Below, piece by piece: positions 1 to 64,000 of a DNA stretch of 64,000 nucleotides. The notes under the pieces are model-generated. The model was not told the origin of the DNA. It saw nothing but the letters and a program-made list of their open reading frames with translations, and made no database searches. Origin of the DNA: Bacilli bacterium (lineage in GTDB: Bacteria > Bacillota_I > Bacilli_A > RF39 > UBA660); NCBI GenBank assembly GCA_017450205.1, contig JAFSVF010000019.1, positions 23,381 through 87,380 on the forward strand. Reading direction: 5' to 3'. Position numbers and translations under genes: made by a program. How positions within the stretch are numbered: the first letter of the stretch is position 1; each line of letters begins with the position of its first letter.

Positions 1-1
1 A

Positions 2-277
2 AAAATTGTTTATATTACAGTTATGAATGCTTTATCTGTAGATTGTGATTGTGATAAAAATCAAGGAGATCCAGTTATGAGTGATTTAGGTATTGTTGGA
101 TCTTTGGATCCTGTTGCTAATGATCAAGCTTTTATAGATATGGTATTTAATTCTACTGAAAGTGGTAGTGAAGAATTAAGAGAAAGAGTAGATACTAGAC
201 TTGGAAGACATATTTTAGAATATACTGAAGGTTTAGGATTAGGTTCTACTGAATATGAACTAATTAATTTAGATTAG
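2..277 (+). CDS. DUF362-family iron-sulfur protein, C-terminal fragment
   Basis: This is the 3' end of a gene that begins before the window; the frame is open from base 2, so the ATG at 23 is most likely internal. The tail has a CDCD motif followed by a GSLDPVANDQAF stretch and ends in GLGSTEYELI. This resembles the C-terminus of DUF362 proteins, which often carry ferredoxin-like 4Fe-4S domains, but no ferredoxin domain is visible in the part present. The exact substrate is unknown. The stop codon overlaps the Shine-Dalgarno of the next gene, so the two are probably co-transcribed. Confidence 0.7.
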   Translation, partial: KIVYITVMNALSVDCDCDKNQGDPVMSDLGIVGSLDPVANDQAFIDMVFNSTESGSEELRERVDTRLGRHILEYTEGLGLGSTEYELINLD

Positions 278-286
278 GAGATTATT

Positions 287-925
287 ATGGCATCATCAAT
301 GATTCATCTTACAATTGCTAATGAATTAAACAAAATGTTAAAAAGAGATAAGAAAAAATTACTTCTTGGATCAATTGCACCTGATTTATCTAAACTAGTT
401 GGTGACGATAAAACTCGAAGTCATTTTATTCTAGAAGGTGAAGATGATATTCCAGACTTAAATAAATTTTTAAAAAAATATGGATATTTTTTAAATGATG
501 ACTTTGTATTAGGATATTATATTCATTTGTACTCAGATTACTTATGGTTTAAATACTTTATACCTGATCTTTTTGATGAAGGAAAAAATGTTATTACCAA
601 ATTAAATGGAGATATTATTAAATGTAATGGTAATATGATGGAAAAATATATTTATAATGACTATACAAATATTAATAATGATTTAATTAATGATTATGAT
701 TTGGATTTGAAATTGTTTTATGAACCAATACCTGAATTAAATAATATTATTGATGAAATTCCAATGGATAAAATTTCTTTAATTGTAGATAAAGCTGGTT
801 TAATAATAGATAATTCTAAAAAAACTAAAGAACTAGTATTTGATATTGAACAAATAAAAAATTTTATAAATATGAATGTTGAAATAATTTATTCAAATTT
901 AAAAGAATTAAAGATTGCGGAATAA
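287..925 (+). CDS. zinc-dependent phospholipase C-like hydrolase
   Basis: The 212-residue protein begins ASSMIHLTIA and has GSIAPD at about residues 28-33, SHF near residue 46 and YIHLYSDYLWF near residues 78-88. The spaced His and Asp residues (HxxxA, APD, SHF, HLxxD) match the metal-binding pattern of the zinc-dependent phospholipase C / S1-P1 nuclease fold (PF00882-like). Proteins of this type are common in Firmicutes with unproven substrates. No signal peptide is seen, so a cytoplasmic hydrolase is more likely than a secreted phospholipase. An AGGAG site lies 8 bases upstream of the ATG. The family call is good; the substrate is not known. Confidence 0.65.
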   Translation: MASSMIHLTIANELNKMLKRDKKKLLLGSIAPDLSKLVGDDKTRSHFILEGEDDIPDLNKFLKKYGYFLNDDFVLGYYIHLYSDYLWFKYFIPDLFDEGKNVITKLNGDIIKCNGNMMEKYIYNDYTNINNDLINDYDLDLKLFYEPIPELNNIIDEIPMDKISLIVDKAGLIIDNSKKTKELVFDIEQIKNFINMNVEIIYSNLKELKIAE

Positions 926-954
926 AGATTATGTTACATAACATAATCTTTTTT
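925..954 (+). terminator. Rho-independent terminator
   Basis: A 10-bp perfect stem (925-934 with 941-950), a 6-base loop and a T run end the first two-gene transcript. Confidence 0.85.
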
Positions 955-1025
955 ATGTAAACTAAAGTTATATTTACTTTAATAAAGTGTGATATATTAC
1001 TATAATATTATATGAGGTGTTATAT

Positions 1026-1754
1026 ATGGATAATGAACCTAAAATTCAAACAGCTGTTAAGGATTATAATGGTAAAAAAATTAATCTTATAAAATTAGAT
1101 ATTATACTTACAATTGTTTTATTTATTGTAATTGGATTAATGATATATTCTTTATATCCTAAGTTTAAAAATACACATTATATGGGAAATGTAGATGATG
1201 AATATGAAGAAGTAACAACTACTGAAGCTATAAGTAATGATAAAAAAATTGATGTAGTTGAATTGGAAAGTGAAAATTATATTGTTTATAAAGTTACAAA
1301 TCAAACAGGCAATGTTAAAGATATTACTCTTCGATTAAATACTTATGTTGGTGATAATGTAGATAATACTTTATCTTATGAATGTTTTGGAGTTGATAAT
1401 AATGCAGTATTTTATGCATTTTTTAAGAAAAGTGATTTAAAGATTTATGATAAATATGAATATGTTGTTAATTCTATGAATAGTTTATATTCTTCTGCTA
1501 AAGAGTTTATAAAATTAGATGTTAGTGTTGATGATATATTTGATTATAGATTTACAAATAGTTCTGGTAGAGCAGTTAATTCAGTTAGTTTTGTAATTAT
1601 ATATTATGATACTAAGAATAATATTGTAGATATTGAAGAAAAGACTAAGACATTATTTGATGAGAATGATTCTTATGAATTTAAAGTAAAAGATAATTAT
1701 GATAGATTTGAAGTTTATGTAAATGAAGCTTATTATACAAAAAAAGAATCCTAG
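1026..1754 (+). CDS. single-pass membrane protein of unknown function
   Basis: Start chosen at the ATG at 1026, 8 bases after GAGG; an upstream in-frame GTG at 1017 overlaps the ribosome site. The 242-residue protein has a short charged N-terminus, one transmembrane helix at about residues 22-43 (IILTIVLFIVIGLMIYSLYP), a TTTEA linker and a beta-rich extracytoplasmic domain. Its plan (short cytoplasmic tail, one helix, Thr-rich linker, beta domain) is like the protein at 42808-43536, but I see no clear sequence identity. Not recognised as a known family. Confidence 0.75.
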   Translation: MDNEPKIQTAVKDYNGKKINLIKLDIILTIVLFIVIGLMIYSLYPKFKNTHYMGNVDDEYEEVTTTEAISNDKKIDVVELESENYIVYKVTNQTGNVKDITLRLNTYVGDNVDNTLSYECFGVDNNAVFYAFFKKSDLKIYDKYEYVVNSMNSLYSSAKEFIKLDVSVDDIFDYRFTNSSGRAVNSVSFVIIYYDTKNNIVDIEEKTKTLFDENDSYEFKVKDNYDRFEVYVNEAYYTKKES

Positions 1755-1766
1755 GATTCCTTTTTA
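1744..1766. terminator. shared bidirectional terminator (weak)
   Basis: GAATC-ctag-GATTC hairpin flanked by A and T runs lies between two converging genes and overlaps the end of the forward gene. The stem is only 5 bp, so its strength is uncertain. Confidence 0.45.
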
Positions 1767-2735
1767 TTTGAAGTTAATATCGCCTTTATTTACTATATCT
1801 TTTGATTCAATTGCATATATTAAATCTATTAAGTTTATTTTTTTATCTGAGTTTAAATCATATTTTTCATTATATGTTGAATTATTAAGTATAGAAGTTC
1901 TTATTTCTTGAGTATACTCACTTATTGCAGTAACTTTTGTGAAAGTAAATAGAGAACCGATTAAGAATAATAGTATAAATATTTCATATTTTCCTTTAAA
2001 TATATCATCACTTATTGGATTATTTACTTCTTCACTTTCTACTTTCTTAATTAATTCAATTCCTTCTTCATTTGATATTTCTTCGACTGTTTGTTCAGGT
2101 GTTTTCATGTCAGTGAAGTATTTTTTGTTTTTTTGTTTATTCTTTTTTATTTTTTTTCTTACGTTATTAATTATTATAATTATTAAAACTATTCCACATA
2201 TAGTTAATACTAATTTTTTATTTTCTCTAATATATTTTATTATAGGATTTTGCATAATTATTTCTTCTTTAAATAGTTTATAATTATCATCATCTATAGT
2301 TACTGTTAGAATTGTTCCAGCAGTTTTTTCAATCTTATGATTTGAGTTAGCTATTTCAATGTTGTCTATTTTAATAGTTCCTTGATTTGTTTTTGCTGTA
2401 GGTTTTATGTTTAATTCCATATATTCAATAGAATTAAATGAATTTTCACTATCTAGAAGAATTGTTATTTTTTTATTTTGTCCAGATTCATTTTCTACTT
2501 GTTCTTTATGAAAGTATGAATTTGCAGTTATACTTAATACTTCAAATTCTTCTGGATTGTACTCAATTGTATGTTTTATAGCCATTAAATCTGGACTTTG
2601 TACTTTAAATCCGATTGTAATGGTATTATTACCGGCATCTCTAATTGTATTAGCATCTAGTGTTGTATTTTTAGAATAACCGAATCCAAATATACTTGTT
2701 ATACTTAGAACTGTTGCTAAAAGTAGTTTTTTCAT
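1764..2735 (-). CDS. membrane protein with cohesin-like and dockerin-like segments
   Basis: A 323-residue protein with an N-terminal signal sequence (MKKLLLATVLSITSIFGFGYS), a beta-rich domain at about 25-150 that resembles the cohesin/bacterial Ig-like fold (HTIEYNPEEFEVLSI), a transmembrane helix near 172-192 followed by a Lys-rich stretch, a second helix near 250-272, and a C-terminal DLNSDKKINLIDLIYAI segment that looks like one half of a type I dockerin (calcium loop DxNxDxxxNxxD). The topology predicted is both ends outside and a short charged loop inside. The cohesin and dockerin readings come from motif recognition only. It probably takes part in cell-surface protein assembly, but no partner is identified nearby. 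Confidence 0.6.
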   Translation of the reverse strand: MKKLLLATVLSITSIFGFGYSKNTTLDANTIRDAGNNTITIGFKVQSPDLMAIKHTIEYNPEEFEVLSITANSYFHKEQVENESGQNKKITILLDSENSFNSIEYMELNIKPTAKTNQGTIKIDNIEIANSNHKIEKTAGTILTVTIDDDNYKLFKEEIIMQNPIIKYIRENKKLVLTICGIVLIIIIINNVRKKIKKNKQKNKKYFTDMKTPEQTVEEISNEEGIELIKKVESEEVNNPISDDIFKGKYEIFILLFLIGSLFTFTKVTAISEYTQEIRTSILNNSTYNEKYDLNSDKKINLIDLIYAIESKDIVNKGDINFK

Positions 2736-2810
2736 ATAATCACCTAATTTTATTTTAGCAAATTATTAAAATATTACAATTAGATGTTATAATACTTTTG
2801 AGGTGTTGGT

Positions 2811-3683
2811 ATGATTCCTGAATTTTTATTAAATAGATTAGTTAATGATTATGGAGAAGAATTAACTAAAAAGATTATTGAAAGATATAAATTAAAGAGA
2901 GTAGTTTCTTTAAGAGTTAATACAATTAAAACTAATATTGAATATGTAAAAAGTATTTTAGATAAGAATAATATTTCTTATAAAGAGGTATCTTTTATTC
3001 CTTTTGCTTTGATTGTTGATTGTGATGAAAAGAAAATTCAAGAATTAGATATATACCAAGATGGTTTTATTTACCTACAAAGTATAAGTTCAATGCTACC
3101 ACCAGTGTTTTTGGATTTAGAAAAGAAAAGTACACTTTTAGATATGGCTGCTTCTCCAGGTGGTAAGACAAGTGAAATATGTGCACTTGCTGATAATGAA
3201 ATATATGTAACCGCAACTGAAGTAAATGAAATAAGGAGAAATAGACTAGTTTATAATTTAGATAAGTTAGGTTGTAAGAATGTTACTACGTTAAGAGTAG
3301 ATGCTAGAAATCTTGATGATTATTTTTCTTTTGATAATATACTTTTAGATGCTCCTTGTTCTGGAAGTGGTACTATTGAAGAAAATGATTTTAGTAAAAT
3401 TAATGAAAAACTAGTTGATAATATAGTTAAAGTACAAGAAAGTTTACTTAGAAAAGCTTTAAGTATTTTAAAACCTGGAAAAACAATGGTTTATTCAACT
3501 TGTTCTATTTTAAAGAGTGAAAATGAAGATATAATTAATAAAATGATTAAAGAATTTAATATTGAAATTATACCTATTAAAGTTGATTTTGAAACTTTAC
3601 CTTCAAATATTGAAGGAGTTCAAACGATAATGCCTAGTGAAGCAAATGAAGGATTCTTTATATGTAAGATTAAGAAGCTTTAA
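2811..3683 (+). CDS. RsmB/RsmF-type RNA cytosine-C5 methyltransferase
   Basis: This 290-residue protein of the NOL1/NOP2/Sun family methylates cytosine C5 in RNA with S-adenosylmethionine. Motif I DMAASPGGKT is at 111-120, motif IV DAPCSGSG at 180-187 (Cys183) and motif VI YSTCSI at 228-233 with the catalytic Cys231. It is shorter than RsmF proteins with a C-terminal PUA-like domain and ends soon after the catalytic core (EGFFICKIKKL). It could act on 16S rRNA or tRNA; the target cannot be set from sequence. A GAGG site precedes the ATG. Confidence 0.9.
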   Translation: MIPEFLLNRLVNDYGEELTKKIIERYKLKRVVSLRVNTIKTNIEYVKSILDKNNISYKEVSFIPFALIVDCDEKKIQELDIYQDGFIYLQSISSMLPPVFLDLEKKSTLLDMAASPGGKTSEICALADNEIYVTATEVNEIRRNRLVYNLDKLGCKNVTTLRVDARNLDDYFSFDNILLDAPCSGSGTIEENDFSKINEKLVDNIVKVQESLLRKALSILKPGKTMVYSTCSILKSENEDIINKMIKEFNIEIIPIKVDFETLPSNIEGVQTIMPSEANEGFFICKIKKL

Positions 3684-3694
3684 TGCTTCTTTTT
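3673..3694. terminator. shared terminator between converging genes
   Basis: AGAAGC / GCTTCT hairpin with a T run on the + strand overlaps the last codons of both converging genes. Confidence 0.6.
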
Positions 3695-5056
3695 AATTTC
3701 TATATAATCTTTATAATTGTGTATTAATTCTTTTATAAATATAGATTTTTTATTATTAACTATGATGTATATGTAATTCTTTGTTCTTGTAAGTGCTACA
3801 TAGAATATTCTTCTTTCTTCTTCATAGGGAATATATTCTTTATCTTTTTGTATAAGTTTGAATATTTTTTCTTCTTTAATACCTGATGGAAAATCATCTG
3901 AATTAACTAAGATTACGTTTTCTTCTTCAAGTCCTTTTGATTTATGAATAGTCATTTTATTTTGAAATTCAATATTTTCTATATCCTTATTATTTCTTCC
4001 AAGTATTAATACATTTTCTTTTCCTGTTATTTCAAGAACCTCTTTTAAATTATAATTAATCATTATTTTTATGGGTTTATCTACATTCTTGTTTGATACT
4101 ATATTCTTTCTTAGTTGCTTTTTATTCTTCATTATAAAATTAGTAGATACGTGTATTAATTCATTACTATTTCGATATGTATATTTCAAATAATAGTACT
4201 TAGCATCTTCAAAGTATTTGTTAAAGTTTAGAAATATATTTAAGTTAGATCCTGAGAATCTATATATACTTTGAAAGTCATCTCCAACCACAAATAGATA
4301 TGCATTAGTATATTTAATAATTTCTTTTATGAGATTTAACCTAATAAGTGATGAATCTTGAAATTCATCTATTATTATATGTTTATATGGCAATTTAAAG
4401 TTTTTAACTTCTTTGGTTCCTTTGATAATGATATCGTCTAGATCAATTGAATTAGTACTTTTAAGTTCAATATTATATAAGTGATAAATATCTAAGATAA
4501 ATTTTAAGAGTATTTTAGTATTGAAGATAGATTTTTTATAGAATTTATATATATCTTTTTCTTCTAAATTATTACTTTTAGCTAATTTTATGAAAGTATA
4601 TATTTTCATTTTAAAATTTTCATATATTTTTGATTTGAATATTTTATTAATATCATTATCTGTGAAGAAAAGGTTCTTAAATAATCTATTTTTCTTTTTA
4701 TTAAAACTAATATAAGATTTAAAATACTCATCAATTATAAAGGGAAGAGTAGTGTCATTTGTGATTGAAAAGCTATTCTTTAAGAATTTTAAGCCTAGTT
4801 TATGAAATGTTAGTACTTCAATTTTATAGCCTAAATTTAATAATTTATTTTTTAGATTATTTACTGTTTCATTAGTAAATGATATACATAATATTTCATT
4901 TTCTTTTATATTTAATTCTTCAATTAAATATTTTACTTTTCCCTGAATTGTTAATGTTTTACCAGAACCAGCTCCTGCGATAACAAGAACTGATTTATTA
5001 GTAGATTTAATTGCTTCAACTTGTGTATTATCTAATTCAATATTATTTATCCTCAT
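3680..5056 (-). CDS. UvrD/Rep-like superfamily 1A DNA helicase, compact
   Basis: A 458-residue ATP-dependent helicase. Seen in order: Q-motif region LDNTQVEAI, Walker A GAGSGKT near residues 27-33, motif Ia SFTNET, Walker B IIIDEFQDS, motif III VVGDDFQSIYRFSG, motif IV TYRNS, motif V MTIHKSKGLE and motif VI VALTRT. It is much shorter than UvrD or PcrA (about 700 residues), mainly because the 1B and 2B accessory domains are reduced. It lies just downstream of addBA but is a separate transcript by the terminator at 5073. A role in repair or replication restart is inferred. Confidence 0.85.
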   Translation of the reverse strand: MRINNIELDNTQVEAIKSTNKSVLVIAGAGSGKTLTIQGKVKYLIEELNIKENEILCISFTNETVNNLKNKLLNLGYKIEVLTFHKLGLKFLKNSFSITNDTTLPFIIDEYFKSYISFNKKKNRLFKNLFFTDNDINKIFKSKIYENFKMKIYTFIKLAKSNNLEEKDIYKFYKKSIFNTKILLKFILDIYHLYNIELKSTNSIDLDDIIIKGTKEVKNFKLPYKHIIIDEFQDSSLIRLNLIKEIIKYTNAYLFVVGDDFQSIYRFSGSNLNIFLNFNKYFEDAKYYYLKYTYRNSNELIHVSTNFIMKNKKQLRKNIVSNKNVDKPIKIMINYNLKEVLEITGKENVLILGRNNKDIENIEFQNKMTIHKSKGLEEENVILVNSDDFPSGIKEEKIFKLIQKDKEYIPYEEERRIFYVALTRTKNYIYIIVNNKKSIFIKELIHNYKDYIEIKKKH

Positions 5057-5072
5057 ACTATTATATTTACCG

Positions 5073-5103
5073 AAAAAAATAAGGATTACTTAATGTAATC
5101 CTT
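5073..5103 (-). terminator. Rho-independent terminator of addBA
   Basis: A 9-bp perfect stem (5081-5089 with 5095-5103), a 5-base loop and a T run (minus strand) directly after addA; it overlaps the addA stop. Confidence 0.85.
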
Positions 5104-8100
5104 AAATTTTTTTAAAAAAGTTTTCTTTTATTGAATAAAGATATATATTTGTTGTTTTATTATATGTTTTTTCAATGTATTTTTTATAACCTTTTAATTG
5201 CTCATTGTACTCTTCGGAGTAAACATTATCAGTTTTATAGTCTATAATATCAAAATGATCATCATATTCTATTAGTAAATCTATAATACCATTTTTTTGA
5301 ATTCCATTATCTATATATGAAAATTCATGTTCTTTATAAGTAATTGCTGATGATATATTTTCTACTTCACGATTGTTTATAAATTTTTTTATTATTTCTT
5401 TATATTCATCACTTATATGTAATGTATCTAAGTTATTATTTTTAAAGTCATATACCTCAAAGCAATAATGTAGGTAATTACCATAATCTAACATTTCTTT
5501 TAATTCTTTAGTCATTAGATGTTTTTGATCTTTACTGAATTTACTATTTTGTAATACTTTATTATCGATTGATATATTATTAATAGTAATTTTATTACCA
5601 GTATTTTTAATTATTTTATTATAATCAGTATTATCCTTTAGATTATAATCTTTAGTTAATCCGATGGTATCTATATCAATGTCTTCTGTATATTTAAGAA
5701 GTTTATTTTTTTCTAATTCAAAGATATCGCTAAATGACTTACATTTTAGTATGTCTTCACTTGATACTACGGTTTTAGGTTTCATTTTATCTCTCCATGA
5801 ATTGATTACTATATATTGTTCCCTTGCTCTTGTAATAGCTACGTATAATAGTCTTATTTTTTCTGATACGTTTTCTTCTAGTTCAGTTTTTTCATATAAA
5901 GATTTAATAAAAGTTTTATCTAAATAATAATCATTTTTAAATGGAGTTATTATTCCATAATCTATACTTAAAGGTATTTTGTTTTGCTTTTTACCTTTAA
6001 ATGGACTATTTAAATATGGTAAATAGACAAATGGAAACTCTAATCCTTTTGATTTATGCATTGTCATTATTCTGACAGCGTTTTTGCTTGGAGTTTTAAT
6101 AGACATTTTAAAATCATCATCTGATTTAAGAATTCTATCAAAATAGTCATTTAGTGAATATATATCTAAACCAAATTTGTTTAAATCTTCAGCATTATTA
6201 ACAATATATTCTAGTTTAGTTGATCTGTTTTTAACATTACCAACAGTTATTGTTTTAGAAAATATATTGAATTTATTTATTAGTTCAATAATAATTTCTT
6301 TATTGGATAATCCTTCGATTTTTTCTGATATTTCTAGTAAGTCTTTATAAAGTGAAGTATCTTTATATTTCTTTTCATTAATTATTTTAAATATTTCTTC
6401 GTCATTAGTCTTATAGATATATGATCTTAATATAGACATAAATGAATGATTAAATATTGGACCATAGTTATTTTCTTTAATACAAATCAGAAGTGATATT
6501 AAATTTTTAAGAATATATACTTCATCATCTTCTTTTATTGATAGATCTTTTTCAATTGTTACAGGGATTTTATTAAATTCTAGTATTTTTTTTATAAGTT
6601 CAAAATTTGTTGATTTGTCTACTAGGATACAAAAATCTTTATAAGTAAGTGGATTTTTATTACCATCTCCATCTACTACTAGTATGTTTTGAGACATTTT
6701 TTCTTTAATATCCTTAGCAATGATAAAGGCTTCTACTTCATTATTTTTAAAATTAAATTTTTCTGGAAGAGAATAGTTGAGTATTCTCATGTTGTAATCA
6801 AAATCTTTTTGTTTATATTCATTATACGGTTCAAATTTAGCTTCCATTTGATGTTCTTCTTTAAATTTAGCACCACCAATATCATCATGCATAATGTCTG
6901 AGAAGAAACTATTAATGTTTGAAATTACTTCATCTCTAGATCTAAAGTTTTTAGTCATATCTATTTTTATTCCTAAGGCATCTTTAGATACTGATTCACT
7001 ATATTTTTCATATTTGTCATATTTTTCTTTAAATATGTATGGATTTGCATGTCTAAATCTATAGATTGATTGTTTTATGTCTCCAACCATATAAACATTA
7101 TTGTTAGAAATATGTTTAATAAACTCTTCTTGTATATCATTTGTATCTTGATATTCATCAATCATTATTTCTTTAGTTTTATTTTTAATTTCTTCACAAA
7201 CACTTTCATTGTTTTTTACTAGTTCAATAGCTTTAAGAGCTATATCTTGAAATTCATATGCATTATTTTGATTTTTAAATATAGTTATTTCTTTATCTAG
7301 TTGTTTAATTATGTTAATTAAGAATGAAACATTATTTTTTGTATATAGATATTCTGACATTAAATCAGAATCTGTTTTGCTATAAATTTCTTTGATTTTA
7401 TCTTCCAAAGTTTTAATTTCTTCTTTTAAATCATCTATATCATCATCGTCGAATATTTTTGTTTTACCACTATTTTGTGGTTTTCTTTCTTTAACTATTT
7501 CAATTATTTCTTCTGGATAAATAGCTGATTGAAGTCTTTCGATTCGTAATTGCATTTTTTCATGTGCTTTATCAGTTATAATATGAGAATTAAATTCTTC
7601 GTATAAAGGAATAATTTTTTCTTTTGCATCAAAAGCTATATTTCTATATTCTTCAATAAATTTATCTATCATATCTTTTGAGTAAAAATCAGATATATAG
7701 TTATCTAAGAATTCTTTTTTATCTTTTAAATTACATATACTTCGATATAGTTTAATTATTTCGTTAATTGTATTTGTATCGTCTTTATAACAAAAATCAT
7801 TTGTGAAGTTTATGAATTCATCAGTAGGATTTTCGTAAAATTTTAAGAAAATTTTATTTAAAATTTTTGTTAATTCAGTATTAACTATGTTTTCATCAAT
7901 TATTGTAAAATGTTTATCGATGTTTAATAGATAGTTATATTTTTTAACTATACTTTGAGCAAATGAGTCAAAAGTTGTTATATAAGATGATTCAACTAAA
8001 TCTAGTTCATCTTTATTTTCTTCAGTTACAGTTTCTTTAATAACTTTTCTAATTCTATCTTTCATTTCTTGAGCGGCAGCATTTGTAAATGTAAGTATTA

Positions 8101-8251
8101 TAAGTTCATCTACTTTTGTGCCACTTGTTACAATTTTTTTAACTCTTGATTTTAATACGAAGGTTTTGCCAGATCCGGCACCGGCAGATACAATTATGTT
8201 TTTGCCTGATGCATTAATAGCATTTTCTTGTTCTTTAGTAGCTTTAGCCAT
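5102..8251 (-). CDS. addA: ATP-dependent helicase/nuclease subunit A
   Basis: The 1049-residue AddA subunit of the AddAB (RexAB) complex, which resects DNA double-strand ends for recombination. Walker A GAGSGKT is at residues 24-30, followed by LTFTNAAA (Ia), MIDEYQDTND (II), VGDIKQSIYRFRHA (III), NFRSR (IV), MTMHKSKGLEFP (V) and VAITRAREQY (VI). The RecB-type nuclease is at the C-terminus, with GIIDLLIEY and IIDYKTD carrying the catalytic Asp and Lys. It overlaps addB by 8 bases, a sign of coupled translation. It is somewhat shorter than the about 1230-residue B. subtilis protein. Confidence 0.95.
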   Translation of the reverse strand: MAKATKEQENAINASGKNIIVSAGAGSGKTFVLKSRVKKIVTSGTKVDELIILTFTNAAAQEMKDRIRKVIKETVTEENKDELDLVESSYITTFDSFAQSIVKKYNYLLNIDKHFTIIDENIVNTELTKILNKIFLKFYENPTDEFINFTNDFCYKDDTNTINEIIKLYRSICNLKDKKEFLDNYISDFYSKDMIDKFIEEYRNIAFDAKEKIIPLYEEFNSHIITDKAHEKMQLRIERLQSAIYPEEIIEIVKERKPQNSGKTKIFDDDDIDDLKEEIKTLEDKIKEIYSKTDSDLMSEYLYTKNNVSFLINIIKQLDKEITIFKNQNNAYEFQDIALKAIELVKNNESVCEEIKNKTKEIMIDEYQDTNDIQEEFIKHISNNNVYMVGDIKQSIYRFRHANPYIFKEKYDKYEKYSESVSKDALGIKIDMTKNFRSRDEVISNINSFFSDIMHDDIGGAKFKEEHQMEAKFEPYNEYKQKDFDYNMRILNYSLPEKFNFKNNEVEAFIIAKDIKEKMSQNILVVDGDGNKNPLTYKDFCILVDKSTNFELIKKILEFNKIPVTIEKDLSIKEDDEVYILKNLISLLICIKENNYGPIFNHSFMSILRSYIYKTNDEEIFKIINEKKYKDTSLYKDLLEISEKIEGLSNKEIIIELINKFNIFSKTITVGNVKNRSTKLEYIVNNAEDLNKFGLDIYSLNDYFDRILKSDDDFKMSIKTPSKNAVRIMTMHKSKGLEFPFVYLPYLNSPFKGKKQNKIPLSIDYGIITPFKNDYYLDKTFIKSLYEKTELEENVSEKIRLLYVAITRAREQYIVINSWRDKMKPKTVVSSEDILKCKSFSDIFELEKNKLLKYTEDIDIDTIGLTKDYNLKDNTDYNKIIKNTGNKITINNISIDNKVLQNSKFSKDQKHLMTKELKEMLDYGNYLHYCFEVYDFKNNNLDTLHISDEYKEIIKKFINNREVENISSAITYKEHEFSYIDNGIQKNGIIDLLIEYDDHFDIIDYKTDNVYSEEYNEQLKGYKKYIEKTYNKTTNIYLYSIKENFFKKI

Positions 8252-10637
8252 TTATTTCACCTTCTTCTTTTTCTTCATAGTTGTTTATATAGTTAATATC
8301 TGATGGTTTTCTAAAGCAGATATCTTTATAGTTACAATAGTCGCAACCATTGATTTTATCGTCTTTGATTGGACTTATATCAAATTGTGCATCACTAGTG
8401 TTATTAATACACTCTTCAATTAGATTCTTTATTAAGTCATATATCTCTGATTGCTCTTCAGAAGACATCATTCGATTTTTATTACTCCATTCACCATCTT
8501 TATTGATTGAAAGTCCAGTTATTATTTCTGATTTATTAAAAGAATCATCAAATTTAGATATTGTTTTTGGATCATCGTTTGTAATTCCGTCTAGTTTTAT
8601 TCTATTTTTTAATGTATCTGTTTTTTTTGTAGGTATTCCTGTTAAAATATGTTGAAGATACATTCCTGCGATATTGTAGTTTTGATTTTCATTTTTTAAT
8701 AGATAAAGATATATTGGTAATTGAATTGTAACTCCATATTTAAGGTGATCTCTATCTATTTTAGCTGAAGTACCTGTTTTATAGTCGATGATTACTACAT
8801 CGTTGTTTATAAACATACATTTATCAACAAAACCTTTTATGATAGACTTAATATTAGTATTTAAGTGTAATTCATCCGTTGTTTTTTCAATATATTTTTC
8901 ATGTTCTTCTTCTTTTGGATTATGTGTTGAATGTGTATATTGTTTTCTAATGGCTTCTACTATTTGATGTAATTCATCATTTACTTTATTTGTATAGAAT
9001 TCTTCTTTTTTACCATATGGTAGTTTATCTTTTAAACTTTCAATTTCGTTATAGTATATTGTATCAATATTTTTAGTGTCATCAGTAATACATTCTTCTA
9101 AAACTTTATGGAATGCTGTTCCTATTAATGTACTAAATGTTGTTTCAAATTCATTTAATCTATAAAAGTAATCTAAGTAGAATCTAAATGGACATTTATA
9201 ATATGTTGAGATACTACTATAAGAATATCCTTTAGTAGATAATTTTTCTTTTATATTTTCAGGATTTACTTCAGTAAAACTATTATCATATTCTTGATAT
9301 GGAATTGTATAAGTTTTATGTAGGTCATTAATATCTTCTTTATAATCATTAAATTTTATTAAATCATCTAATCTTTCTGAATAAAGTATCTTGTTAAAGT
9401 TGTCAGAATAGTTAGAGTAGGTAATAGTATTTTCTTCTAGTTTTATGTAATCATTATCTATTAGTGTTGATGTCAAATATTTACTTTTTAGACTTGTTTC
9501 TTTTAAAGTTATCGTAAGATTCTTAATATTTTTTATTGCTGTAGAGTATCTAATTCTTGATGCTTTATTTTGAGTTAATGTATCTTCCATTAAACTAGTT
9601 TTAACTGCGTCATCAAGATAGTCTTCATCTTTATATGATTTTGGAATGCTTTTTTGATTAAAATCAAGTAAAAAAACGTATTCTTCATCATCAAATATAT
9701 TATCTGTGATATCTACGATTTTTATTTCTTTTTCATAGTGCTTTGATTTAATATTCTTCATTTTCATTTCTGCTTTGATTGCATCAATGACTTCAATTTT
9801 ATTATCAGTCCAATAATAAGTATTAATTAGATCAAATAATGCCTTATAACATTCTTCATTATATTGATTATTTTCAATGTTAAATCTTTCATATATATCA
9901 TTAAATAATTCTTCTATATTATTTGATAAGTTATTTATAAAATATTTACCAATTGTGGTATCACTTAATTTAGTTTGATCTTTTAGATGAATAGGCAAAC
10001 CATAAAGACTAAATATTTTGTTAATACTAAAGTAATATTCATCTGAATAATTTGATATATATATTTTGTTAATATCAATGCCAGTGCTTATTAGTTTTGT
10101 AATTTCCTCAGCTACATAGATTACTTCTTCTTCAAGAGTACCAAGTTTGTGTGCGATATGTTTATAATCGTGAGATGGTGTTTCTATATATTCGATATCT
10201 ATATATTCAGAAGATTTTTTTAATAAGAGTTCTTCTAATTTATTTATTGTAGTAAAACCAAATACATACATTTTCTTTTTAGATTTTAATAGGTCAATAA
10301 ACATAGGGTCTCTTATTAGTAATCCTTTGCTATCTAATTCTTCTTTAATATCTTTTATATATTTGATTTTTTCTTCAGTCTCTTTTTCACCATTAAGATA
10401 ATAAGTGTTATTTATAAAATCTTTTGCAGTTTCAAATGTTACTGGTCTAGATTTCATTACTTCAACGATTGCTTGATTTGTATATTTATAAAATAAACCA
10501 TTTAATAAATCGTTAAAAGTCATTATTTTTATATTTATAAGTAGTTTATTATCATTAATATAAGATAATATTTTTTTTCTTAAATTATTTGGAATTAATA
10601 AAATTGAATCTTCTTTAATGTTAGTTAAAAAGTCCAT
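8244..10637 (-). CDS. addB: ATP-dependent helicase/nuclease subunit B, shortened
   Basis: The 797-residue AddB partner of AddA. The C-terminal half has YYKCPFRFY (first iron-sulfur Cys near residue 481), a RecB-type nuclease motif VVIIDYKTG, and the remaining cluster cysteines in GCDYCNYKDIC near the end. Typical AddB proteins have about 1150 residues and begin with a Walker A motif; here the N-terminus (SILLIPNNLRKKIL) has no GxxGxGKT. The iron-sulfur nuclease part is intact while the inactive-helicase part is reduced. It is the first gene of the addBA unit. Confidence 0.9.
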   Translation of the reverse strand: MDFLTNIKEDSILLIPNNLRKKILSYINDNKLLINIKIMTFNDLLNGLFYKYTNQAIVEVMKSRPVTFETAKDFINNTYYLNGEKETEEKIKYIKDIKEELDSKGLLIRDPMFIDLLKSKKKMYVFGFTTINKLEELLLKKSSEYIDIEYIETPSHDYKHIAHKLGTLEEEVIYVAEEITKLISTGIDINKIYISNYSDEYYFSINKIFSLYGLPIHLKDQTKLSDTTIGKYFINNLSNNIEELFNDIYERFNIENNQYNEECYKALFDLINTYYWTDNKIEVIDAIKAEMKMKNIKSKHYEKEIKIVDITDNIFDDEEYVFLLDFNQKSIPKSYKDEDYLDDAVKTSLMEDTLTQNKASRIRYSTAIKNIKNLTITLKETSLKSKYLTSTLIDNDYIKLEENTITYSNYSDNFNKILYSERLDDLIKFNDYKEDINDLHKTYTIPYQEYDNSFTEVNPENIKEKLSTKGYSYSSISTYYKCPFRFYLDYFYRLNEFETTFSTLIGTAFHKVLEECITDDTKNIDTIYYNEIESLKDKLPYGKKEEFYTNKVNDELHQIVEAIRKQYTHSTHNPKEEEHEKYIEKTTDELHLNTNIKSIIKGFVDKCMFINNDVVIIDYKTGTSAKIDRDHLKYGVTIQLPIYLYLLKNENQNYNIAGMYLQHILTGIPTKKTDTLKNRIKLDGITNDDPKTISKFDDSFNKSEIITGLSINKDGEWSNKNRMMSSEEQSEIYDLIKNLIEECINNTSDAQFDISPIKDDKINGCDYCNYKDICFRKPSDINYINNYEEKEEGEING

Positions 10638-10694
10638 GATCTCACCCTGTTAACATTATATCATTTATGGTTTGTTTTATTTATATTTAAACAT

Positions 10695-10719
10695 AAAAAA
10701 AAGTACACTTATGTGTACT
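10695..10719 (-). terminator. Rho-independent terminator
   Basis: AGTACAC / GTGTACT hairpin followed on the minus strand by a run of seven T; it overlaps the end of the gene ending at 10718. Confidence 0.8.
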
Positions 10720-11260
10720 AATCTTTACTAATTGTTCCAACTAACATAATTGCAACACCAAGAGCTTCAATTGCAATTGAAATGATAACTAACATGTTAA
10801 CATCTTGGTATGATAATTCGATTGCACTAGTTAAATATGTTGTTAATACTAAAATGAATAATCCAATTACTACAATTACTATACCAATATCTATTATTTT
10901 ATCTTTATTTTTTAATTTAGTTTCATTTGATTCTTTAACTAAACTTTTTACTTCTTCTTTGATTACAGCTAACTTTTCTTTATTTTCTTCTTTGATTGCT
11001 TCTGCGATATCGTTTCTTTCTTCTTCAGTATCAATTGCAGTTATTTTAACTTCTTTTGGATCATAGTTTTTAATATCTACTTTATTTTCTTCGATAGTCT
11101 TTACTTCAGGTTTAACTGTAGTTTTTTTAGTATTATTTCTTTTTCTTGTAGTTGTTTTTTTAGTTATATTCTTTTTAGAAGTTTGTTTGCTAGTAGATTT
11201 GTTAGTTGTAGTTGTTTTCTTTTTAGTAGCTTTCTTTTCTTCATTATTAGTATTTGCCAT
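10718..11260 (-). CDS. Lys/Thr-rich two-helix membrane protein, unknown
   Basis: A 180-residue protein. The first about 50 residues are almost all Lys, Thr, Asn and Ser (low complexity, strongly basic), followed by an acidic coiled stretch (residues 75-115) and two transmembrane helices at about 123-145 and 153-175. The basic N-terminus would be cytoplasmic and could touch nucleic acid or membrane phosphates; this is inference. Not a family I recognise. It has its own terminator and a GAGGTG ribosome site. Confidence 0.7.
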   Translation of the reverse strand: MANTNNEEKKATKKKTTTTNKSTSKQTSKKNITKKTTTRKRNNTKKTTVKPEVKTIEENKVDIKNYDPKEVKITAIDTEEERNDIAEAIKEENKEKLAVIKEEVKSLVKESNETKLKNKDKIIDIGIVIVVIGLFILVLTTYLTSAIELSYQDVNMLVIISIAIEALGVAIMLVGTISKD

Positions 11261-11358
11261 ATCTTACACCTCATTTTAATTATAACTATGGCGTATAAAA
11301 AAAACAAGTAATTTACATTTTAGAGTGTAATCTATATAATATGTGTGAGGTTTTAAAT

Positions 11359-12012
11359 ATGAAAAAGAAGAAACTAGATATTATTTATGAAGATAAAGAA
11401 CTTTTAGTAGTTAATAAAAAAGCACATGAATTAACCGTTCAAACTAATAAAGGCGGAGAAGAAACCTTATATAGTGAAGTATATGATTATCTACATAAGA
11501 AGAATCAAAAAGTGTTTGTAGTTCATAGACTTGATAAAGATACTTCTGGGATAGTTGTATTTGCTAAGAATGAAAAGATAAAAAAAGCACTACAAGATAT
11601 GTGGAATGATTATGCTGAAGTAAGAGAATATTATGCGATTGTAGAAGGTTCAGTTAAGAGTGATAGTGATACAATCAAGAATTATTTAACTGAGAATAAA
11701 CAATTACATACTTATAGTACTACTAATGAAAATGGTAAGCTTGCAATTACACATTATGAAGTAATTAAAAGAAGTAAGAATTATTCTATTTTAAAAGTAA
11801 CTATTGATACAGGAAGAAAGAATCAAATAAGAGTAACCTTAAGTGATTTAGGTCATCCTATAATTGGTGATAAGAATTATGGCTCTACTAAGAATCCACT
11901 AAGAAGAATGTGCTTACATCATAGATATATGAAACTTAAACATCCTTTTAAGAATCATATATTTGAATTTAGTGCACCAATTCCAAAAGAATTTGATATT
12001 TTTCCACAATAA
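11359..12012 (+). CDS. RluA/RluD-family pseudouridine synthase
   Basis: A 217-residue enzyme that converts uridine to pseudouridine in RNA. The active-site motif HRLDKDTSG holds the catalytic Asp, and TGRKNQIRVT plus GHPIIGDKNYG are the usual later motifs. It lacks the N-terminal S4 domain found in RluD. Start placed at the ATG at 11359, 9 bases after GAGG; an in-frame ATG at 11341 lies upstream of that site. Whether the target is 23S rRNA or tRNA is not decidable here. Confidence 0.9.
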   Translation: MKKKKLDIIYEDKELLVVNKKAHELTVQTNKGGEETLYSEVYDYLHKKNQKVFVVHRLDKDTSGIVVFAKNEKIKKALQDMWNDYAEVREYYAIVEGSVKSDSDTIKNYLTENKQLHTYSTTNENGKLAITHYEVIKRSKNYSILKVTIDTGRKNQIRVTLSDLGHPIIGDKNYGSTKNPLRRMCLHHRYMKLKHPFKNHIFEFSAPIPKEFDIFPQ

Positions 12013-12037
12013 AAGGCATCTTGAATGCCTTTTTTTA
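12011..12037. terminator. shared bidirectional terminator
   Basis: AAAGGCAT / ATGCCTTT stem with a 5-base loop and T runs on both strands between converging genes. Confidence 0.85.
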
Positions 12038-12505
12038 TACTAATATTTTATCTAAGTTGAATTCACAATGATATGTTTGAATATTCTTTTCTTTAAAAAG
12101 TATTCCTGTACCACCTTTAATAATCCAATCATCTATGTTGTCTTTTAAATCATCAACTAAGACTGTATTTTTATCAATATTTTTAACATAGTTTGTCTTT
12201 TTTTCATATTGGGGTACTGCAATTACAGGAATATTTATTCCATATTTTTTTAAAAAGTCTTTTTTAACTCTTGCCTCATAGTCATTATTTACTTTAGTTA
12301 GTATTGTAATTTCAACTTTATCTTGTAAATCTTTTAAAATGTCTAGAGAATTATTTATTTGTCTTTTCTTAGAAAAAACATCAGGTATATTTAAATACCT
12401 GAATAGGTTATTTTCATTTTCTAGTTTATATCTTGAGTATATTAGTTTATATACTGGGATAGTATCTAATATTACTCCATCAAAATCTATATAATATTTT
12501 CTCAT
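12035..12505 (-). CDS. HAD-superfamily hydrolase, 5'-nucleotidase-like
   Basis: The 156-residue protein starts with the HAD motif I IDFDGVILDT (nucleophile Asp and acid/base Asp) at about 7-16, has motif II ILTK (Thr) near residue 89 and motif IV LVDDLKDNI with the metal-binding Asp pair near 137. It is small, without a large cap, like the NT5C deoxynucleotidase group. Its start overlaps by one base with the XRE regulator, so they are translationally coupled. Substrate unknown. Confidence 0.75.
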   Translation of the reverse strand: MRKYYIDFDGVILDTIPVYKLIYSRYKLENENNLFRYLNIPDVFSKKRQINNSLDILKDLQDKVEITILTKVNNDYEARVKKDFLKKYGINIPVIAVPQYEKKTNYVKNIDKNTVLVDDLKDNIDDWIIKGGTGILFKEKNIQTYHCEFNLDKILV

Positions 12506-12729
12506 TATAATAAATTTTCCATTTCATCTTCAGCATATTCTAGAATATCTCCAGGTTGACATTTTAATACTTTGCAGATGTTTTCTAATGTTGAGAATCT
12601 TATTGCTTTTGCTTTTCCTGTTTTTAAATTACTCATATTAGCTGGAGTTATACCTACATTTTGTGCAAGTTCATTTAAACTTATTTTTCTATCAGCCATA
12701 ACTCTATCTAATCTTATAATAATTTTCAT
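12505..12729 (-). CDS. small XRE-family DNA-binding regulator
   Basis: A 74-residue Cro/CI-type helix-turn-helix protein: KISLNELAQNVGITPANMS forms the recognition unit at about residues 15-33, followed by LENICKVLKCQPGDILEY, the usual end of YozG-like regulators. It has no sensor domain. It is coupled to the HAD gene downstream and may control its own operon; no operator was identified. Confidence 0.9.
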   Translation of the reverse strand: MKIIIRLDRVMADRKISLNELAQNVGITPANMSNLKTGKAKAIRFSTLENICKVLKCQPGDILEYAEDEMENLL

Positions 12730-12791
12730 ATTACACCTCCGATTATTGTTATTTAATAAAATTATACCATTATTTTATTGTTTATCAACAA

Positions 12792-13040
12792 TTATTTATA
12801 GTTTTGATAGTAATTTCTTTCTTGAAGTATGTCAAGTAAGTTATTTAAAACATCAGAGTTTTCATCATTAATATACATTTCAATTGTATATATTAATTCT
12901 GATAAAGTTTTACATTTTGTAAAATCTATATTGTTTTCTTCTAAAATTTCAACTTGTTCTTGTGATAAATATAATCCATTCTTTTGTTTTTTCATCATTG
13001 TATATTCTGGATTAATATCTACTTTTATTTCTTCATTCAT
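12792..13040 (-). CDS. small acidic protein, unknown
   Basis: An 82-residue protein rich in Glu, Asn and Tyr, with no membrane segment or known motif. Start set at the ATG at 13040 because the GGAG inside the end of the upstream gene lies 6 bases before it; the TTG at 13052 is a poorer choice. One base separates it from the stop of the upstream gene, so the two are co-transcribed. Confidence 0.65.
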   Translation of the reverse strand: MNEEIKVDINPEYTMMKKQKNGLYLSQEQVEILEENNIDFTKCKTLSELIYTIEMYINDENSDVLNNLLDILQERNYYQNYK

Positions 13041-13041
13041 T

Positions 13042-13356
13042 TTATTCTCCAAATAGGCTAGTTATATCAAAACCACTTAAGAAGTAATATCCTCCATAAC
13101 AAATAACTACAGTTATAAGAATAAAGAATAATACTGGTAAAAAATCTTTATATGTAACTTTTTCTTTTTTAGAAGATACCTTTTTAGTCTTTTCTTCTTC
13201 AAGATTAATTTTCTTTAATAATCTAGTGTCTTGTAAGTCTTCGTCAACATCGTAATATTTATCTCCGTGAATACCCATTAAAACAAGTTCAACTGTTTCA
13301 TTGAAGTCATCACTTAGATTATTGTTTTCGTCAAATATATTTATAGATGAATTCAT
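13042..13356 (-). CDS. small C-terminally anchored membrane protein, unknown
   Basis: A 104-residue protein with an acidic N-terminal half (DENNNLSDDF, DVDEDLQDT), a Lys/Glu linker and one hydrophobic helix near residues 72-94 (FLPVLFFILITVVICYGGYYF). The tail is short, so most of the protein is predicted to be cytoplasmic. Unknown function. It heads a two-gene unit with the 82-residue protein. Confidence 0.65.
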   Translation of the reverse strand: MNSSINIFDENNNLSDDFNETVELVLMGIHGDKYYDVDEDLQDTRLLKKINLEEEKTKKVSSKKEKVTYKDFLPVLFFILITVVICYGGYYFLSGFDITSLFGE

Positions 13357-13478
13357 ATATTCACTTCCTTACCATTAAATCTTATCACAAATATATTTTG
13401 TCCTCAATAAAAGTCAGTATTTTCTTGATTAAAACAAATGTATTATGTTATACTTTTTATAGTAGGAAAGTGGTTATT

Positions 13479-14564
13479 ATGGAGAGTAAAAGTCTAAATA
13501 TTATTTTAGATGAAATAAATAAGAGAAAGGAATTTTACATTGAACAAGAAGGCAATTTAAAATCTAAATCTCTTGATTTAATTCAAAAAGAATTTAAAGA
13601 AAATATAAATGAACTATCTGTTGAATTACTTTCTAAGAAAGACGCCACTACTATTAATAAACTAATTAAAATAATTGAATTTGAAAAAAGTGATTTCGAT
13701 TTTTCTACTGAAAAAGGATATGAAGATTTATTAGAAAAGTTAAAAGAATTTATTGAATTAAATGAAAGAAGAATTGAATCTTCTAGAACAAGTATTAATG
13801 AGTGTGAATATTATGAATCTTTCTTTAAAGGTATGAATAAGAAACATGATTTATTTACTGATGTAAAAGGATTAAGATTATTTATTGATTCATTAGGTTT
13901 AAATAATAGTGAAAAGATAAGTGTTGAAAAGTATTTAGCTGAATATAATATTAAAGCTAAAGTTCTTGACCCTGAAATAAGCGAAACTGTTTCTTATATT
14001 TATAATGAGATTAATAACTATCAAGATGTTAAGGATGCCATTAGAGATTATATTTATAAAAATAAATTAAAAGTTGATTTAAATTTTATAAAGAGTTATG
14101 CAAATGAGATAAGTAAAGAAATTGGAAAAAGCCCTGAACTAGTTGAAAATGTCTTTATTGGTATGATTCTTGGTAAAGAATATAAAAAATATATAGATGA
14201 TGGTGAAGTTGATCATTTAACGAGAATGCATAGAGTATTAAATGAATTTACTTTTGATGATATGAGAATGGTTATTTCTGAAGCTAATAGAATATTTAAT
14301 TTGGAAATGATAGGACTTCAAAATAATAAAAGTTATGAATTTGGAGAAATAGTAGTAACAGATGCGTCTAGTTTAGAAGAATTTGAAGAAAAGAAGAATG
14401 AAAAGAAAGCAATGATTGCTTATCTTTTAAAGAATAAAGTTGAAGATTATGAAAAGAATAATAATTTTGAACTTAAAGATAAATATAAAGAATTAATTAT
14501 TGGCTTAATAGATGAATACTATAAAACCAATGCTTTAACTTTTAGTGAAGAAAAAACTAGATAA
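13479..14564 (+). CDS. helical protein of unknown function (first of three)
   Basis: Start set at the ATG at 13479, preceded by AGGAAAG; the longer frame upstream is AT-rich spacer. The 361-residue product is almost entirely helical and highly charged (many Lys and Glu), with no signal peptide, membrane helix or catalytic motif. It is the first gene of a transcript with the next two proteins (27-base and 2-base gaps). I do not recognise the family. Confidence 0.7.
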   Translation: MESKSLNIILDEINKRKEFYIEQEGNLKSKSLDLIQKEFKENINELSVELLSKKDATTINKLIKIIEFEKSDFDFSTEKGYEDLLEKLKEFIELNERRIESSRTSINECEYYESFFKGMNKKHDLFTDVKGLRLFIDSLGLNNSEKISVEKYLAEYNIKAKVLDPEISETVSYIYNEINNYQDVKDAIRDYIYKNKLKVDLNFIKSYANEISKEIGKSPELVENVFIGMILGKEYKKYIDDGEVDHLTRMHRVLNEFTFDDMRMVISEANRIFNLEMIGLQNNKSYEFGEIVVTDASSLEEFEEKKNEKKAMIAYLLKNKVEDYEKNNNFELKDKYKELIIGLIDEYYKTNALTFSEEKTR

Positions 14565-14590
14565 TTTAAAGAAATAAAAAGGGTGATAAC

Positions 14591-15961
14591 ATGGATGAGG
14601 GAAAGGAACTTTTATTTAAGCTAATTGACTTCAAAAGAAAAAGTGTTTCTTTTAAAGATCAAGAAAGTATTATGCTTGATGGTATCAATATGGTTGATAT
14701 CGCTGATATGCTTGAAAAAGATATGGATAATTTATGTGATGTTCCTGATTCTATGATTGATAAAGTTATTGAAGAAGGAAATATTGACGATAATAATTTT
14801 AAAAAGAATATTATTCAATTAAGAGATCTTTTATATGGTAAAAGAAACTATAATTTATTTGTTAAATTAAATAAAGAATATAGAGATGCTTTTGATATAT
14901 TTAAAAGTACTCTTTTAGAAATTATAAATAAAAAACTTCCAGGTGCTAAGAGTGTTGTTGAAATAGATAAGAATTTAAATTTACTTCAACAAGGTTTAGA
15001 GAATCATAAGTTAATTAAGAATTTTGATTTTATAGAATCAGTTTGTCATGAATATGATGAAAATAAATATGATACTAATATGTTAAAAATATATAGATAT
15101 ATTAATGATCATAATTTAAAAATACTTAATCCGCCTGATATAGAGTTTGAAGACTTTGATGTTGAGATTGTGGATGAAACAGAGTTTAGTGATAAAATTT
15201 ATGAAATTCTTAATAAGTTTGAAATGGATTATAGAACATTACCTAATTTCTTACTTAAAGATTTAAAAGAAATGGATAATAATTTAATCTATAGTACATT
15301 TGAAGTAATAAAACAAAATAAAGCTGAAGATGGTGGAGTATTACATTTAATACCTAAAGAGAATCAAGTTTTAAGAGTTGTATTACTTCTTTATTCTTCA
15401 CCTCAAGCAGTAAAAGCAGTTGTTGAATCACTTACTACTGAGGAAGATGGATTAGATATAGATTCATTAAGAATATTACTTAACTATAATATGGGTGTAT
15501 TTATTGATAGAATTAATGATTACTTTAAACCAAGAAATAAAGATTATCTAAATATTATGGATGGATTAAAAGAAATTAAAGTTAACTATAAAGTTTTAAT
15601 TAAGAGAAATCCTTTATTTTTATCGCAAAATTATGACATGTTTAAATATATAGTTGAGTATTGTCATGAATTTGGATGTGATCCTAAAGAGTTAGTTAAT
15701 AGATGTCATAAAACATTGACTATTAATCCTACGGTAATAGTTAATAATATAAGTATTCTTTTAAGTCATAAAGTTAATATGTTTACTTATTTTAAAGACG
15801 GTAAAGATGATTTTAATTTATTAAAAGTTGAAAAGTTAGATAGTATAATTAATCAATTAATTGATAAGAAAGTTATTAAGAAGTATTCATTTACTAATTT
15901 TGATAAGATTAATTCTATTATATTAAATAGTGTATTTAAGAAAGCTAGGAAGAAGGGTTAA
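14591..15961 (+). CDS. helical-repeat protein of unknown function (second of three)
   Basis: A 456-residue cytoplasmic helical protein. In the C-terminal third, segments such as IKRNPLFLSQNYDMFKYIV and TINPTVIVNNISILLSHKV look like about 35-residue helical repeats with an NPxxL/V core, reminiscent of mTERF-type nucleic-acid-binding repeats. That resemblance is only by eye. No enzyme motif is seen. It sits tightly between two other unknown helical proteins, which suggests a joint role. Confidence 0.65.
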   Translation: MDEGKELLFKLIDFKRKSVSFKDQESIMLDGINMVDIADMLEKDMDNLCDVPDSMIDKVIEEGNIDDNNFKKNIIQLRDLLYGKRNYNLFVKLNKEYRDAFDIFKSTLLEIINKKLPGAKSVVEIDKNLNLLQQGLENHKLIKNFDFIESVCHEYDENKYDTNMLKIYRYINDHNLKILNPPDIEFEDFDVEIVDETEFSDKIYEILNKFEMDYRTLPNFLLKDLKEMDNNLIYSTFEVIKQNKAEDGGVLHLIPKENQVLRVVLLLYSSPQAVKAVVESLTTEEDGLDIDSLRILLNYNMGVFIDRINDYFKPRNKDYLNIMDGLKEIKVNYKVLIKRNPLFLSQNYDMFKYIVEYCHEFGCDPKELVNRCHKTLTINPTVIVNNISILLSHKVNMFTYFKDGKDDFNLLKVEKLDSIINQLIDKKVIKKYSFTNFDKINSIILNSVFKKARKKG

Positions 15962-15963
15962 TC

Positions 15964-16260
15964 ATGATTGAATATTTAAAAGAATATGGAATTTCTAATT
16001 TTGATTATTTATATTTACAAAAGAATTTAAATCCTGAAGATATTCAAAGATTAATGCTAGCTGAAAGTAATGTTAGAGAAAACCTTCTTTATTTTAATAA
16101 ATTAGGATTAAAAGAAAATTTACATAAACTAATTCTTTATAGATTAGATTTAGTAATTATGCCTCTTGATCAATTAAAGTATTTGCTTTCAAAAATAGAT
16201 AAGGAATTATTTGTTCAACTTGTTAATACTAATATAAAGAATTTAATATTATTATTTTAA
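15964..16260 (+). CDS. small helical protein of unknown function (third of three)
   Basis: A 98-residue helical protein rich in Leu and Asn, beginning 2 bases after the preceding stop with AAGGG upstream. Repeats such as LLYFNKLGLKENLHKLILY are like the helical units of the protein before it, so it may be a split-off repeat domain of that protein. The last residues overlap the operon terminator. Confidence 0.6.
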   Translation: MIEYLKEYGISNFDYLYLQKNLNPEDIQRLMLAESNVRENLLYFNKLGLKENLHKLILYRLDLVIMPLDQLKYLLSKIDKELFVQLVNTNIKNLILLF

Positions 16261-16283
16261 GGATGTGTATACATCCTTTTTTT
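16259..16283 (+). terminator. Rho-independent terminator
   Basis: AAGGATGT-gtat-ACATCCTT stem and a run of seven T at the end of the three-gene helical-protein transcript. Confidence 0.85.
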
Positions 16284-16325
16284 CTTGTTTAATTATTATT
16301 TAGATGTTATTATTATATTGTTCTT

Positions 16326-16402
16326 GGTCTGTTGGTGAAGTGGTTTAACACATAACCCTCTCAAGGTTACATTCATGGGTTCGAATCCCATACAGATCAC
16401 CA
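16326..16402 (+). tRNA. tRNA-Glu (anticodon CTC)
   Basis: Full cloverleaf: acceptor GGTCTGT/ACAGATC, anticodon loop CTCTCAA giving CTC (reads GAG), T-loop TTCGAAT, discriminator A and encoded CCA. The CTC isoacceptor reads the rarer Glu codon in this AT-rich genome; a TTC species must lie elsewhere. Confidence 0.93.
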
Positions 16403-16417
16403 TTTTTGTATATAAGT

Positions 16418-16443
16418 AGGAGCAATTTATTGTTCCTTTTTTA
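16418..16443 (+). terminator. terminator after tRNA-Glu
   Basis: AGGAGCAA / TTGTTCCT stem with one G-T pair and a T run. Confidence 0.7.
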
Positions 16444-16479
16444 TTTAAATTTATTTATAATAAATATGAGGTGAATATA

Positions 16480-17547
16480 ATGAATCCACTAAATATATTT
16501 ATAAATGGACATAATGTCTTATATATAATTATTATTACTTTTGCTTTAAGTTTAATTTTAACTCCGCTTTCTATAAAGTTTGCTAAACATGTTGGAGCAG
16601 TTGATATTCCTGATGGTAAAAGAAAGGTACATAATAAACCTATTCCTTCAATGGGAGGACTTGCAATTTTTATTTCATTTTTAATAGGTTATATGTTATT
16701 TGCTCCTAAAAGTGATCAAATGCTAGCAGTATTAATCGGAGGATTTATAGTTGTATTAACTGGTGTTTGTGATGATATAAAACCATTAAGTCCTAAATGG
16801 AAGTTATTTGGTCAAACTATTGCTTCTTTAATTGTTACTATATATGGCGGTTTAGTATTTAAAGATATGCAAATATTTGGACATTTTTTTGAGTTTGGTA
16901 TATTTGCTTATCCATTAACTATTATTTTTATAATTGCTATTACTAATGCAATTAATTTAACAGATGGATTAGATGGACTTGCTGCTGGTTCTTCTTCAAT
17001 TTATTTTATTACAATTGCTATCTTAGGTTTCATTATGCAAAATTTAGGTGGATTGGATGTAATACTTTGTTTAATATTATTTGGAGCTTGCTTAGGATTC
17101 TTAATATTTAATTTTTCACCTGCGATGGTATTTATGGGTGATACTGGTAGTTTATTTTTAGGTTATATTATTAGTGTTATAGCTCTTATGGGATTTAAAA
17201 CCGCAACACTTACTTCTTTAATTATTCCTATGCTATTATTATTTGTACCAATCCTTGATACTTTACTTGCTATGGGAAGAAGATTATTAAAGGGTAAAAG
17301 TATTGGTGATGCTGATAAAGAACATTTACATCATCAATTACTTAAGAATACACACTCTACAAGAATAACTGTACTTATAATGTATGCAATTAATATTTTA
17401 TTTGCATCTGTTTCAATTTTTTATACTTTGGGTGATAAAAAGTTAAGTATTTTAATTTATGGTGTTTTATTAGTATTCTTTGTTTTCTTAATTTTTAAAA
17501 CAGATATACTATTTGAGCATGATCGAGGTAAGAAAGATGAAAATTAA
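16480..17547 (+). CDS. tagO: TagO/WecA-like undecaprenyl-phosphate sugar-1-phosphate transferase
   Basis: A 355-residue polytopic membrane enzyme (about 10 helices) of glycosyltransferase family 4. It transfers a HexNAc-1-phosphate from UDP to undecaprenyl phosphate to start wall teichoic acid or another surface glycan. Seen: RKVHNKPIPSMGG, DDIKPLSPKWK with the Asp pair, NAINLTDGLDGLAAG, FMGDTGSLFLG and HLHHQLL. The last motif favours TagO/WecA over MraY. Start at the ATG at 16480 after GAGGTG. It implies the organism makes a lipid-linked glycan. It overlaps the next gene by 11 bases. Confidence 0.85.
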   Translation: MNPLNIFINGHNVLYIIIITFALSLILTPLSIKFAKHVGAVDIPDGKRKVHNKPIPSMGGLAIFISFLIGYMLFAPKSDQMLAVLIGGFIVVLTGVCDDIKPLSPKWKLFGQTIASLIVTIYGGLVFKDMQIFGHFFEFGIFAYPLTIIFIIAITNAINLTDGLDGLAAGSSSIYFITIAILGFIMQNLGGLDVILCLILFGACLGFLIFNFSPAMVFMGDTGSLFLGYIISVIALMGFKTATLTSLIIPMLLLFVPILDTLLAMGRRLLKGKSIGDADKEHLHHQLLKNTHSTRITVLIMYAINILFASVSIFYTLGDKKLSILIYGVLLVFFVFLIFKTDILFEHDRGKKDEN

Positions 17548-18112
17548 TTTATTTGATTTTGATGGTACGATTTATGATGGAGATTCAACTGTAGATTTTA
17601 TTAAATATATTATTAAAAGAAATCCTTTAGCTATTATCTGGTTACCTTTTATGGGATTTTATGGTTTATTATATATTTTAAGATTTATAAATAAAACTAT
17701 TATGAAGCAAGGGTTTTATAAAATATTTATGTTTGTAAAAATTGATAAAAAGTTTCTTGATGATTTTTGGAATATTCACGAAAAGAAAATTAAGAAATTC
17801 TATATAGATAGAAATCATAAAAATGATATTATTATTTCTGCCTCTCCTGAATTCTTATTAAGACCTATTTGTAATAAATTAGGTGTTATGGATTTAATTG
17901 GTTCGGTAGTAAATCAAAATATCGGAACTTATACAGGTATTAATTGTCATGATGTTGAAAAAGTTAGAAGATTAAATGAAAAATATTCAGATTATAAAGT
18001 AATTGAAAGTTATTCTGATAGTATTAAATCAGATAAGCCAATTTTAAAACTTGCAGAAAAAGCATATCTTGTTAAAAAAGATGATATTACTTTAATTAAT
18101 TTTGATAAATAA
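17537..18112 (+). CDS. HAD-IB family phosphatase
   Basis: The 191-residue protein begins with HAD motif I LFDFDGTIYDGD (residues 4-15), has a helical, partly hydrophobic cap (AIIWLPFMGFYGLLYIL), motif II ISASPEF (Ser) and motif III/IV around KVIESYSDSIKSD. It is of the SerB/HAD-IB type. Because it overlaps the TagO-like gene, a role in removing phosphate from a lipid-linked or precursor sugar is possible but unproven. Start set at 17537 with GAGG 10 bases upstream. Confidence 0.75.
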   Translation: MKINLFDFDGTIYDGDSTVDFIKYIIKRNPLAIIWLPFMGFYGLLYILRFINKTIMKQGFYKIFMFVKIDKKFLDDFWNIHEKKIKKFYIDRNHKNDIIISASPEFLLRPICNKLGVMDLIGSVVNQNIGTYTGINCHDVEKVRRLNEKYSDYKVIESYSDSIKSDKPILKLAEKAYLVKKDDITLINFDK

Positions 18113-18137
18113 AACTAGATTTTCTAGTTTTATTTTT
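18111..18137 (+). terminator. Rho-independent terminator
   Basis: AAAACTAG-attttt-like loop-CTAGTTTT stem followed by ATTTTT at the end of the tagO-like/HAD pair. Confidence 0.75.
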
Positions 18138-18208
18138 GTTTTTATGATTAAATAATCTAGTAAATTTTTAGATTTATTCTTAAAATTAAATAGAAACAGG
18201 TGAATCAT

Positions 18209-19198
18209 ATGTGGAAAATAGGTAATGTAGAAATAAAGAATAGAGTAGTATTGGCTCCAATGGCTGGTATTTCTAATACATCTTATAGAAAGATTATTAA
18301 AGAAATGGGAGCAGGTTTAATTTATGCCGAAATGGTTTCAGATAAAGCCATTACTTTTGGTAATGAAAAAACTTTAGAGTTACTTAAGATGGATGAAATG
18401 GAAAGACCGATTGTTCAACAAATATTTGGTGCTGATAAAGATTCATTTGTAAGTGCTGCTAAAAGAATTGAAGAAGTAATGCATCCTGATATTATTGACA
18501 TTAATATGGGATGTCCTGTTCCTAAAGTTGCGGTTAGAGCACAAGCTGGATCAGCATTACTTAAAAATCCTGATAAAATAAAAGAAATAGTAGAAGCAGT
18601 TGTAAGTGCTGTTAGTGTTCCTGTTACTGTTAAAATAAGAAGTGGTTGGGATGAAAACCATATCAATGCAGTTGAAGTAGCTAAGAAAATTGAAGAAGCA
18701 GGTGCTTCTGCGATAGCAATTCATGCAAGAACTCGTTCACAAGGATATTCTGGTAAAGCTGATTGGAGTATAATCAAAAAAGTAAAAGAAGCTGTTAATA
18801 TTCCTGTTATTGGTAATGGTGATGTGACCAGTTGTTATTTAGCTAAACAAATGTTAGATGAAACCGGTTGTGATGCTGTAATGATTGGTAGAGGAGTTTT
18901 AGGAAATCCTTGGTTAATAAAAGAATGTGTTGAATATCTAGAAACAGGAAAAGAACCAGATCCAAATGTACCTTCTTATGATGAGAGAATTGAAATGTTA
19001 AAAAGACATTTTGAATTACTTGTTCAAGATAAAGGTGAAGTTGGAGCACTTTTAGAAATTAGAACTCATGCACTTCAATATATTAAAGGTTTACCTGGAA
19101 GTGCACCAGTTAAGAATCAAATATGCCAAACTAAATCTAAAGATGAAATGTTTAATATTTTAGAAAATTATATTGAGGAACTTAAAAAGCAATCTTAA
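18209..19198 (+). CDS. dusB: tRNA-dihydrouridine synthase
   Basis: A 329-residue FMN-dependent enzyme that reduces uridine to dihydrouridine in tRNA. The start has the FMN-site motif VLAPMAGISNTSYR; the active-site Cys is in INMGCPVPKV near residue 97; KIRSGW, AIHARTRSQGYSG and IPVIGNGDV follow in the usual order. The C-terminus is the helical tRNA-binding domain. Start at the ATG at 18209 after AGGTGA. Length is normal for DusB. Confidence 0.92.
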   Translation: MWKIGNVEIKNRVVLAPMAGISNTSYRKIIKEMGAGLIYAEMVSDKAITFGNEKTLELLKMDEMERPIVQQIFGADKDSFVSAAKRIEEVMHPDIIDINMGCPVPKVAVRAQAGSALLKNPDKIKEIVEAVVSAVSVPVTVKIRSGWDENHINAVEVAKKIEEAGASAIAIHARTRSQGYSGKADWSIIKKVKEAVNIPVIGNGDVTSCYLAKQMLDETGCDAVMIGRGVLGNPWLIKECVEYLETGKEPDPNVPSYDERIEMLKRHFELLVQDKGEVGALLEIRTHALQYIKGLPGSAPVKNQICQTKSKDEMFNILENYIEELKKQS

Positions 19199-19214
19199 TG
19201 ATTGCTTTATTTAT
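19186..19214. terminator. shared bidirectional terminator
   Basis: AAAGCAATC-ttaat-GATTGCTTT stem overlaps the 3' end of dusB, with A/T runs on both sides, between converging genes. Confidence 0.8.
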
Positions 19215-20295
19215 TTGTTAAATGTTTTATATATTTATATTCATGAGCATTTAAATGAAGACCTAATTTTTTAGTTTCTTCAATATAACTTTTTTCACTA
19301 TTATTAATTAAATGCTTTAACATATATAAACTTTTTTCTGGATCATTTTTATATTCCCATAATAATTCCAAATCAATAATGTATGGAATTAGATAATCAT
19401 GGAATAAATATGCATCATAAGCCATAGCCATTTCAACTTCTTCTTCATATAATAACTTTGAAAAATATTCATACATTTCTTTTTCCGTTTTAAAGTTCAT
19501 ATTTCTTGTATTGTGTAATACTTCTAGATTATTAGCGTATATGTCCATTCTTATTAAAAATCCTATACTATCTTGTCTAGCTCTTTCTTTATTGTTACCT
19601 ATATTTGCAATATATTCATTTGCTAGTAATTGGAAGAATATAGATACTAATTCTGTATATTGATCATTTGCATAACATATATATTTCCCAAGATAGTTTT
19701 GATGAATAGCATGTGCATATTCGTGAGCTAAGCTACCAAAACATGAATAGTTAATTGAATTATCTATAGAAATATATTGTTTATCGTCTACTGCAGTTCC
19801 TCCACAATAAGAGGCGTCTAATTCTTTAAATCTTACATTGTAAATTCTATCACTATATAATTTATTAAAAATATCTTTAAACTCTTTATCTGGGATTGTC
19901 ATATAAAAGTCATGTACCATATGTAATAATCTTTTATGAGTATATGCAGTATCAGTACATTTATCACATATGAAGTTTTCTAAATCTAAGTTTATTACTG
20001 CACGTTGATATGTATCATTAAATTCTCTTATGACAGGAATACTTTCTTTTTCTTGTTTAAAGTAATCTTTATTATTCTTTCTTTTTTCTGATAAAGATTC
20101 ATTTTCTAATTCATCATAAAGAGTATCTATTGATTTGTTTTCTAGAAATAGTTTTAGATTCTTAATATCCTCTAGAATTAATTCATGTTGCTCTTCATCT
20201 AGTACTTCTGCTTGTTCTAGTTTTTCTTTATATTTTAGTATTTCTTTTAGATGTTTTTTTAAATAATTTCTATTAAAAGAATTATATTTTCTCAT
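19207..20295 (-). CDS. M3-like zinc metallopeptidase homologue (copy 2)
   Basis: A 362-residue protein with HEYAH at residues 191-195 (zinc His pair and catalytic Glu) and a likely third ligand Glu215 in QYTELVSIF. The spacing and the flanking helices resemble M3 oligoendopeptidase F proteins, which have about 600 residues, so this is a short version. A conserved FYMTIPDKEF stretch before the active site is shared with its upstream neighbour. A CDKC pair at 110-113 is extra. No signal peptide. It overlaps the neighbouring gene by 4 bases (ATGA). Confidence 0.75.
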   Translation of the reverse strand: MRKYNSFNRNYLKKHLKEILKYKEKLEQAEVLDEEQHELILEDIKNLKLFLENKSIDTLYDELENESLSEKRKNNKDYFKQEKESIPVIREFNDTYQRAVINLDLENFICDKCTDTAYTHKRLLHMVHDFYMTIPDKEFKDIFNKLYSDRIYNVRFKELDASYCGGTAVDDKQYISIDNSINYSCFGSLAHEYAHAIHQNYLGKYICYANDQYTELVSIFFQLLANEYIANIGNNKERARQDSIGFLIRMDIYANNLEVLHNTRNMNFKTEKEMYEYFSKLLYEEEVEMAMAYDAYLFHDYLIPYIIDLELLWEYKNDPEKSLYMLKHLINNSEKSYIEETKKLGLHLNAHEYKYIKHLTNK

Positions 20296-21353
20296 GATAC
20301 CTCCTTATTTTTTAACATTTTAATTGCTTCATTTGTATTTTCACCTAAATGAATATTATTTTCATTTAGTAAAGTCAAATAATCTTTATTATTCATTATT
20401 AATTTTTTAAGTAAGTATAAAGATTTTTCGGGGTCTTCTTTATATTTTGTTAATAATTCAAAAGATGTTAACATTGGAATTAAATATGAGTAGACTTGAA
20501 TTGAACTATGGTCAAAGTATAAGTCTAAAGTTGCATCATTGTATTTTTGCTTGAAGTATTCAATTCCTTTTTCTTTAATTTCTTTAGTGTATTTTACTTG
20601 GTTCAGGAATGCTGCTGTTTGCATTTGTATAATGTTTTTTTCAATATCACAACCAAGTAATTTTTTAAAATAAAATAGTGATAATATATTAAAAAATACA
20701 GGCGTTAATTCGACTGGTTCATAATCTTGTGAATAATATAATAAGTTTTTGTTAATTGTTGTTTGAATTAAATGACCGTATTCATGAATTAAATCAAATA
20801 ACATATTGTTATAGCTTTCGTTTTCTCTTCCAAGTGTTATTAATGCATAATCTATCGTAGGCATTAATAATGAATAAGATGAACCTTCTTCAATAGATAT
20901 ATTTTTATTCCTTTCTTTATAAACTTTATTAAAAGCATTTCTTATTTCTTTATCTGGAATAGAATTGTAATAATCATATGTTAAATTTAGCATTTTTTCG
21001 TAAGTAATATCTTTAGCATCTTTTTCTTTATCTAGTAGAGATCTTAAAGCAACAATTGCATCTTCATAACTCAAGTCTTTTGGATTTATGTTAATTATTA
21101 AATCATTATAATCATTGTAAGAATCAAATGTAATAATATTTGTTTTTATAAAGTCTTCTTCTTTTTCTTCATTAAAACACTCAAATGGATCGTTATTATG
21201 CTTTATATTAAATAATAAAACTTTTAATGTATATAAAGCATTTTTGTGTGATTTCATATTATTTTTATCTTTAATATTCACAAATGGTGTAGTTAATATT
21301 GCTTTTAAATATAATTGCAATAATAGTGATTTTTTAAAACTTGATCTTTCCAT
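20292..21353 (-). CDS. M3-like zinc metallopeptidase homologue (copy 1)
   Basis: A 353-residue paralogue of the downstream gene: HEYGH at residues 190-194, Glu215 in EPVELTPVF, and YYNSIPDKEI before it. C-terminal halves also match (DPEKSLYLLKKLIMNN here, DPEKSLYMLKHLINNS in the other). It ends in TGA, within the ATG of the next gene. The two may form a heterodimer or have split substrate ranges; this is inference. Cytoplasmic, no signal peptide. Confidence 0.75.
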   Translation of the reverse strand: MERSSFKKSLLLQLYLKAILTTPFVNIKDKNNMKSHKNALYTLKVLLFNIKHNNDPFECFNEEKEEDFIKTNIITFDSYNDYNDLIININPKDLSYEDAIVALRSLLDKEKDAKDITYEKMLNLTYDYYNSIPDKEIRNAFNKVYKERNKNISIEEGSSYSLLMPTIDYALITLGRENESYNNMLFDLIHEYGHLIQTTINKNLLYYSQDYEPVELTPVFFNILSLFYFKKLLGCDIEKNIIQMQTAAFLNQVKYTKEIKEKGIEYFKQKYNDATLDLYFDHSSIQVYSYLIPMLTSFELLTKYKEDPEKSLYLLKKLIMNNKDYLTLLNENNIHLGENTNEAIKMLKNKEVS

Positions 21354-21398
21354 AATTACTCCTTATTTCTATGTATTATATAATATTTTTTACAATAA

Positions 21399-21427
21399 TT
21401 GTTATTTTTTAAAATTTAGTATATAAT
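21399..21427 (+). promoter_or_regulatory. sigma-A-type promoter of uvrA
   Basis: TTGTTA, 17-base spacer, TATAAT; the uvrA start is 24 bases further, with GGAGGTG between. Confidence 0.7.
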
Positions 21428-21450
21428 ACGCATGTTTGGAGGTGCTTTTA

Positions 21451-24261
21451 ATGGATAAAATTATAGTAAAAGGCGCTAGAGAAAATAACTTAAAAAATAT
21501 AGATATTGAAATACCTAAGAATAAACTTGTAGTTATGACTGGTGTATCTGGTTCTGGTAAATCAAGTTTAGCATTTGATACAATTTATGCTGAAGGTGAA
21601 AGAAGATATATTGAAAGCTTATCTGCTTATGCTAGACAATTCTTAGGTGGTTCTGAAAAACCAATGGTTGATTCGATTGAAGGATTATCTCCATCTATTT
21701 CAATAGATCAAAAATCAACTAATAATAATCCTAGATCTACAGTTGGTACTGTTACAGAAATATATGATTATTTAAGATTATTATTTGCAAGAATAGGTAC
21801 TCCATATTGTCCTAATCATCATAAACCAATTGTTTCTCAATCAGTTGAAGAAATGACTAATAAAGTTATGGAATATGAGATAGGTACTAAACTTGAAGTA
21901 TTAAGTCCAGTTTGTCATGGTGAAAAAGGAACTCATAAAGATTTATTTGAAGATTTAAGAAAAGATGGATATACAAGAGTTAGAGTAAATGGTGAAACTA
22001 GAGATTTAGCAGAAGATATTGTATTAGATAAAAATACTAAAGATAATATTGAAGTAGTAATAGATAGAATTGTTATTAAAGAAGATATTAGAAGTAGATT
22101 ATTTGAAGCAATTGAAAATGCTACTAAATTAAGTAAAGGTAAAGTAGTTATAAATATAATTGGTGATAAAGAAGTAGTAATGTCTGAAAACTATGCTTGT
22201 CCTGATTGTGATTTCTCACTTCCAGAATTAGAACCAAGAATATTTTCATTTAATGCTCCATATGGTGCTTGTCCACATTGTAAAGGTTTAGGTTTTACAA
22301 AACATATAGATTTAGATTTACTTATTCCTGATAAGAATAAATCAATTTTAGATGGTGCAATTGAAACATTTAACTTTGATAATACTATTGAATCTGTAAA
22401 ACTTTTAACTGTTGCAAGAGAGTTAGATATAGATTTAAGTTTACCAATAAATAAAATGCCTAAGAAAGATTTAGATGTTGTACTTTTTGGTAGTCCTTAT
22501 TTATTTGATTATGATTTTGTTTCTAAGAATGGTAATACTAGACATACTACTGATTCTTATGAGGGTATTGTTACTCAATTAGAGAGAAGATATATTGAAA
22601 CAAACTCTGGTTGGATAAGAGAATGGATAGATAGATATATGAACGATACTACATGTGATGTATGTAATGGTTCTAGACTTAAACCTGAAATATTGAATAT
22701 TTTAGTAAACGGTAAAAGTATTTGGGATGTAGTTCAAATGTCTATTAAAGATTTAATTGTATTCTTTAATAATTTAGAATTAAGTGAATCTCAAAAGGAA
22801 ATTAGTGAACTTATACTTAAAGAAATTAAATCTAGATTAGAATTCTTAGACCATGTAGGTTTAAATTATTTATCACTTCAAAGAGAAGCTGGTACTTTAT
22901 CTGGTGGTGAAGCACAAAGAATTAGACTTGCTACTCAAATTGGTTCAAGACTTTCAGGTGTTCTTTATGTTCTTGATGAACCATCAATTGGATTACATCA
23001 AAAAGATAATGATAGATTAATTGAATCTATGAAGAACATGAGAGATTTAGGTAATACTTTAATTGTAGTTGAACATGATGAAGATACAATGAGAGCAGCT
23101 GATTATTTAATAGATATTGGTCCTGGAGCTGGAGATAATGGTGGAAGAGTTATGGCTCAAGGTACTCCTGAGGAAGTAATGGCAAATGAAAACTCTTTAA
23201 CTGGTCAATATTTAACAGGTAAGAAAAAGATTGACGTACCTAAAAAAAGAAGAAAATGTAATGGTAAATGGATTACTATTAAGGGTGCTGAAGAAAATAA
23301 CTTAAAGAATATTAATGTTAAATTCCCACTTGGTGTATTTACTTGTGTAACTGGTGTATCTGGTTCAGGTAAATCTACTTTAGTTAATGAAATACTTTGC
23401 CATTCATTACAACATAGTGTTTATAAGTCAAAGGTTAAGATTGGGAAAAATAAATCTATTACTGGATTAGAAAATGTTGATAAAGTAGTAGAAATTAGTC
23501 AAGATCCAATTGGAAGAACTCCAAGAAGTAATCCTGCAACTTATACAGGTGTATTTGATGATATAAGAGATGTATTTTCAGAAACTAAAGAAGCTAAAAT
23601 GAGAGGTTATGATAAAAGTAGATTCTCGTTTAACGTTAAAGGTGGTAGATGTGAAGCTTGCTGGGGAGATGGAGTTAAGAAAATTGAAATGCATTTCCTT
23701 CCAGATGTTTATGTACCTTGTGATGTATGTCATGGTACTAGATATAATAGTGAAACATTAGATATTAAATTTAAAGGTAAAACAATTGCAGATGTTCTTG
23801 AAATGAGAGTTAGTGAAGCAATTGAATTCTTTGAAAATCATAAAAAGGTTAGAGATAAATTACAAGTGTTAATGGATGTAGGTTTAGGTTATGTTAAGTT
23901 AGGTCAAAGTGCTCCAACACTTTCTGGTGGTGAAGCTAGTCGTGTAAAACTTGCTAAAGAATTACAAAAGAAAGCTACTGGTAAATCAGTATTTATTCTT
24001 GATGAACCTACAACTGGATTACATACTGATGATATTAAGAAGTTACTTGTAATATTATATAGAATTGTTGAAAACGGTGATACAGTTATTGTTATTGAAC
24101 ATAACTTAGATGTTATAAAAGTAGCTGATTATATTATCGATTTAGGACCTGATGGAGGAGATGGTGGAGGTACTATTGTTGCTACTGGTACTCCTGAAGA
24201 GGTTGCTAAATGTGATTCATCATATACTGGTAAATATTTAAAGAAATATTTAAATAAGTAA
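21451..24261 (+). CDS. uvrA: excinuclease ABC subunit A
   Basis: The 936-residue DNA damage sensor of nucleotide excision repair. Two ABC ATPase modules: Walker A GVSGSGKS at 31-38 and again in the second half, signatures LSGGEAQRIRLA and LSGGEASRVKLA, and Walker B VLDEPSIGLH and ILDEPTTGLH. Zinc modules are CPDCDF...CPHC and CEACWGDG...CDVC. Start set at 21451, 7 bases after GGAGG. It is a lone gene; uvrB is not in the window. Confidence 0.97.
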   Translation: MDKIIVKGARENNLKNIDIEIPKNKLVVMTGVSGSGKSSLAFDTIYAEGERRYIESLSAYARQFLGGSEKPMVDSIEGLSPSISIDQKSTNNNPRSTVGTVTEIYDYLRLLFARIGTPYCPNHHKPIVSQSVEEMTNKVMEYEIGTKLEVLSPVCHGEKGTHKDLFEDLRKDGYTRVRVNGETRDLAEDIVLDKNTKDNIEVVIDRIVIKEDIRSRLFEAIENATKLSKGKVVINIIGDKEVVMSENYACPDCDFSLPELEPRIFSFNAPYGACPHCKGLGFTKHIDLDLLIPDKNKSILDGAIETFNFDNTIESVKLLTVARELDIDLSLPINKMPKKDLDVVLFGSPYLFDYDFVSKNGNTRHTTDSYEGIVTQLERRYIETNSGWIREWIDRYMNDTTCDVCNGSRLKPEILNILVNGKSIWDVVQMSIKDLIVFFNNLELSESQKEISELILKEIKSRLEFLDHVGLNYLSLQREAGTLSGGEAQRIRLATQIGSRLSGVLYVLDEPSIGLHQKDNDRLIESMKNMRDLGNTLIVVEHDEDTMRAADYLIDIGPGAGDNGGRVMAQGTPEEVMANENSLTGQYLTGKKKIDVPKKRRKCNGKWITIKGAEENNLKNINVKFPLGVFTCVTGVSGSGKSTLVNEILCHSLQHSVYKSKVKIGKNKSITGLENVDKVVEISQDPIGRTPRSNPATYTGVFDDIRDVFSETKEAKMRGYDKSRFSFNVKGGRCEACWGDGVKKIEMHFLPDVYVPCDVCHGTRYNSETLDIKFKGKTIADVLEMRVSEAIEFFENHKKVRDKLQVLMDVGLGYVKLGQSAPTLSGGEASRVKLAKELQKKATGKSVFILDEPTTGLHTDDIKKLLVILYRIVENGDTVIVIEHNLDVIKVADYIIDLGPDGGDGGGTIVATGTPEEVAKCDSSYTGKYLKKYLNK

Positions 24262-24288
24262 AGAGTGTAGTAAAACTATGCTCTTTTT
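24261..24288 (+). terminator. imperfect terminator after uvrA
   Basis: AAGAGTGTAGT / ACTATGCTCTT stem with two wobble pairs and a short T run. Confidence 0.6.
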
Positions 24289-24334
24289 ATTGTTTAAAAA
24301 CTATTTATTAAATATAATTGTTATAGGTGATAAT

Positions 24335-25180
24335 ATGATTTTACAAACAATTCATGATCCTATAACTTTTAAATTAGGTTCAATAGATATTAGATTATAC
24401 TCAATATGTATATTAATTGCTTTTATTGCTGTATATACTGTATTTAAAGTAGAGGCAAGAAGATTTAATGTATCTAAAGATTTTATTTTTAATTTAGCTT
24501 TTTGGATTTTTATTCTTGGAGTAATAGGTGCTAGAATATGGTATGTAGTTTTTAATTTTAATTTATATAAAGACAATCTAGTTGATATTTTTAAAATATG
24601 GGAAGGTGGACTTGCTATTCATGGAGGTTTACTTGTTGGAATTATTACGGTTATTCTTTATTGTAAAAAATATAGATTTAGATTTATAAGATTACTTGAT
24701 TTTATTGCTCCAGCCTTATTACTTGGACAAGCAATTGGTAGATGGGGTAACTTCTTTAATGGTGAAGCGTTTGGAAATGCAATAGATGCTGGTATACTTA
24801 AAAGTTATTTAATTCCTGACTTTATTATTAAAGGTATGACAGATGCAGTTGGTAACACTTATATGCCTACATTCCTTTTTGAAAGTTTTGCATGTTTAGT
24901 ACTATTTATTATATTTATAATTATTAGAAATTATAGATATTTAAAAGTTGGTACTTTAACAGCTTTATACTTTATGGGGTATGGAATTATTAGATTCTTT
25001 GTTGAATTCCAAAGAACTGATGCTTTAATGATTGGTGGACCAGACGGATTAAGGGTAGCTCAAATAGTTTCTATTATTTTCTTTATTATTGGTTTAACTA
25101 TTTTGATAAGTAATGGTAGAAAAGGTAAACTTGATGATTTATATAACGATAAAGAAAATGTACCAGATATTAAATATTAG
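24335..25180 (+). CDS. lgt: prolipoprotein diacylglyceryl transferase
   Basis: A 281-residue membrane enzyme that adds diacylglycerol from phosphatidylglycerol to the lipobox Cys of prolipoproteins. Seven hydrophobic helices; His96 in GGLAIHGG and Arg136 in the Lgt signature GRWGNFFNGEAFG; a late Arg/Glu in GYGIIRFFVEFQR. Start at 24335 after AGGTGA; the frame upstream is open but has no ribosome site. Its presence shows that the cell makes lipoproteins. Confidence 0.95.
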   Translation: MILQTIHDPITFKLGSIDIRLYSICILIAFIAVYTVFKVEARRFNVSKDFIFNLAFWIFILGVIGARIWYVVFNFNLYKDNLVDIFKIWEGGLAIHGGLLVGIITVILYCKKYRFRFIRLLDFIAPALLLGQAIGRWGNFFNGEAFGNAIDAGILKSYLIPDFIIKGMTDAVGNTYMPTFLFESFACLVLFIIFIIIRNYRYLKVGTLTALYFMGYGIIRFFVEFQRTDALMIGGPDGLRVAQIVSIIFFIIGLTILISNGRKGKLDDLYNDKENVPDIKY

Positions 25181-25206
25181 AATAGGATAATTCCTATTCT
25201 TTTTTT
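25179..25206 (+). terminator. Rho-independent terminator after lgt
   Basis: AGAATAGGA / TCCTATTCT stem, 4-base loop, T7 run. Confidence 0.85.
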
Positions 25207-25256
25207 AAAAATTGATTTTAAATGTATTAGGTGTTAAAATCAAAGGCGGTGAGACA

Positions 25257-25619
25257 ATGGATAATTTACGTTATGCCTATTTAGGCGATGCAGTATATGA
25301 ATTGTTTATTAGAAAGTATTTAATTAATACTTTAGGAATAAAAAAGGTAAAGGTTTTACAAGAAACAGCTATTAATTATGTATCTGCTAAATCACAAGTT
25401 AGAATTCTTGAAAAGTTAATAGATAATAACTTATTAACAAATGAAGAGCTAGATATTGTAAGACAAGGTAGAAATGCAAATAGTCATTCTAGTAAATCTA
25501 CAGATATAGTGACTTATAAAAAGTCTACTGGATTTGAATGTTTAATAGGTTATTTATATGAAAATGATATAGAAAGATGTAATTATATATTAGATTACAT
25601 AGTAGGTAATGAATTATGA
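25257..25619 (+). CDS. mrnC: Mini-ribonuclease III
   Basis: A 120-residue RNase III-like catalytic domain without a dsRNA-binding domain, which matures 23S rRNA. The signature LGDAVYELFIR holds the catalytic Asp, with RQGRNANSHSSK and STGFECLIGYLY at the usual places (last motif Glu to Cys region varies). Start at 25257 after GGCGGTGA. It stops at TGA within the rlmB start, giving translational coupling. The order mrnC-rlmB-sigH is the same as in B. subtilis. Confidence 0.92.
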   Translation: MDNLRYAYLGDAVYELFIRKYLINTLGIKKVKVLQETAINYVSAKSQVRILEKLIDNNLLTNEELDIVRQGRNANSHSSKSTDIVTYKKSTGFECLIGYLYENDIERCNYILDYIVGNEL

Positions 25620-26290
25620 TAGTATATGGAAAGAATGTATTTAATGAAACTGATCCTAAAACAATAAGAAGAGTTAAGTTATCTCCAACATTTAAGGATC
25701 AAGAAATTATGAAAAAGATTAAAGATAATCATATTAAATATATGGTTACTGATCAAAGAGATTTAGATAGAATAGCTTTACATAATCAAGGAATTGTAAT
25801 TGAAATTAATGATTATGAATATAAAGATTTATCTGTTATTGGAAAAGATGAAAAAATTGTTCTTCTACTTGATCATTTAGAAGATCCACATAACTTTGGT
25901 GCTATTATAAGAACTTGTGAAGCAAGAGGAATAAAATCTGTTATTATTCCTAAAGATAGAAGTGTTGCGGTTAATGATACTGTAATGAAAACTAGTGCTG
26001 GTGCATTAAATAGAGTAAACATTATAATGGTACCTAATTTAGTAAATGCTATTAATAAGTTAAAAGATGAAGGATTCTTTGTATATGCTTCTGCAATGGA
26101 TGGAAGAGATTATAAGAAGGTATCATATAGTGATAGAGTTGTTTTAATTATTGGTAATGAAGGAAAAGGTATTTCTAAAATTGTTAGAGATAATAGTGAT
26201 GAAATTATTTCAATACCGATGATAGGTTCTATTAATAGTTTAAATGCTTCAGTTGCTGCGGGGATTTTGATGTATGGGATTGAAAACTAA
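25616..26290 (+). CDS. rlmB: 23S rRNA (guanosine-2'-O-)-methyltransferase, TrmH/SpoU family
   Basis: The 224-residue protein has an N-terminal substrate-binding part and a SPOUT domain with LLDHLEDPHNFGAIIRTCEA (motif 1), IIGNEGKGISKIV (motif 2) and IPMIGSINSLNASVAAGI (motif 3), the knot that binds S-adenosylmethionine. It would methylate G2251-equivalent of 23S rRNA. It shares ATGA with mrnC and overlaps the sigma factor gene by 17 bases. Confidence 0.92.
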   Translation: MIVYGKNVFNETDPKTIRRVKLSPTFKDQEIMKKIKDNHIKYMVTDQRDLDRIALHNQGIVIEINDYEYKDLSVIGKDEKIVLLLDHLEDPHNFGAIIRTCEARGIKSVIIPKDRSVAVNDTVMKTSAGALNRVNIIMVPNLVNAINKLKDEGFFVYASAMDGRDYKKVSYSDRVVLIIGNEGKGISKIVRDNSDEIISIPMIGSINSLNASVAAGILMYGIEN

Positions 26291-26882
26291 AAGAGATGTT
26301 AGTGATAATGAACTTATTTATTTAGCTACAGAGAATAACGAAGATGCTACAAATATTTTATATGATAAATATAAATATATAGTTGATATAACTGTTAGCA
26401 AGTATACTAGAAGTGCTTATGCATTAAACTTAGAAAAGGATGAATTATATCAAGAAGCGATGGTTGGATATGCTGATGCTATTAGATCTTTTAATCCTGA
26501 TAAAGATATTCATTTAAGAACTTTTATAAGTTTATGTGTTGAAAGAAGACTTCAAAACTATATAAGAAAGAATAGTACTACTAAAGAAAAACTACTTAAA
26601 GAATGTTATTCTTTTGATAATAAGATAGGTGATGATTTAACTTTAGCTGAAATAGTTGGAGATAATAAAAGAAATCCAGAAGTTATTAAAGAGAATGCTG
26701 AAAACTTTAAAGAATTGAGTAAAAAAATTGATGAAGTACTTAGTCCATCTGAAAAACAATTATTCGAATTATTAATAAATGATTTTACAAGTGAGGATAT
26801 TGCTAAGATTCTTAAAATTAGTATTAAGAGTGTTTATAATAAAACTCATAGAATACGTGCTAAAATTAAGGACATTATTTAG
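26274..26882 (+). CDS. sigH: sigma-70 family factor, SigH-like
   Basis: A 202-residue sigma factor. Region 2 is at about 15-85 (LYDKYKYIVDITVSKYTRS, ELYQEAMVGYADAIRSF), and region 4 is the C-terminal helix-turn-helix (LSPSEKQLFELLINDF, EDIAKILKISIKSVYNKTHRI). Position between rlmB and secE-nusG matches sigH of Bacilli, which in B. subtilis drives early stationary-phase and competence genes. What it controls here is unknown. The yacP and rpmG genes that usually flank it are missing. Confidence 0.85.
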   Translation: MGLKTKRDVSDNELIYLATENNEDATNILYDKYKYIVDITVSKYTRSAYALNLEKDELYQEAMVGYADAIRSFNPDKDIHLRTFISLCVERRLQNYIRKNSTTKEKLLKECYSFDNKIGDDLTLAEIVGDNKRNPEVIKENAENFKELSKKIDEVLSPSEKQLFELLINDFTSEDIAKILKISIKSVYNKTHRIRAKIKDII

Positions 26883-26894
26883 TTAAATTTTTTC

Positions 26895-26923
26895 TTGAAT
26901 ATTACATTTTCGTGTGCTATATT
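26895..26923 (+). promoter_or_regulatory. promoter of secE-nusG within an inverted repeat
   Basis: TTGAAT, 17-base spacer, TATATT. The -10 lies in the loop of an 8-bp inverted repeat (TTTCGTGT at 26908-26915, ACACGAAA at 26932-26939). The right arm also forms a tiny hairpin ACAC-GAAA-GTGT (26932-26943) followed by seven T, a candidate early terminator or sigH terminator. Confidence 0.7.
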
Positions 26924-26977
26924 ATGGGTGTACACGAAAGTGTTTTTTTTATACAATAAATTATAAGAGGTGTTTTG

Positions 26978-27577
26978 ATGGCAAAATCTAAGAAAGTTAC
27001 TGAAGAAGTAGCTGTAGAAGAAGTAGTTGAAGAAACTAAAAAAGTTAAAAAAACTAAAGAAGAAAAACAAGTAGAAAAATTACAACACAAAGAAGACAAA
27101 AAGAAAAAACGTGAAAAAGCAAAACAAAGAAAACAAGAAATTTTAGTTGAAAAGAAAAAGATTGAAGATGAAATAGATGATATCTATGATTTAATTAAAG
27201 CAACTAAAAAGAATATTAAGGAAGAAAAGAAAAATTTAAAACTTGCTAAGAAAGATTTAAGAAAAGATAAGAAAAATGACGAAAAGAAAAATGTTGTTAA
27301 AACTTATAATGAAAACATTAAAAAATCTAAACAAGAAATTAAAGATAATAAAAAATTAATTTCTAAGAAAGAATTAGAAAGAAGTAATGTTGGTAAGAAT
27401 CCTAAAGATACATTCTTAGGTGATGTTTTAACTGAAATGCATTTAGTTAAATGGCCAAGTAAAACTGAAATGGTTAAATATACTATTGCTGTTTTAGTAT
27501 TTGTTATTTTCTTTGCATTATTTTTCATTTTAATTGATTCATCATTTGCTGGTATTTCAAGTATATTTAGAAAATAG
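26978..27577 (+). CDS. secE: SecE preprotein translocase subunit with long N-terminal coiled coil
   Basis: A 199-residue protein. The last about 62 residues are standard SecE (LTEMHLVKWPSKTEMVKYT then one transmembrane helix), the essential clamp of the SecYEG channel. Before it is an about 135-residue Lys/Glu-rich region (KKVKKTKEEKQVEKL and similar) predicted to be a charged coiled coil; ordinary Firmicutes SecE has only about 60 residues. The ATG at 26978 has AGAGG at good distance and the whole extension is in frame, so it is real coding sequence. nusG follows after 20 bases. Confidence 0.88.
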   Translation: MAKSKKVTEEVAVEEVVEETKKVKKTKEEKQVEKLQHKEDKKKKREKAKQRKQEILVEKKKIEDEIDDIYDLIKATKKNIKEEKKNLKLAKKDLRKDKKNDEKKNVVKTYNENIKKSKQEIKDNKKLISKKELERSNVGKNPKDTFLGDVLTEMHLVKWPSKTEMVKYTIAVLVFVIFFALFFILIDSSFAGISSIFRK

Positions 27578-27597
27578 AAAGGGTTGTTGAAAAAAAT

Positions 27598-28134
27598 ATG
27601 GAAAAATTATGGTATGTAGTTAATACTTATAGTGGACATGAGGATAAAGTTAAAGAAAAACTTGAAGCTAGAACTAATTCTATGGGATTCCAAGATAATA
27701 TCTTTAGAGTTATTATTCCTCAAGAAACTGTTTATGAAACTAAAAAAGACGGAACTAAAGTTGAAAAGAAAAAGAAAATGTTCCCTGGTTATGTTTTAGT
27801 TGAAATGGTTATGTCTGATGAAGCATGGTACATTGTTCGTAATACTCCTGGTGTTACAGGATTTATCGGATCTTCTGGAAAAGGTGCAAAACCTACTCCA
27901 TTAAAACCACAAGAAATTGATAAAATCTTAATTAACATGGGATTATCAAGAATGGATGCAGATGCAGAACTTAACATTGGTACTAAAGTATCAATTGTTG
28001 ATGGACCATTTAAAGGTATGGAAGGTTCAGTTAATGCTATAGATAAAGAAAATCAAAAACTTACTGTTCTTATCGATTTATTTGGACAAGAAACACCTGT
28101 TGAAGTTGAACTATTCCAAGTATCAATTATATAA
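27598..28134 (+). CDS. nusG: transcription elongation/antitermination factor NusG
   Basis: A 178-residue NusG: an NGN domain starting WYVVNTYSGHEDKVKEKL, with FPGYVLVEM and NTPGVTGFIGSSGKG, and a C-terminal KOW domain (GTKVSIVDGPFKGMEGSV). It binds RNA polymerase and links it with the ribosome or Rho. Same operon as secE, as in most bacteria. Confidence 0.97.
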   Translation: MEKLWYVVNTYSGHEDKVKEKLEARTNSMGFQDNIFRVIIPQETVYETKKDGTKVEKKKKMFPGYVLVEMVMSDEAWYIVRNTPGVTGFIGSSGKGAKPTPLKPQEIDKILINMGLSRMDADAELNIGTKVSIVDGPFKGMEGSVNAIDKENQKLTVLIDLFGQETPVEVELFQVSII

Positions 28135-28141
28135 AAATAAC

Positions 28142-28169
28142 GACAACTTAAAAAAGTTGTTGTTTTTTT
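28142..28169 (+). terminator. terminator after nusG
   Basis: ACAACTT-aaaa-AAGTTGT stem and T7 run. The T run overlaps the -35 of the rplK promoter. Confidence 0.85.
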
Positions 28170-28188
28170 GATTTTTGTGTGTTATTAT
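28160..28188 (+). promoter_or_regulatory. promoter of rplKA, extended -10
   Basis: TTGTTT, 17-base spacer, TGT-TATTAT. The -35 is weak but the -10 is extended by TG. Confidence 0.55.
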
Positions 28189-28216
28189 CTTAAGTGCTAA
28201 ATTGTTTTATTTAGTA

Positions 28217-28250
28217 AGTGGGAGGGAATGCGGATTAGCCCTATACCACT
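28217..28250 (+). promoter_or_regulatory. rplK leader hairpin, likely L1-binding autoregulatory site
   Basis: AGTGG pairs with CCACT, then an asymmetric internal loop (GA opposite TATA), then GGG pairs with CCC. In Bacteria L1 represses its own rplK-rplA transcript through an rRNA-like hairpin with this kind of loop; a GTGGGAGG...ACCAC element before rplK is familiar from other Firmicutes. The assignment to L1 is inferred. Confidence 0.6.
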
Positions 28251-28279
28251 AAGCGAAAATACGAAAGGAAGTGTTTTAC

Positions 28280-28714
28280 GTGGCAAAAGAAATCGTAAAA
28301 AAGATTAAATTACAAATTCCTGCTGGAGCTGCTACACCTGCACCACCTGTTGGAACAGTTTTAGGACCTGCTGGTATCAATCTTGCTGAATTCTGTCAAA
28401 AGTACAATGCTGCTACTCAAGACAAAAAAGGCGACATTATTCCAGTTGAAATCTATGTATATGATGATAGATCATATTCATTTGAATTAAAGACTCCACC
28501 AGCTGCTGAATTAATTAAGAAGTATGCTAAAATTGCTAAAGGTAGCAAGAAAGGTAGACTTGAAACTGTTGGTACTCTTTCTCAAGAAGATTTAAGAGCT
28601 ATCGCAGAAATCAAATTACCAGACTTAAATGCTTATGATGTTGAAAGTGCAATGAAAATTGTTGCTGGAACAGCTAAAAACATGGGTGTTAAAGTTGAAG
28701 GTATGGAAGATTAA
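28280..28714 (+). CDS. rplK: 50S ribosomal protein L11
   Basis: A 144-residue L11. The GTG at 28280 gives the standard start ([15 protein letters not shown]) with AAAGGA upstream; a GTG three codons earlier overlaps this site. The N-terminal domain, which contacts GTPase-associated 23S rRNA and thiopeptides, reads [13 protein letters not shown]: Thr at 26 and Pro at 30 where most bacteria have Pro and Gln. The C-terminal rRNA-binding domain is ordinary. An E. coli-like numbering holds with no gaps up to this site. Confidence 0.96.
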
Positions 28715-28797
28715 TTCTATACAACTTAAGATTTAAAACAATTAATAAATAATAAAAATTTAATCCGCTAATAATACCACGATTGGAGGAAAAATTG

Positions 28798-29496
28798 ATG
28801 AAAAAATCAGGAAAGAAATATGTGGAAGCTTCTAAATTAGTTGATAAACATACTAATTATTCTATTGATGAAGCAATTGAATTAGCTAAAAAGACTGCTA
28901 TTACTAAGTTTGATAGTTCAGTTGAATTAGCTGTTAAAATGAATCTTGATACTAAAAAAGCTGATCAACAATTAAGAGGATCTTTAGTATTACCTTATGG
29001 TAATGGTAAAACTAAGAAAATTTTAGTTTTAGCTAAAGGTGCTGCTGCTGAAGCTGCAAAAGCTGCTGGAGCTGATTATGTTGGAGAACAAGAAATGATT
29101 GATAAAATCGCTAATGAAAATTGGTTCGATTTCGATGTTATCATTGCTACTCCAGATATGATGCCTTCATTAGGTAAAATTGGTAAGGTTTTAGGACCTA
29201 AAGGTTTAATGCCAAATCCTAAGACTGGAACAGTTACTCCTGCACCAGACAAAGTTGTTGCTGATGTTAAAAAAGGTATGATTGAATATAGAACTGATAA
29301 ATTTGGTAACGTTCAATGTTCAATTGGTAAAGTTTCATTTGAAGCTGACAAATTAAAAGAAAACATTCAATATGTATACAATGTTTTAGTAAAAGCTAAA
29401 CCATCTACTGTTAAAGGTAAATACATTCAAAATGTTTCTATTTCAACTACTATGGGTCCTGGAATTCATGTAGATGAAAATTCTATTGACATGTAA
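28798..29496 (+). CDS. rplA: 50S ribosomal protein L1
   Basis: A 232-residue L1 with normal motifs (GTVTPAPDKVVADVKKG, MPNPKTGTV, FGNVQ). It binds the L1 stalk and represses its operon. Start at the ATG at 28798 after GGAGG; the track upstream is only leader. The last codons (Ile-Asp-Met) also form the -35 of the rplJ promoter. Confidence 0.97.
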   Translation: MKKSGKKYVEASKLVDKHTNYSIDEAIELAKKTAITKFDSSVELAVKMNLDTKKADQQLRGSLVLPYGNGKTKKILVLAKGAAAEAAKAAGADYVGEQEMIDKIANENWFDFDVIIATPDMMPSLGKIGKVLGPKGLMPNPKTGTVTPAPDKVVADVKKGMIEYRTDKFGNVQCSIGKVSFEADKLKENIQYVYNVLVKAKPSTVKGKYIQNVSISTTMGPGIHVDENSIDM

Positions 29497-29514
29497 TTAG
29501 TTACGTGTTATATT
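29486..29514 (+). promoter_or_regulatory. strong promoter of rplJL inside the 3' end of rplA
   Basis: Consensus TTGACA, 17-base spacer, TATATT with extended TGT. It starts the L10 leader transcript. Confidence 0.85.
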
Positions 29515-29640
29515 AATCGAGATAAAAAAACGAGTACCGAAGACAGCAAGGGGATTTATCCTTAATAATCTTGCCGAGGGAAGGTTTAACTAATATATAA
29601 AATATATATAGTGAACTTTCCTTTGTGGAAAGTTTTTTTA
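29515..29640 (+). promoter_or_regulatory. L10 leader RNA with attenuator
   Basis: The leader contains ACCGAAGACAG and GCCGAGGGAAGG, the conserved parts of the Firmicutes L10 leader that binds L10(L12)4. At its end is a terminator hairpin, AACTTTCC-tttgt-GGAAAGTT (29614-29634) plus a T run. GGAAGGTT at 29578-29585 can instead pair with AACTTTCC, which would block the terminator. Binding of excess L10 is expected to favour termination. Confidence 0.85.
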
Positions 29641-29663
29641 TAAATATTTTAAGGAGGACATAT

Positions 29664-30161
29664 ATGGCAAGCGAAAAAATTCTTAACGAAAAACAAACTG
29701 TTATTTCTGAAATTTCTGATAAAGTAAAAAATTCTGAAAGCATTGTTTTATTTAGATATGCTCAAAGTACAGTTGCTGATTTCGAAGGACTAAGATCTGA
29801 TTTAAAAAAGATCGATAGTGAAGTAAAAATTTATAAGAATACTCTTGTTAATAGAGCTTTAAAAGATATGGATGTTGATATGTCTAGCTATCTTGAAGGT
29901 CCAAATGCTATCGTATTTGGTAAAGATTTACTTGAACCAATCAAGATTATTAGCAAGTTTGCTAAAGATCATAAGAACATCGAAATCGTTGGTGGTATGA
30001 TCAATGGTGAAGTTGTAGACTTAAGCACAATCAATGAATATGCTTCAATCCCATCTTACGAAGGATTACTTACTATGTTTGCAGGTGGTTTGATGGAACA
30101 CTTAAAAAATCTATCTATTGCGCTTAATTTATATGCCGACAAATTAGGTGAAGAAAAATAA
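29664..30161 (+). CDS. rplJ: 50S ribosomal protein L10
   Basis: A 165-residue L10 that anchors L7/L12 dimers on the ribosome. Begins ASEKILNEKQTVISEISDKV, has FRYAQSTVADFEGLRSDL, and ends with the L12-binding helix (NLSIALNLYADKLGEE). Start at the ATG at 29664 after AAGGAGG. Controlled by the L10 leader just upstream. Confidence 0.95.
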   Translation: MASEKILNEKQTVISEISDKVKNSESIVLFRYAQSTVADFEGLRSDLKKIDSEVKIYKNTLVNRALKDMDVDMSSYLEGPNAIVFGKDLLEPIKIISKFAKDHKNIEIVGGMINGEVVDLSTINEYASIPSYEGLLTMFAGGLMEHLKNLSIALNLYADKLGEEK

Positions 30162-30184
30162 TTAATTTTTAAGGAGGAATTAAA

Positions 30185-30553
30185 ATGGCAAAATTAACTA
30201 CAAAAGATATTATTGAATCATTAAAAGAAATGACTATTCTTGAAGTTAAAGAATTAGTTGATGCAATGAAAGAAGAATTTGGTGTTGATCCAAGTGCTGT
30301 TGCTGTTGCTGCTGCACCAGCTGCTGCTGCTGAAGATGAAGGATCTTCTACTAAAACAGTTGTATTAAAAGACTGTGGAGCTTCTAAAATCCAAGTTATC
30401 AAAGTTTTAAGAGAAATCACTGGATTAGGTTTAGTTGAAGCTAAAGGTTTAGCTGACAATGGTGGAAATGTTAAAGAAAACGTTCCTGCAGCTGAAGCTG
30501 AAGAAATTAAAGCTAAATTAGAAGAAGCTGGAGCTACTGTTGAATTAGCTTAA
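30185..30553 (+). CDS. rplL: 50S ribosomal protein L7/L12
   Basis: A 122-residue L7/L12: N-terminal dimer helices ([17 protein letters not shown]), an Ala-rich hinge ([14 protein letters not shown]) and the C-terminal factor-binding domain ([33 protein letters not shown]). Ser/Cys variant KDCGASK in place of the common KEAGANK. Same transcript as rplJ. A strong terminator follows instead of rpoB. Confidence 0.97.
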
Positions 30554-30570
30554 TTGATTCTATAATAATT

Positions 30571-30598
30571 AAAGACTTCTACAAAGAAGTCTTTTTTT
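30571..30598 (+). terminator. strong terminator after rplL
   Basis: AAAGACTTC / GAAGTCTTT 9-bp stem, T7 run. It closes the rplJL unit. Confidence 0.9.
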
Positions 30599-30624
30599 GT
30601 TATATAATTAGTTTGGTGATTGAT

Positions 30625-30966
30625 ATGAGTAAAAAATTTATAATTGCTTGGGTATTTTTTATTGTTACTTTATTAGGGTGCTTTTTATATATAGGTTTTA
30701 ATAAAGATAAAAAAAATAATGAATATTATAAATTGGAAAATAGTTTGAAAGAAGCTACATCTGTTTATATGACAACTAATTCATTTAATTTAAATAATGG
30801 CGATTCAATGAAAATCGATATAAATGATTTGGTTCCTGCTTTTACAGATACTAAAGATACTAAAAATGATAAGTGCGAAGGCTATGTTTTAGTTAGTAAA
30901 GATAAGAATAAAACTACATATAAGACATATTTAACTTGCAATAATTATAAAACGTTAAAAGATTAG
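30625..30966 (+). CDS. small membrane-anchored exported protein, unknown
   Basis: A 113-residue protein with an N-terminal hydrophobic segment (IIAWVFFIVTLLGCFLYIG) that contains a lipobox-like LLGC, so it could be a lipoprotein or a one-helix anchor. The outer part has two Cys, in KCEGYVLVSK and LTCNNYKT, which may form a disulfide; this small domain with a Y-rich C-terminal Cys is a pattern I link to surface proteins of related uncultured Firmicutes, without a known role. It occupies the place of rpoBC between rplL and rpsL. Confidence 0.65.
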   Translation: MSKKFIIAWVFFIVTLLGCFLYIGFNKDKKNNEYYKLENSLKEATSVYMTTNSFNLNNGDSMKIDINDLVPAFTDTKDTKNDKCEGYVLVSKDKNKTTYKTYLTCNNYKTLKD

Positions 30967-30997
30967 TGAAAATAGTGCGTAAAACCGCAAAAAAATG

Positions 30998-31026
30998 TTG
31001 AAATCACTATATTTATGTGTTATATT
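30998..31026 (+). promoter_or_regulatory. promoter of the rpsL operon, extended -10
   Basis: TTGAAA, 17-base spacer, TGT-TATATT. A leader of about 95 bases follows with two hairpins (31045-31064 and 31085-31100, CACAC/GTGTG) ahead of the AAAGGA site. Confidence 0.8.
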
Positions 31027-31123
31027 AAGCATGCATTTGGAATTAATCTGAATTTTTTCAGATTTAATTTTATAAATGAATTGACACACCAGGATGTGTG
31101 CTCATAGAAAGGAATTTACATTT

Positions 31124-31540
31124 ATGACTACAGTTAATCAATTAGTTAAAAAAGGTAGAGGTAAAAAGATTAGAAAGAGTAAATCTCCAGTGTTAACATT
31201 TGGTTTTAACTCAATGGAAAAGAAATCAACTAATACTAACCATCCACAAATGCGTGGCGTTTGTACTAAAGTTGGTACTAAAACTCCAAAGAAACCAAAC
31301 TCAGCATTAAGAAAATTTGCTCGTGTTAAACTTTCAAACGGAAGAGAAGTAGATACTTATATTCCAGGTGAAGGACACAATCTACAAGAACATAGCGTTG
31401 TATTAATTAGAGGTGGACGTGTTAAAGACTTAATCGGTGTACGTTATCATGTAGTACGTGGTGCACTTGATACTCAAGGTGTTAACGATCGTAAACAAGC
31501 TAGATCTAAATACGGTGCTAAAAAACCAAAAACTAAATAA
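31124..31540 (+). CDS. rpsL: 30S ribosomal protein S12
   Basis: A 138-residue S12 of the decoding centre. Start at the ATG at 31124 ([14 protein letters not shown]). [11 protein letters not shown] is intact with the streptomycin-sensitive Lys. The second decoding loop reads [14 protein letters not shown]: Ile104 replaces the Pro (E. coli Pro91) of the near-universal KDLPGVRYH. A 10-15 residue insertion ([17 protein letters not shown]) is like the longer Gram-positive S12. First gene of rpsL-rpsG-fusA. Confidence 0.96.
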
Positions 31541-31562
31541 AAAATATTAAGGAGGAAAAAAG

Positions 31563-32030
31563 ATGCGTAAAAATCGTGCTGTAAAACGTGACGTATTACC
31601 AGATCCTATATACAATTCTAAAGTTGTTACTAGACTTATCAACGGTTTAATGATCGGTGGTAAAAAAGGTACTGCTGAAAAGATTTTATATGGTGCATTT
31701 GATATTATAAAAGAAAAGACTGGTCAAGAACCTATCGAAGTTTACGAAAAAGCTTTAGAAAATATTAGACCAGTACTTGAACTTAAGTCTAGACGTGTTG
31801 GTGGAGCTAACCTTTCAGTTCCAGTTGAAGTTAATGACGATAGAGCTCAAACTTTAGCTTTAAGATGGTTAGTTAACTATTCTAGATTAAGATCAGGTAA
31901 AACTATGGCTGAAAAATTAGCCTATGAAATTATTGATGCTTCTAACGGTATTGGTGGAAGTGTTAAAAAACGTGAGGACACTCATAAGATGGCTGAAGCT
32001 AACAAGGCTTTCGCTCATTATAGATGGTAG
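31563..32030 (+). CDS. rpsG: 30S ribosomal protein S7
   Basis: A 155-residue S7, the primary binder of the 16S rRNA 3' domain. Typical segments: [47 protein letters not shown] and the end [18 protein letters not shown] precedes the ATG. fusA starts 9 bases later. Confidence 0.97.
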
Positions 32031-32039
32031 GAGAAAATT

Positions 32040-34112
32040 ATGGCTAGAGATATTCCAATTGATCATTTAAGAAATTTCGGTATCATGGCTCACATCGATG
32101 CTGTAAAAACTACTACAACTGAAAGAATCTTATTCTTAACAGGTAAGACTCATAAAATTGGTGAAACACATGATGGTGAATCACAAATGGACTGGATGGA
32201 ACAAGAAAAAGAAAGAGGTATTACTATTACTTCAGCAGCTACTACTTGCTACTGGAATGGTTATAGATATAATATCATCGATACTCCAGGACACGTAGAC
32301 TTCACAATTGAAGTTCAAAGATCTTTAAGAGTTTTAGACGGAGCAATTCTTTTACTAGATGCTAACGCTGGTGTTGAACCACAATCTGAAACTGTTTGGA
32401 GACAAGCAAATGAATTCGATGTTCCAAGAATTATTTGTGCTAATAAGATGGGTAAAATTGGTGCTGACTTTTATATGTCTGTTCAATCAGTTAAAGATAG
32501 ATTAGGTGCTAATGTTGCTCCTATTGAAATCCCTATTGGAGCTGAAGCTGACTTTGCTGGTGTTGTTAACCTAGTAAACATGAAAGCTTATATGTTCAAT
32601 GGAGATGAATTAGAAACATTAACAGAAACTGAAATTCCAGTTGATATGAAGGACAAAGCTGAAGAATGGAGAATGAATTTAATTGATGCAGTTTCAACTT
32701 TTGATGATGAATTAATGATGGATTTCCTTGATGGAAAAGAAATCGGTATTGATCAATTAAAAGCTGCTATCAGAAAAGCTACTTTAAGTGCAAAATTCTT
32801 CCCAATGTTATGCTCTGATGCGTTAGCTAATAAAGGTATTAGACTTGTATTAGACGCAGTTATTGATTATTTACCAGCTCCAACTGATGTTGCTGCTATT
32901 GAATGTACTGATAAAGATGGTAATACAGTAGAAAGACATCCTAGTGATTCTGAACCATTTACTGCATTAGCATTCAAAATCATGACTGACCCATTCGTAG
33001 GTAGATTATCATTCTTCAGAGTTTATTCTGGAGTATTAACAAGCGGTTCTTATGTATTAAACTCAACTAAGGGTGAAAAAGAAAGAATCGGACGTATTCT
33101 TCAAATGCATGCTAACAATAGAACTGAAATTACTGAAGTTCATGCAGGTGAAATTGCTGCTGCAGTAGGATTAAAGAATACTACAACAGCTGATACATTA
33201 TGTGATGAAAAGAAACCATGTATCATGAAGGGTATGGAATTCCCAGAACCAGTTATCGATATCGCTATTGAACCAAAATCAAAAGGTGATCAAGATAAGA
33301 TGGCTATCGCAATTCAAAAATTAGTAGAAGAAGATCCAACATTAAGAGTTAAGACCGATTCTGAAACTGGTCAAACAATTCTTTCTGGTATGGGAGAACT
33401 TCACTTAGATGTTATTGTTGATAGAATGAGAAGAGAATTTGGTGTTGAAGTTAACCAAGGTAGACCACAAGTTGCTTACAGAGAAACTATTACTGTAGCA
33501 GCTGACTGTGATGCTAAATATGTTAAACAATCAGGTGGACGTGGACAATACGGACATGTTGTTATCAAATTCGAACCAAATCCTGGTAAAGGATATGAAT
33601 TCGTTGATGAAGTTGTTGGTGGTGTAGTTCCTAGAGAATATATCCCAGTAACTGACAAAGGATTACAAGAAGCTATGGCTGGTGGTATCCTTGCAGGATA
33701 TCCAGTTGTAGATATTAAAGCTACATTACATGATGGTTCTTACCATGAAGTAGACTCATCAGAAATGGCATTTAAAGTTGCTGCTTCTATGGCTCTTAAG
33801 ATGGCTAAGGATAAATGTAAAGCTGTATTACTTGAACCAATAATGAAAGTTGTAGTTGACGTACCAGATGAATACGTTGGTAACGTTATGGGAGACTTAA
33901 CTTCAAGAAGAGGAAGACCAATGGGTCAAGAATCTTTAGGAACTGCAACTAGAATTACTGCTATGGTTCCACTATCAGAAATGTTTGGTTACATGACTGA
34001 TTTACGTAGTAATACTCAAGGTAGAGGAGCTTATCAAATGTTCAAAGATCATTATGAAGAAGTTCCAAAATCAATCGCTGAAGAAATCATTAAGAAAAAC
34101 AGCGCTAATTAA
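32040..34112 (+). CDS. fusA: elongation factor G with altered GTPase motifs
   Basis: A full-length 690-residue EF-G in its usual operon place; domains I-V are complete (RGITITSAA switch [10 protein letters not shown]3, [13 protein letters not shown] domain [11 protein letters not shown] domain IV, RRGRPMG and PLSEMFGY domain V). Two key residues differ: the P-loop is HIDAVKTTT with Val22 where EF-G has Gly, and the guanine-specificity motif is NKMG with Gly138 in place of Asp. Both codons differ from consensus by one base. Either an active but unusual factor, a specialised paralogue, or base errors/polymorphism; nothing else is damaged. Confidence 0.93.
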
Positions 34113-34122
34113 GAATAATGCT

Positions 34123-34151
34123 TGATTTTAAATTAAGTATTAGATAAAATA
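34123..34151 (+). promoter_or_regulatory. candidate promoter of tuf
   Basis: TTGATT, 17-base spacer, TAAAAT in the 86-base gap between fusA and tuf, which suggests tuf has its own start as well as read-through from the rpsL operon. Confidence 0.55.
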
Positions 34152-34198
34152 TATTTGTTAATTTAATAACAAAAAATTAAAGGAAAGAGGAAATTTTT

Positions 34199-35374
34199 AT
34201 GGCAAGAGAAAAATTTGACCGTAGTAAACCACACGTTAATATTGGTACTATCGGACACGTTGACCATGGTAAAACTACTTTAACTGCTGCTATTTCTAAA
34301 TTATTCTCAAAAGGAACAGAAGTTAAAGATTACTCACAAATCGACAGTGCTCCAGAAGAACAAGCACGTGGTATTACTATAAACACTGCTCATATCGAGT
34401 ATGAAACAGAAAAGAGACATTATGCTCACGTTGACTGTCCAGGACACGCTGACTATGTTAAAAACATGATCACTGGTGCTGCTCAAATGGACGGAGCTAT
34501 CCTAGTTGTATCTGCAGCTGATGGATGCATGCCTCAAACTAGAGAACATATTTTACTTGCAAGACAAGTTGGTGTTCCAAAAATCGTAGTTTTCATGAAC
34601 AAAACTGACCAAGTTGATGATCCAGAAATCTTAGACTTAGTTGAAATGGAAATCAGAGAATTATTAGGAGAATATGGATTCGATGATAATTGTCCAATTA
34701 TCAAAGGTTCTGCATTAAAAGCTATCGAAGGAGATCCTGCTAATGAACAAGCTGTTAGAGATTTAATGGCTGCAGTTGATGAATACATTGATACTCCAGC
34801 TAGAGATACTGATAAACCATTCTTAATGTCAATTGAAGACGTATTCACTATTTCAGGACGTGGAACAGTTGTTACTGGACGTGTTGAACGTGGTGTATTA
34901 AATTTAAATGATGAAGTTGAAATCGTTGGTATTAAAGACACTCAAAAATCAGTAGTTACTGGTATTGAAATGTTCAGAAAATCATTAGATTTCGCTCAAG
35001 CAGGAGACAACGCTGGTGTTCTTTTAAGAGGAATCTCTAGAGATGACGTTGAAAGAGGACAAGTTTTAGCTAAACCAGGTTCAGTTACTCCACACAAGAA
35101 ATTTAAATGTTCTGTATATGTATTAAATAAAGAAGAAGGTGGAAGACATACTCCATTCTTCACAAACTACAGACCACAATTCTATTTCAGAACTACAGAC
35201 GTTACTGGTGTTATTGAATTACCAGCTGGTGTAGAAATGGTTATGCCTGGTGATAACGTTGAATTCGACGTTGAATTAATCACTTCTGTAGCACTTGAAA
35301 AAGGAACTAGATTCGCTATCCGTGAAGGTGGTAGAACAGTTGGTTCTGGTGTAGTTTCAGAAATTATAGACTAA
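34199..35374 (+). CDS. tuf: elongation factor Tu
   Basis: A 391-residue EF-Tu that delivers aminoacyl-t[11 protein letters not shown] (G1), [12 protein letters not shown] (switch I), DCPGHADY (G3), NKTD (G4) and GSALKA (G5) are all intact, in contrast to EF-G of the same operon. Small variations: Cys110 in [10 protein letters not shown], where most bacteria have Pro. Domain II/III are ordinary ([31 protein letters not shown]). A terminator follows. Confidence 0.97.
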
Positions 35375-35393
35375 TTCTTGAAATTATAAATAA

Positions 35394-35419
35394 AAACTCA
35401 ACATTGTTGAGTTTTTTTT
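35394..35419 (+). terminator. strong terminator after tuf
   Basis: AAAACTCAAC-att-GTTGAGTTTT stem with T run. Confidence 0.9.
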
Positions 35420-35457
35420 ATTTTTCTTAAATAGTATAATGATAATAGGTGAATACA

Positions 35458-36339
35458 ATGTTAGATAGAACTAAAGTATATTTAAAAAGAAAGAATGCTG
35501 GACCTAGATTTGTTGTTTTAATTATGTTTTCTTTTGTTGTTGCACTTATTTATAATGCCTACATTGTTCCTAACAATGTAGTATGTGGTGGAATGTCAGG
35601 CCTTGCTTTAGTTATTAACAAATTATTTCCTGTAGATCCTATATTTTATATGAATATTTTATCAGTAATTACTTTGATGTTAGGTGTATTATTCCTTGGA
35701 TTAAAAGAAACTGGATATGGTATTGTTGGATATTTAGTTTATATATTATGTGTTAATATTACAGCTCCGATTGCTAAATATTTTGTTTTAGATTTTGATA
35801 GTGTATTTTTGAATACAATAGTATATGCTTTTATAAGAGGTCTTGCTTTTGGATTTATTTATAGAACTGGATTTAATACTGCTGGAACGGATACTATTGT
35901 GGAAATATTAAAAAAGTATAGAAAGAAACCAATTGGTTATTTAAGTAATATTATAAATGGCGCAATTATAATAAGTGGACTATTTGTATTTGGATTAGTT
36001 AATACAATTTATGCGATTACATTTTTAATATTTAATAATTTAATTTGCGATTATGTTTTAATTGGTTCTTCTGTTTATAAGATATGTTTTATTAGAAGTA
36101 AAGAATTTGATAAAGTAGTAGATTATTTACAAGAAGAGATTGGATCTAGTTATACAATTCTAGATTCTACGAATGGAATTGGAATCTTAAATAGAAAAAT
36201 AATCATGTGTGTAGTTCCTAGTACTAAATTTATCGATTTACGGAAAAAACTTATTAAAATAGATAAAAAAATATGGATAGTATCAAATGACTGTTATTCC
36301 CTAGAAGGTGGTACGGTTGAGAGTTTATTATTGGTATAA
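35458..36339 (+). CDS. YitT-family membrane protein (DUF161/DUF2179)
   Basis: A 293-residue protein with about five N-terminal transmembrane helices and the YitT signatures VPNNVVCGGMSGLALVINKLF and GLAFGFIYRTGFNTAGTDTI; the C-terminal soluble part (about residues 210-293) is the DUF2179 domain, thought to bind small ligands. Function in Bacilli is unproven. Start at 35458 after AGGTGA. Confidence 0.85.
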   Translation: MLDRTKVYLKRKNAGPRFVVLIMFSFVVALIYNAYIVPNNVVCGGMSGLALVINKLFPVDPIFYMNILSVITLMLGVLFLGLKETGYGIVGYLVYILCVNITAPIAKYFVLDFDSVFLNTIVYAFIRGLAFGFIYRTGFNTAGTDTIVEILKKYRKKPIGYLSNIINGAIIISGLFVFGLVNTIYAITFLIFNNLICDYVLIGSSVYKICFIRSKEFDKVVDYLQEEIGSSYTILDSTNGIGILNRKIIMCVVPSTKFIDLRKKLIKIDKKIWIVSNDCYSLEGGTVESLLLV

Positions 36340-36377
36340 TAATAGATATATATGATATAATTAACGAGGTGAATCTT

Positions 36378-37574
36378 ATGAATGATGAAAATACAATGAT
36401 TAGAGAAATGCTTAACAAAATGGATGATGTAGAAACTAATGATGTCGAAGAAAATGAAGATATTGAAGTTTTTGATGATGACATTGTTGAGAACATTACT
36501 GAAGAAAAAGATGAAGATGTTGAGACATTTGATGATTCTGAGGTTGAAACATTAGATAATGTAGAAATGTCAGTAAAAAGTGAAACGCCTGTTGTAGAAG
36601 ATGCACCTGCGGTTGAGATTCCTGAAGTTGAAGTATCAAGTGATACTACTGAAGATGGAATGCCTAGTATGATAAAGATGTATGGAGAAGTTTTAACTGA
36701 TAAAGAGTATATAACTAATCCAGCTATTGCTAGAGATGAAGAAATAAACAGGATGATTCTTGCTTTAATTACACCTGATAAGAGTGCTTTATTAGTTGGT
36801 AAACCTGGTATTGGTAAAACTGCTTTAGTTGAAGGTTTAGCTTATAGAATACATACTAATACTGTACCTGCAGCTATTAGCGGATGGAGAATTATTAAGA
36901 TAAATATTCCAGCATTACTTGGTAAGATTAATGTTAATGGTGCTGAAGTATCTAAATTACAATTATTAATAAATGAAATTGATAAAGTTGAAAAGACAAT
37001 TCTATTTATAGATGAGGTTCATTTATTAGTTTCTAAAAATGGAACAGCATTAGATTTAGACTTTGCTAATATGTTAAAACCTTACTTAGACCGTGGTAGA
37101 ATTTTAATGATCGGTGCTACTACTTCTGAAGAATATGAAGCTTATATTTTAAGAGATAGAGCATTTGTAAGACGTTTTATTAAAATAGATATTGCTGAAC
37201 TTACAGGAGATAATGTTGTTAAAGTATTATTAGGTACTGTTCCTAAGTTTGAAAATAAAATGGGTGTTAAGATGGCATATACTGATTTTCAACAAGAAAA
37301 ACTATATGAATGGGTAGTTAGAAATACTGTTGAAGAAAATCGTATATATGAAGTACAAAATAGATATCCAGATATATGTTTAACTATTATTTCAAGTGCA
37401 TTTTCTTATGCTTTATTTGAAGGAAGTCCAACTGTACAAATTAAACACTTCTATTTAGCTATGAAGAATACTAATACGATTTATCCTGATAGAATTAAGA
37501 AAGCATTAGATGATTTTAAGGCTACATTTGCTACATGGTTAATTAATGAAGGTATTGATCCAAATTTAATTTAA
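36378..37574 (+). CDS. single-module AAA+ ATPase, Clp NBD1-like, with acidic N-terminus
   Basis: A 398-residue protein. The first about 90 residues are very acidic and low in complexity (DDVETNDVEENEDIEVFDDD), followed by one AAA+ module most like ClpC/ClpB NBD1: Walker A GKPGIGKT at 141-148, Walker B ILFIDEVH at 208-215, sensor 1 GATTSEE, arginine finger RDRAFVRRF. The loop before Walker B reads INVNGAEVSKL, without the KYRGEFEER pore loop of Clp unfoldases, and there is no second ATPase domain. It may be a remodelling or regulatory ATPase; no partner is evident. Confidence 0.75.
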   Translation: MNDENTMIREMLNKMDDVETNDVEENEDIEVFDDDIVENITEEKDEDVETFDDSEVETLDNVEMSVKSETPVVEDAPAVEIPEVEVSSDTTEDGMPSMIKMYGEVLTDKEYITNPAIARDEEINRMILALITPDKSALLVGKPGIGKTALVEGLAYRIHTNTVPAAISGWRIIKINIPALLGKINVNGAEVSKLQLLINEIDKVEKTILFIDEVHLLVSKNGTALDLDFANMLKPYLDRGRILMIGATTSEEYEAYILRDRAFVRRFIKIDIAELTGDNVVKVLLGTVPKFENKMGVKMAYTDFQQEKLYEWVVRNTVEENRIYEVQNRYPDICLTIISSAFSYALFEGSPTVQIKHFYLAMKNTNTIYPDRIKKALDDFKATFATWLINEGIDPNLI

Positions 37575-37578
37575 TATT

Positions 37579-37612
37579 AAAACCTCTAACTAATTGTTAG
37601 AGGTTATTTTTA
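37579..37612. terminator. shared bidirectional terminator
   Basis: AACCTCTAAC-taatt-GTTAGAGGTT 10-bp stem between converging genes, T-rich on both strands. Confidence 0.88.
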
Positions 37613-38528
37613 TTCCTTGATAAGTATTTCTTTTAACCATTTCTTTATCAATGTCATTTAGTACACAAAACTTTTTTAATAACCATGTTGGTTCGATAAG
37701 GTCTTCTTTTACTGGATCACCAGTGATTCTTGCAATAACTATATTTTCATCTAAATATTCAAGTTGTGATATTACTATATCTATATATTCTTCCTTAGGT
37801 AATATATGAAAAGGATTCTCTTCATACATTTTAGCTAATTTAGTATTTTTGGTTACGTGTAGCATATGTATTTTTATTCCATCAATTTTTAGATTGTTAA
37901 GATATTTAACTGTTTCAATCATATCTTCTTTTGTTTCGCCAGGTAAACCATTAATTATATGTACATATACGTTTATATTTCTTCTTTTTAATTCTTTGTA
38001 ACAATCTTCAAATTCTTTTGTTGTGTGTCCTCGATTAATTATATTTAAAGTTTTTTCATGAATTGTTTGAAGCCCTAATTCAATAGTTAAGAAAGTTCTT
38101 TTAGATAGTTCTTCGATATAATCATAAATTTCAGTATTAAAGCAATCTGGACGAGTTGCAATCGAAATACCAACAACACCTGGTAGATTAAGGACTGATT
38201 CGTATTTTTCTTTTAATTCATCAACTGAACCATAAGTATTGGAATTCGCTTGGAAGTAGGCAATATATTTTGCTTCAGGCCATTTCTTAAGCATAATATC
38301 TCTTACTTCATTAAATTGCTTAACTAAGTTATCTTTTATATTACCTGCAAAGTCTCCAGATCCACTAGGTGAACAATATATACATCCACCAATTCCTTTG
38401 GTGCCATCTTTATTAGGACATGTGAATCCTCCATTTAAAGATACTTTAAATACTTTAGAATTAAACTTTTGTTTATAAAAATAATTTAATGTATAATAAC
38501 GCTTGTTATCTAATGTGTTTTTAAACAT
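37590..38528 (-). CDS. radical SAM protein, YtqA/TIGR01212 family
   Basis: A 312-residue radical SAM enzyme. The cluster motif is CPNKDGTKGIGGCIYC, with the wide spacing typical of the YtqA/YhcC group, followed by YFQANSNTYG, ISIATRPDC, ELGLQTIHEKTL and HIINGLPGETKEDM. Reaction unknown; the group includes a tRNA/RNA modification-like subset by resemblance. ATG at 38528 has GGTGA upstream; a GTG nine bases before is less likely. Confidence 0.85.
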   Translation of the reverse strand: MFKNTLDNKRYYTLNYFYKQKFNSKVFKVSLNGGFTCPNKDGTKGIGGCIYCSPSGSGDFAGNIKDNLVKQFNEVRDIMLKKWPEAKYIAYFQANSNTYGSVDELKEKYESVLNLPGVVGISIATRPDCFNTEIYDYIEELSKRTFLTIELGLQTIHEKTLNIINRGHTTKEFEDCYKELKRRNINVYVHIINGLPGETKEDMIETVKYLNNLKIDGIKIHMLHVTKNTKLAKMYEENPFHILPKEEYIDIVISQLEYLDENIVIARITGDPVKEDLIEPTWLLKKFCVLNDIDKEMVKRNTYQGIKITSNN

Positions 38529-38592
38529 AAAAATCACCTAGGTGTATTTTATCATAATTAGAAAAAAATTGCTTATTTGTGTTAAAAAAATG

Positions 38593-38620
38593 TTGCAAAT
38601 GAATAAACTTATGTTATAAT
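38593..38620 (+). promoter_or_regulatory. promoter of the tRNA-Gly/Asn pair
   Basis: TTGCAA, 16-base spacer, TGT-TATAAT; tRNA begins 22 bases later. Confidence 0.75.
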
Positions 38621-38641
38621 TAATTATGTCGAGCAGGAAAT

Positions 38642-38715
38642 GCGGGTGTAGGTCAATGGTAGACTTCCAGCCTTCCAAGCTGATTACGTGAGTTCGATTC
38701 TCATCACCCGCTCCA
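38642..38715 (+). tRNA. tRNA-Gly (anticodon TCC)
   Basis: Acceptor GCGGGTG/CACCCGC, anticodon loop CTTCCAA, T-loop TTCGATT, discriminator T, CCA encoded. Confidence 0.95.
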
Positions 38716-38721
38716 TTTAAT

Positions 38722-38797
38722 GCCCAATTAGCTCAGTTGGTAGAGCGCGCGGCTGTTAACCGCTAGGTCGTAGGTTCGAGTCCTACATTGGGCGCCA
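38722..38797 (+). tRNA. tRNA-Asn (anticodon GTT)
   Basis: Acceptor GCCCAAT/ATTGGGC, anticodon loop CTGTTAA, T-loop TTCGAGT, discriminator G as usual for Asn, CCA encoded. It is 6 bases after tRNA-Gly on the same transcript. Confidence 0.95.
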
Positions 38798-38807
38798 GTT
38801 TGATATT

Positions 38808-38838
38808 AAAGGTTTCAATTTGAAACCTTTTTTATTTT
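38808..38838 (+). terminator. terminator after tRNA pair
   Basis: AAAGGTTTCA / TGAAACCTTT stem, short loop, T run. Confidence 0.85.
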
Positions 38839-38891
38839 GTTGTTTAAAATACCTATTTTTGCTATACTTATATAAGAATAGGAGAATAGAT

Positions 38892-39794
38892 ATGGAAAAT
38901 TTCGCAAAACCTAGTGTACTCAAAAATCATAGAAATTCTTTTAATAGTAGTGTTAAAGCAATTAGAGGATTAATAGACAGTTTATCTAATGAATATACTC
39001 AAATTGCTGATAATATTGGTACATATTCTAAAAAGAGAGAAAGTATAATTCAATCTTTAGAAAATAAATTTAAAAAATATAATTTAAATTATAAAAGTCC
39101 ATTAATTCAAAATTCTTTAGAAGATATTTTAAAATATGCTGAAGAATTAGAAAGTCAATTAGATATTTCTTTAGCATCTTTAGATGGAGAAAAAAAATCA
39201 AAAGTTATAGATGATACTTTATCTATTCCTTCTGATATTACACAAATAGAAGTAATATCTAAAAAAATAGAAAAAGCAAGTAAGAGAATTGAAGAATTAG
39301 AATCAGAACTTTCAATGATTAGAATACCTGAAAAAGATTCTAAAGAAGAAACTGTAGTTAATTTTAAGGAATTAGTTAATAAAAAGAAAAATAATAATGA
39401 AGTAAAACCGGTAGAAGAACATACGGTTGTAGTAGATGATTTATCTGCAAGTTTAGATAATGATAATATTAGTTCTGATATCTTTAAAGATGATGAAAGT
39501 GAATTAACTAGTTATCTTGATAGCTTAATGGGAGAAGATAACAACTCTGTTAGAGTTAGTATGAATAATTCATCAAGTTTTGCTGATAAAGTAGAAGCTG
39601 TTTATGGTGATGATTCCTTTATTAATAACGTATATAATTATGGTAATAATAAAAATGTTATTGATAAAAAGGCTGTTGAATTAGGAATGTCTAGTGATGA
39701 AGTTATGGAAGATAAAAATGCTTTAATGGGTGAAATTATTGATTTCCCAACTGAAATAAATTTAGATATTGATGATGAAAAAAAATTAGGATAA
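38892..39794 (+). CDS. coiled-coil cytoplasmic protein, unknown
   Basis: A 300-residue protein with two long charged helices (about 20-75 and 125-150, predicted coiled coil) and an acidic, Ser/Asp/Asn-rich C-terminal half (DDLSASLDNDNISSDIFKDD). No signal peptide, membrane helix or enzyme motif. Start at 38892 after GGAG. It could be a scaffold or cell-division-type coiled coil, but I do not recognise it. Confidence 0.65.
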   Translation: MENFAKPSVLKNHRNSFNSSVKAIRGLIDSLSNEYTQIADNIGTYSKKRESIIQSLENKFKKYNLNYKSPLIQNSLEDILKYAEELESQLDISLASLDGEKKSKVIDDTLSIPSDITQIEVISKKIEKASKRIEELESELSMIRIPEKDSKEETVVNFKELVNKKKNNNEVKPVEEHTVVVDDLSASLDNDNISSDIFKDDESELTSYLDSLMGEDNNSVRVSMNNSSSFADKVEAVYGDDSFINNVYNYGNNKNVIDKKAVELGMSSDEVMEDKNALMGEIIDFPTEINLDIDDEKKLG

Positions 39795-39811
39795 TTTATC
39801 CTAATTTTTTT
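39783..39811 (+). terminator. Rho-independent terminator
   Basis: AATTAGGATAA / TTATCCTAATT stem overlapping the last codons, with T7. Confidence 0.8.
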
Positions 39812-39922
39812 ACATAAAAATTGTAATTTATGATATTATTAAGATAGGGTAAGAATAGAGAATAGATTAAGTGCAACATTGATTTTACAACTCCTCTAAG
39901 TTTATCTATTATGGAGGGTGTA

Positions 39923-41914
39923 ATGGAAGAAAAATTAAGTCGTTTTATCGAATTAACTAAAAAAGAAATTAGTTTAGATGAAGTTTGTGAAGAATTAGAA
40001 ATCACAAAAATAGAAGCTTTAGGATTTAAAAAAGAAGCTAAAGAAGCTGGTTATAATATTGTTTCAGAACAAAAAAATGGTGATTTAATTGTTTATAACC
40101 AAGGAGAAATTAACAATTCAAAAGAAGATAATTTTGAATTTAAAAGTGATGAGAATAATGAGTTTAAGTTTATAGCAATTTCAAATACTCTTTTAGGTAG
40201 TAAGAGTCAACAATTATCTATTTTAAAAGATATTTATAAGAAGGCAAAAGATGAGGGTATTACTAAAATATTTGTATGTGGTAATTTAAGTGCTGGAACT
40301 TACTCTTTAAAGAGTGCTTATCATGATACAAATTTTATTTCTGACAAAGAAAATCAAATCAATTATATAATTGAGAATTATCCTAAAGAAGAAGGTATTA
40401 CGACTTATTTTGTTACAGATAAAAAAGAAGAAGGTAAGATTAGCGTAGGTAAAAGAGTTAGTGAAGCTAGAAGTGATATGGTTTATCTTGGAAGTGCATC
40501 AGCCGATATTAAAGTTGATAATGTTAAGATGAAAATTATTTCTAGTCCAATTCAACAAACTTATACTGTATCTTATAGACCTCAACAATTTGCTAAGTCA
40601 TTTAGAAGTGAGGATAAACCTGATATTTTATTACTTGGAGGTTTAAATCAATTAGATCATATTACTTATAGAGAAGTTAATGTTTTATCAATTCCATCTT
40701 TAGCTGCTACAACTAAAGAAATGGAAGATAAGAGAAGAAGTAATACTATTGGTGCTATGGCAGTAAAAGTAACTACTGATAAGACTGGTAAAATTGATAA
40801 GAAAAAAGGAGTTATTTTTACTTCTATTCCATATTACGTTACTGATAAAAATGATTATAAGAGAAATGCTGAACCAATAATTATGACTTCTAGTTCATCT
40901 GCTATTAATAATGATGAAGAAATTGGAAGAGCAGAAGCTGATAGATACTTTAATTTAATGAAGAATAATAGAAGTGTTGAAGAATTTAAATCTAAACATC
41001 ATATGTCAGATGCAGAATTTAGTGGTGTATTAGAATTATGTAATATGTATGGTAAAACAATTGATATTGGACTTAATAAAGATGGTGTTCCTGTATTTAA
41101 GAAAGGAATACCTAGTGGAGTTAAATTAAACAAACCTGATTTAAGTTCAAGTGATATTGTAGAAAATGAATTCTTAATAGTTTCGGATACTCATTTATGT
41201 AATAATCATCAACAATTACATTTATTAAATAATTTATATCAAGAAGCATATGATAGAGGAATTGATACTGTATTACATGTTGGTGATATTGTAGATGGTT
41301 TTTATCCAAATAGAAAACCATATCCATCTCAACAATTCTTATATGATTTTAATGATCAAGCTGATTATGTAATTAATATGTATCCATATGTTAATGGTAT
41401 TACTACATATTATATTACTGGTAATCATGATATGACTCATTATAGAAATGGTGGAGCATCTATTGATCATTGGATTGGTAAAGATAGAAAAGATATGATT
41501 CATCTTGGTCAAGATTTAGGACAAATTGAATTTGATAATGTTAAATATAGATTAGATCATCCTGGTGACGGTTCTGCTGATAGTTTATCTTATAAGATTC
41601 AAAAGAGATTAGAGATTATCAATTCTGGTGATAAACCAAATATTTATTTATGTGGTCATTATCATAAAGGATATTATATGTTATATAGAAATGTTCATGC
41701 ATTTACTTGTCCTGCATTATGTGCAACAACAAGTTTTGAACATCAAAAAGGTTTAAATAATTATCTTGGTGGATTCTTTATAACTGTTTATTCTGATAAG
41801 AAGACAGGTAATGTTGAATATTTAGCAGTTGAAGAAAAACTTTATGGTAAAAAAGATATTTGGGATGAACCTGGAAAAGATAGAAATAAGGTAAAGCAAT
41901 TAGTTATTAAATAA
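39923..41914 (+). CDS. tandem HTH-phosphoesterase protein, first half catalytically dead
   Basis: A 663-residue protein built as a duplicated unit. Each half has a helix-turn-helix-like segment (about 1-60 and 345-405) and a calcineurin-like phosphoesterase domain (about 80-340 and 413-650). The second domain is complete: SDTH 421-424, GD 454-455, GNHD 500-503 and GHYH near 575. In the first the same places read SNTL (87-90), GN (119-120), TDKK (164-167) and GGLN, so all metal ligands are lost. The C-terminal half is predicted to be the enzyme and the N-terminal half a binding or regulatory pseudo-enzyme. Start at 39923 after GGAGGG. Confidence 0.82.
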   Translation: MEEKLSRFIELTKKEISLDEVCEELEITKIEALGFKKEAKEAGYNIVSEQKNGDLIVYNQGEINNSKEDNFEFKSDENNEFKFIAISNTLLGSKSQQLSILKDIYKKAKDEGITKIFVCGNLSAGTYSLKSAYHDTNFISDKENQINYIIENYPKEEGITTYFVTDKKEEGKISVGKRVSEARSDMVYLGSASADIKVDNVKMKIISSPIQQTYTVSYRPQQFAKSFRSEDKPDILLLGGLNQLDHITYREVNVLSIPSLAATTKEMEDKRRSNTIGAMAVKVTTDKTGKIDKKKGVIFTSIPYYVTDKNDYKRNAEPIIMTSSSSAINNDEEIGRAEADRYFNLMKNNRSVEEFKSKHHMSDAEFSGVLELCNMYGKTIDIGLNKDGVPVFKKGIPSGVKLNKPDLSSSDIVENEFLIVSDTHLCNNHQQLHLLNNLYQEAYDRGIDTVLHVGDIVDGFYPNRKPYPSQQFLYDFNDQADYVINMYPYVNGITTYYITGNHDMTHYRNGGASIDHWIGKDRKDMIHLGQDLGQIEFDNVKYRLDHPGDGSADSLSYKIQKRLEIINSGDKPNIYLCGHYHKGYYMLYRNVHAFTCPALCATTSFEHQKGLNNYLGGFFITVYSDKKTGNVEYLAVEEKLYGKKDIWDEPGKDRNKVKQLVIK

Positions 41915-41942
41915 AGTTGTTTATTTTTAAACAACTTTTTTA
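41913..41942 (+). terminator. Rho-independent terminator
   Basis: AAAGTTGTTT / AAACAACTTT stem with T run. Confidence 0.85.
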
Positions 41943-41989
41943 TTTTTATGTTATAATAAAAAAACTTGAAGGGAAAAGGTTGATAAAAA

Positions 41990-42727
41990 ATGGTAAAAAA
42001 TAATTATTTAAGTATTAGTGAAATAATTTTAGGATTAAGAGAAGAATACAAGAAAACTTTATATGATTTAAATAAGTGTTTATCTTTAGATGAAGATGTA
42101 AATGTGTATTATACTGTTTCTGAATATGAAGATAAAAAATATGTATATGTATCATTAATTAAAAAAATGAAGACAATTGAAAAATTACTTAATATATTTA
42201 CAAAAAATCTTTATACAGAAGATAGAAAATTAGTTGGTGGGCAAAATAATCATCTTATAATAAATGATAAACGTTTATTTAAATTTGATAACAATACTGA
42301 TTTAAACAAATTTTATAATGGATGTAAGAGATTCTTTGGATCAGAATTTTATTCATCATTAGAGGATAAATATTTTAAAGCTGACGATAATGGATTAAAG
42401 ATGTCAATAGGTCATGATGGTATATATACTGTAACTGATTTAAAAAGTACTACTCAACCAATTATTGGTGTAGATTATGATGGTGGTCGTGATCAAATGG
42501 TTATAACAAATTATTATAGAGATGCTTTATTCTATGGTAAAGTTTTAGATATTCTTGATACTAAAATTCCTAAAGAAGATTTAAATGAACATTTGGTTGA
42601 TATTATTGATAATAATCCTATTAGTGAATATCCTATTGAATTTACAGGAATGACTGATACTAGAGAACCACAAAGATTTGATTTGGAAGTTGAAAATAAC
42701 CGTGTTTTAGCAAAGAGAGTTAATTAA
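41990..42727 (+). CDS. cytoplasmic protein of unknown function
   Basis: A 245-residue protein with a helical first half (LREEYKKTLYDLNKCL) and a mixed second half containing IIGVDYDGGRDQMVI. No membrane helix or known motif. It stands alone between terminators at 41913 and 42714. Not recognised. Confidence 0.6.
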   Translation: MVKNNYLSISEIILGLREEYKKTLYDLNKCLSLDEDVNVYYTVSEYEDKKYVYVSLIKKMKTIEKLLNIFTKNLYTEDRKLVGGQNNHLIINDKRLFKFDNNTDLNKFYNGCKRFFGSEFYSSLEDKYFKADDNGLKMSIGHDGIYTVTDLKSTTQPIIGVDYDGGRDQMVITNYYRDALFYGKVLDILDTKIPKEDLNEHLVDIIDNNPISEYPIEFTGMTDTREPQRFDLEVENNRVLAKRVN

Positions 42728-42742
42728 TAACTCTTTTTTTTG
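42714..42742 (+). terminator. Rho-independent terminator
   Basis: AGAGTTA-attaa-TAACTCT stem overlapping the stop, T8 run. Confidence 0.75.
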
Positions 42743-42807
42743 TTTTAAGATTTTATTGTTTATAGAGTTTAAAATTGGTATAACTAAATTGGTAGATGAG
42801 GTGAGAC

Positions 42808-43536
42808 ATGATGAGTGATAATTCTAAGAAAACAAAATTAGCTATTATTGTTGGATTGATTATTATAACTGTTGTATTACTTATTGTATGTATTTATTTA
42901 GTTATAAGATTATCTAGTGATAATAAGAATTTAAATGACAAAACCACCACAATTACTAGTGAAGTTATTACTACTAAAAATCAAACTAATATTAATATAC
43001 CTCCTAATAGAGAAAAAAACGTTAATAAGTTAAATGCAATGTTTATGTATTCTGATATTTCAAATATTGATTATATTAATGATTATAATTTTAAATTTAT
43101 GTTTTTAGTTTATTCTTTTAAAGACGAGAGTGCTAATTTAAAACTAGATTTAAATGATATAGAATCTAATGATTCTTTCTGTATGACTATTGCTGATTTT
43201 AATAATTATTATTTTAGATATTATGGAGAAAATTTTGATATTAACAAATTAGAAAAAACCAGTTTATTCTTTAATCAAATTGATTTTCCAGTAATTAAAA
43301 GTGATAAGATATATACTTCTTTCTTTACTAGTTTAGATCCAGCATTATTAAATTTTCAATATTCAACTACAACTTATGATGAAGTAAGTGGATTATATGT
43401 AGATGAAATTGATATTGTAAAAGCTAAAGCAGGATTAGATGGATATAGTTATTCTTCAATTGGTAAGATATATTTAAAATATAAAGTTGACCCAAAAGGT
43501 TTAATTTCTTATAAATCATTTGGTAGAAATAATTAG
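42808..43536 (+). CDS. single-pass membrane protein, unknown
   Basis: A 242-residue protein with one transmembrane helix at about residues 12-33 (IIVGLIIITVVLLIVCIYLVI), a Thr-rich linker (KTTTITSEVITTKN) and an outer domain with many Tyr and Asn. The plan is like the gene at 1026. GAGGTGA precedes two adjacent ATG codons (42808, 42811). Not recognised; surface or cell-envelope role inferred. Confidence 0.65.
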   Translation: MMSDNSKKTKLAIIVGLIIITVVLLIVCIYLVIRLSSDNKNLNDKTTTITSEVITTKNQTNINIPPNREKNVNKLNAMFMYSDISNIDYINDYNFKFMFLVYSFKDESANLKLDLNDIESNDSFCMTIADFNNYYFRYYGENFDINKLEKTSLFFNQIDFPVIKSDKIYTSFFTSLDPALLNFQYSTTTYDEVSGLYVDEIDIVKAKAGLDGYSYSSIGKIYLKYKVDPKGLISYKSFGRNN

Positions 43537-43545
43537 TTTATATTT

Positions 43546-43576
43546 AAGAAAATACAATGTATTTTCTTTTTTTTTT
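43546..43576 (+). terminator. Rho-independent terminator
   Basis: AAGAAAATAC / GTATTTTCTT stem, T9 run. Confidence 0.85.
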
Positions 43577-43583
43577 ATAAAAT

Positions 43584-43609
43584 AAAAAATCAACCTATTA
43601 GGTTGATTT
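43584..43609 (-). terminator. terminator of tRNA-Arg/Pro transcript
   Basis: AAATCAACC / GGTTGATTT stem followed on the minus strand by T run, just after tRNA-Pro. Confidence 0.8.
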
Positions 43610-43619
43610 ATTTATAAAA

Positions 43620-43696
43620 TGGTCGAGAAGACAGGATTCGAACCTGCGACCCCCTGGTCCCAAACCAGGTGCACTACCAAGCTGTGCTACTTCTCG
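43620..43696 (-). tRNA. tRNA-Pro (anticodon TGG)
   Basis: Acceptor CGAGAAG/CTTCTCG, anticodon loop TTTGGGA, T-loop TTCGAAT, discriminator A, CCA encoded. It is presumably the ligand of the proS T-box at 49445. Confidence 0.94.
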
Positions 43697-43701
43697 ATTA
43701 A

Positions 43702-43778
43702 TGGTGCGCCCAAAGGGAGTCGAACCCCTAACCTTTAGATCCGTAGTCTAACGCTCTATCCAATTGCGCTATGAGCGC
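43702..43778 (-). tRNA. tRNA-Arg (anticodon ACG)
   Basis: Acceptor GCGCTCA paired with the 3' strand with one G-T, anticodon loop CTACGGA giving ACG (needs TadA inosine change), T-loop TTCGACT, CCA encoded. The D stem reads GCGC opposite GAGC, so pair 12-23 is a G-A mismatch. Confidence 0.9.
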
Positions 43779-43798
43779 GCTTTTGAATTACATGATTA

Positions 43799-43826
43799 AT
43801 TATAACATAATTTAATAATAAATCAA
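43799..43826 (-). promoter_or_regulatory. promoter of tRNA-Arg/Pro
   Basis: Minus strand TTGATT, 16-base spacer, TATAAT preceded by TG (extended -10). Confidence 0.7.
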
Positions 43827-43872
43827 GTAAAAATTTTATATCTATGATATAATACCTTCGAGGAGTGAAAAT

Positions 43873-44511
43873 ATGAAATACGTAGCTGTTAAAGGCGCAG
43901 ATAAGATACTTTCTAAAAGTTCATATATAGTACAAAGACCTGAAAATTTAAAGAATAATTGGAAAGAAGAATTTGGTAATAATAATCCAATATGTTTAGA
44001 ATTAGGAATGGGTAGAGGAGACATGATTATTAAAATGGCTCAACAAAATCCTAGAATTAATTATATTGGACTTGAGTTAGATGAAAATCAAATAGCAACT
44101 GCTGCTAAAAGATTGATTGGAAAGACTTTACCTAATTTAAGATTAATACATGGTAATGCACAAGATTTAGATAAAATGTTTGGAAGAGAAATAGATACTA
44201 TTTATTTAACATTTTCTGAACCTTGGCCAAAGAAACATGATGAACAAAAGAGATTTACTCATTACGGATACTTAAAATTATATGATAAAGTATTTAGAAA
44301 GAAAAAACATATTATATTAAAAACTGATAATAAAGGTTTATTTGGATATTCTTTAGAAACTTTAAGTCAATATTGGTATACATTTAAAAGAGTTTCATTA
44401 GACTTACATCATGATGAAAGACATATTGCTAATATAATGACTGATTTCGAAAAGAATTATTATGAAATTGGTAGACCTATATATTATGTAGATGCTGAAT
44501 TTGAAGGATAA
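43873..44511 (+). CDS. trmB: tRNA (guanine-N7-)-methyltransferase
   Basis: A 212-residue enzyme for m7G46 in tRNA. S-adenosylmethionine motif LELGMGRGDMIIKMAQ, NYIGLELDE, and the family signature TFSEPWPKKHDEQKRFT near residues 116-132 (with Glu in place of the common Asp). GAGG precedes the ATG. Confidence 0.93.
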   Translation: MKYVAVKGADKILSKSSYIVQRPENLKNNWKEEFGNNNPICLELGMGRGDMIIKMAQQNPRINYIGLELDENQIATAAKRLIGKTLPNLRLIHGNAQDLDKMFGREIDTIYLTFSEPWPKKHDEQKRFTHYGYLKLYDKVFRKKKHIILKTDNKGLFGYSLETLSQYWYTFKRVSLDLHHDERHIANIMTDFEKNYYEIGRPIYYVDAEFEG

Positions 44512-44523
44512 TATCCTTCTTTT
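44503..44523 (+). terminator. short terminator after trmB
   Basis: GAAGGAT / ATCCTTC 7-bp stem overlapping the stop, with a short T run. Confidence 0.5.
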
Positions 44524-44607
44524 ATTTTGTGTACAAATTGAAAAAAATATTATTGTATTTTCTTTTATAATATATTATGATTAACTTAAGATAGAGGAGG
44601 AGTTTAT

Positions 44608-45393
44608 ATGAGAAGGGAAAGTTTTCAAGGGATTCTTTTAGGAATAGTTATAATGTGTGCTGTATTTGCATTTATTACAATTGCATGGGCAACTTTTAAT
44701 AGTACATTAACAATTAATGGTACTGCTACTATTGCTGCACAAAAATGGCAAGTAGAATTTACAGGTACTAAAGACACAAAATTTGCTGATTTAGTTTCTA
44801 AAGTTTTAACAGCAAACACTCATAGTACTAGTGCAACCGCAGGAACTTTTACTATTTCTGATAATGGTTTAAAAATCGGTTATGGTAATTTAGGTTCCTC
44901 TGGATCTGCTGAAAATATAGGTACTTTAAATCAAAGTGGTGATAAAATTTCGTATACTTGGTATGTTCAAAATTTTGGTACTTTTGGTGCTGATGTATCG
45001 TTTTCAGGTTTAAATTCTGCTTTAACAACTCAAACAGATACATCAAATTATGATAACACTGGAAGTAATGTTAGTATTACATGTAAAGATGCAGATGGAA
45101 CAACTGCTAATGATGCTGCCGCTCAAACTTGGTGTGATAGTTATGTCAAAGCAGTTTTAACTGTTGATGGTAATAGTGTTACTAATAGTTCTACGTTTGC
45201 TTTAAATAAAGCAACTGATTCCACTAATGATTCTGATGTGAAGACTATTGTATTATCAATTGAGGTTAGACAATCTCAAGCTACTGAGAGTGGCGATAAA
45301 ACTGATGTTGTAACGAATAATCCAATTACAGTTACTATTGGTCAAATTGGATTAGTATCAACACAAAGTGCTACTACTCAAGCAGTTTCTTAA
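44608..45393 (+). CDS. exported surface protein with pilin-like N-terminus
   Basis: A 261-residue protein with an N-terminal hydrophobic segment (ILLGIVIMCAVFAFITIAWA) followed by TFNSTLTINGTATIAAQKWQVEF, a Ser/Thr/Gly/Asn-rich beta domain and two Cys (ITCKDAD, TWCDSY) that could pair. The pattern of a hydrophobic leader and a beta-rich body is like SipW/TasA-type or camelysin-type secreted fibre proteins; the exact family is uncertain. The Shine-Dalgarno AGAGGAGGAG is very strong, so high expression is likely. Confidence 0.65.
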   Translation: MRRESFQGILLGIVIMCAVFAFITIAWATFNSTLTINGTATIAAQKWQVEFTGTKDTKFADLVSKVLTANTHSTSATAGTFTISDNGLKIGYGNLGSSGSAENIGTLNQSGDKISYTWYVQNFGTFGADVSFSGLNSALTTQTDTSNYDNTGSNVSITCKDADGTTANDAAAQTWCDSYVKAVLTVDGNSVTNSSTFALNKATDSTNDSDVKTIVLSIEVRQSQATESGDKTDVVTNNPITVTIGQIGLVSTQSATTQAVS

Positions 45394-45407
45394 TATGAAT
45401 AATAATT

Positions 45408-45434
45408 AACTACACTTTAATGTGTAGTTTTTTT
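45408..45434 (+). terminator. Rho-independent terminator
   Basis: AACTACAC / GTGTAGTT stem with T7. Confidence 0.85.
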
Positions 45435-45479
45435 GTTGTCTTAATTGTATAATTATTATTGCAAGGATGTGATTAATAT

Positions 45480-46211
45480 ATGAACAATAATATTTCTATA
45501 GATAAACTTGTATTACAAATTTGTTCTTCGATTAATCCATCATTAGATGATAATAGTAAAGTTTTATATTTATATAAATTACTATTAAAATATTTTGTTA
45601 AAAATACTGATTTAGTTATTAATATTTTAAAGTTTTCAAATAAATATGACAGTTATAAAAAGAATGATTGGAAGAAATCTTTTAGTAGTTTATTTGATGT
45701 TTTATTTAATAAATGTTTAGATAAGTTACATTTGAATAAGAATACTAATGTAGATGATATATTTGATTCAATAGTTATTGAATTTAAAAATAAGTATAAA
45801 AATGGTAAATATATTAATGAAGAATATGTAAGTGATAAATTTGAAATTTTATTTATAGATTCTTTTAAATGTAATAATGGAATAACTAGTTTTAATAGAT
45901 TAAATTATAAAGACCAATTATATTTTGTTTATTCATATATTAATTATATTTTTAAAGATGTAAGTGATGATGAATGTTTTAATAATGTAGTATTTGATGA
46001 TATTGAAGGTATAGATAATATTATCAAGATGTATCCGATTAGAATGGTTTATGATGGAAGTTATACTTTATTATTTTGTATAAATAATGGTTTAGATAAT
46101 ATATATTATTCTTATAATTTAAATAGTAATATTTTTAAGAAAATAGATAAAGAAAAATTTAGTCTATTACGAAAAGGAAATATAATTGCAGAAAATGTTA
46201 ATAAATATTAA
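45480..46211 (+). CDS. helical protein of unknown function
   Basis: A 243-residue cytoplasmic protein rich in Asn, Lys, Phe and Tyr, with a helical first two thirds and a beta-like end (MVYDGSYTLLFCINNGLDNIYYSY). The coding is very AT-rich. No motif is recognised. It is flanked by terminators and stands alone. Confidence 0.6.
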   Translation: MNNNISIDKLVLQICSSINPSLDDNSKVLYLYKLLLKYFVKNTDLVINILKFSNKYDSYKKNDWKKSFSSLFDVLFNKCLDKLHLNKNTNVDDIFDSIVIEFKNKYKNGKYINEEYVSDKFEILFIDSFKCNNGITSFNRLNYKDQLYFVYSYINYIFKDVSDDECFNNVVFDDIEGIDNIIKMYPIRMVYDGSYTLLFCINNGLDNIYYSYNLNSNIFKKIDKEKFSLLRKGNIIAENVNKY

Positions 46212-46220
46212 CATTTTTTT
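46192..46220 (+). terminator. Rho-independent terminator
   Basis: AAATGTTAAT / ATTAACATTT stem overlapping the stop codon, T7. Confidence 0.8.
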
Positions 46221-46306
46221 AATGTAAACTTAAAGTTGAGTATTTCAACTACGGTTTTATTATCTTTTTATTAAATAATATCTTATAATACTTGTGGGTG
46301 ATGAAA

Positions 46307-46582
46307 ATGAAGTTTGTAAAGATAACTGCATCATGGTGTCTATCATGTATTTTAATGAAATCTAAGATTGAGTCTTTTGAATCAAGATTTGTAGATGGAG
46401 TAGAAATTATTGATTTAGATGCAGATAATAATAAGGATGAAATTGTTAAATATAATATTGGAGAAAAATTACCAGTTTATATTATTTTTGATGGTGATAA
46501 AGAAGTCTCTAGAATTATTGGTGAAAAGGGTAATAAAGATTTAGAGAAATTCTTTATTGAAGGAGGATTAATTAATGAGTAA
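46307..46582 (+). CDS. thioredoxin-like protein
   Basis: A 91-residue thioredoxin fold with an early active site WCLSC at about residues 10-14 and a cis-Pro in EKLPVYIIF. It lacks a signal peptide, so it is cytoplasmic. It overlaps the DsbD-like membrane gene by 8 bases and is likely its electron donor. Start chosen at 46307, about 6 bases after GGGTG; an ATG two codons earlier sits too near the ribosome site. Confidence 0.8.
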   Translation: MKFVKITASWCLSCILMKSKIESFESRFVDGVEIIDLDADNNKDEIVKYNIGEKLPVYIIFDGDKEVSRIIGEKGNKDLEKFFIEGGLINE

Positions 46583-48002
46583 AAAGACAAAAAAAGAAAT
46601 TAATTCTCATGCGATAGATTCTATTTATTCAATTGAAGAAAAAGAAAATCATACTGGATTAATAATAGGTATTGTTTTAACTGTTGTTGCTGTTATTGGT
46701 TTAATAGTACTTGCTGCTATGTCTATGAAAAATGGTGCAGGGGATGCTATTAAAAATGCTAGCGAAAATTATAAAGTATCCATTTTAGGTAACTTTAATG
46801 CAAAAAGTGTTAGTTTACCAATACTTTCTATTGTGCTTGGATTAGTTGATGGTTTTAACCCTTGTGCTATGTGGATATTAGTATTTTTAATTTTAATGCT
46901 AATTGAAATGAAAGATAGAAAAAAGATGTGGATCTTAGGTTCTGCATTCTTGTTAACGAGTGCACTTATTTATTTAATATTTATGGTTTCATGGTTAAAT
47001 GTTGCTGTAATTCTATCTAGTATTAAATATGTAAGAATGGCAATTGGTTTATTTGCATTAGTATTTGGTATTGTTAATGTATATAGATTCTTTAAATTAT
47101 TAAATGATGATGTTGGTTGTGATGTAACAGATGCCAAGAAAAGAACAAAAATTATGGATTCTATTAGAAAAATAGTTTCTGAAAAATCTTTTATACTTTC
47201 TTTAATTGGAATTATTGTACTCGCTGCTGGTGTTAACATGCTTGAACTATTATGTTCATTAGGTATTCCAGTTGTATTTGCTCAAGTACTTGCTTTAAAT
47301 GATTTAAATGTAATGCAATATATGATTTATATTTTATTATATTTAATATTCTTTATGATTGATGATTTTATTGTATTCTTTATAGCAATGACTACTTTAA
47401 AAGTTACTGGTATAAGTAATAAATATACTAAATGGAGTCATTTATTAGGTGGAATATTTATGGCATTACTTGGTGTATTAATGTTATTTAAACCAGCTTG
47501 GATTATGTTTAATTTTGAAAATAATAATTCTATTCAAACAATTAGTGAAGGTGTATTTAATTGGGATGCTAAGGTAGAAGATGTTAAGTTTGATGATAAA
47601 GTTAATGTTTATATATTCCATGGAGCTACTTGTCCTCATTGTGCTGATTTGAGAAAACTTTTAATTTCATATACAAATGAAAACAAGTTTGATTATAATG
47701 TATATGGTTTTGAAGTATGGAACAATAAAGATAATGCTAAGTTGTGGTTAAAGATTGCAGAACTTGCTAATAATAAAGATACAAGTGGCGTTCCTTATCT
47801 TTTAGTAGGAAATTCTACTATGATTGGTTATGCTGATTATAACGCTGATCAAGTTAAAGAAATGCTATCTAATGAATTAAAGAAGAAAAAAGATGATAGA
47901 GAAGATTTATTTAAAAAGTATTTAGAAGAACAAGATAAAAGTGATAAAACAACTACTAGTACTACTACAATTGTAAGTACTGAAAATAAAAAGAAAAAAT
48001 AA
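46575..48002 (+). CDS. CcdA/DsbD-like membrane thiol transporter fused to a thioredoxin domain
   Basis: A 475-residue protein: one N-terminal helix (about 28-50), then a six- to seven-helix DsbD/CcdA core with GFNPCAMW (Cys near 97) and LELLCSLGIP (Cys near 227) as the membrane Cys pair, then an outer thioredoxin-like domain with CPHC near residue 353 and a GVPYLLVG cis-Pro. The C-terminal tail is Lys/Thr rich. With the cytoplasmic WCLSC protein this forms a full relay for moving electrons across the membrane to keep surface thiols reduced. Orientation is inferred. Confidence 0.82.
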   Translation: MSKKTKKEINSHAIDSIYSIEEKENHTGLIIGIVLTVVAVIGLIVLAAMSMKNGAGDAIKNASENYKVSILGNFNAKSVSLPILSIVLGLVDGFNPCAMWILVFLILMLIEMKDRKKMWILGSAFLLTSALIYLIFMVSWLNVAVILSSIKYVRMAIGLFALVFGIVNVYRFFKLLNDDVGCDVTDAKKRTKIMDSIRKIVSEKSFILSLIGIIVLAAGVNMLELLCSLGIPVVFAQVLALNDLNVMQYMIYILLYLIFFMIDDFIVFFIAMTTLKVTGISNKYTKWSHLLGGIFMALLGVLMLFKPAWIMFNFENNNSIQTISEGVFNWDAKVEDVKFDDKVNVYIFHGATCPHCADLRKLLISYTNENKFDYNVYGFEVWNNKDNAKLWLKIAELANNKDTSGVPYLLVGNSTMIGYADYNADQVKEMLSNELKKKKDDREDLFKKYLEEQDKSDKTTTSTTTIVSTENKKKK

Positions 48003-48013
48003 AAAGGAGTAAT

Positions 48014-48607
48014 ATGAATAATAGAGATATAGAAAATAGGTTTAGTGATTGTCTATCTTTAATAAAAAACGATCATTTAAAAGAAGTTTTAAAAATTATT
48101 TTGGATGATTATTTACCTAATTATTGGTTTACTATTGATGCATCATCTACAGGTAAATATCATCCTAAATATGCTGCTGGTGAAGGTGGTCTAATGAGAC
48201 ACTCTAAAGCTGCAATGTTTATTGGTAATGAAATTTTAAATAATCCATTATTTGGTGATAACTTTTCTAGTTATCAAAAAGACTTATTATTAATGAGTTT
48301 ACTTATTCATGATGGATTAAAATATAATTTTGAAAAAGAAAAATATACTAATTTTGCTCATCCAATTTTAATGTCTAAGTTTATTATGGATAATCATGAA
48401 TTATGGGATTTAAGTTATGATGATGCAGAATATATGTCTAAAGTAATTGCATCTCATATGGGACCTTGGAATACATCTAAATATGATAAAACTATTCTTC
48501 CAGTACCTGAAACTAAAGAAGAATATTTTGTACATTTATGTGATTATTTAGCTTCTAGAAAAATAATTAACATACAATTTGATGATAATAGTATGATATC
48601 TAATTAG
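48014..48607 (+). CDS. HD-domain phosphohydrolase-like protein
   Basis: A 197-residue cytoplasmic protein with an HD metal-site pattern: RHSKAAM (His63), LLIHDGLKYN (His99-Asp100), ASHMGPW and CDYLASR. It resembles small HD hydrolases that act on nucleotides. Substrate unknown. AAAGGAG precedes the start; 11 bases separate it from the redox gene, so it belongs to the same transcript. Confidence 0.75.
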   Translation: MNNRDIENRFSDCLSLIKNDHLKEVLKIILDDYLPNYWFTIDASSTGKYHPKYAAGEGGLMRHSKAAMFIGNEILNNPLFGDNFSSYQKDLLLMSLLIHDGLKYNFEKEKYTNFAHPILMSKFIMDNHELWDLSYDDAEYMSKVIASHMGPWNTSKYDKTILPVPETKEEYFVHLCDYLASRKIINIQFDDNSMISN

Positions 48608-48638
48608 TAATATTCAATTCATTTGAATATTATTTTTT
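48608..48638 (+). terminator. Rho-independent terminator
   Basis: TAATATTCAA / TTGAATATTA stem with T run. Confidence 0.75.
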
Positions 48639-48670
48639 ATTTTTGTATAATTAAATTGAGGATGATGCAA

Positions 48671-49405
48671 GTGGAACTAGTAATAAAATATATATTATTA
48701 TTCTTTATCTATGCTTTTATTGGATGGTGTATTGAAGTTGTTGCCAAAATAATTGATGATAGAAAGTTTGTTAATAGAGGATTCTTAATTGGACCAATAT
48801 TACCTATATATGGTATTGGTGTATTATTAATTCTATTAGTTACTAAACAAACAGATAATTTTATCATTGTATTTATTAAAGCAATTGCTATATGTTCAGT
48901 ATTAGAGTATTTTACTTCTTGGATTATGGAAGTATTCTTTAAAACTAGATGGTGGGATTATTCAAAAAGAAAGTTTAATTTAAATGGGAGAATATGTGCT
49001 AATACAATGATTCCATTTGGATTATTAGGTTTATTTGTTGTTTATGTATTAAATCCATTCTTTAATTATGTGATAGATCATAGTCCTTATGTATTAAATG
49101 TTATTATTGTTGGTATATTTATATTCTTTATTCTTTTAGATTTTATTGTTACTGTTAAAGTTCTTGTTAAGATTAAAAGAAAGATTAGAACTAGTGCTAG
49201 AGATAATACTCCAAGAATTAGATCTAAGATATCTAAATGGTTAGAGAATAACTCTTATGTATTTAGAAGACTTAAAAAGAGTTTCCCTGATTTAGATATT
49301 AGGGGTAAGATTGACTATGTTGAAAATGGTATAGTTAAGACTGTTTTAATCGTAAATGATTCAGTTGTTGATTTAACTTCTAAATTAAAGTCTAAAAAGA
49401 AGTAG
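48671..49405 (+). CDS. membrane protein of the CmpB-like putative ABC permease family
   Basis: A 244-residue protein with about five transmembrane helices. The start FFIYAFIGWCIEVV and RGFLIGPILPIYGIG, then EYFTSWIMEVFFKTRWWDYS, match the PF06541 (putative ABC transporter permease) family. No ATPase partner is next to it. The best start is the GTG at 48671, 9 bases after GAGG; ATG codons at 48662 and 48665 touch the ribosome site. Confidence 0.75.
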   Translation: MELVIKYILLFFIYAFIGWCIEVVAKIIDDRKFVNRGFLIGPILPIYGIGVLLILLVTKQTDNFIIVFIKAIAICSVLEYFTSWIMEVFFKTRWWDYSKRKFNLNGRICANTMIPFGLLGLFVVYVLNPFFNYVIDHSPYVLNVIIVGIFIFFILLDFIVTVKVLVKIKRKIRTSARDNTPRIRSKISKWLENNSYVFRRLKKSFPDLDIRGKIDYVENGIVKTVLIVNDSVVDLTSKLKSKKK

Positions 49406-49410
49406 TTTTA

Positions 49411-49438
49411 TTGACAAATGATAAAAATATGTTATATT
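49411..49438 (+). promoter_or_regulatory. promoter of proS T-box transcript
   Basis: TTGACA, 16-base spacer, TGT-TATATT. Confidence 0.85.
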
Positions 49439-49444
49439 ACTTAT

Positions 49445-49650
49445 GTAAATCGATGAAGAGGACATAATATTTATATTCCCTGTAAAAGTGATTCTAGGAT
49501 AGTGTGAACTAGATTATATAATATATTTATTCCTACCTCGGAGTAGAATGAAAACATTCTCGGGTAATTCCGTTAAAAATAATTAAGTTAATTAAAGGGA
49601 TGGTACCGTGCTTAATGCACTCCTTGTGTACTATTCCTTTTTTATTTTTT
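49445..49650 (+). promoter_or_regulatory. T-box leader of proS
   Basis: A tRNA-sensing leader: GATGAAGAGGAC-like start of stem I, a stem III hairpin (GAATG-aaaa-CATTC), and the T-box AAAGGGATGGTACCGTG at 49594-49610, in which TGGT would pair with the tRNA-Pro acceptor end. The terminator pairs 49594-49606 with 49628-49640 (13 bp with wobbles) and ends in T runs. Uncharged tRNA-Pro would favour read-through. The specifier codon was not fixed by me. Confidence 0.9.
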
Positions 49651-49665
49651 GAAAGGGTGATAAAA

Positions 49666-51093
49666 ATGGCAAATAATGCTATTACTGAAAGAGATAAGGA
49701 TTTCGCACAATGGTATACAGATGTTGTAAGAGCTGCTAAACTAGCTGATTATTCTTCTGTTAAAGGATTTATGGTTGTAGAACCTAATGGATATGCAATT
49801 TGGGAAAAGATGGTAAGTATTCTTGATAAGAAATTTAAAGAACTAGGACATGTTAATGTTGCTATGCCAGTATTAATTCCTGAAAATCTTTTAAAGAAAG
49901 AAGGAGAATTAGTAGAAGGATTTGCTCCTGAAGTAGCTTGGGTTACTCATGGAGGTTCTAAAGAATTAGAAGAACGTCTTGCTTTTAGACCTACATCTGA
50001 AACATTATTCTGTGATTATTATAAAGATCATATTGCATCTTATAGAGATTTACCAAAATTATATAATCAATGGTGTTCTGTTATTAGATGGGAAAAAGAA
50101 ACTAGACCATTCTTAAGATCAAGAGAATTTTGGTGGCAAGAAGGACATACTATTCATGCTACTGAAGAAGAAGCTAAAAAAGAAACTGATCAAATGATGG
50201 ATGTTTATGAATGGTTCCATCATGAAATATTAGCAATTCCATCTATAACCGGTGTTAAAACTGAAAAAGAAAAATTTGCTGGTGCAGAATATACATTAAC
50301 TAATGAAGCACTTATGTATAATGGTGTTGCATTACAAGCAGGTACTTCTCATTACTTTGGTCAAAAGTTTGCAAAAGCATATGATGTTAAGTTTTTAAAT
50401 AAAGAAAATAAACAAGAATATGTATATCAAACTTCATGGGGAACAACTACAAGAATGATTGGTGGATTAATCATGGTTCATAGTGATGATAGAGGATTAG
50501 TTTTACCTCCAAGAATTGCTCCAAGACAAGTAGTATTAATTCCAATTGGTAAAGATGACAGAGTATTTGAACTTGCTGAAGAATATAAGAATGAATTATT
50601 AAAAAATGATATTACTGCATATGTAGATAATAGTGATAAATCTCCTGGATTTAAATTTGCCGAAGCTGAAGTTAATGGAATTCCAGTTAGAATTGAAGTT
50701 GGTGCTAGAGATTTAGCAGAAAATAAAATTACTTTTGCAAGAAGAGATACTGGAGAAAAGATTCAAGTTTCTTTAGATGGTTTAGATATTGTAAATTATA
50801 CTAAAGATTTACTTGAAACTATTCAACATGATATGTATGAAAGAGCTAAAGAAAGAAGAGATAAACTTACATTCGAAGCTCATAATATGGAAGACATGGA
50901 AAGAATTTTAAATACTCAACCAGGGTTTATTCATGCTATGTGGTGTGGAGATTCTGAATGTGAAGCTAAAATTAAGGAAATTAGAGGATGTAAATCTAGA
51001 TGCATTGTTCCTAATGGTGAAAGAATTGATGAAAAATGTGTTTGCTGTGGTAAAGAAGCTAAGGAACATGTTATTTGGGGAATACAATATTAA
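49666..51093 (+). CDS. proS: prolyl-tRNA synthetase, archaeal/eukaryal type (ProS type 3)
   Basis: A 475-residue class II synthetase. It lacks the INS editing domain of ordinary bacterial ProRS and has RPTSET (motif 2 region), RFLRSREFWWQEGH-like motif 2, TSWGTTTRMIGG motif 3 and a C-terminal zinc domain with CKSRC and CVCC ending in GIQY. This form occurs in Mollicutes and some other Bacilli as well as archaea. Start at 49666 after AAAGGGTGA; the longer frame runs through the T-box and is not coding. Confidence 0.95.
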   Translation: MANNAITERDKDFAQWYTDVVRAAKLADYSSVKGFMVVEPNGYAIWEKMVSILDKKFKELGHVNVAMPVLIPENLLKKEGELVEGFAPEVAWVTHGGSKELEERLAFRPTSETLFCDYYKDHIASYRDLPKLYNQWCSVIRWEKETRPFLRSREFWWQEGHTIHATEEEAKKETDQMMDVYEWFHHEILAIPSITGVKTEKEKFAGAEYTLTNEALMYNGVALQAGTSHYFGQKFAKAYDVKFLNKENKQEYVYQTSWGTTTRMIGGLIMVHSDDRGLVLPPRIAPRQVVLIPIGKDDRVFELAEEYKNELLKNDITAYVDNSDKSPGFKFAEAEVNGIPVRIEVGARDLAENKITFARRDTGEKIQVSLDGLDIVNYTKDLLETIQHDMYERAKERRDKLTFEAHNMEDMERILNTQPGFIHAMWCGDSECEAKIKEIRGCKSRCIVPNGERIDEKCVCCGKEAKEHVIWGIQY

Positions 51094-51113
51094 TTGTATT
51101 CTCTTTTTTTTTT
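51079..51113 (+). terminator. terminator after proS
   Basis: GAATACAAT / ATTGTATTC stem overlaps the last codons; T10 run. Confidence 0.85.
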
Positions 51114-51147
51114 ATGTTATTATACTTAAAGCAAGGAGAGCAATATT

Positions 51148-52770
51148 ATGAATATTAAGAATTTAACAATGAATTTTGGTATGCAACAAATATTTGAAGA
51201 TATTACTCTTCAAATTAAAGATAATGAACATGTTGGTATTATTGGAGTTAATGGTGCTGGTAAATCAACATTTTTTAAACTTATTATGGGTAAGATTACA
51301 CCTGATATGGGTAAGATTATTATGAAACCTGGTACAAGAATAGGTTTTCTTCCACAAGTTATAAGTGATGAAATACCATCTATTGAAATTAGTGTATTTG
51401 ATTATTTATTAGACGGTAGACCAATTAAAAAGTTAGAAAAAGATTTAGAGAGTGCTTATTTAGAGGCATCACTTGAGAATGATGAAAAGAAATTAAATAC
51501 TATTCTAAATAAAATTAGTAAGATTCAAGCTAAACTAGATTATTATGACCAATATGGTGCTGAAAGTTCATTATTAAAAATTATTGATGGTATGAATATA
51601 GATAGTAATCTTTTAGATATGAATTTAAATGAGTTAAGTGGTGGACAAAAAAGTAAGATAGCATTTGCTAGACTTTTATATTCAAATCCAGAAGTTTTAC
51701 TTTTAGATGAACCTACAAATCACTTAGATGTTGATACTAAAGATTATATAATTAATTATTTAAAGAATTATAAAGGTACAGTATTAGTAATATCTCATGA
51801 TGTTGATTTTTTAAATGAAGTTGTTTCTAGTATTCTTTATGTTGATAAGACTACTCATAAGATGGAGCTTTATCCAGGTAATTATGAGAAATATTTGAAG
51901 ATAAGAAACGAAAGACTAAAGACTCAAGAAAGAATTTTAGAAAAACAATTAGTTGAAGAAGAAAAGTTAAAAAAGATAATTGCTAAATATATTGGTGGGA
52001 ATGAAAAGAAAGCTAACATAGCAAAAGATAGAATAAAGAAGTTAGAAAAGTTAGAAAACGAAAAAGTTGTTTTAGAAAAGAAAAAGAAATTTACAAATTT
52101 TAAAATTAGTATGAATCATCCAAGTGGCATTGTACCTGTTAAAGTTGAAAATTTAACTTTTGGATACAATAAAGATAATATTTTAATTAATGATTTAACT
52201 TTTGATTTAAGTAGGGGAGAAAAGTTTTTAATTGTTGGAGAAAATGGTATTGGTAAATCAACTTTATTAAAATTACTTATGGGTTATTTAAATCCGTTAT
52301 CTGGTAATATTACAATTGGAGATAAAACTGAAATTGGATACTATGCTCAAGAACATGAATTATTAGAAAGTGAAAAAAATATTGTTGATAATTTTAAAAA
52401 TACCGGTTTAGGAATAAGAGATTTAAGAAGCTTTTTAGGTAATTTTCTTTTTAGTGGTGATGATGTATTTAAGATGGTTAGTGTTTTATCACCAGGAGAA
52501 AGAAGTAGAGTTGCTTTAGCTAAACTTGCATTAACTGGAGCTAATTTTTTAATACTTGATGAACCTACTAACCATTTAGATCCAGAAACTCAAAAGATTA
52601 TTGCTGATACATTTAAAAATTATGAAGGAACTATGTTAGTTGTATCTCATAATTTAGAATTTGTAGATAATTTAGGCATTGAAAGAATGTTAATGCTTCC
52701 TAGTGGTCAAATTAGATATTATGATCCAAAGATTGTAATGTATTATCAAGAATTAAATAATAAAAAATAA
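51148..52770 (+). CDS. ABC-F family ATPase
   Basis: A 540-residue soluble twin ABC protein. Walker A GVNGAGKST and GENGIGKST, signatures LSGGQKSK and LSPGERSR, Walker B LLLDEPTNHLD and LILDEPTNHLD, with a charged inter-domain linker (about 240-310) typical of ABC-F. Such proteins act on the ribosome (EttA/YbiT) or give antibiotic resistance; the linker length is like the housekeeping YkpA/YbiT group. GGAG precedes the ATG. Confidence 0.9.
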   Translation: MNIKNLTMNFGMQQIFEDITLQIKDNEHVGIIGVNGAGKSTFFKLIMGKITPDMGKIIMKPGTRIGFLPQVISDEIPSIEISVFDYLLDGRPIKKLEKDLESAYLEASLENDEKKLNTILNKISKIQAKLDYYDQYGAESSLLKIIDGMNIDSNLLDMNLNELSGGQKSKIAFARLLYSNPEVLLLDEPTNHLDVDTKDYIINYLKNYKGTVLVISHDVDFLNEVVSSILYVDKTTHKMELYPGNYEKYLKIRNERLKTQERILEKQLVEEEKLKKIIAKYIGGNEKKANIAKDRIKKLEKLENEKVVLEKKKKFTNFKISMNHPSGIVPVKVENLTFGYNKDNILINDLTFDLSRGEKFLIVGENGIGKSTLLKLLMGYLNPLSGNITIGDKTEIGYYAQEHELLESEKNIVDNFKNTGLGIRDLRSFLGNFLFSGDDVFKMVSVLSPGERSRVALAKLALTGANFLILDEPTNHLDPETQKIIADTFKNYEGTMLVVSHNLEFVDNLGIERMLMLPSGQIRYYDPKIVMYYQELNNKK

Positions 52771-52796
52771 AAGAACACTGTAGTGTTCTTTTTATA
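52764..52796. terminator. shared bidirectional terminator
   Basis: AAGAACACT-gt-AGTGTTCTT stem with T runs on both strands between converging genes. Confidence 0.85.
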
Positions 52797-53721
52797 ATTT
52801 CATTCCACAACCAGGACAAACTCCTCTAGCACCAATTAAACTTGCTCCGCATCTTGGACATTTTAATTCATCATTTTTAGTGTTTGTAGCATGTTCAATT
52901 TTTTCTTTACCACCAAATGCAATTGCTTCATTACTTGGTCCGACAGATTTGAAGTCTTGGATTTGTTTTGTAATTTTAGTTTCTTTTTCTTTAGAAACAG
53001 TTTCGTCTAAAGTATCTATTTCTTTATTATCAATTTTGTTTTCTAATATCGATGTATCTCTTTTTTCTTCCTCAAGAGTTTCGATTGTTTCACTTGTATT
53101 TGTGTAATCTGATAGATTTACAACTTCATCAATTGCTAAATCGTTATTGATATTTTGTTTTAATTTTTCGTTAATAGCGGGATCTGGCTTGAACTCTTTA
53201 ATTTCTTCAGGTTTTTCTTCAACTAATTCATCTTTGAAATTAAATTCATCCATTGGAACATTTGGTTTTATATCTATTATTTCATCTTTTTTAAATAAAT
53301 TTCCTATTTCAAATTCTTCTTTATTGTTTTTAAGTTTTTCTTCTAGTTTATCAATATCTGCCTGAGTTTTATAATAGTTCTTTTCTATTTCGAGATATTT
53401 ATCACGTACTTCTGAAAAAGCAATATAAGGAACAAAGATTATTGGAAATAATATAGCTAAATACCAAGTATATCTTTTAAGATCAAATTGTTTTGCTAAA
53501 TTATATGGAGATACTATAAATGCAATGATATTTAATGGTGGTACAATTGCTACCCATTTTGGTATTCTTATAAATGAAAAATATGTCCATATATCATATA
53601 TAGGTATTAGTGATTCATAACCTTTATGTCTTTCTTTAATGAATATCTTATATAAAGACACTTTAAAGACTATTAGATAAATAATTAAATATATTATAAA
53701 TATCTTTAAATATATATTCAT
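52792..53721 (-). CDS. membrane protein with DUF5684-like N-terminus and zinc ribbon
   Basis: A 309-residue protein: a first helix (IYLKIFIIYLIIYLIVF), then GYESLIPIYDIWTY and two more helices (to about 105), as in DUF5684-like membrane proteins; a coiled/acidic linker from 110 to 285; and a C-terminal zinc ribbon CPRCGASLIGARGVCPGCG. The zinc ribbon would lie in the cytoplasm. Role unknown. Confidence 0.7.
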   Translation of the reverse strand: MNIYLKIFIIYLIIYLIVFKVSLYKIFIKERHKGYESLIPIYDIWTYFSFIRIPKWVAIVPPLNIIAFIVSPYNLAKQFDLKRYTWYLAILFPIIFVPYIAFSEVRDKYLEIEKNYYKTQADIDKLEEKLKNNKEEFEIGNLFKKDEIIDIKPNVPMDEFNFKDELVEEKPEEIKEFKPDPAINEKLKQNINNDLAIDEVVNLSDYTNTSETIETLEEEKRDTSILENKIDNKEIDTLDETVSKEKETKITKQIQDFKSVGPSNEAIAFGGKEKIEHATNTKNDELKCPRCGASLIGARGVCPGCGMKL

Positions 53722-53773
53722 TTATATCTTCCTATTCTATTAGAATTATAGTTTATTATTAATTTTATCTCAA

Positions 53774-53797
53774 TAAAAAAACTAGACTTTGTCTAGC
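53774..53797 (-). terminator. terminator (minus strand)
   Basis: CTAGAC / GTCTAG stem with T7 on the minus strand, at the end of the 103-residue protein. Confidence 0.65.
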
Positions 53798-54108
53798 TAG
53801 AATTGAATATTACCAGTTTGAACTTGTGGTTCTTCAATTTTTGTTTCTTCTTTTTGTTCTTGAGCTTGAATATCTGTATTCTCTTCTTGAATTTCTTGAA
53901 CTTCAAATTTTACTGGGTCTTCATCTAAAACTATAATTTTAGATTTTTTAAGTTCTTCAGTTTGAGAAACTTCCATTTGAGTTGAAACTTCTTGCATGAT
54001 TGGAGCCACTACTTCTTGATTATATACTACTGAATTTTCTTGTATATTATTTATTGTATTATCTACTTGGTTTTGTATTAAATTATCATTATTATATTCT
54101 TGATTCAT
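53797..54108 (-). CDS. Gln/Glu-rich disordered protein
   Basis: A 103-residue protein with almost no hydrophobic clusters, rich in Gln, Glu, Asn and Val (QNQVDNTINNIQENS), predicted disordered. GGAGG at 7 bases supports that it is translated. Divergent from the essC gene, so a link to the T7SS is possible but unproven. No known family. Confidence 0.55.
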   Translation of the reverse strand: MNQEYNNDNLIQNQVDNTINNIQENSVVYNQEVVAPIMQEVSTQMEVSQTEELKKSKIIVLDEDPVKFEVQEIQEENTDIQAQEQKEETKIEEPQVQTGNIQF

Positions 54109-54229
54109 AATAATCCTCCTAATAAAAGATTACCATATTTATCTTTGATATTAACCATTTTTTTGTTTTATTTACATTTATATTTATTCTTTATTATGAT
54201 ATTATTATATAGAATAAGGAGGAGTATTA

Positions 54230-57200
54230 ATGGTAGTTGCTGTTATTAGTAAAAACATGCTTTTTAAAGTTTTTTTATCTGATACTCCTGATGGTGATTA
54301 TCAAATAAGAGACTATTTTAACGATGTTATTGGTAATATAGTTTATGTTGATAATAAATTACAATTTAATACTAATCATAATTTTGAAATACAAACTGAT
54401 AAAGGCATTGTTTCAAGTTGTATTGTTTCAATAGGTTCAGTATTTAATATTAAAAATATTATAGATCAATCTATTATTACTGTTTATGTATATTCTTCAA
54501 ACATTGAAAATCCAATAGAGGTTAAACCAAAGAAAAATAAAATTGTTATTGGAAAAGCTAGTGATTGCGATATTTGTTATAATTCACCATATTTAAAAAA
54601 TCATGCATATTCTTTATTAAATGATAAAGGTATGTGGTTTTTAGATACGATTGATGATTATGTTTATGTAAATGATAGGCTTGTTAAAAGAAAAAGAGTA
54701 GATCATGGTGATGTAATTTTTGTTGGTGGTTTAAAAGTATTTTGTTTAGGAGATACAGTTGTAGTTAGTGGTTTATTAAACAATTACACTGTTCAATTAA
54801 ATAACAGTACTTTTGAACAAAAACAACCAATTACACAAGAGATTCGTCAAGGTGTTTTAGAGGTTGAAGATGATAAAGAGGTATTTGGTGATGATAAATT
54901 CCAAAGATCTCCTAGATTTAGATCTATTTTAAAAGAAAGAAATGTTGAATTTGCACCTCCTCCAAATGTTAATCCTCCAAAGGTTATGCCTGCTATATTA
55001 ACTCTTGGTCCTCAATTAACTATGTTTATTACATCTGGATTTACTATGTTTACTAGTTTATCTAGTGTATTCGCAGGACAATCAACTTTAGCTCAAGTTA
55101 TGCCTTCATTATTGATGTCTGTAATTATGACAATAAGTGGATTATTATGGCCAGCATTAACTAGAAGATATCAAAAAAAAGAAAATGCTAAAATGAGAAT
55201 CTTTAATACTAAAAATTATAGAAAGTATTTAGTAACTAAAGAAAAAGAAATAAATGAAATTATCGCAGAGCAAAAACAAATATTAATTGAAAATAATGTT
55301 TCGCTTGAAGAGTGCCAACAAATAATCTTTAGAAGAAAGAGAAATTTATGGGAAAAGACCTTGTTTGATGATGACTTTTTACAAGTTAGGGTAGGAACTG
55401 GTATTGTTCCACCAAGGATTAATTTTAATTATGATGCTAAGGGATTTGGAACTGATGAAAATGCTTTAGAGATGGAACTTCATGATTTAATTAAGAGAGT
55501 CTCTTATGTTGATGATGTTCCTGTTAATACTTCATTAGTTCAAAATAGAATTACAGCTATTATTGGTAATCCAGGTGATTTAAGATTATTCTTTGAAAGT
55601 ATTCTTTTACAAATTGCTACTTTCCATTTATATAGTGAATTAAAAATCATTATTTTTACTGATAATACTAAATATCATGATTGGGATTATTTAAAATATC
55701 TTCCTCATTGTTGGGATAATTCTCATACTACTCGTTTTATTTGTAAAACAATTGATGAGAAAAAGAGATTATCTTCTTATATTGAAAATGTTATTAAAGA
55801 AAGAAAAGCTGTTTTAAAAGATAAAGGTGAAGAAGATGATGGTACAACTTATACTAACTTCTTACCATATTTCTTAGTAATAACTGATAATATTAATGAT
55901 GCAAAACAATTCGAAGGTATTAATCAAATATTAAATACTAATGTTAATTTAGGATTCTCTTTATTAATAAAGAATAATAGAATTGCCAATTTACCTAGTC
56001 AATGTTCTACATTTATTAATATTGATAAAGATAATTCAGGATTATTTAAAAATGATCTTGATGAAAATAATCAATTACATTTTACTGCTGAATTAAATAC
56101 TACTATTAATGTTGAAGATTGTTTTAGAGAACTTGCAAATATTTATGTAGATGTTCCATTAGATAAACATGAACTTCCTAAGAGTGTTGGATTCTTAGCT
56201 ATGTATGATGTAGGTAATGTTGAACAATTAAACTCTGGTGATAGATGGGTTCAAAATAATCCAGTTAATAGTTTAGCTGTTCCAGTAGGTATTGATCAAA
56301 GCGGTAATATATTTAATTTTGATATTCATGAAAATGCATATGGACCTCACGGTTTAGTTGCTGGTACTACTGGTTCTGGTAAATCGGAATGGTTAATCAC
56401 ATATATCTTATCTTTATGTGTTAACTTCTCACCAGAAGAAGTACAATTTGTACTTATAGACTATAAGGGTGGTGGACTTGCTGGTTCATTTGATAATAAA
56501 GAAACTGGTATGCATTTACCCCACTTAGTCGGTACAATTACAAATCTTGATAAATCTGAGATAAGAAGAAGTTTAGCATCTCTAGAAGCCGAATCTAAAC
56601 GTAGACAAAGAATGTTTAATGAAGCTCGTGAAAAGTTAAATGATTCTTCGATGAATATTTATAAGTATCAACAATATTATAGAAAAGGTATGTTAGATGA
56701 ACCTTTATCACATTTATTCATAATAAGTGATGAGTTTGCAGAATTAAAAGCTCAAGAACCTGAATTCTTGGAGCAATTAGTTTCAATTGCTCGTATTGGA
56801 CGTTCTTTAGGAATTCATTTAATTCTTGCAACTCAAAAACCTGCTGGTGTAGTTGATGAACAAATTAAATCCAACTCTAAATTTAAGATTTGTTTAAGAG
56901 TTCAAGATAAAGCCGATTCAAAAGATATGATTAATGTTGATGATGCTGCATACTTACATCAAACTGGTGCTTTCTATATGTTAGTAGGTTTAGATGAAGT
57001 ATTTACTTTAGGTCAATCTGCTTATGCTGGTGGTTTATATAAACCTACAAAGATAGTTAAAAAAGAAGTAGATACAAGTGTTACTATCTTAGGACAAACT
57101 GGTGAAGAAATAGATTCTGCAGATATGATTGTTACTGATAATAATGAAATTAATCAAGATGTTCATGGTGAAGAATTATTAAATATTATTCTTTATGTGT

Positions 57201-58858
57201 CAAATATTTCTAATCAAAAAACTATGAAGATTAGAAAGTTATGGTTAGAAGCTATTCCTGAAATTATTTATGTAGATAATTTAAAGAAAAAATATAATAC
57301 TACAAGAACACCATTTTTTATTAATCCTATAATTGGTGAATACGATAATCCTTTTGAACAAAAACAATCTGTATTACAACTTGAATTGAATAAGGGTAAT
57401 ACTTATATTACTGGTGTATCTGGTTCTGGTAAGGAACAATTGCTTCAAACTATGATTTATTCAATTATTACCACTTTTACACCACAAGAAGTTAATATTT
57501 ATATTTGCGACTTTGGTGCTGAAACTTTAGCAATGTTTAAAGATTCTCCACATGTTGGTAGTGTTACTTACATGAGTGAAGTAGAAAAGATTAAGAATAC
57601 ATTTAGATTTGCTAGAAAAATCTTTGCTGAAAGAAAACGTAAATATCGTGAATTTGGTGGTAGTTATGATTCACATATTAAATATTCTAAAGAAAAAGAT
57701 CCAATTATGTTATTCATTATTAACTCAATTGAAAATCTAAAAGAAAATATGGAAGATGAGTTTGATGGATTAAATTCTTTATATAAAGAATGTGCTAAAT
57801 ATGGAATTATATTTGTAGTTACTTCGGTTGAACAAAATGTTTTAAGAGGAAAGGCTATGGAAGCTTTCCCTCAAGTATTAACAACTAAGATTGCAAATGA
57901 TGATTATGCAAATGTATTAGGTAGTGGTGCTAAAGGAGTTATTCCTAAAAACTTAAAAGGTAGAGGATTACTTGCTATTAACAAAATTATTTATGAATAT
58001 CAAACAGCATCTATATATGAAGCTGATAAGTTACAAGCAATTATTAAGAATGTTAATACAACATTAAATAATTATTATAAGACTAAAGCTATTCCATTAC
58101 CTATGGTTCCTAAGAGTATTACTGTTAATCATATTCCAATGGATAATATTTCTCTTAATAATATATGTGTTGGATACAGTAAAGCATCTATTGAACCAAT
58201 TTATATGGACTTACAAGCAAACTTTGGTACTTTAATACTTGCTCCTAAAAAGTTTAATCTATCAGAGTTTTGTAAGACATTCTATGCAGAACTAGATACA
58301 TTAGTAACTGATAGTAATAAAGTATATATATTTGATGCTAATGAAACAATGAAGGGTCAAAGATTTAAAAATATTACTTATGTTGATTCTTCAGAAATTA
58401 AGAATACATTTAATAATTTAAAGATTTTTGTTAATCAAGAATATGAGAAGTATTCTGCTATGACTGATAAGACTGCATACAATCCTGGTAAGAGAAGTAT
58501 TATTGTATTACATGAAACTTCTGCTTGTTTTAATATGATTGGAGATGCTACTGAAGATTTCTCTGAAATGGTTGATAAGATTAGAGAATTACAATTATTC
58601 GATTTTGTTATTGCTGATATTGCTGCTGATTATAAAGAAGTATTTAGAGATAAAGGCTTAACTAAGATAATTATGGATTCTCATGCTGTATTAATTGGTA
58701 ATACATATGATACTCAAATGTTTGTAGACTTAAACTCTAGAGATATTAGACAAAAAGAAGCTTTACCAGAAAACGAAGGTTATGTTGTTAAGAATGGTAA
58801 TGGATACTTGTCTCAAGTATTAGAATTTACTGAAAAGGAGGATGATGATGAAATATAA
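54230..58858 (+). CDS. essC: EssC-type type VII secretion ATPase
   Basis: A 1542-residue FtsK/SpoIIIE-family motor of the Firmicutes T7SS. An FHA-like domain is at about 100-180 (NKIVIGKASDCDICYNSPY), two transmembrane helices near 255-315 (PQLTMFITSGF, LLMSVIMTISGLLW), then three ATPase modules. Module 1 is canonical (Walker A GTTGSGKS 712-719, Walker B IISDEFAE near 834, LATQKPAGVV). Module 2 has GVSGSGKEQ and no acidic Walker B (LFIINSIENL); module 3 lacks a Walker A (GTLILAPKKF). This degeneration of modules 2 and 3 fits the family. AAGGAGG precedes the ATG. Confidence 0.93.
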   Translation: MVVAVISKNMLFKVFLSDTPDGDYQIRDYFNDVIGNIVYVDNKLQFNTNHNFEIQTDKGIVSSCIVSIGSVFNIKNIIDQSIITVYVYSSNIENPIEVKPKKNKIVIGKASDCDICYNSPYLKNHAYSLLNDKGMWFLDTIDDYVYVNDRLVKRKRVDHGDVIFVGGLKVFCLGDTVVVSGLLNNYTVQLNNSTFEQKQPITQEIRQGVLEVEDDKEVFGDDKFQRSPRFRSILKERNVEFAPPPNVNPPKVMPAILTLGPQLTMFITSGFTMFTSLSSVFAGQSTLAQVMPSLLMSVIMTISGLLWPALTRRYQKKENAKMRIFNTKNYRKYLVTKEKEINEIIAEQKQILIENNVSLEECQQIIFRRKRNLWEKTLFDDDFLQVRVGTGIVPPRINFNYDAKGFGTDENALEMELHDLIKRVSYVDDVPVNTSLVQNRITAIIGNPGDLRLFFESILLQIATFHLYSELKIIIFTDNTKYHDWDYLKYLPHCWDNSHTTRFICKTIDEKKRLSSYIENVIKERKAVLKDKGEEDDGTTYTNFLPYFLVITDNINDAKQFEGINQILNTNVNLGFSLLIKNNRIANLPSQCSTFINIDKDNSGLFKNDLDENNQLHFTAELNTTINVEDCFRELANIYVDVPLDKHELPKSVGFLAMYDVGNVEQLNSGDRWVQNNPVNSLAVPVGIDQSGNIFNFDIHENAYGPHGLVAGTTGSGKSEWLITYILSLCVNFSPEEVQFVLIDYKGGGLAGSFDNKETGMHLPHLVGTITNLDKSEIRRSLASLEAESKRRQRMFNEAREKLNDSSMNIYKYQQYYRKGMLDEPLSHLFIISDEFAELKAQEPEFLEQLVSIARIGRSLGIHLILATQKPAGVVDEQIKSNSKFKICLRVQDKADSKDMINVDDAAYLHQTGAFYMLVGLDEVFTLGQSAYAGGLYKPTKIVKKEVDTSVTILGQTGEEIDSADMIVTDNNEINQDVHGEELLNIILYVSNISNQKTMKIRKLWLEAIPEIIYVDNLKKKYNTTRTPFFINPIIGEYDNPFEQKQSVLQLELNKGNTYITGVSGSGKEQLLQTMIYSIITTFTPQEVNIYICDFGAETLAMFKDSPHVGSVTYMSEVEKIKNTFRFARKIFAERKRKYREFGGSYDSHIKYSKEKDPIMLFIINSIENLKENMEDEFDGLNSLYKECAKYGIIFVVTSVEQNVLRGKAMEAFPQVLTTKIANDDYANVLGSGAKGVIPKNLKGRGLLAINKIIYEYQTASIYEADKLQAIIKNVNTTLNNYYKTKAIPLPMVPKSITVNHIPMDNISLNNICVGYSKASIEPIYMDLQANFGTLILAPKKFNLSEFCKTFYAELDTLVTDSNKVYIFDANETMKGQRFKNITYVDSSEIKNTFNNLKIFVNQEYEKYSAMTDKTAYNPGKRSIIVLHETSACFNMIGDATEDFSEMVDKIRELQLFDFVIADIAADYKEVFRDKGLTKIIMDSHAVLIGNTYDTQMFVDLNSRDIRQKEALPENEGYVVKNGNGYLSQVLEFTEKEDDDEI

Positions 58859-59102
58859 ACTAATATGTGAAGTTTCATTTCCTCAATTTGATATAAGTAT
58901 GGATGTTACAATACCATACAATAAATCAATTTATTATGTATGTGAAATGCTTAATAAATTAATAATTGATGATATTATGCCTACTTATAAACCTAAAAAG
59001 AATAGTATTTTAATTAATAAGAGAACTGGTGAAGTATATGATATGAATGTATTTGTTCATCAATCTTCTATTAAAAATGGAACTAAACTTGCTTTTTACT
59101 AA
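58848..59102 (+). CDS. yukD: YukD/EsaB-like ubiquitin-fold T7SS protein
   Basis: An 84-residue protein with a beta-grasp, ubiquitin-like outline (YKLICEVSFPQFDISMDVTI, LNKLIID, LAFY end), found next to essC as EsaB/YukD is. The start is inside essC; of three overlapping ATG codons, 58848 has the best spacing from AAGGAGG. The order essC-yukD is reversed from the usual yukD-essB-essC order. No EssB or EsaA follows. Confidence 0.75.
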   Translation: MKYKLICEVSFPQFDISMDVTIPYNKSIYYVCEMLNKLIIDDIMPTYKPKKNSILINKRTGEVYDMNVFVHQSSIKNGTKLAFY

Positions 59103-59105
59103 AAT

Positions 59106-59142
59106 AAACCCTAGTTTGATTATTTCAAATTAGGGTTTTATA
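59106..59142 (+). terminator. strong terminator after essC-yukD
   Basis: A 14-bp stem (59106-59119 with 59125-59138, one G-T pair) and T run. It ends the ATPase transcript and separates it from the small substrates. Confidence 0.88.
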
Positions 59143-59226
59143 ATGTCTACTTTATTGTATTTTATTTATTATTATATAATTCTTAGTGTTTTTATGTTAT
59201 TATATTTATGATAGGAGAAGGTAAAG

Positions 59227-59538
59227 ATGGACGTAAATCAAAAGGAATACGATTACGATGAAATAATTAAATTTACTGGTGCAGGCGGTGAATTAGATCA
59301 AGTTTTATCTAAGTTACAAAGTCGTTTAAAAAAACTTAGAGAAAAAATAAATGAATGTGAACCATTATTTCATGGTAAAGGAAATACTAGTTCAATTTAT
59401 AAATGCTATAAAGAATTATATGATAAGATAGGAACTGATAGTGCTTCTGGTACAATGTGGTTTAACACTAAGAATAGTTATGATTTAATTAACTTAATGA
59501 ACACTAATGCGGTTTCAGATAAGAATAAAGATTTTTAG
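59227..59538 (+). CDS. T7SS small helical protein, family A (A1)
   Basis: A 103-residue helical-hairpin protein with YDYDEIIKFTGAGGELDQVL at 8-27, a turn motif FHGKG at 48-52, and SSIYKCYKELYDKIG after it. The aromatic-His-Gly in the turn takes the place of WxG in WXG100 proteins. It shares this pattern with A2 and A3. No signal peptide. A T7SS partner or substrate role is inferred from structure and position. Confidence 0.7.
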   Translation: MDVNQKEYDYDEIIKFTGAGGELDQVLSKLQSRLKKLREKINECEPLFHGKGNTSSIYKCYKELYDKIGTDSASGTMWFNTKNSYDLINLMNTNAVSDKNKDF

Positions 59539-59651
59539 TATGTAATAATTTTGTAAACAATTTTATTTATGTTTACTCTTATTGCGAATAATTATATAAT
59601 AAGTATAAGATATGGTAGAAAGATATCTATGTCGAAAGGAGAAAATGAAAT

Positions 59652-60053
59652 ATGAATGAAGTAGCTTATTATGATAAAGGTGAAGCAAGTTTAGATAAAC
59701 AAGCTAAAACATTCCAAAATTTTACTTATGATAATCAAAGTAATGGAGGAGTTCTTAATAAATTAAGTGAAATCGAAAAGAAAATTAATGATATTAAGAA
59801 TGATATTCAAACTTTATCAGGAGATTACAATACATTAGTTAATAAGTATGAAAAATTCTCTAACTATAAAAGTGTAATGAATAAAATCATTACTACTATG
59901 ACTAATAATGTTGATGCTATTAACAGGAGTTATGGTAATGTAGTAAAAACTGCTACTCAAGCTATTAATGAACACATGTCTACTGACTCTACATTAATGT
60001 CAGATTTAGATCAATTAAATCGTTTATTAGCTAACGGTTCTAAAACCAATTAA
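59652..60053 (+). CDS. T7SS small helical protein, family B (B1)
   Basis: A 133-residue helical protein with NEVAYYDKGEASLDKQAKT and NFTYDNQSNGGVLNKLSEI near the N-terminus and ending TLMSDLDQLNRLLANG. It matches the first 130 residues of the long protein at 61363 and the protein at 63433. It is followed by A2 after 22 bases. GAAAGGAG precedes it. Likely a secretion partner or the simple form of the B domain; not canonical WXG100. Confidence 0.7.
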   Translation: MNEVAYYDKGEASLDKQAKTFQNFTYDNQSNGGVLNKLSEIEKKINDIKNDIQTLSGDYNTLVNKYEKFSNYKSVMNKIITTMTNNVDAINRSYGNVVKTATQAINEHMSTDSTLMSDLDQLNRLLANGSKTN

Positions 60054-60075
60054 TTATTGAAAGGAGATTATTATT

Positions 60076-60390
60076 ATGGATCAAACTCAAAAGTCTTATG
60101 AATACGATGAAGTCATCACATTTACTCAAAGTGGTGGACAAATGGATAGTACTTTAAAACAATTACAAACTCATTTAAAGGAATTAAGAAACCTAGTAAA
60201 TGAATGTGAGCCATTATATCATGGTAAAGGAACTACTAGTCCAATATATAATCAATATAAAACATTATATGCTAATATTGGTAACCCTAATCAAGGATTG
60301 TGGAATCAAGTATATGGAGCAGTTCAATTACAAAACCAAATTTACAATAATGCTCAAAATGATAAAAGAAAAGATCAACAAGGTTATTAA
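60076..60390 (+). CDS. T7SS small helical protein, family A (A2)
   Basis: A 104-residue paralogue of A1: YEYDEVITFTQSGGQMDSTL at 8-27, turn YHGKG at 48-52, SPIYNQYKTLYANIG after it. It starts just after B1 with GGAG, so A and B are made together. The C-terminus is Asn/Gln/Lys rich (NDKRKDQQGY). Confidence 0.72.
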   Translation: MDQTQKSYEYDEVITFTQSGGQMDSTLKQLQTHLKELRNLVNECEPLYHGKGTTSPIYNQYKTLYANIGNPNQGLWNQVYGAVQLQNQIYNNAQNDKRKDQQGY

Positions 60391-60411
60391 AAAAAGTCAT
60401 AGACTTTTTTT
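60390..60411 (+). terminator. terminator after A2
   Basis: AAAAAGTC-ata-GACTTTTT stem overlapping the T run. Confidence 0.6.
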
Positions 60412-60422
60412 ATTTTGTTTTT

Positions 60423-60449
60423 AAAAAAAAAACCACATTACGTGGTTTT
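60423..60449 (-). terminator. terminator of A3 (minus strand)
   Basis: AAACCAC / GTGGTTT stem followed on the minus strand by a T10 run. Confidence 0.75.
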
Positions 60450-60451
60450 AT

Positions 60452-60832
60452 TTAATTATTGTTATTGTTTTCTTCTTGCCTTCTTCTTTCTTCTTCAGCA
60501 ATCCTTCTTTGTTCTTCTTCCCAATCGGCTTTATCTCTTTCTGCATTACTATAAAGCATATCAGTTTTATATACTATATTTTGAATTGAAGACCAAACTC
60601 CCGAGTTATTCCAATAATTATAATTACTTGCGCTCCCTATATTGTTATATAATGCATCATACATTTTATATATTGATGATTTATATCCAATACCATGGTA
60701 TGCTTCTTCTAATTCTTTAATTAATCTTTGTAGTTTTTCAATATCATCTTGTAAATCATCTAATGAATTACTTAAATAACTTCCTGATGAACATGCTGCC
60801 ATTACAGCATCGAAATTATATTCCTTTGCCAT
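60452..60832 (-). CDS. T7SS small helical protein, family A (A3), with charged tail
   Basis: A 126-residue family-A protein on the opposite strand: YNFDAVMAACSSGSYLSNSL, turn YHGIG at 45-49, KSSIYKMYDALYNNIG, then a charged Glu/Arg/Gln tail (RRIAEEERRRQEE) ending in five Asn. The tail is longer than in A1 and A2. It starts 2 bases after the end of B2 and has GAGGA upstream. Confidence 0.72.
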   Translation of the reverse strand: MAKEYNFDAVMAACSSGSYLSNSLDDLQDDIEKLQRLIKELEEAYHGIGYKSSIYKMYDALYNNIGSASNYNYWNNSGVWSSIQNIVYKTDMLYSNAERDKADWEEEQRRIAEEERRRQEENNNNN

Positions 60833-60834
60833 GC

Positions 60835-61224
60835 TTATCCTCTTTTCATCATTTGATTTATTGTTTCTAAATCGTTCATTAATTTAGCATCTTTTTTAGT
60901 TAATGTTGTAACTGATTGTTTTATGTTATCCATGATAGTTTTATTAACTTCTGCTAAATTATTACATCTAAAGTTTAGTATTTGTTTCATTTGACTAATA
61001 TATTCATCGTAGTCTGTTACATTACCATAATAACTTGATAGTTTATTTAATCCTCTTGAAACATTACTTGTATCATCTTGAATTCTTCTAGATACACTGT
61101 TTATTTGAGTTATTAAATTAAATATTTTGTTATTTAAGTTGTCATATTTAAATTCATCCCAAGATTCTGCTTCGTAATTCTTTGATGCAGCACCTTCATG
61201 CCATGATAGACTACTGTTTCTCAT
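60835..61224 (-). CDS. T7SS small helical protein, family B (B2)
   Basis: A 129-residue divergent family-B protein: NYEAESWDEFKYDNLNNKIFNLI near the N-terminus matches the FxYDN...NK block of B1, and DAKLMNDLETINQMM matches its end. ATG at 61224 has AGGTGA upstream. It precedes A3 on the same strand, giving a B-then-A pair like B1-A2. Confidence 0.68.
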   Translation of the reverse strand: MRNSSLSWHEGAASKNYEAESWDEFKYDNLNNKIFNLITQINSVSRRIQDDTSNVSRGLNKLSSYYGNVTDYDEYISQMKQILNFRCNNLAEVNKTIMDNIKQSVTTLTKKDAKLMNDLETINQMMKRG

Positions 61225-61309
61225 TCTAATCACCTATCTTAATTATATATAGTAATTATTATAAAGTCTATAAATCTTATTATATTTGCTACAGTTAATG
61301 TAAATACTA

Positions 61310-61338
61310 TTGTATAGATTTTATTATTTTGTTATATT
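61310..61338 (+). promoter_or_regulatory. promoter of the long family-B gene
   Basis: TTGTAT, 17-base spacer, TGT-TATATT. Confidence 0.65.
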
Positions 61339-61362
61339 ATAAATAATTGAGGTGGATAGATA

Positions 61363-62724
61363 ATGAACGAAGTAGCATATTATGATAAGACTGAATCTAA
61401 TTTAGAAAAAAGTCCTAAAACATTTAATGATTTTACTTATGATAATGAGGAAAATGGTGGTGTTTTAAATAAATTTAGTGAGATTGGTGATAAAATAAAA
61501 TCAATTAAAACTGATATTTTTAATTTAAATACTGAATATGGTAATATTATAAAAAAATATGAAGCATTTTCTAATTTTGAAACTACCATGAATTCTATTG
61601 TTAATACAATGTCAACTCGTATTGATAATATACATACTTGTTATAATAATATTTTAAGTACTGCTCAACAAGCTGTAAAAGATCATGTGGCGTCTGATAA
61701 AACTTTAATTGATGATTTAGATTCTATTAACGCTTTATTAGCTGGTAAGACAGGTCTTGAAGCTGGTTTAAATAATACTGGTAATAACGCTCCTTTATCT
61801 AATGAGGCAATTAGTGATTTAGAGTTTAAAAATTCTCATGGTGGGGTTTCACAAGAAGAATGGAATCGTATGTCAGATTCACAAAAGCAAGAAATCTTAA
61901 AAGAACAAGCTGCTCAACAAGGTGGAAAGATTACTGATCAAAATGAAACTGCTGTTGATGATAAATATTCAATGTCTAGTGATTTAGATAAAGTTGCTGA
62001 TGAAATTATCCAAGGTAAATATGGTACTGGTGAAGATAGATATGCTGAACTTGAAAAACAAGGTTACAATTTAAGAGATAGATATGATGAAAATGGTAAC
62101 TTAGTTGAAAGAGGAGTTCAAGATATTGTTAATGAAAAAATGAATGGTACTTATGATCCTAATAAGATTCCAACTAACACATCTAATGAAGCAGGTTATA
62201 GAAGTACTTCTGGTTCAAATGGTCAAAATTTAACTGATAATGGATATCCAAGTTCAACTGAAGGATATGAGTCTCAAAAGGCTGCAGCTCAAGCTGCTGT
62301 AAATGCAGCGCAAGAAAGAGGAAAAGCGCAAACTGAATATTATCAAAAACAACAAGCTCAAGCTGCTGTAAATGCATATCAAGAAAGAGGAAAAGCACAA
62401 ACTGAGTATTATCAAAATCAACAATCCCAAGCTGCTGTAAATGCATATCAAGAAAGAGGAAAAGCACAAACTGAGTATTATCAAAGTCAACAAGCCCAAG
62501 CTGCTGTAAATGCAGCTCAAGAAAGAGGAAAAGCACAAACTGAGTATTATCAAAAACAACAAGCTCAAGCTGCAAGCACATCAACAGCGGGAGGAAATGC
62601 AATTCCTACTCAACAAGAGTTAGTTGATGGTAATGCTGCTATTTCATCTGGTAATAGTAGTACGCCAACTACATCTAGTAATGGATCTGGAGTTTATAAT
62701 TTGCCTTCTGATCCAGCTGAATAG
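61363..62724 (+). CDS. long family-B T7SS cargo candidate with CW_7-like motif and tandem repeats (B3)
   Basis: A 453-residue protein. Residues 1-125 match B1 (NEVAYYDKTESNLEKSPKT, FTYDNEENGGVLNKFSEI, LIDDLDSINALLAG). Residues 211-257 contain VADEIIQGKYGTGEDRYAEL and VQDIVNEKMNG, which resemble the CW_7 (Cpl-7 lysozyme) cell-wall-binding motif with an insert. Residues 309-400 are four 23-residue repeats. The end is Ser/Gly/Thr rich with no enzyme domain seen. A T7SS-exported wall-binding protein is inferred; it lacks a Sec signal peptide. Confidence 0.72.
   Translation: MNEVAYYDKTESNLEKSPKTFNDFTYDNEENGGVLNKFSEIGDKIKSIKTDIFNLNTEYGNIIKKYEAFSNFETTMNSIVNTMSTRIDNIHTCYNNILSTAQQAVKDHVASDKTLIDDLDSINALLAGKTGLEAGLNNTGNNAPLSNEAISDLEFKNSHGGVSQEEWNRMSDSQKQEILKEQAAQQGGKITDQNETAVDDKYSMSSDLDKVADEIIQGKYGTGEDRYAELEKQGYNLRDRYDENGNLVERGVQDIVNEKMNGTYDPNKIPTNTSNEAGYRSTSGSNGQNLTDNGYPSSTEGYESQKAAAQAAVNAAQERGKAQTEYYQKQQAQAAVNAYQERGKAQTEYYQNQQSQAAVNAYQERGKAQTEYYQSQQAQAAVNAAQERGKAQTEYYQKQQAQAASTSTAGGNAIPTQQELVDGNAAISSGNSSTPTTSSNGSGVYNLPSDPAE
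62287..62577 (+). repeat. four tandem 69-bp coding repeats plus partial fifth
   Basis: Four 69-base units (62287, 62356, 62425, 62494) encode AQAAVNA[AY]QERGKAQTEYYQ[KNS]QQ with few changes, then a partial unit. The units keep frame, so the number can change without breaking the gene. Confidence 0.9.
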
Positions 62725-62730
62725 TTTAAC

Positions 62731-62763
62731 TAACACGAAATATTATTTATTTCGTGTTTTTAC
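62731..62763 (+). terminator. terminator after B3
   Basis: AACACGAAAT / ATTTCGTGTT 10-bp stem with T run. Confidence 0.85.
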
Positions 62764-62849
62764 TTTGGTGTTATATATTAAAAATATTTAGTACTTTTTA
62801 AGTTTAGATTTATTACTATGATATAATCTATAATATAAAAGGTGAAGGT

Positions 62850-63343
62850 ATGACAATTGCATATAATATACAAAAATTAAAATTTGAAAAGAAAGCTACT
62901 GTATATGAAAATTTTACATATGATACTGAATCTAAAGGTGGCTGTTAAAATAAATTTATCGAATTAAGTAAAGCGATATATGATGTAAAAAATAGATATA
63001 AGTGGAATTAATGGAGAAAAATTTTTAGAAATGCTAATGTAATTGTTGGGGAAGTAGTAAATCCTAATGGTAATACAAGTGATCCGATTGGAAAGCATAT
63101 GAATAATGAAGAATTTAATGGATTTGCTGGTGTTCCTCCATCAAAAATACATAAAAACACATATATTACCGCTGAAGATGGTTAAAAATTGCTTGTTGGA
63201 GGTATTAATCCTGAAATTAAAGAAATAAATCCTAATTTTTTATTTGTGAAATAATAAGTAATATAGTAAAAAATTTTACTAATCATAATGTTGCTGTAAG
63301 TGGTGGTGCAATTGGTGGTGAGATTACTCCTCATAGTTATTAA
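62850..63343 (+). pseudogene. decayed family-B T7SS gene (B4)
   Basis: The 5' end (TIAYNIQKLKFEKKATVYENFTYD) matches the gene at 63433, but a TTA-to-TAA change gives a stop at 62946 where the intact copy has GGCLNKF. More stops follow (63009, 63183, about 63252), and the middle helices are missing. Two later parts still read as protein: NVIVGEVVNPNGNTSDPIGKH and AVSGGAIGGEITPHSY. The start has AAGGTGAAGG. The remnant downstream tail differs from B5, so it once carried another C-terminal domain. Confidence 0.75.
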
Positions 63344-63432
63344 AAAAATAAATAGACTATTTACAGTTCATTTTTTGTTTATATTTTAAATATTATTAAT
63401 AATTGATATAATTACAATAGGAGGCTGGTAAT

Positions 63433-64000
63433 ATGGCAATTACATATAATTCACAAGAAGCAAAATTAGAAAAGAAACCTACCACTTATCAAGGTTTTAC
63501 ATATGATACTGAAACTGATGGTGGTTGTTTAAATAAATTTGAAGAAGTTAGTAAACTTATATTAGAGGTTTCTAACGATGTTGAAGAATTAGGTAATAAA
63601 TATACTTCATTACAAGCTAAGTATGATAAGTTTACGGACTTTAATGATAAAATGAATTCTAATAAGAATTCTTTAAGAAATTCTGTTGATAATATAAAAA
63701 AGTGTTTTGATAATATTATTCAAAATCTTAATAAACAAGTTACTGCATTACAAGAAACCGATGCTTCGTTAATGACTGATTTAGAATCTATTGCTAAACT
63801 TATTTCTAATAGTAAAGATCAAGATAAAACTATTAGTGATTCAAGAAATAAAAATGATGGTAGCAGTTCAAGTTCAGGTAAGAGTGATGAAGATAAAGCA
63901 AAAGCAGTTAATGATGTAATAAGTGGTAAATATGGTACTGGTGATGAAAGAAAAGAAGCGTTAAGAAAAGCTGGTTTTGATCCTAATGAAATTCAAAAGA
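63433..64000 (+). CDS. family-B T7SS protein with CW_7-like motif, runs off the window (B5)
   Basis: At least 189 residues, 3' end missing. N-terminal B domain (AITYNSQEAKLEKKPTTYQGFTYDTE, GGCLNKFEEVSK), conserved end of domain SLMTDLESIAKLIS, a Ser-rich linker (GSSSSSGKS) and then AVNDVISGKYGTGDERKEALRKAGFD, a clear CW_7/Cpl-7-type wall-binding motif. GGAGG at 63420-63424 precedes the ATG. Likely exported by the T7SS encoded upstream. Confidence 0.75.
   Translation, partial: MAITYNSQEAKLEKKPTTYQGFTYDTETDGGCLNKFEEVSKLILEVSNDVEELGNKYTSLQAKYDKFTDFNDKMNSNKNSLRNSVDNIKKCFDNIIQNLNKQVTALQETDASLMTDLESIAKLISNSKDQDKTISDSRNKNDGSSSSSGKSDEDKAKAVNDVISGKYGTGDERKEALRKAGFDPNEIQK

Follow-up and report, generated by a model that had tools for sequence, protein, structure and literature searches.

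Gene content of the essC island

The locus lies at the right-hand end of a 64,000-nucleotide stretch of a Bacilli bacterium genome (assembly GCA_017450205.1, contig JAFSVF010000019.1), hereafter the window; the contig (87,380 bases) ends at window position 64000, inside the last B gene, B4. A scan of 84,980 species genomes revealed three further islands of the same kind, L014 (Bacilli bacterium isolate RUI228), L015 and L016 (both named uncultured bacterium). The gene order of the initial annotation, in which essC and yukD are followed by A1 and B1-A2, then by B2-A3 on the opposite strand and by long B genes, was recovered throughout:

52792..53721, minus strand: DUF5684 membrane protein with a C-terminal zinc ribbon (PF18936, 35.8 bits, cut-off 27.4; zinc-ribbon models below cut-off)
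53797..54108, minus strand: small LDEDP-motif protein with a conserved C-terminal tail, divergent from essC (no Pfam family; homologues in L014, L015, L016 and L017)
54230..58858, plus strand: EssC ATPase, 1542 aa (TIGR03928, 910 bits, cut-off 778; FtsK_SpoIIIE, 2.1e-48; FHA below cut-off)
58842..59102, plus strand: YukD/EsaB-like small protein (by position, length and an alignment of 12 EssC-linked proteins)
59227..59538, plus strand: A1, A-family hairpin protein (50% identity to A2; dN/dS 0.21 against L014)
59652..60053, plus strand: B1, stand-alone B-domain protein (model pLDDT 75, two-helix hairpin; B-family alignment)
60076..60390, plus strand: A2, A-family protein with a YHG turn (model pLDDT 89; first PDB match EsxA, 2vrz)
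60452..60832, minus strand: A3, A-family protein with a charged tail (own clade with the L015 and L016 copies, 100/100)
60835..61233, minus strand: B2, stand-alone B-domain protein (own clade with the L015 and L016 copies, 100/100)
61363..62724, plus strand: B3, B domain, CW_7 repeat and Q-rich repeats, likely cargo (CW_7 32.8 bits, cut-off 25; B domain 51% identical to B1)
62850..63340 (right end approximate), plus strand: decayed B-type gene with in-frame stops (B-profile match 62850-62996, 1.5e-9, with a stop; three-frame reading)
63433..63999, plus strand: B4, B domain with CW_7, truncated where the contig stops, likely cargo (CW_7 42.7 bits)

By these coordinates, 22 bases separate B1 from A2 and 2 bases separate B2 from A3. 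The contig end, the decayed B remnant, the CW_7 repeats and the conserved genes 5' of essC had been missed in the initial annotation.

The island genes evolve as coding genes. Against the L014 genome (G288), dN/dS was 0.07 for EssC, 0.08 for A2, 0.12 for the DUF5684 gene, 0.15 for the YukD-like gene, 0.34-0.47 for B1, B3 and B4, and 0.64 for the fast evolving small LDEDP gene; against L016, it was 0.18 for A3 and 0.42 for B2. All three A-profile matches of the genome and all five of its B-profile matches, the decayed remnant included, fall inside the island. EssC is of the T7SSb type by its TIGR03928 score. The YukD label is weakly founded: in profile searches, the protein from the window matched no family, and PF08817 was weakly matched by three of the 12 aligned proteins from the same position, the window's not included (best E 0.0087).

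The first 107 bases of another contig of the same genome, C6, are also the final 107 of the window. After them come the end part of a QSQAG-type open frame and genes for an LDEDP-repeat protein, an HExxH protein of 495 aa and, by eye, a topoisomerase-like protein. The same gene order is found at L095. Together, the overlap and this shared order place the contig break in a CW_7 stretch that is common to neighbouring B genes of L095. The SleB-like C-terminus encoded at L095, the nearest relative, matched the window's own genome only over its residues 15-50.

Accessory genes were searched for among the open reading frames of 33 sources, with counts that include the members from which the profiles were built. 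Homologues of the DUF5684/zinc-ribbon protein occur at eight EssC loci (window, L014/L097, L015, L016, L017, L048, L049 and L051), those of the HExxH protein in eight sources (L095, L015, L016, L017, L048, L050, L051 and L065) and those of the small LDEDP protein, which shows weak kinship to the LDEDP-repeat proteins, at five EssC loci (window, L014/L097, L015, L016 and L017). No DUF5684, HExxH or LDEDP profile matched at L052 and L054, two loci with W-x-G proteins. From their co-occurrence, we would guess that the DUF5684/zinc-ribbon protein, the LDEDP proteins and the membrane-type HExxH protein are envelope parts.

Families A and B and the undetected T7SS components

Family A (104 aa) is confidently predicted to form a helical hairpin of about 100 residues. 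The best solved match of the A2 model in a Foldseek search of the PDB was Staphylococcus aureus EsxA (2vrz; probability 0.98, E 0.4); no A or B match reached E <= 0.001, and the VIA scores of A were tied with unrelated helical proteins. The initial annotation had seen [FY]HG in the helical turn of A at the place where WXG100 proteins have WxG, and this turn is present in all 23 A sequences (20 with Y, 3 with F) on an EsxA-like predicted hairpin. H49, G50, W76, N92 and A93 are invariant and D96 is found in 22 of the 23, so that 22 A proteins carry NAxxD near the C-terminus. The canonical Yxxx[DE]/FxxxD motif lies within the last 40 residues of only 6/23, and none of the aligned sequences, 23 of A and 23 of B, has W-x-G at the turn. 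The WXG100 family, PF06013, was absent from the full Pfam lists (E up to 1) of A1, A2 and A3 of the window, and it was not among the matches listed (25 of 36 families) for the whole set of 23 A sequences.

The A and B profiles were also compared with a profile of 39 W-x-G proteins from neighbouring genomes. The first run gave a probability of 3% for A and 44% for B. The score of A was 18.4 against the WXG100 profile and 18.5 against its reversed form, and that of B was 22.2 and 32.2, respectively; shuffled WXG100 profiles reached either score in 0/100 column and 1/100 block shuffles. Since the reversed-profile control scored equally or higher, we make no claim from it that A or B is homologous in sequence to WXG100.

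In family B, the FxYD motif that the initial annotation had placed near residues 25-30 is confirmed by F24 and Y26 in 23/23 sequences and D27 in 22/23; Y66, D112, L115, D118 and L119 are likewise invariant in all 23. The B model is a two-helix hairpin with a pLDDT of just 75 and generic fold matches, and the domain is common to short proteins (B1, B2) and long ones. YwqH-like matches, presumably to the Lap4 family, stayed below cut-off (B4, 0.022; B2, 0.057). DUF5344 matched 8/23 B sequences (best E 1.5e-4) amid many generic coiled-coil families, and LXG was not among the Pfam matches listed. DUF5344 is the Lap3 family according to the part of PMC10765036 available to us. The likeness to Lap1/Lap2 partners that the initial annotation had proposed holds insofar as each A adjoins a B; the analogy is loose, because B itself forms the N-terminal domain of the putative cargo and is no separate adaptor of an LXG toxin.

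Profile searches of the assembly bore out the description of a T7SS locus in which no WXG100, EsaA, EssA or EssB is detected. The assembly (1.41 Mb, 28 contigs) is 92% complete, which leaves the absence of EsaA, EssA and EssB unproven: PF06013 had no match in it, and EsaA, EssA and EssB had none either. Over cut-off, EsaA was found in 0/11 genomes (one weak match), EssA in 0/12 (weak matches in two) and EssB in none of the 288 genomes sampled from the order (weak in 11). Among 14 control genomes, the EsaA, EssA, EssB and WXG100 models each exceeded the cut-off in one, which for EssB and EssA was Bacillus subtilis; EsaA matched four controls, one of them over cut-off, and B. subtilis was among the matching controls for EsaA and likewise for WXG100. 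EssC exceeded its cut-off in 137/288 genomes, and a best E < 1e-200 selected the same 137. The lack of EssB is therefore not special to the island, and "minimal", the word used by the initial annotation, does not stand as an island-specific trait. WXG100 matches at E <= 1e-3 were present in 90/288 genomes, namely in 84 of the 137 with EssC and 6 of the 151 without; the remaining 53 with EssC include G271, which has a W-x-G protein (L051) that PF06013 misses, as it does other divergent WXG100 proteins.

These results bear on a conservative explanation, in which A and B are divergent WXG100 and Lap proteins of a standard T7SSb whose EsaA, EssA and EssB have diverged too far or fall within what the assembly lacks. 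It draws on the EsxA-like model of A, the match of EssC to the T7SSb model, the weak DUF5344 matches of B and the incomplete assembly; the zero counts of EssB over cut-off in a sample rich in EssC, and of EsaA and EssA, weigh against it, and we regard it as unlikely.

Distribution, pairing and candidate cargo

Over the 288 genomes of the order, the A profile matched three (the window's own, G101 and G165). The G165 match (L011) was rejected, since the matching part is a coiled coil within a 399-aa protein, apparently a secreted peptidase of the M23 type (M23 by eye). The B profile matched six of nine chosen genomes, strongly in the window's own and three relatives, at 2.6e-5 in G234 and at 3.5e-4 in G090; the last, within a 661-aa protein with membrane stretches, is regarded as chance. 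At 1e-3, whole-genome searches of G024, G196 and G101 gave no B match. When the open reading frames of EssC loci were searched, divergent B-A pairs appeared at L017 of G101 (A 6.8e-12, B 7.5e-5) and at L050 of G234 (B 5.6e-7, A by eye). A B-A pair at L049 of G196 was noted by eye only. G024 and G196, in which neither profile matched, belong to the same genus as the window's genome and carry other small proteins at the EssC locus, so A and B are not genus-wide. In protein-set searches, A2 retrieved 13 proteins and B1 six, and the B domain of the L015 NlpC protein retrieved two, the query included.

In four genomes, A and B follow essC and the YukD-like gene at the identical position. The complete set of A1, B1-A2 and B2-A3 is present in the window, L015 and L016; in the genome of L014, the B profile found no B2, the place of which would fall between two contig ends. 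B2 and A3 are adjacent in the window, L015 and L016 alike, and in the trees the three B2 sequences form a clade (100/100) as do the three A3 sequences from the same genomes, with stems of 3.9 and 2.7 changes per column, respectively, under midpoint rooting. Such joint divergence is expected of cognate partners; the matching clades and the adjacency thus support the A/B pairing proposed by the initial annotation, and we infer that B1 is probably the partner of A2 and B2 that of A3. The number of long B genes differs between islands while the A1, B1-A2, B2-A3 set is kept, which suggests a core A/B set with variable cargo.

The long B proteins had been proposed as cargo, and their C-terminal domains support this. 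All B-profile finds in the window's own genome, G288, G289 and G290, the remnant excluded, yielded 17 long B proteins (window 2, L015 6, L016 3, L095 3, L096 1, L098 2), each with FxYD. A Pfam wall domain exceeded the cut-off in 12/17: CW_7 in ten, one of which also has NlpC/P60 (L015, 1.4e-14), and Peptidase_M15_4 in two further proteins (L015, 1.6e-19; L098, 1.4e-20). The M15 region of L015 gave two weak peptidase matches in the PDB (best 0.0012). Hydrolase_2 matched weakly at L015 13673-14650 in a scan of the C-terminus only (0.0063; none in the whole-protein scan at 0.01) and in a CW_7 protein of L095 that starts like B4 (0.014). Pfam recognised no wall domain in 4/17. The two long B proteins of the window, B3 and B4 (the latter as far as its sequence reaches), showed no recognised enzyme domain. 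The C-terminal regions of L016 15264-16322 and 16349-17245 had no Pfam match and no NCBIfam match at 1e-3, the first showing a weak YuiC match (0.02), and the QSQAG-type C-terminus of L015 and L095 had no convincing family. PRANC and EnY2 (L015 14751-16448) and DUF6697 (on its C-terminal piece) scored over cut-off and were set aside as chance in a repeat region.

A Sec-like hydrophobic N-terminus was found in none of the 17 (maximum 0.91, compared with 2.53 in one Sec-type control). What is new here is that most long B proteins carry wall domains and none a Sec-like N-terminus. Wall domains without such a signal need another exit, and essC adjoins most of these genes, which makes export by the T7SS route likely. 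Modules at other EssC loci of the family agree with this in part: seven large proteins scanned there gave CHAP once, Hydrolase_2 once, DUF87 once and nothing in four cases. The CHAP domain is fused to a W-x-G protein from the same genus (L048, 5.7e-10) and Hydrolase_2 belongs to a G271 protein (L051, 1.8e-8); a LysM match at L049 was below cut-off.

The Pfam matches of B are mostly to generic coiled-coil models, as they would be if A and B were coiled-coil proteins unrelated to secretion that stand beside essC by chance. Their constant position in four genomes and the wall domains that require an export route other than Sec make this very improbable. A more serious alternative is an ordinary T7SS with antibacterial cargo, in which the long B proteins cut the walls of competitors as LXG toxins would and their C-terminal diversity reflects an arms race. 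Tandem long B genes with differing C-termini and a decayed copy do resemble polymorphic effector arrays, and LXG cargo proteins are toxins (PMC10765036, as far as its available text goes). However, there is no non-overlapping open reading frame of at least 70 aa between the long B genes of L015 13658-20089 and L095 65-4229, hence no candidate immunity gene of that size, and CW_7/Q-rich proteins without an enzyme, such as B3, are not toxin-like; we doubt this explanation.

The long B enzymes might also be accessory factors that open the wall for the system, with the short A/B pairs as the true cargo. There is a precedent in S. aureus EssH, a wall hydrolase required for T7SSb secretion (available part of PMC13059805), and most hydrolases here are linked to essC. 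Several hydrolases at one locus (L015: NlpC/P60, M15 and a weak SleB-like domain), however, exceed the need of a single opening, and in G290 a contig other than that of essC holds two long B genes (one with M15), so that this role too appears improbable.

A proposed A/B-targeted system and its known counterparts

The explanation that we favour, and consider probable, is a divergent T7SS without EsaA, EssA and EssB that uses an A/B targeting module of its own and has B cargo acting on the wall; this reading and its rivals overlap in part. A and B would take the place beside essC in which WXG100 proteins normally sit. Each B hairpin may combine with the hairpin of an A protein, B1 with that of A2 and B2 with that of A3, in a bundle read by EssC, and the [FY]HG turn and C-terminal NAxxD of A may do the job that WxG and YxxxD/FxxxD do elsewhere. 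B-domain proteins with cell-wall domains would then be exported through EssC, with A as their predicted partners. The exported enzymes would act on the wall of the producer itself, by trimming or binding it, and might in addition clear the way for the system. More tentatively, and with less confidence than in the reading as a whole, the island could represent an undescribed T7SS subtype in which EsxA is replaced by A/B, EsaA, EssA and EssB are lacking, and B-addressed peptidoglycan enzymes of the producer are exported, rather than a toxin gun.

A locus without recognisable EsxA, EsaA, EssA and EssB raises the question of how small a working EssC machine can be. The B domain, found alone and on wall enzymes, is a testable candidate for an export tag, and it suggests a housekeeping role for type VII secretion in a lineage in which EssC is this frequent. 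We found no report of an LXG-hydrolase fusion, and the literature on RF39 that we found was one review on another subject. Nor did we find a report of a link between CW_7 and T7SS; PMC3482391, seen in passages, may name T7SS-linked wall peptidases.

The island resembles T7SSb in its TIGR03928-type EssC, the YukD-like gene directly downstream and the small helical proteins adjoining. It differs in that no EsaA, EssA, EssB or WXG100 protein is detected in its genome and in the extra DUF5684/zinc-ribbon, LDEDP and HExxH genes. According to the available portion of a 2026 paper (PMC13355648), secretion of the WXG100 protein EsxA is universal among T7SSb systems, and Streptococcus intermedius depends on EsxA for the export of LXG toxins.

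T7SSc-T7SSj (Garrett, Higginson and Palmer 2024, PMC11217815) share with the island an EssC core without EsaA and EssB; as far as the accessible text of that work extends, a YukD-like protein is present in all but T7SSd, and a WXG100-family protein, TsxA, is given for each except T7SSi, in which none could be assigned, leaving T7SSi, like the island, without a clear TsxA. Compared by description, the same text contains no A/B-type pair, DUF5684 partner or wall-enzyme cargo. It reports a kinase, a phosphatase and a separate FHA partner as frequent, whereas none of these was noticed on reading through the island's listed open reading frames.

The LXG toxins with Lap1/Lap2 (excerpts of PMC9600955 and PMC10765036) combine an N-terminal helical targeting domain on large cargo with small WXG100-like partners encoded alongside, an arrangement that B and A resemble. 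B differs in its FxYD motif, in that LXG is not among its listed matches, in the wall-acting domains of its putative cargo and in occurring both alone and fused. LXG export requires the FxxxD of Lap1, as the same excerpt of PMC9600955 shows; the motif near the end of A is NAxxD. S. aureus EssH is a T7SS-tied peptidoglycan hydrolase, but it is a single CHAP enzyme in the part of PMC13059805 consulted, in contrast to B, which is a family fused to a T7SS-linked domain.

A parallel to the short and long forms of B is found in a different phylum. PE and PE-PGRS proteins share one N-terminal domain between short and long secreted proteins and have a helical PPE partner, and B is like them in being common to short and long proteins, with A as its putative helical partner. 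The PE-PPE pair is also mentioned in the portion of PMC9600955 seen, the work that deals with Lap1.

HExxH and LDEDP-repeat proteins

A membrane-type protein of about 495 amino acids carrying an HExxH motif is encoded at or near EssC loci, and a scan of its L015 and L095 copies returned no Pfam family. The small gene at window positions 53797-54108 shows weak kinship to the LDEDP-type repeat proteins of L095, L015 and L102.

Proteins in EssC loci of other genomes (L015, L016, L017), a relative's genome (L095) and a second contig of the window's genome (L102)
HExxH membrane-type protein:
L015:10330-11841
L016:10377-11873
L017:4764-6239
L095:5258-6745
L102:1613-3100
LDEDP-type repeat protein:
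L095:4267-5142
L015:11958-12728
L102:631-1497

B-type genes and the contig break

Between B3 and B4 lies a decayed B-type gene with several in-frame stops (window 62850-63340). The window end and L102 (1-595) have 107 identical bases in common, and the break between their contigs falls inside a CW_7 stretch.

Some proteins with a B domain are encoded away from the essC contig (L096:4205-5674 and L098:8919-10322); their C-terminal regions are similar to each other and unrecognised.

Loci of the same genus

At L049 (G196), 4017-5640 includes a protein with a weak LysM match, neighbouring a B-like gene. By eye, its C-terminus resembles the adjoining 108-aa A-like protein; it is possibly a reverse-order cargo. 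The EssC locus L048 (G024) bears small W-x-G proteins at 8291-11905, where a 547-aa W-x-G protein ends in a C-terminal CHAP domain.
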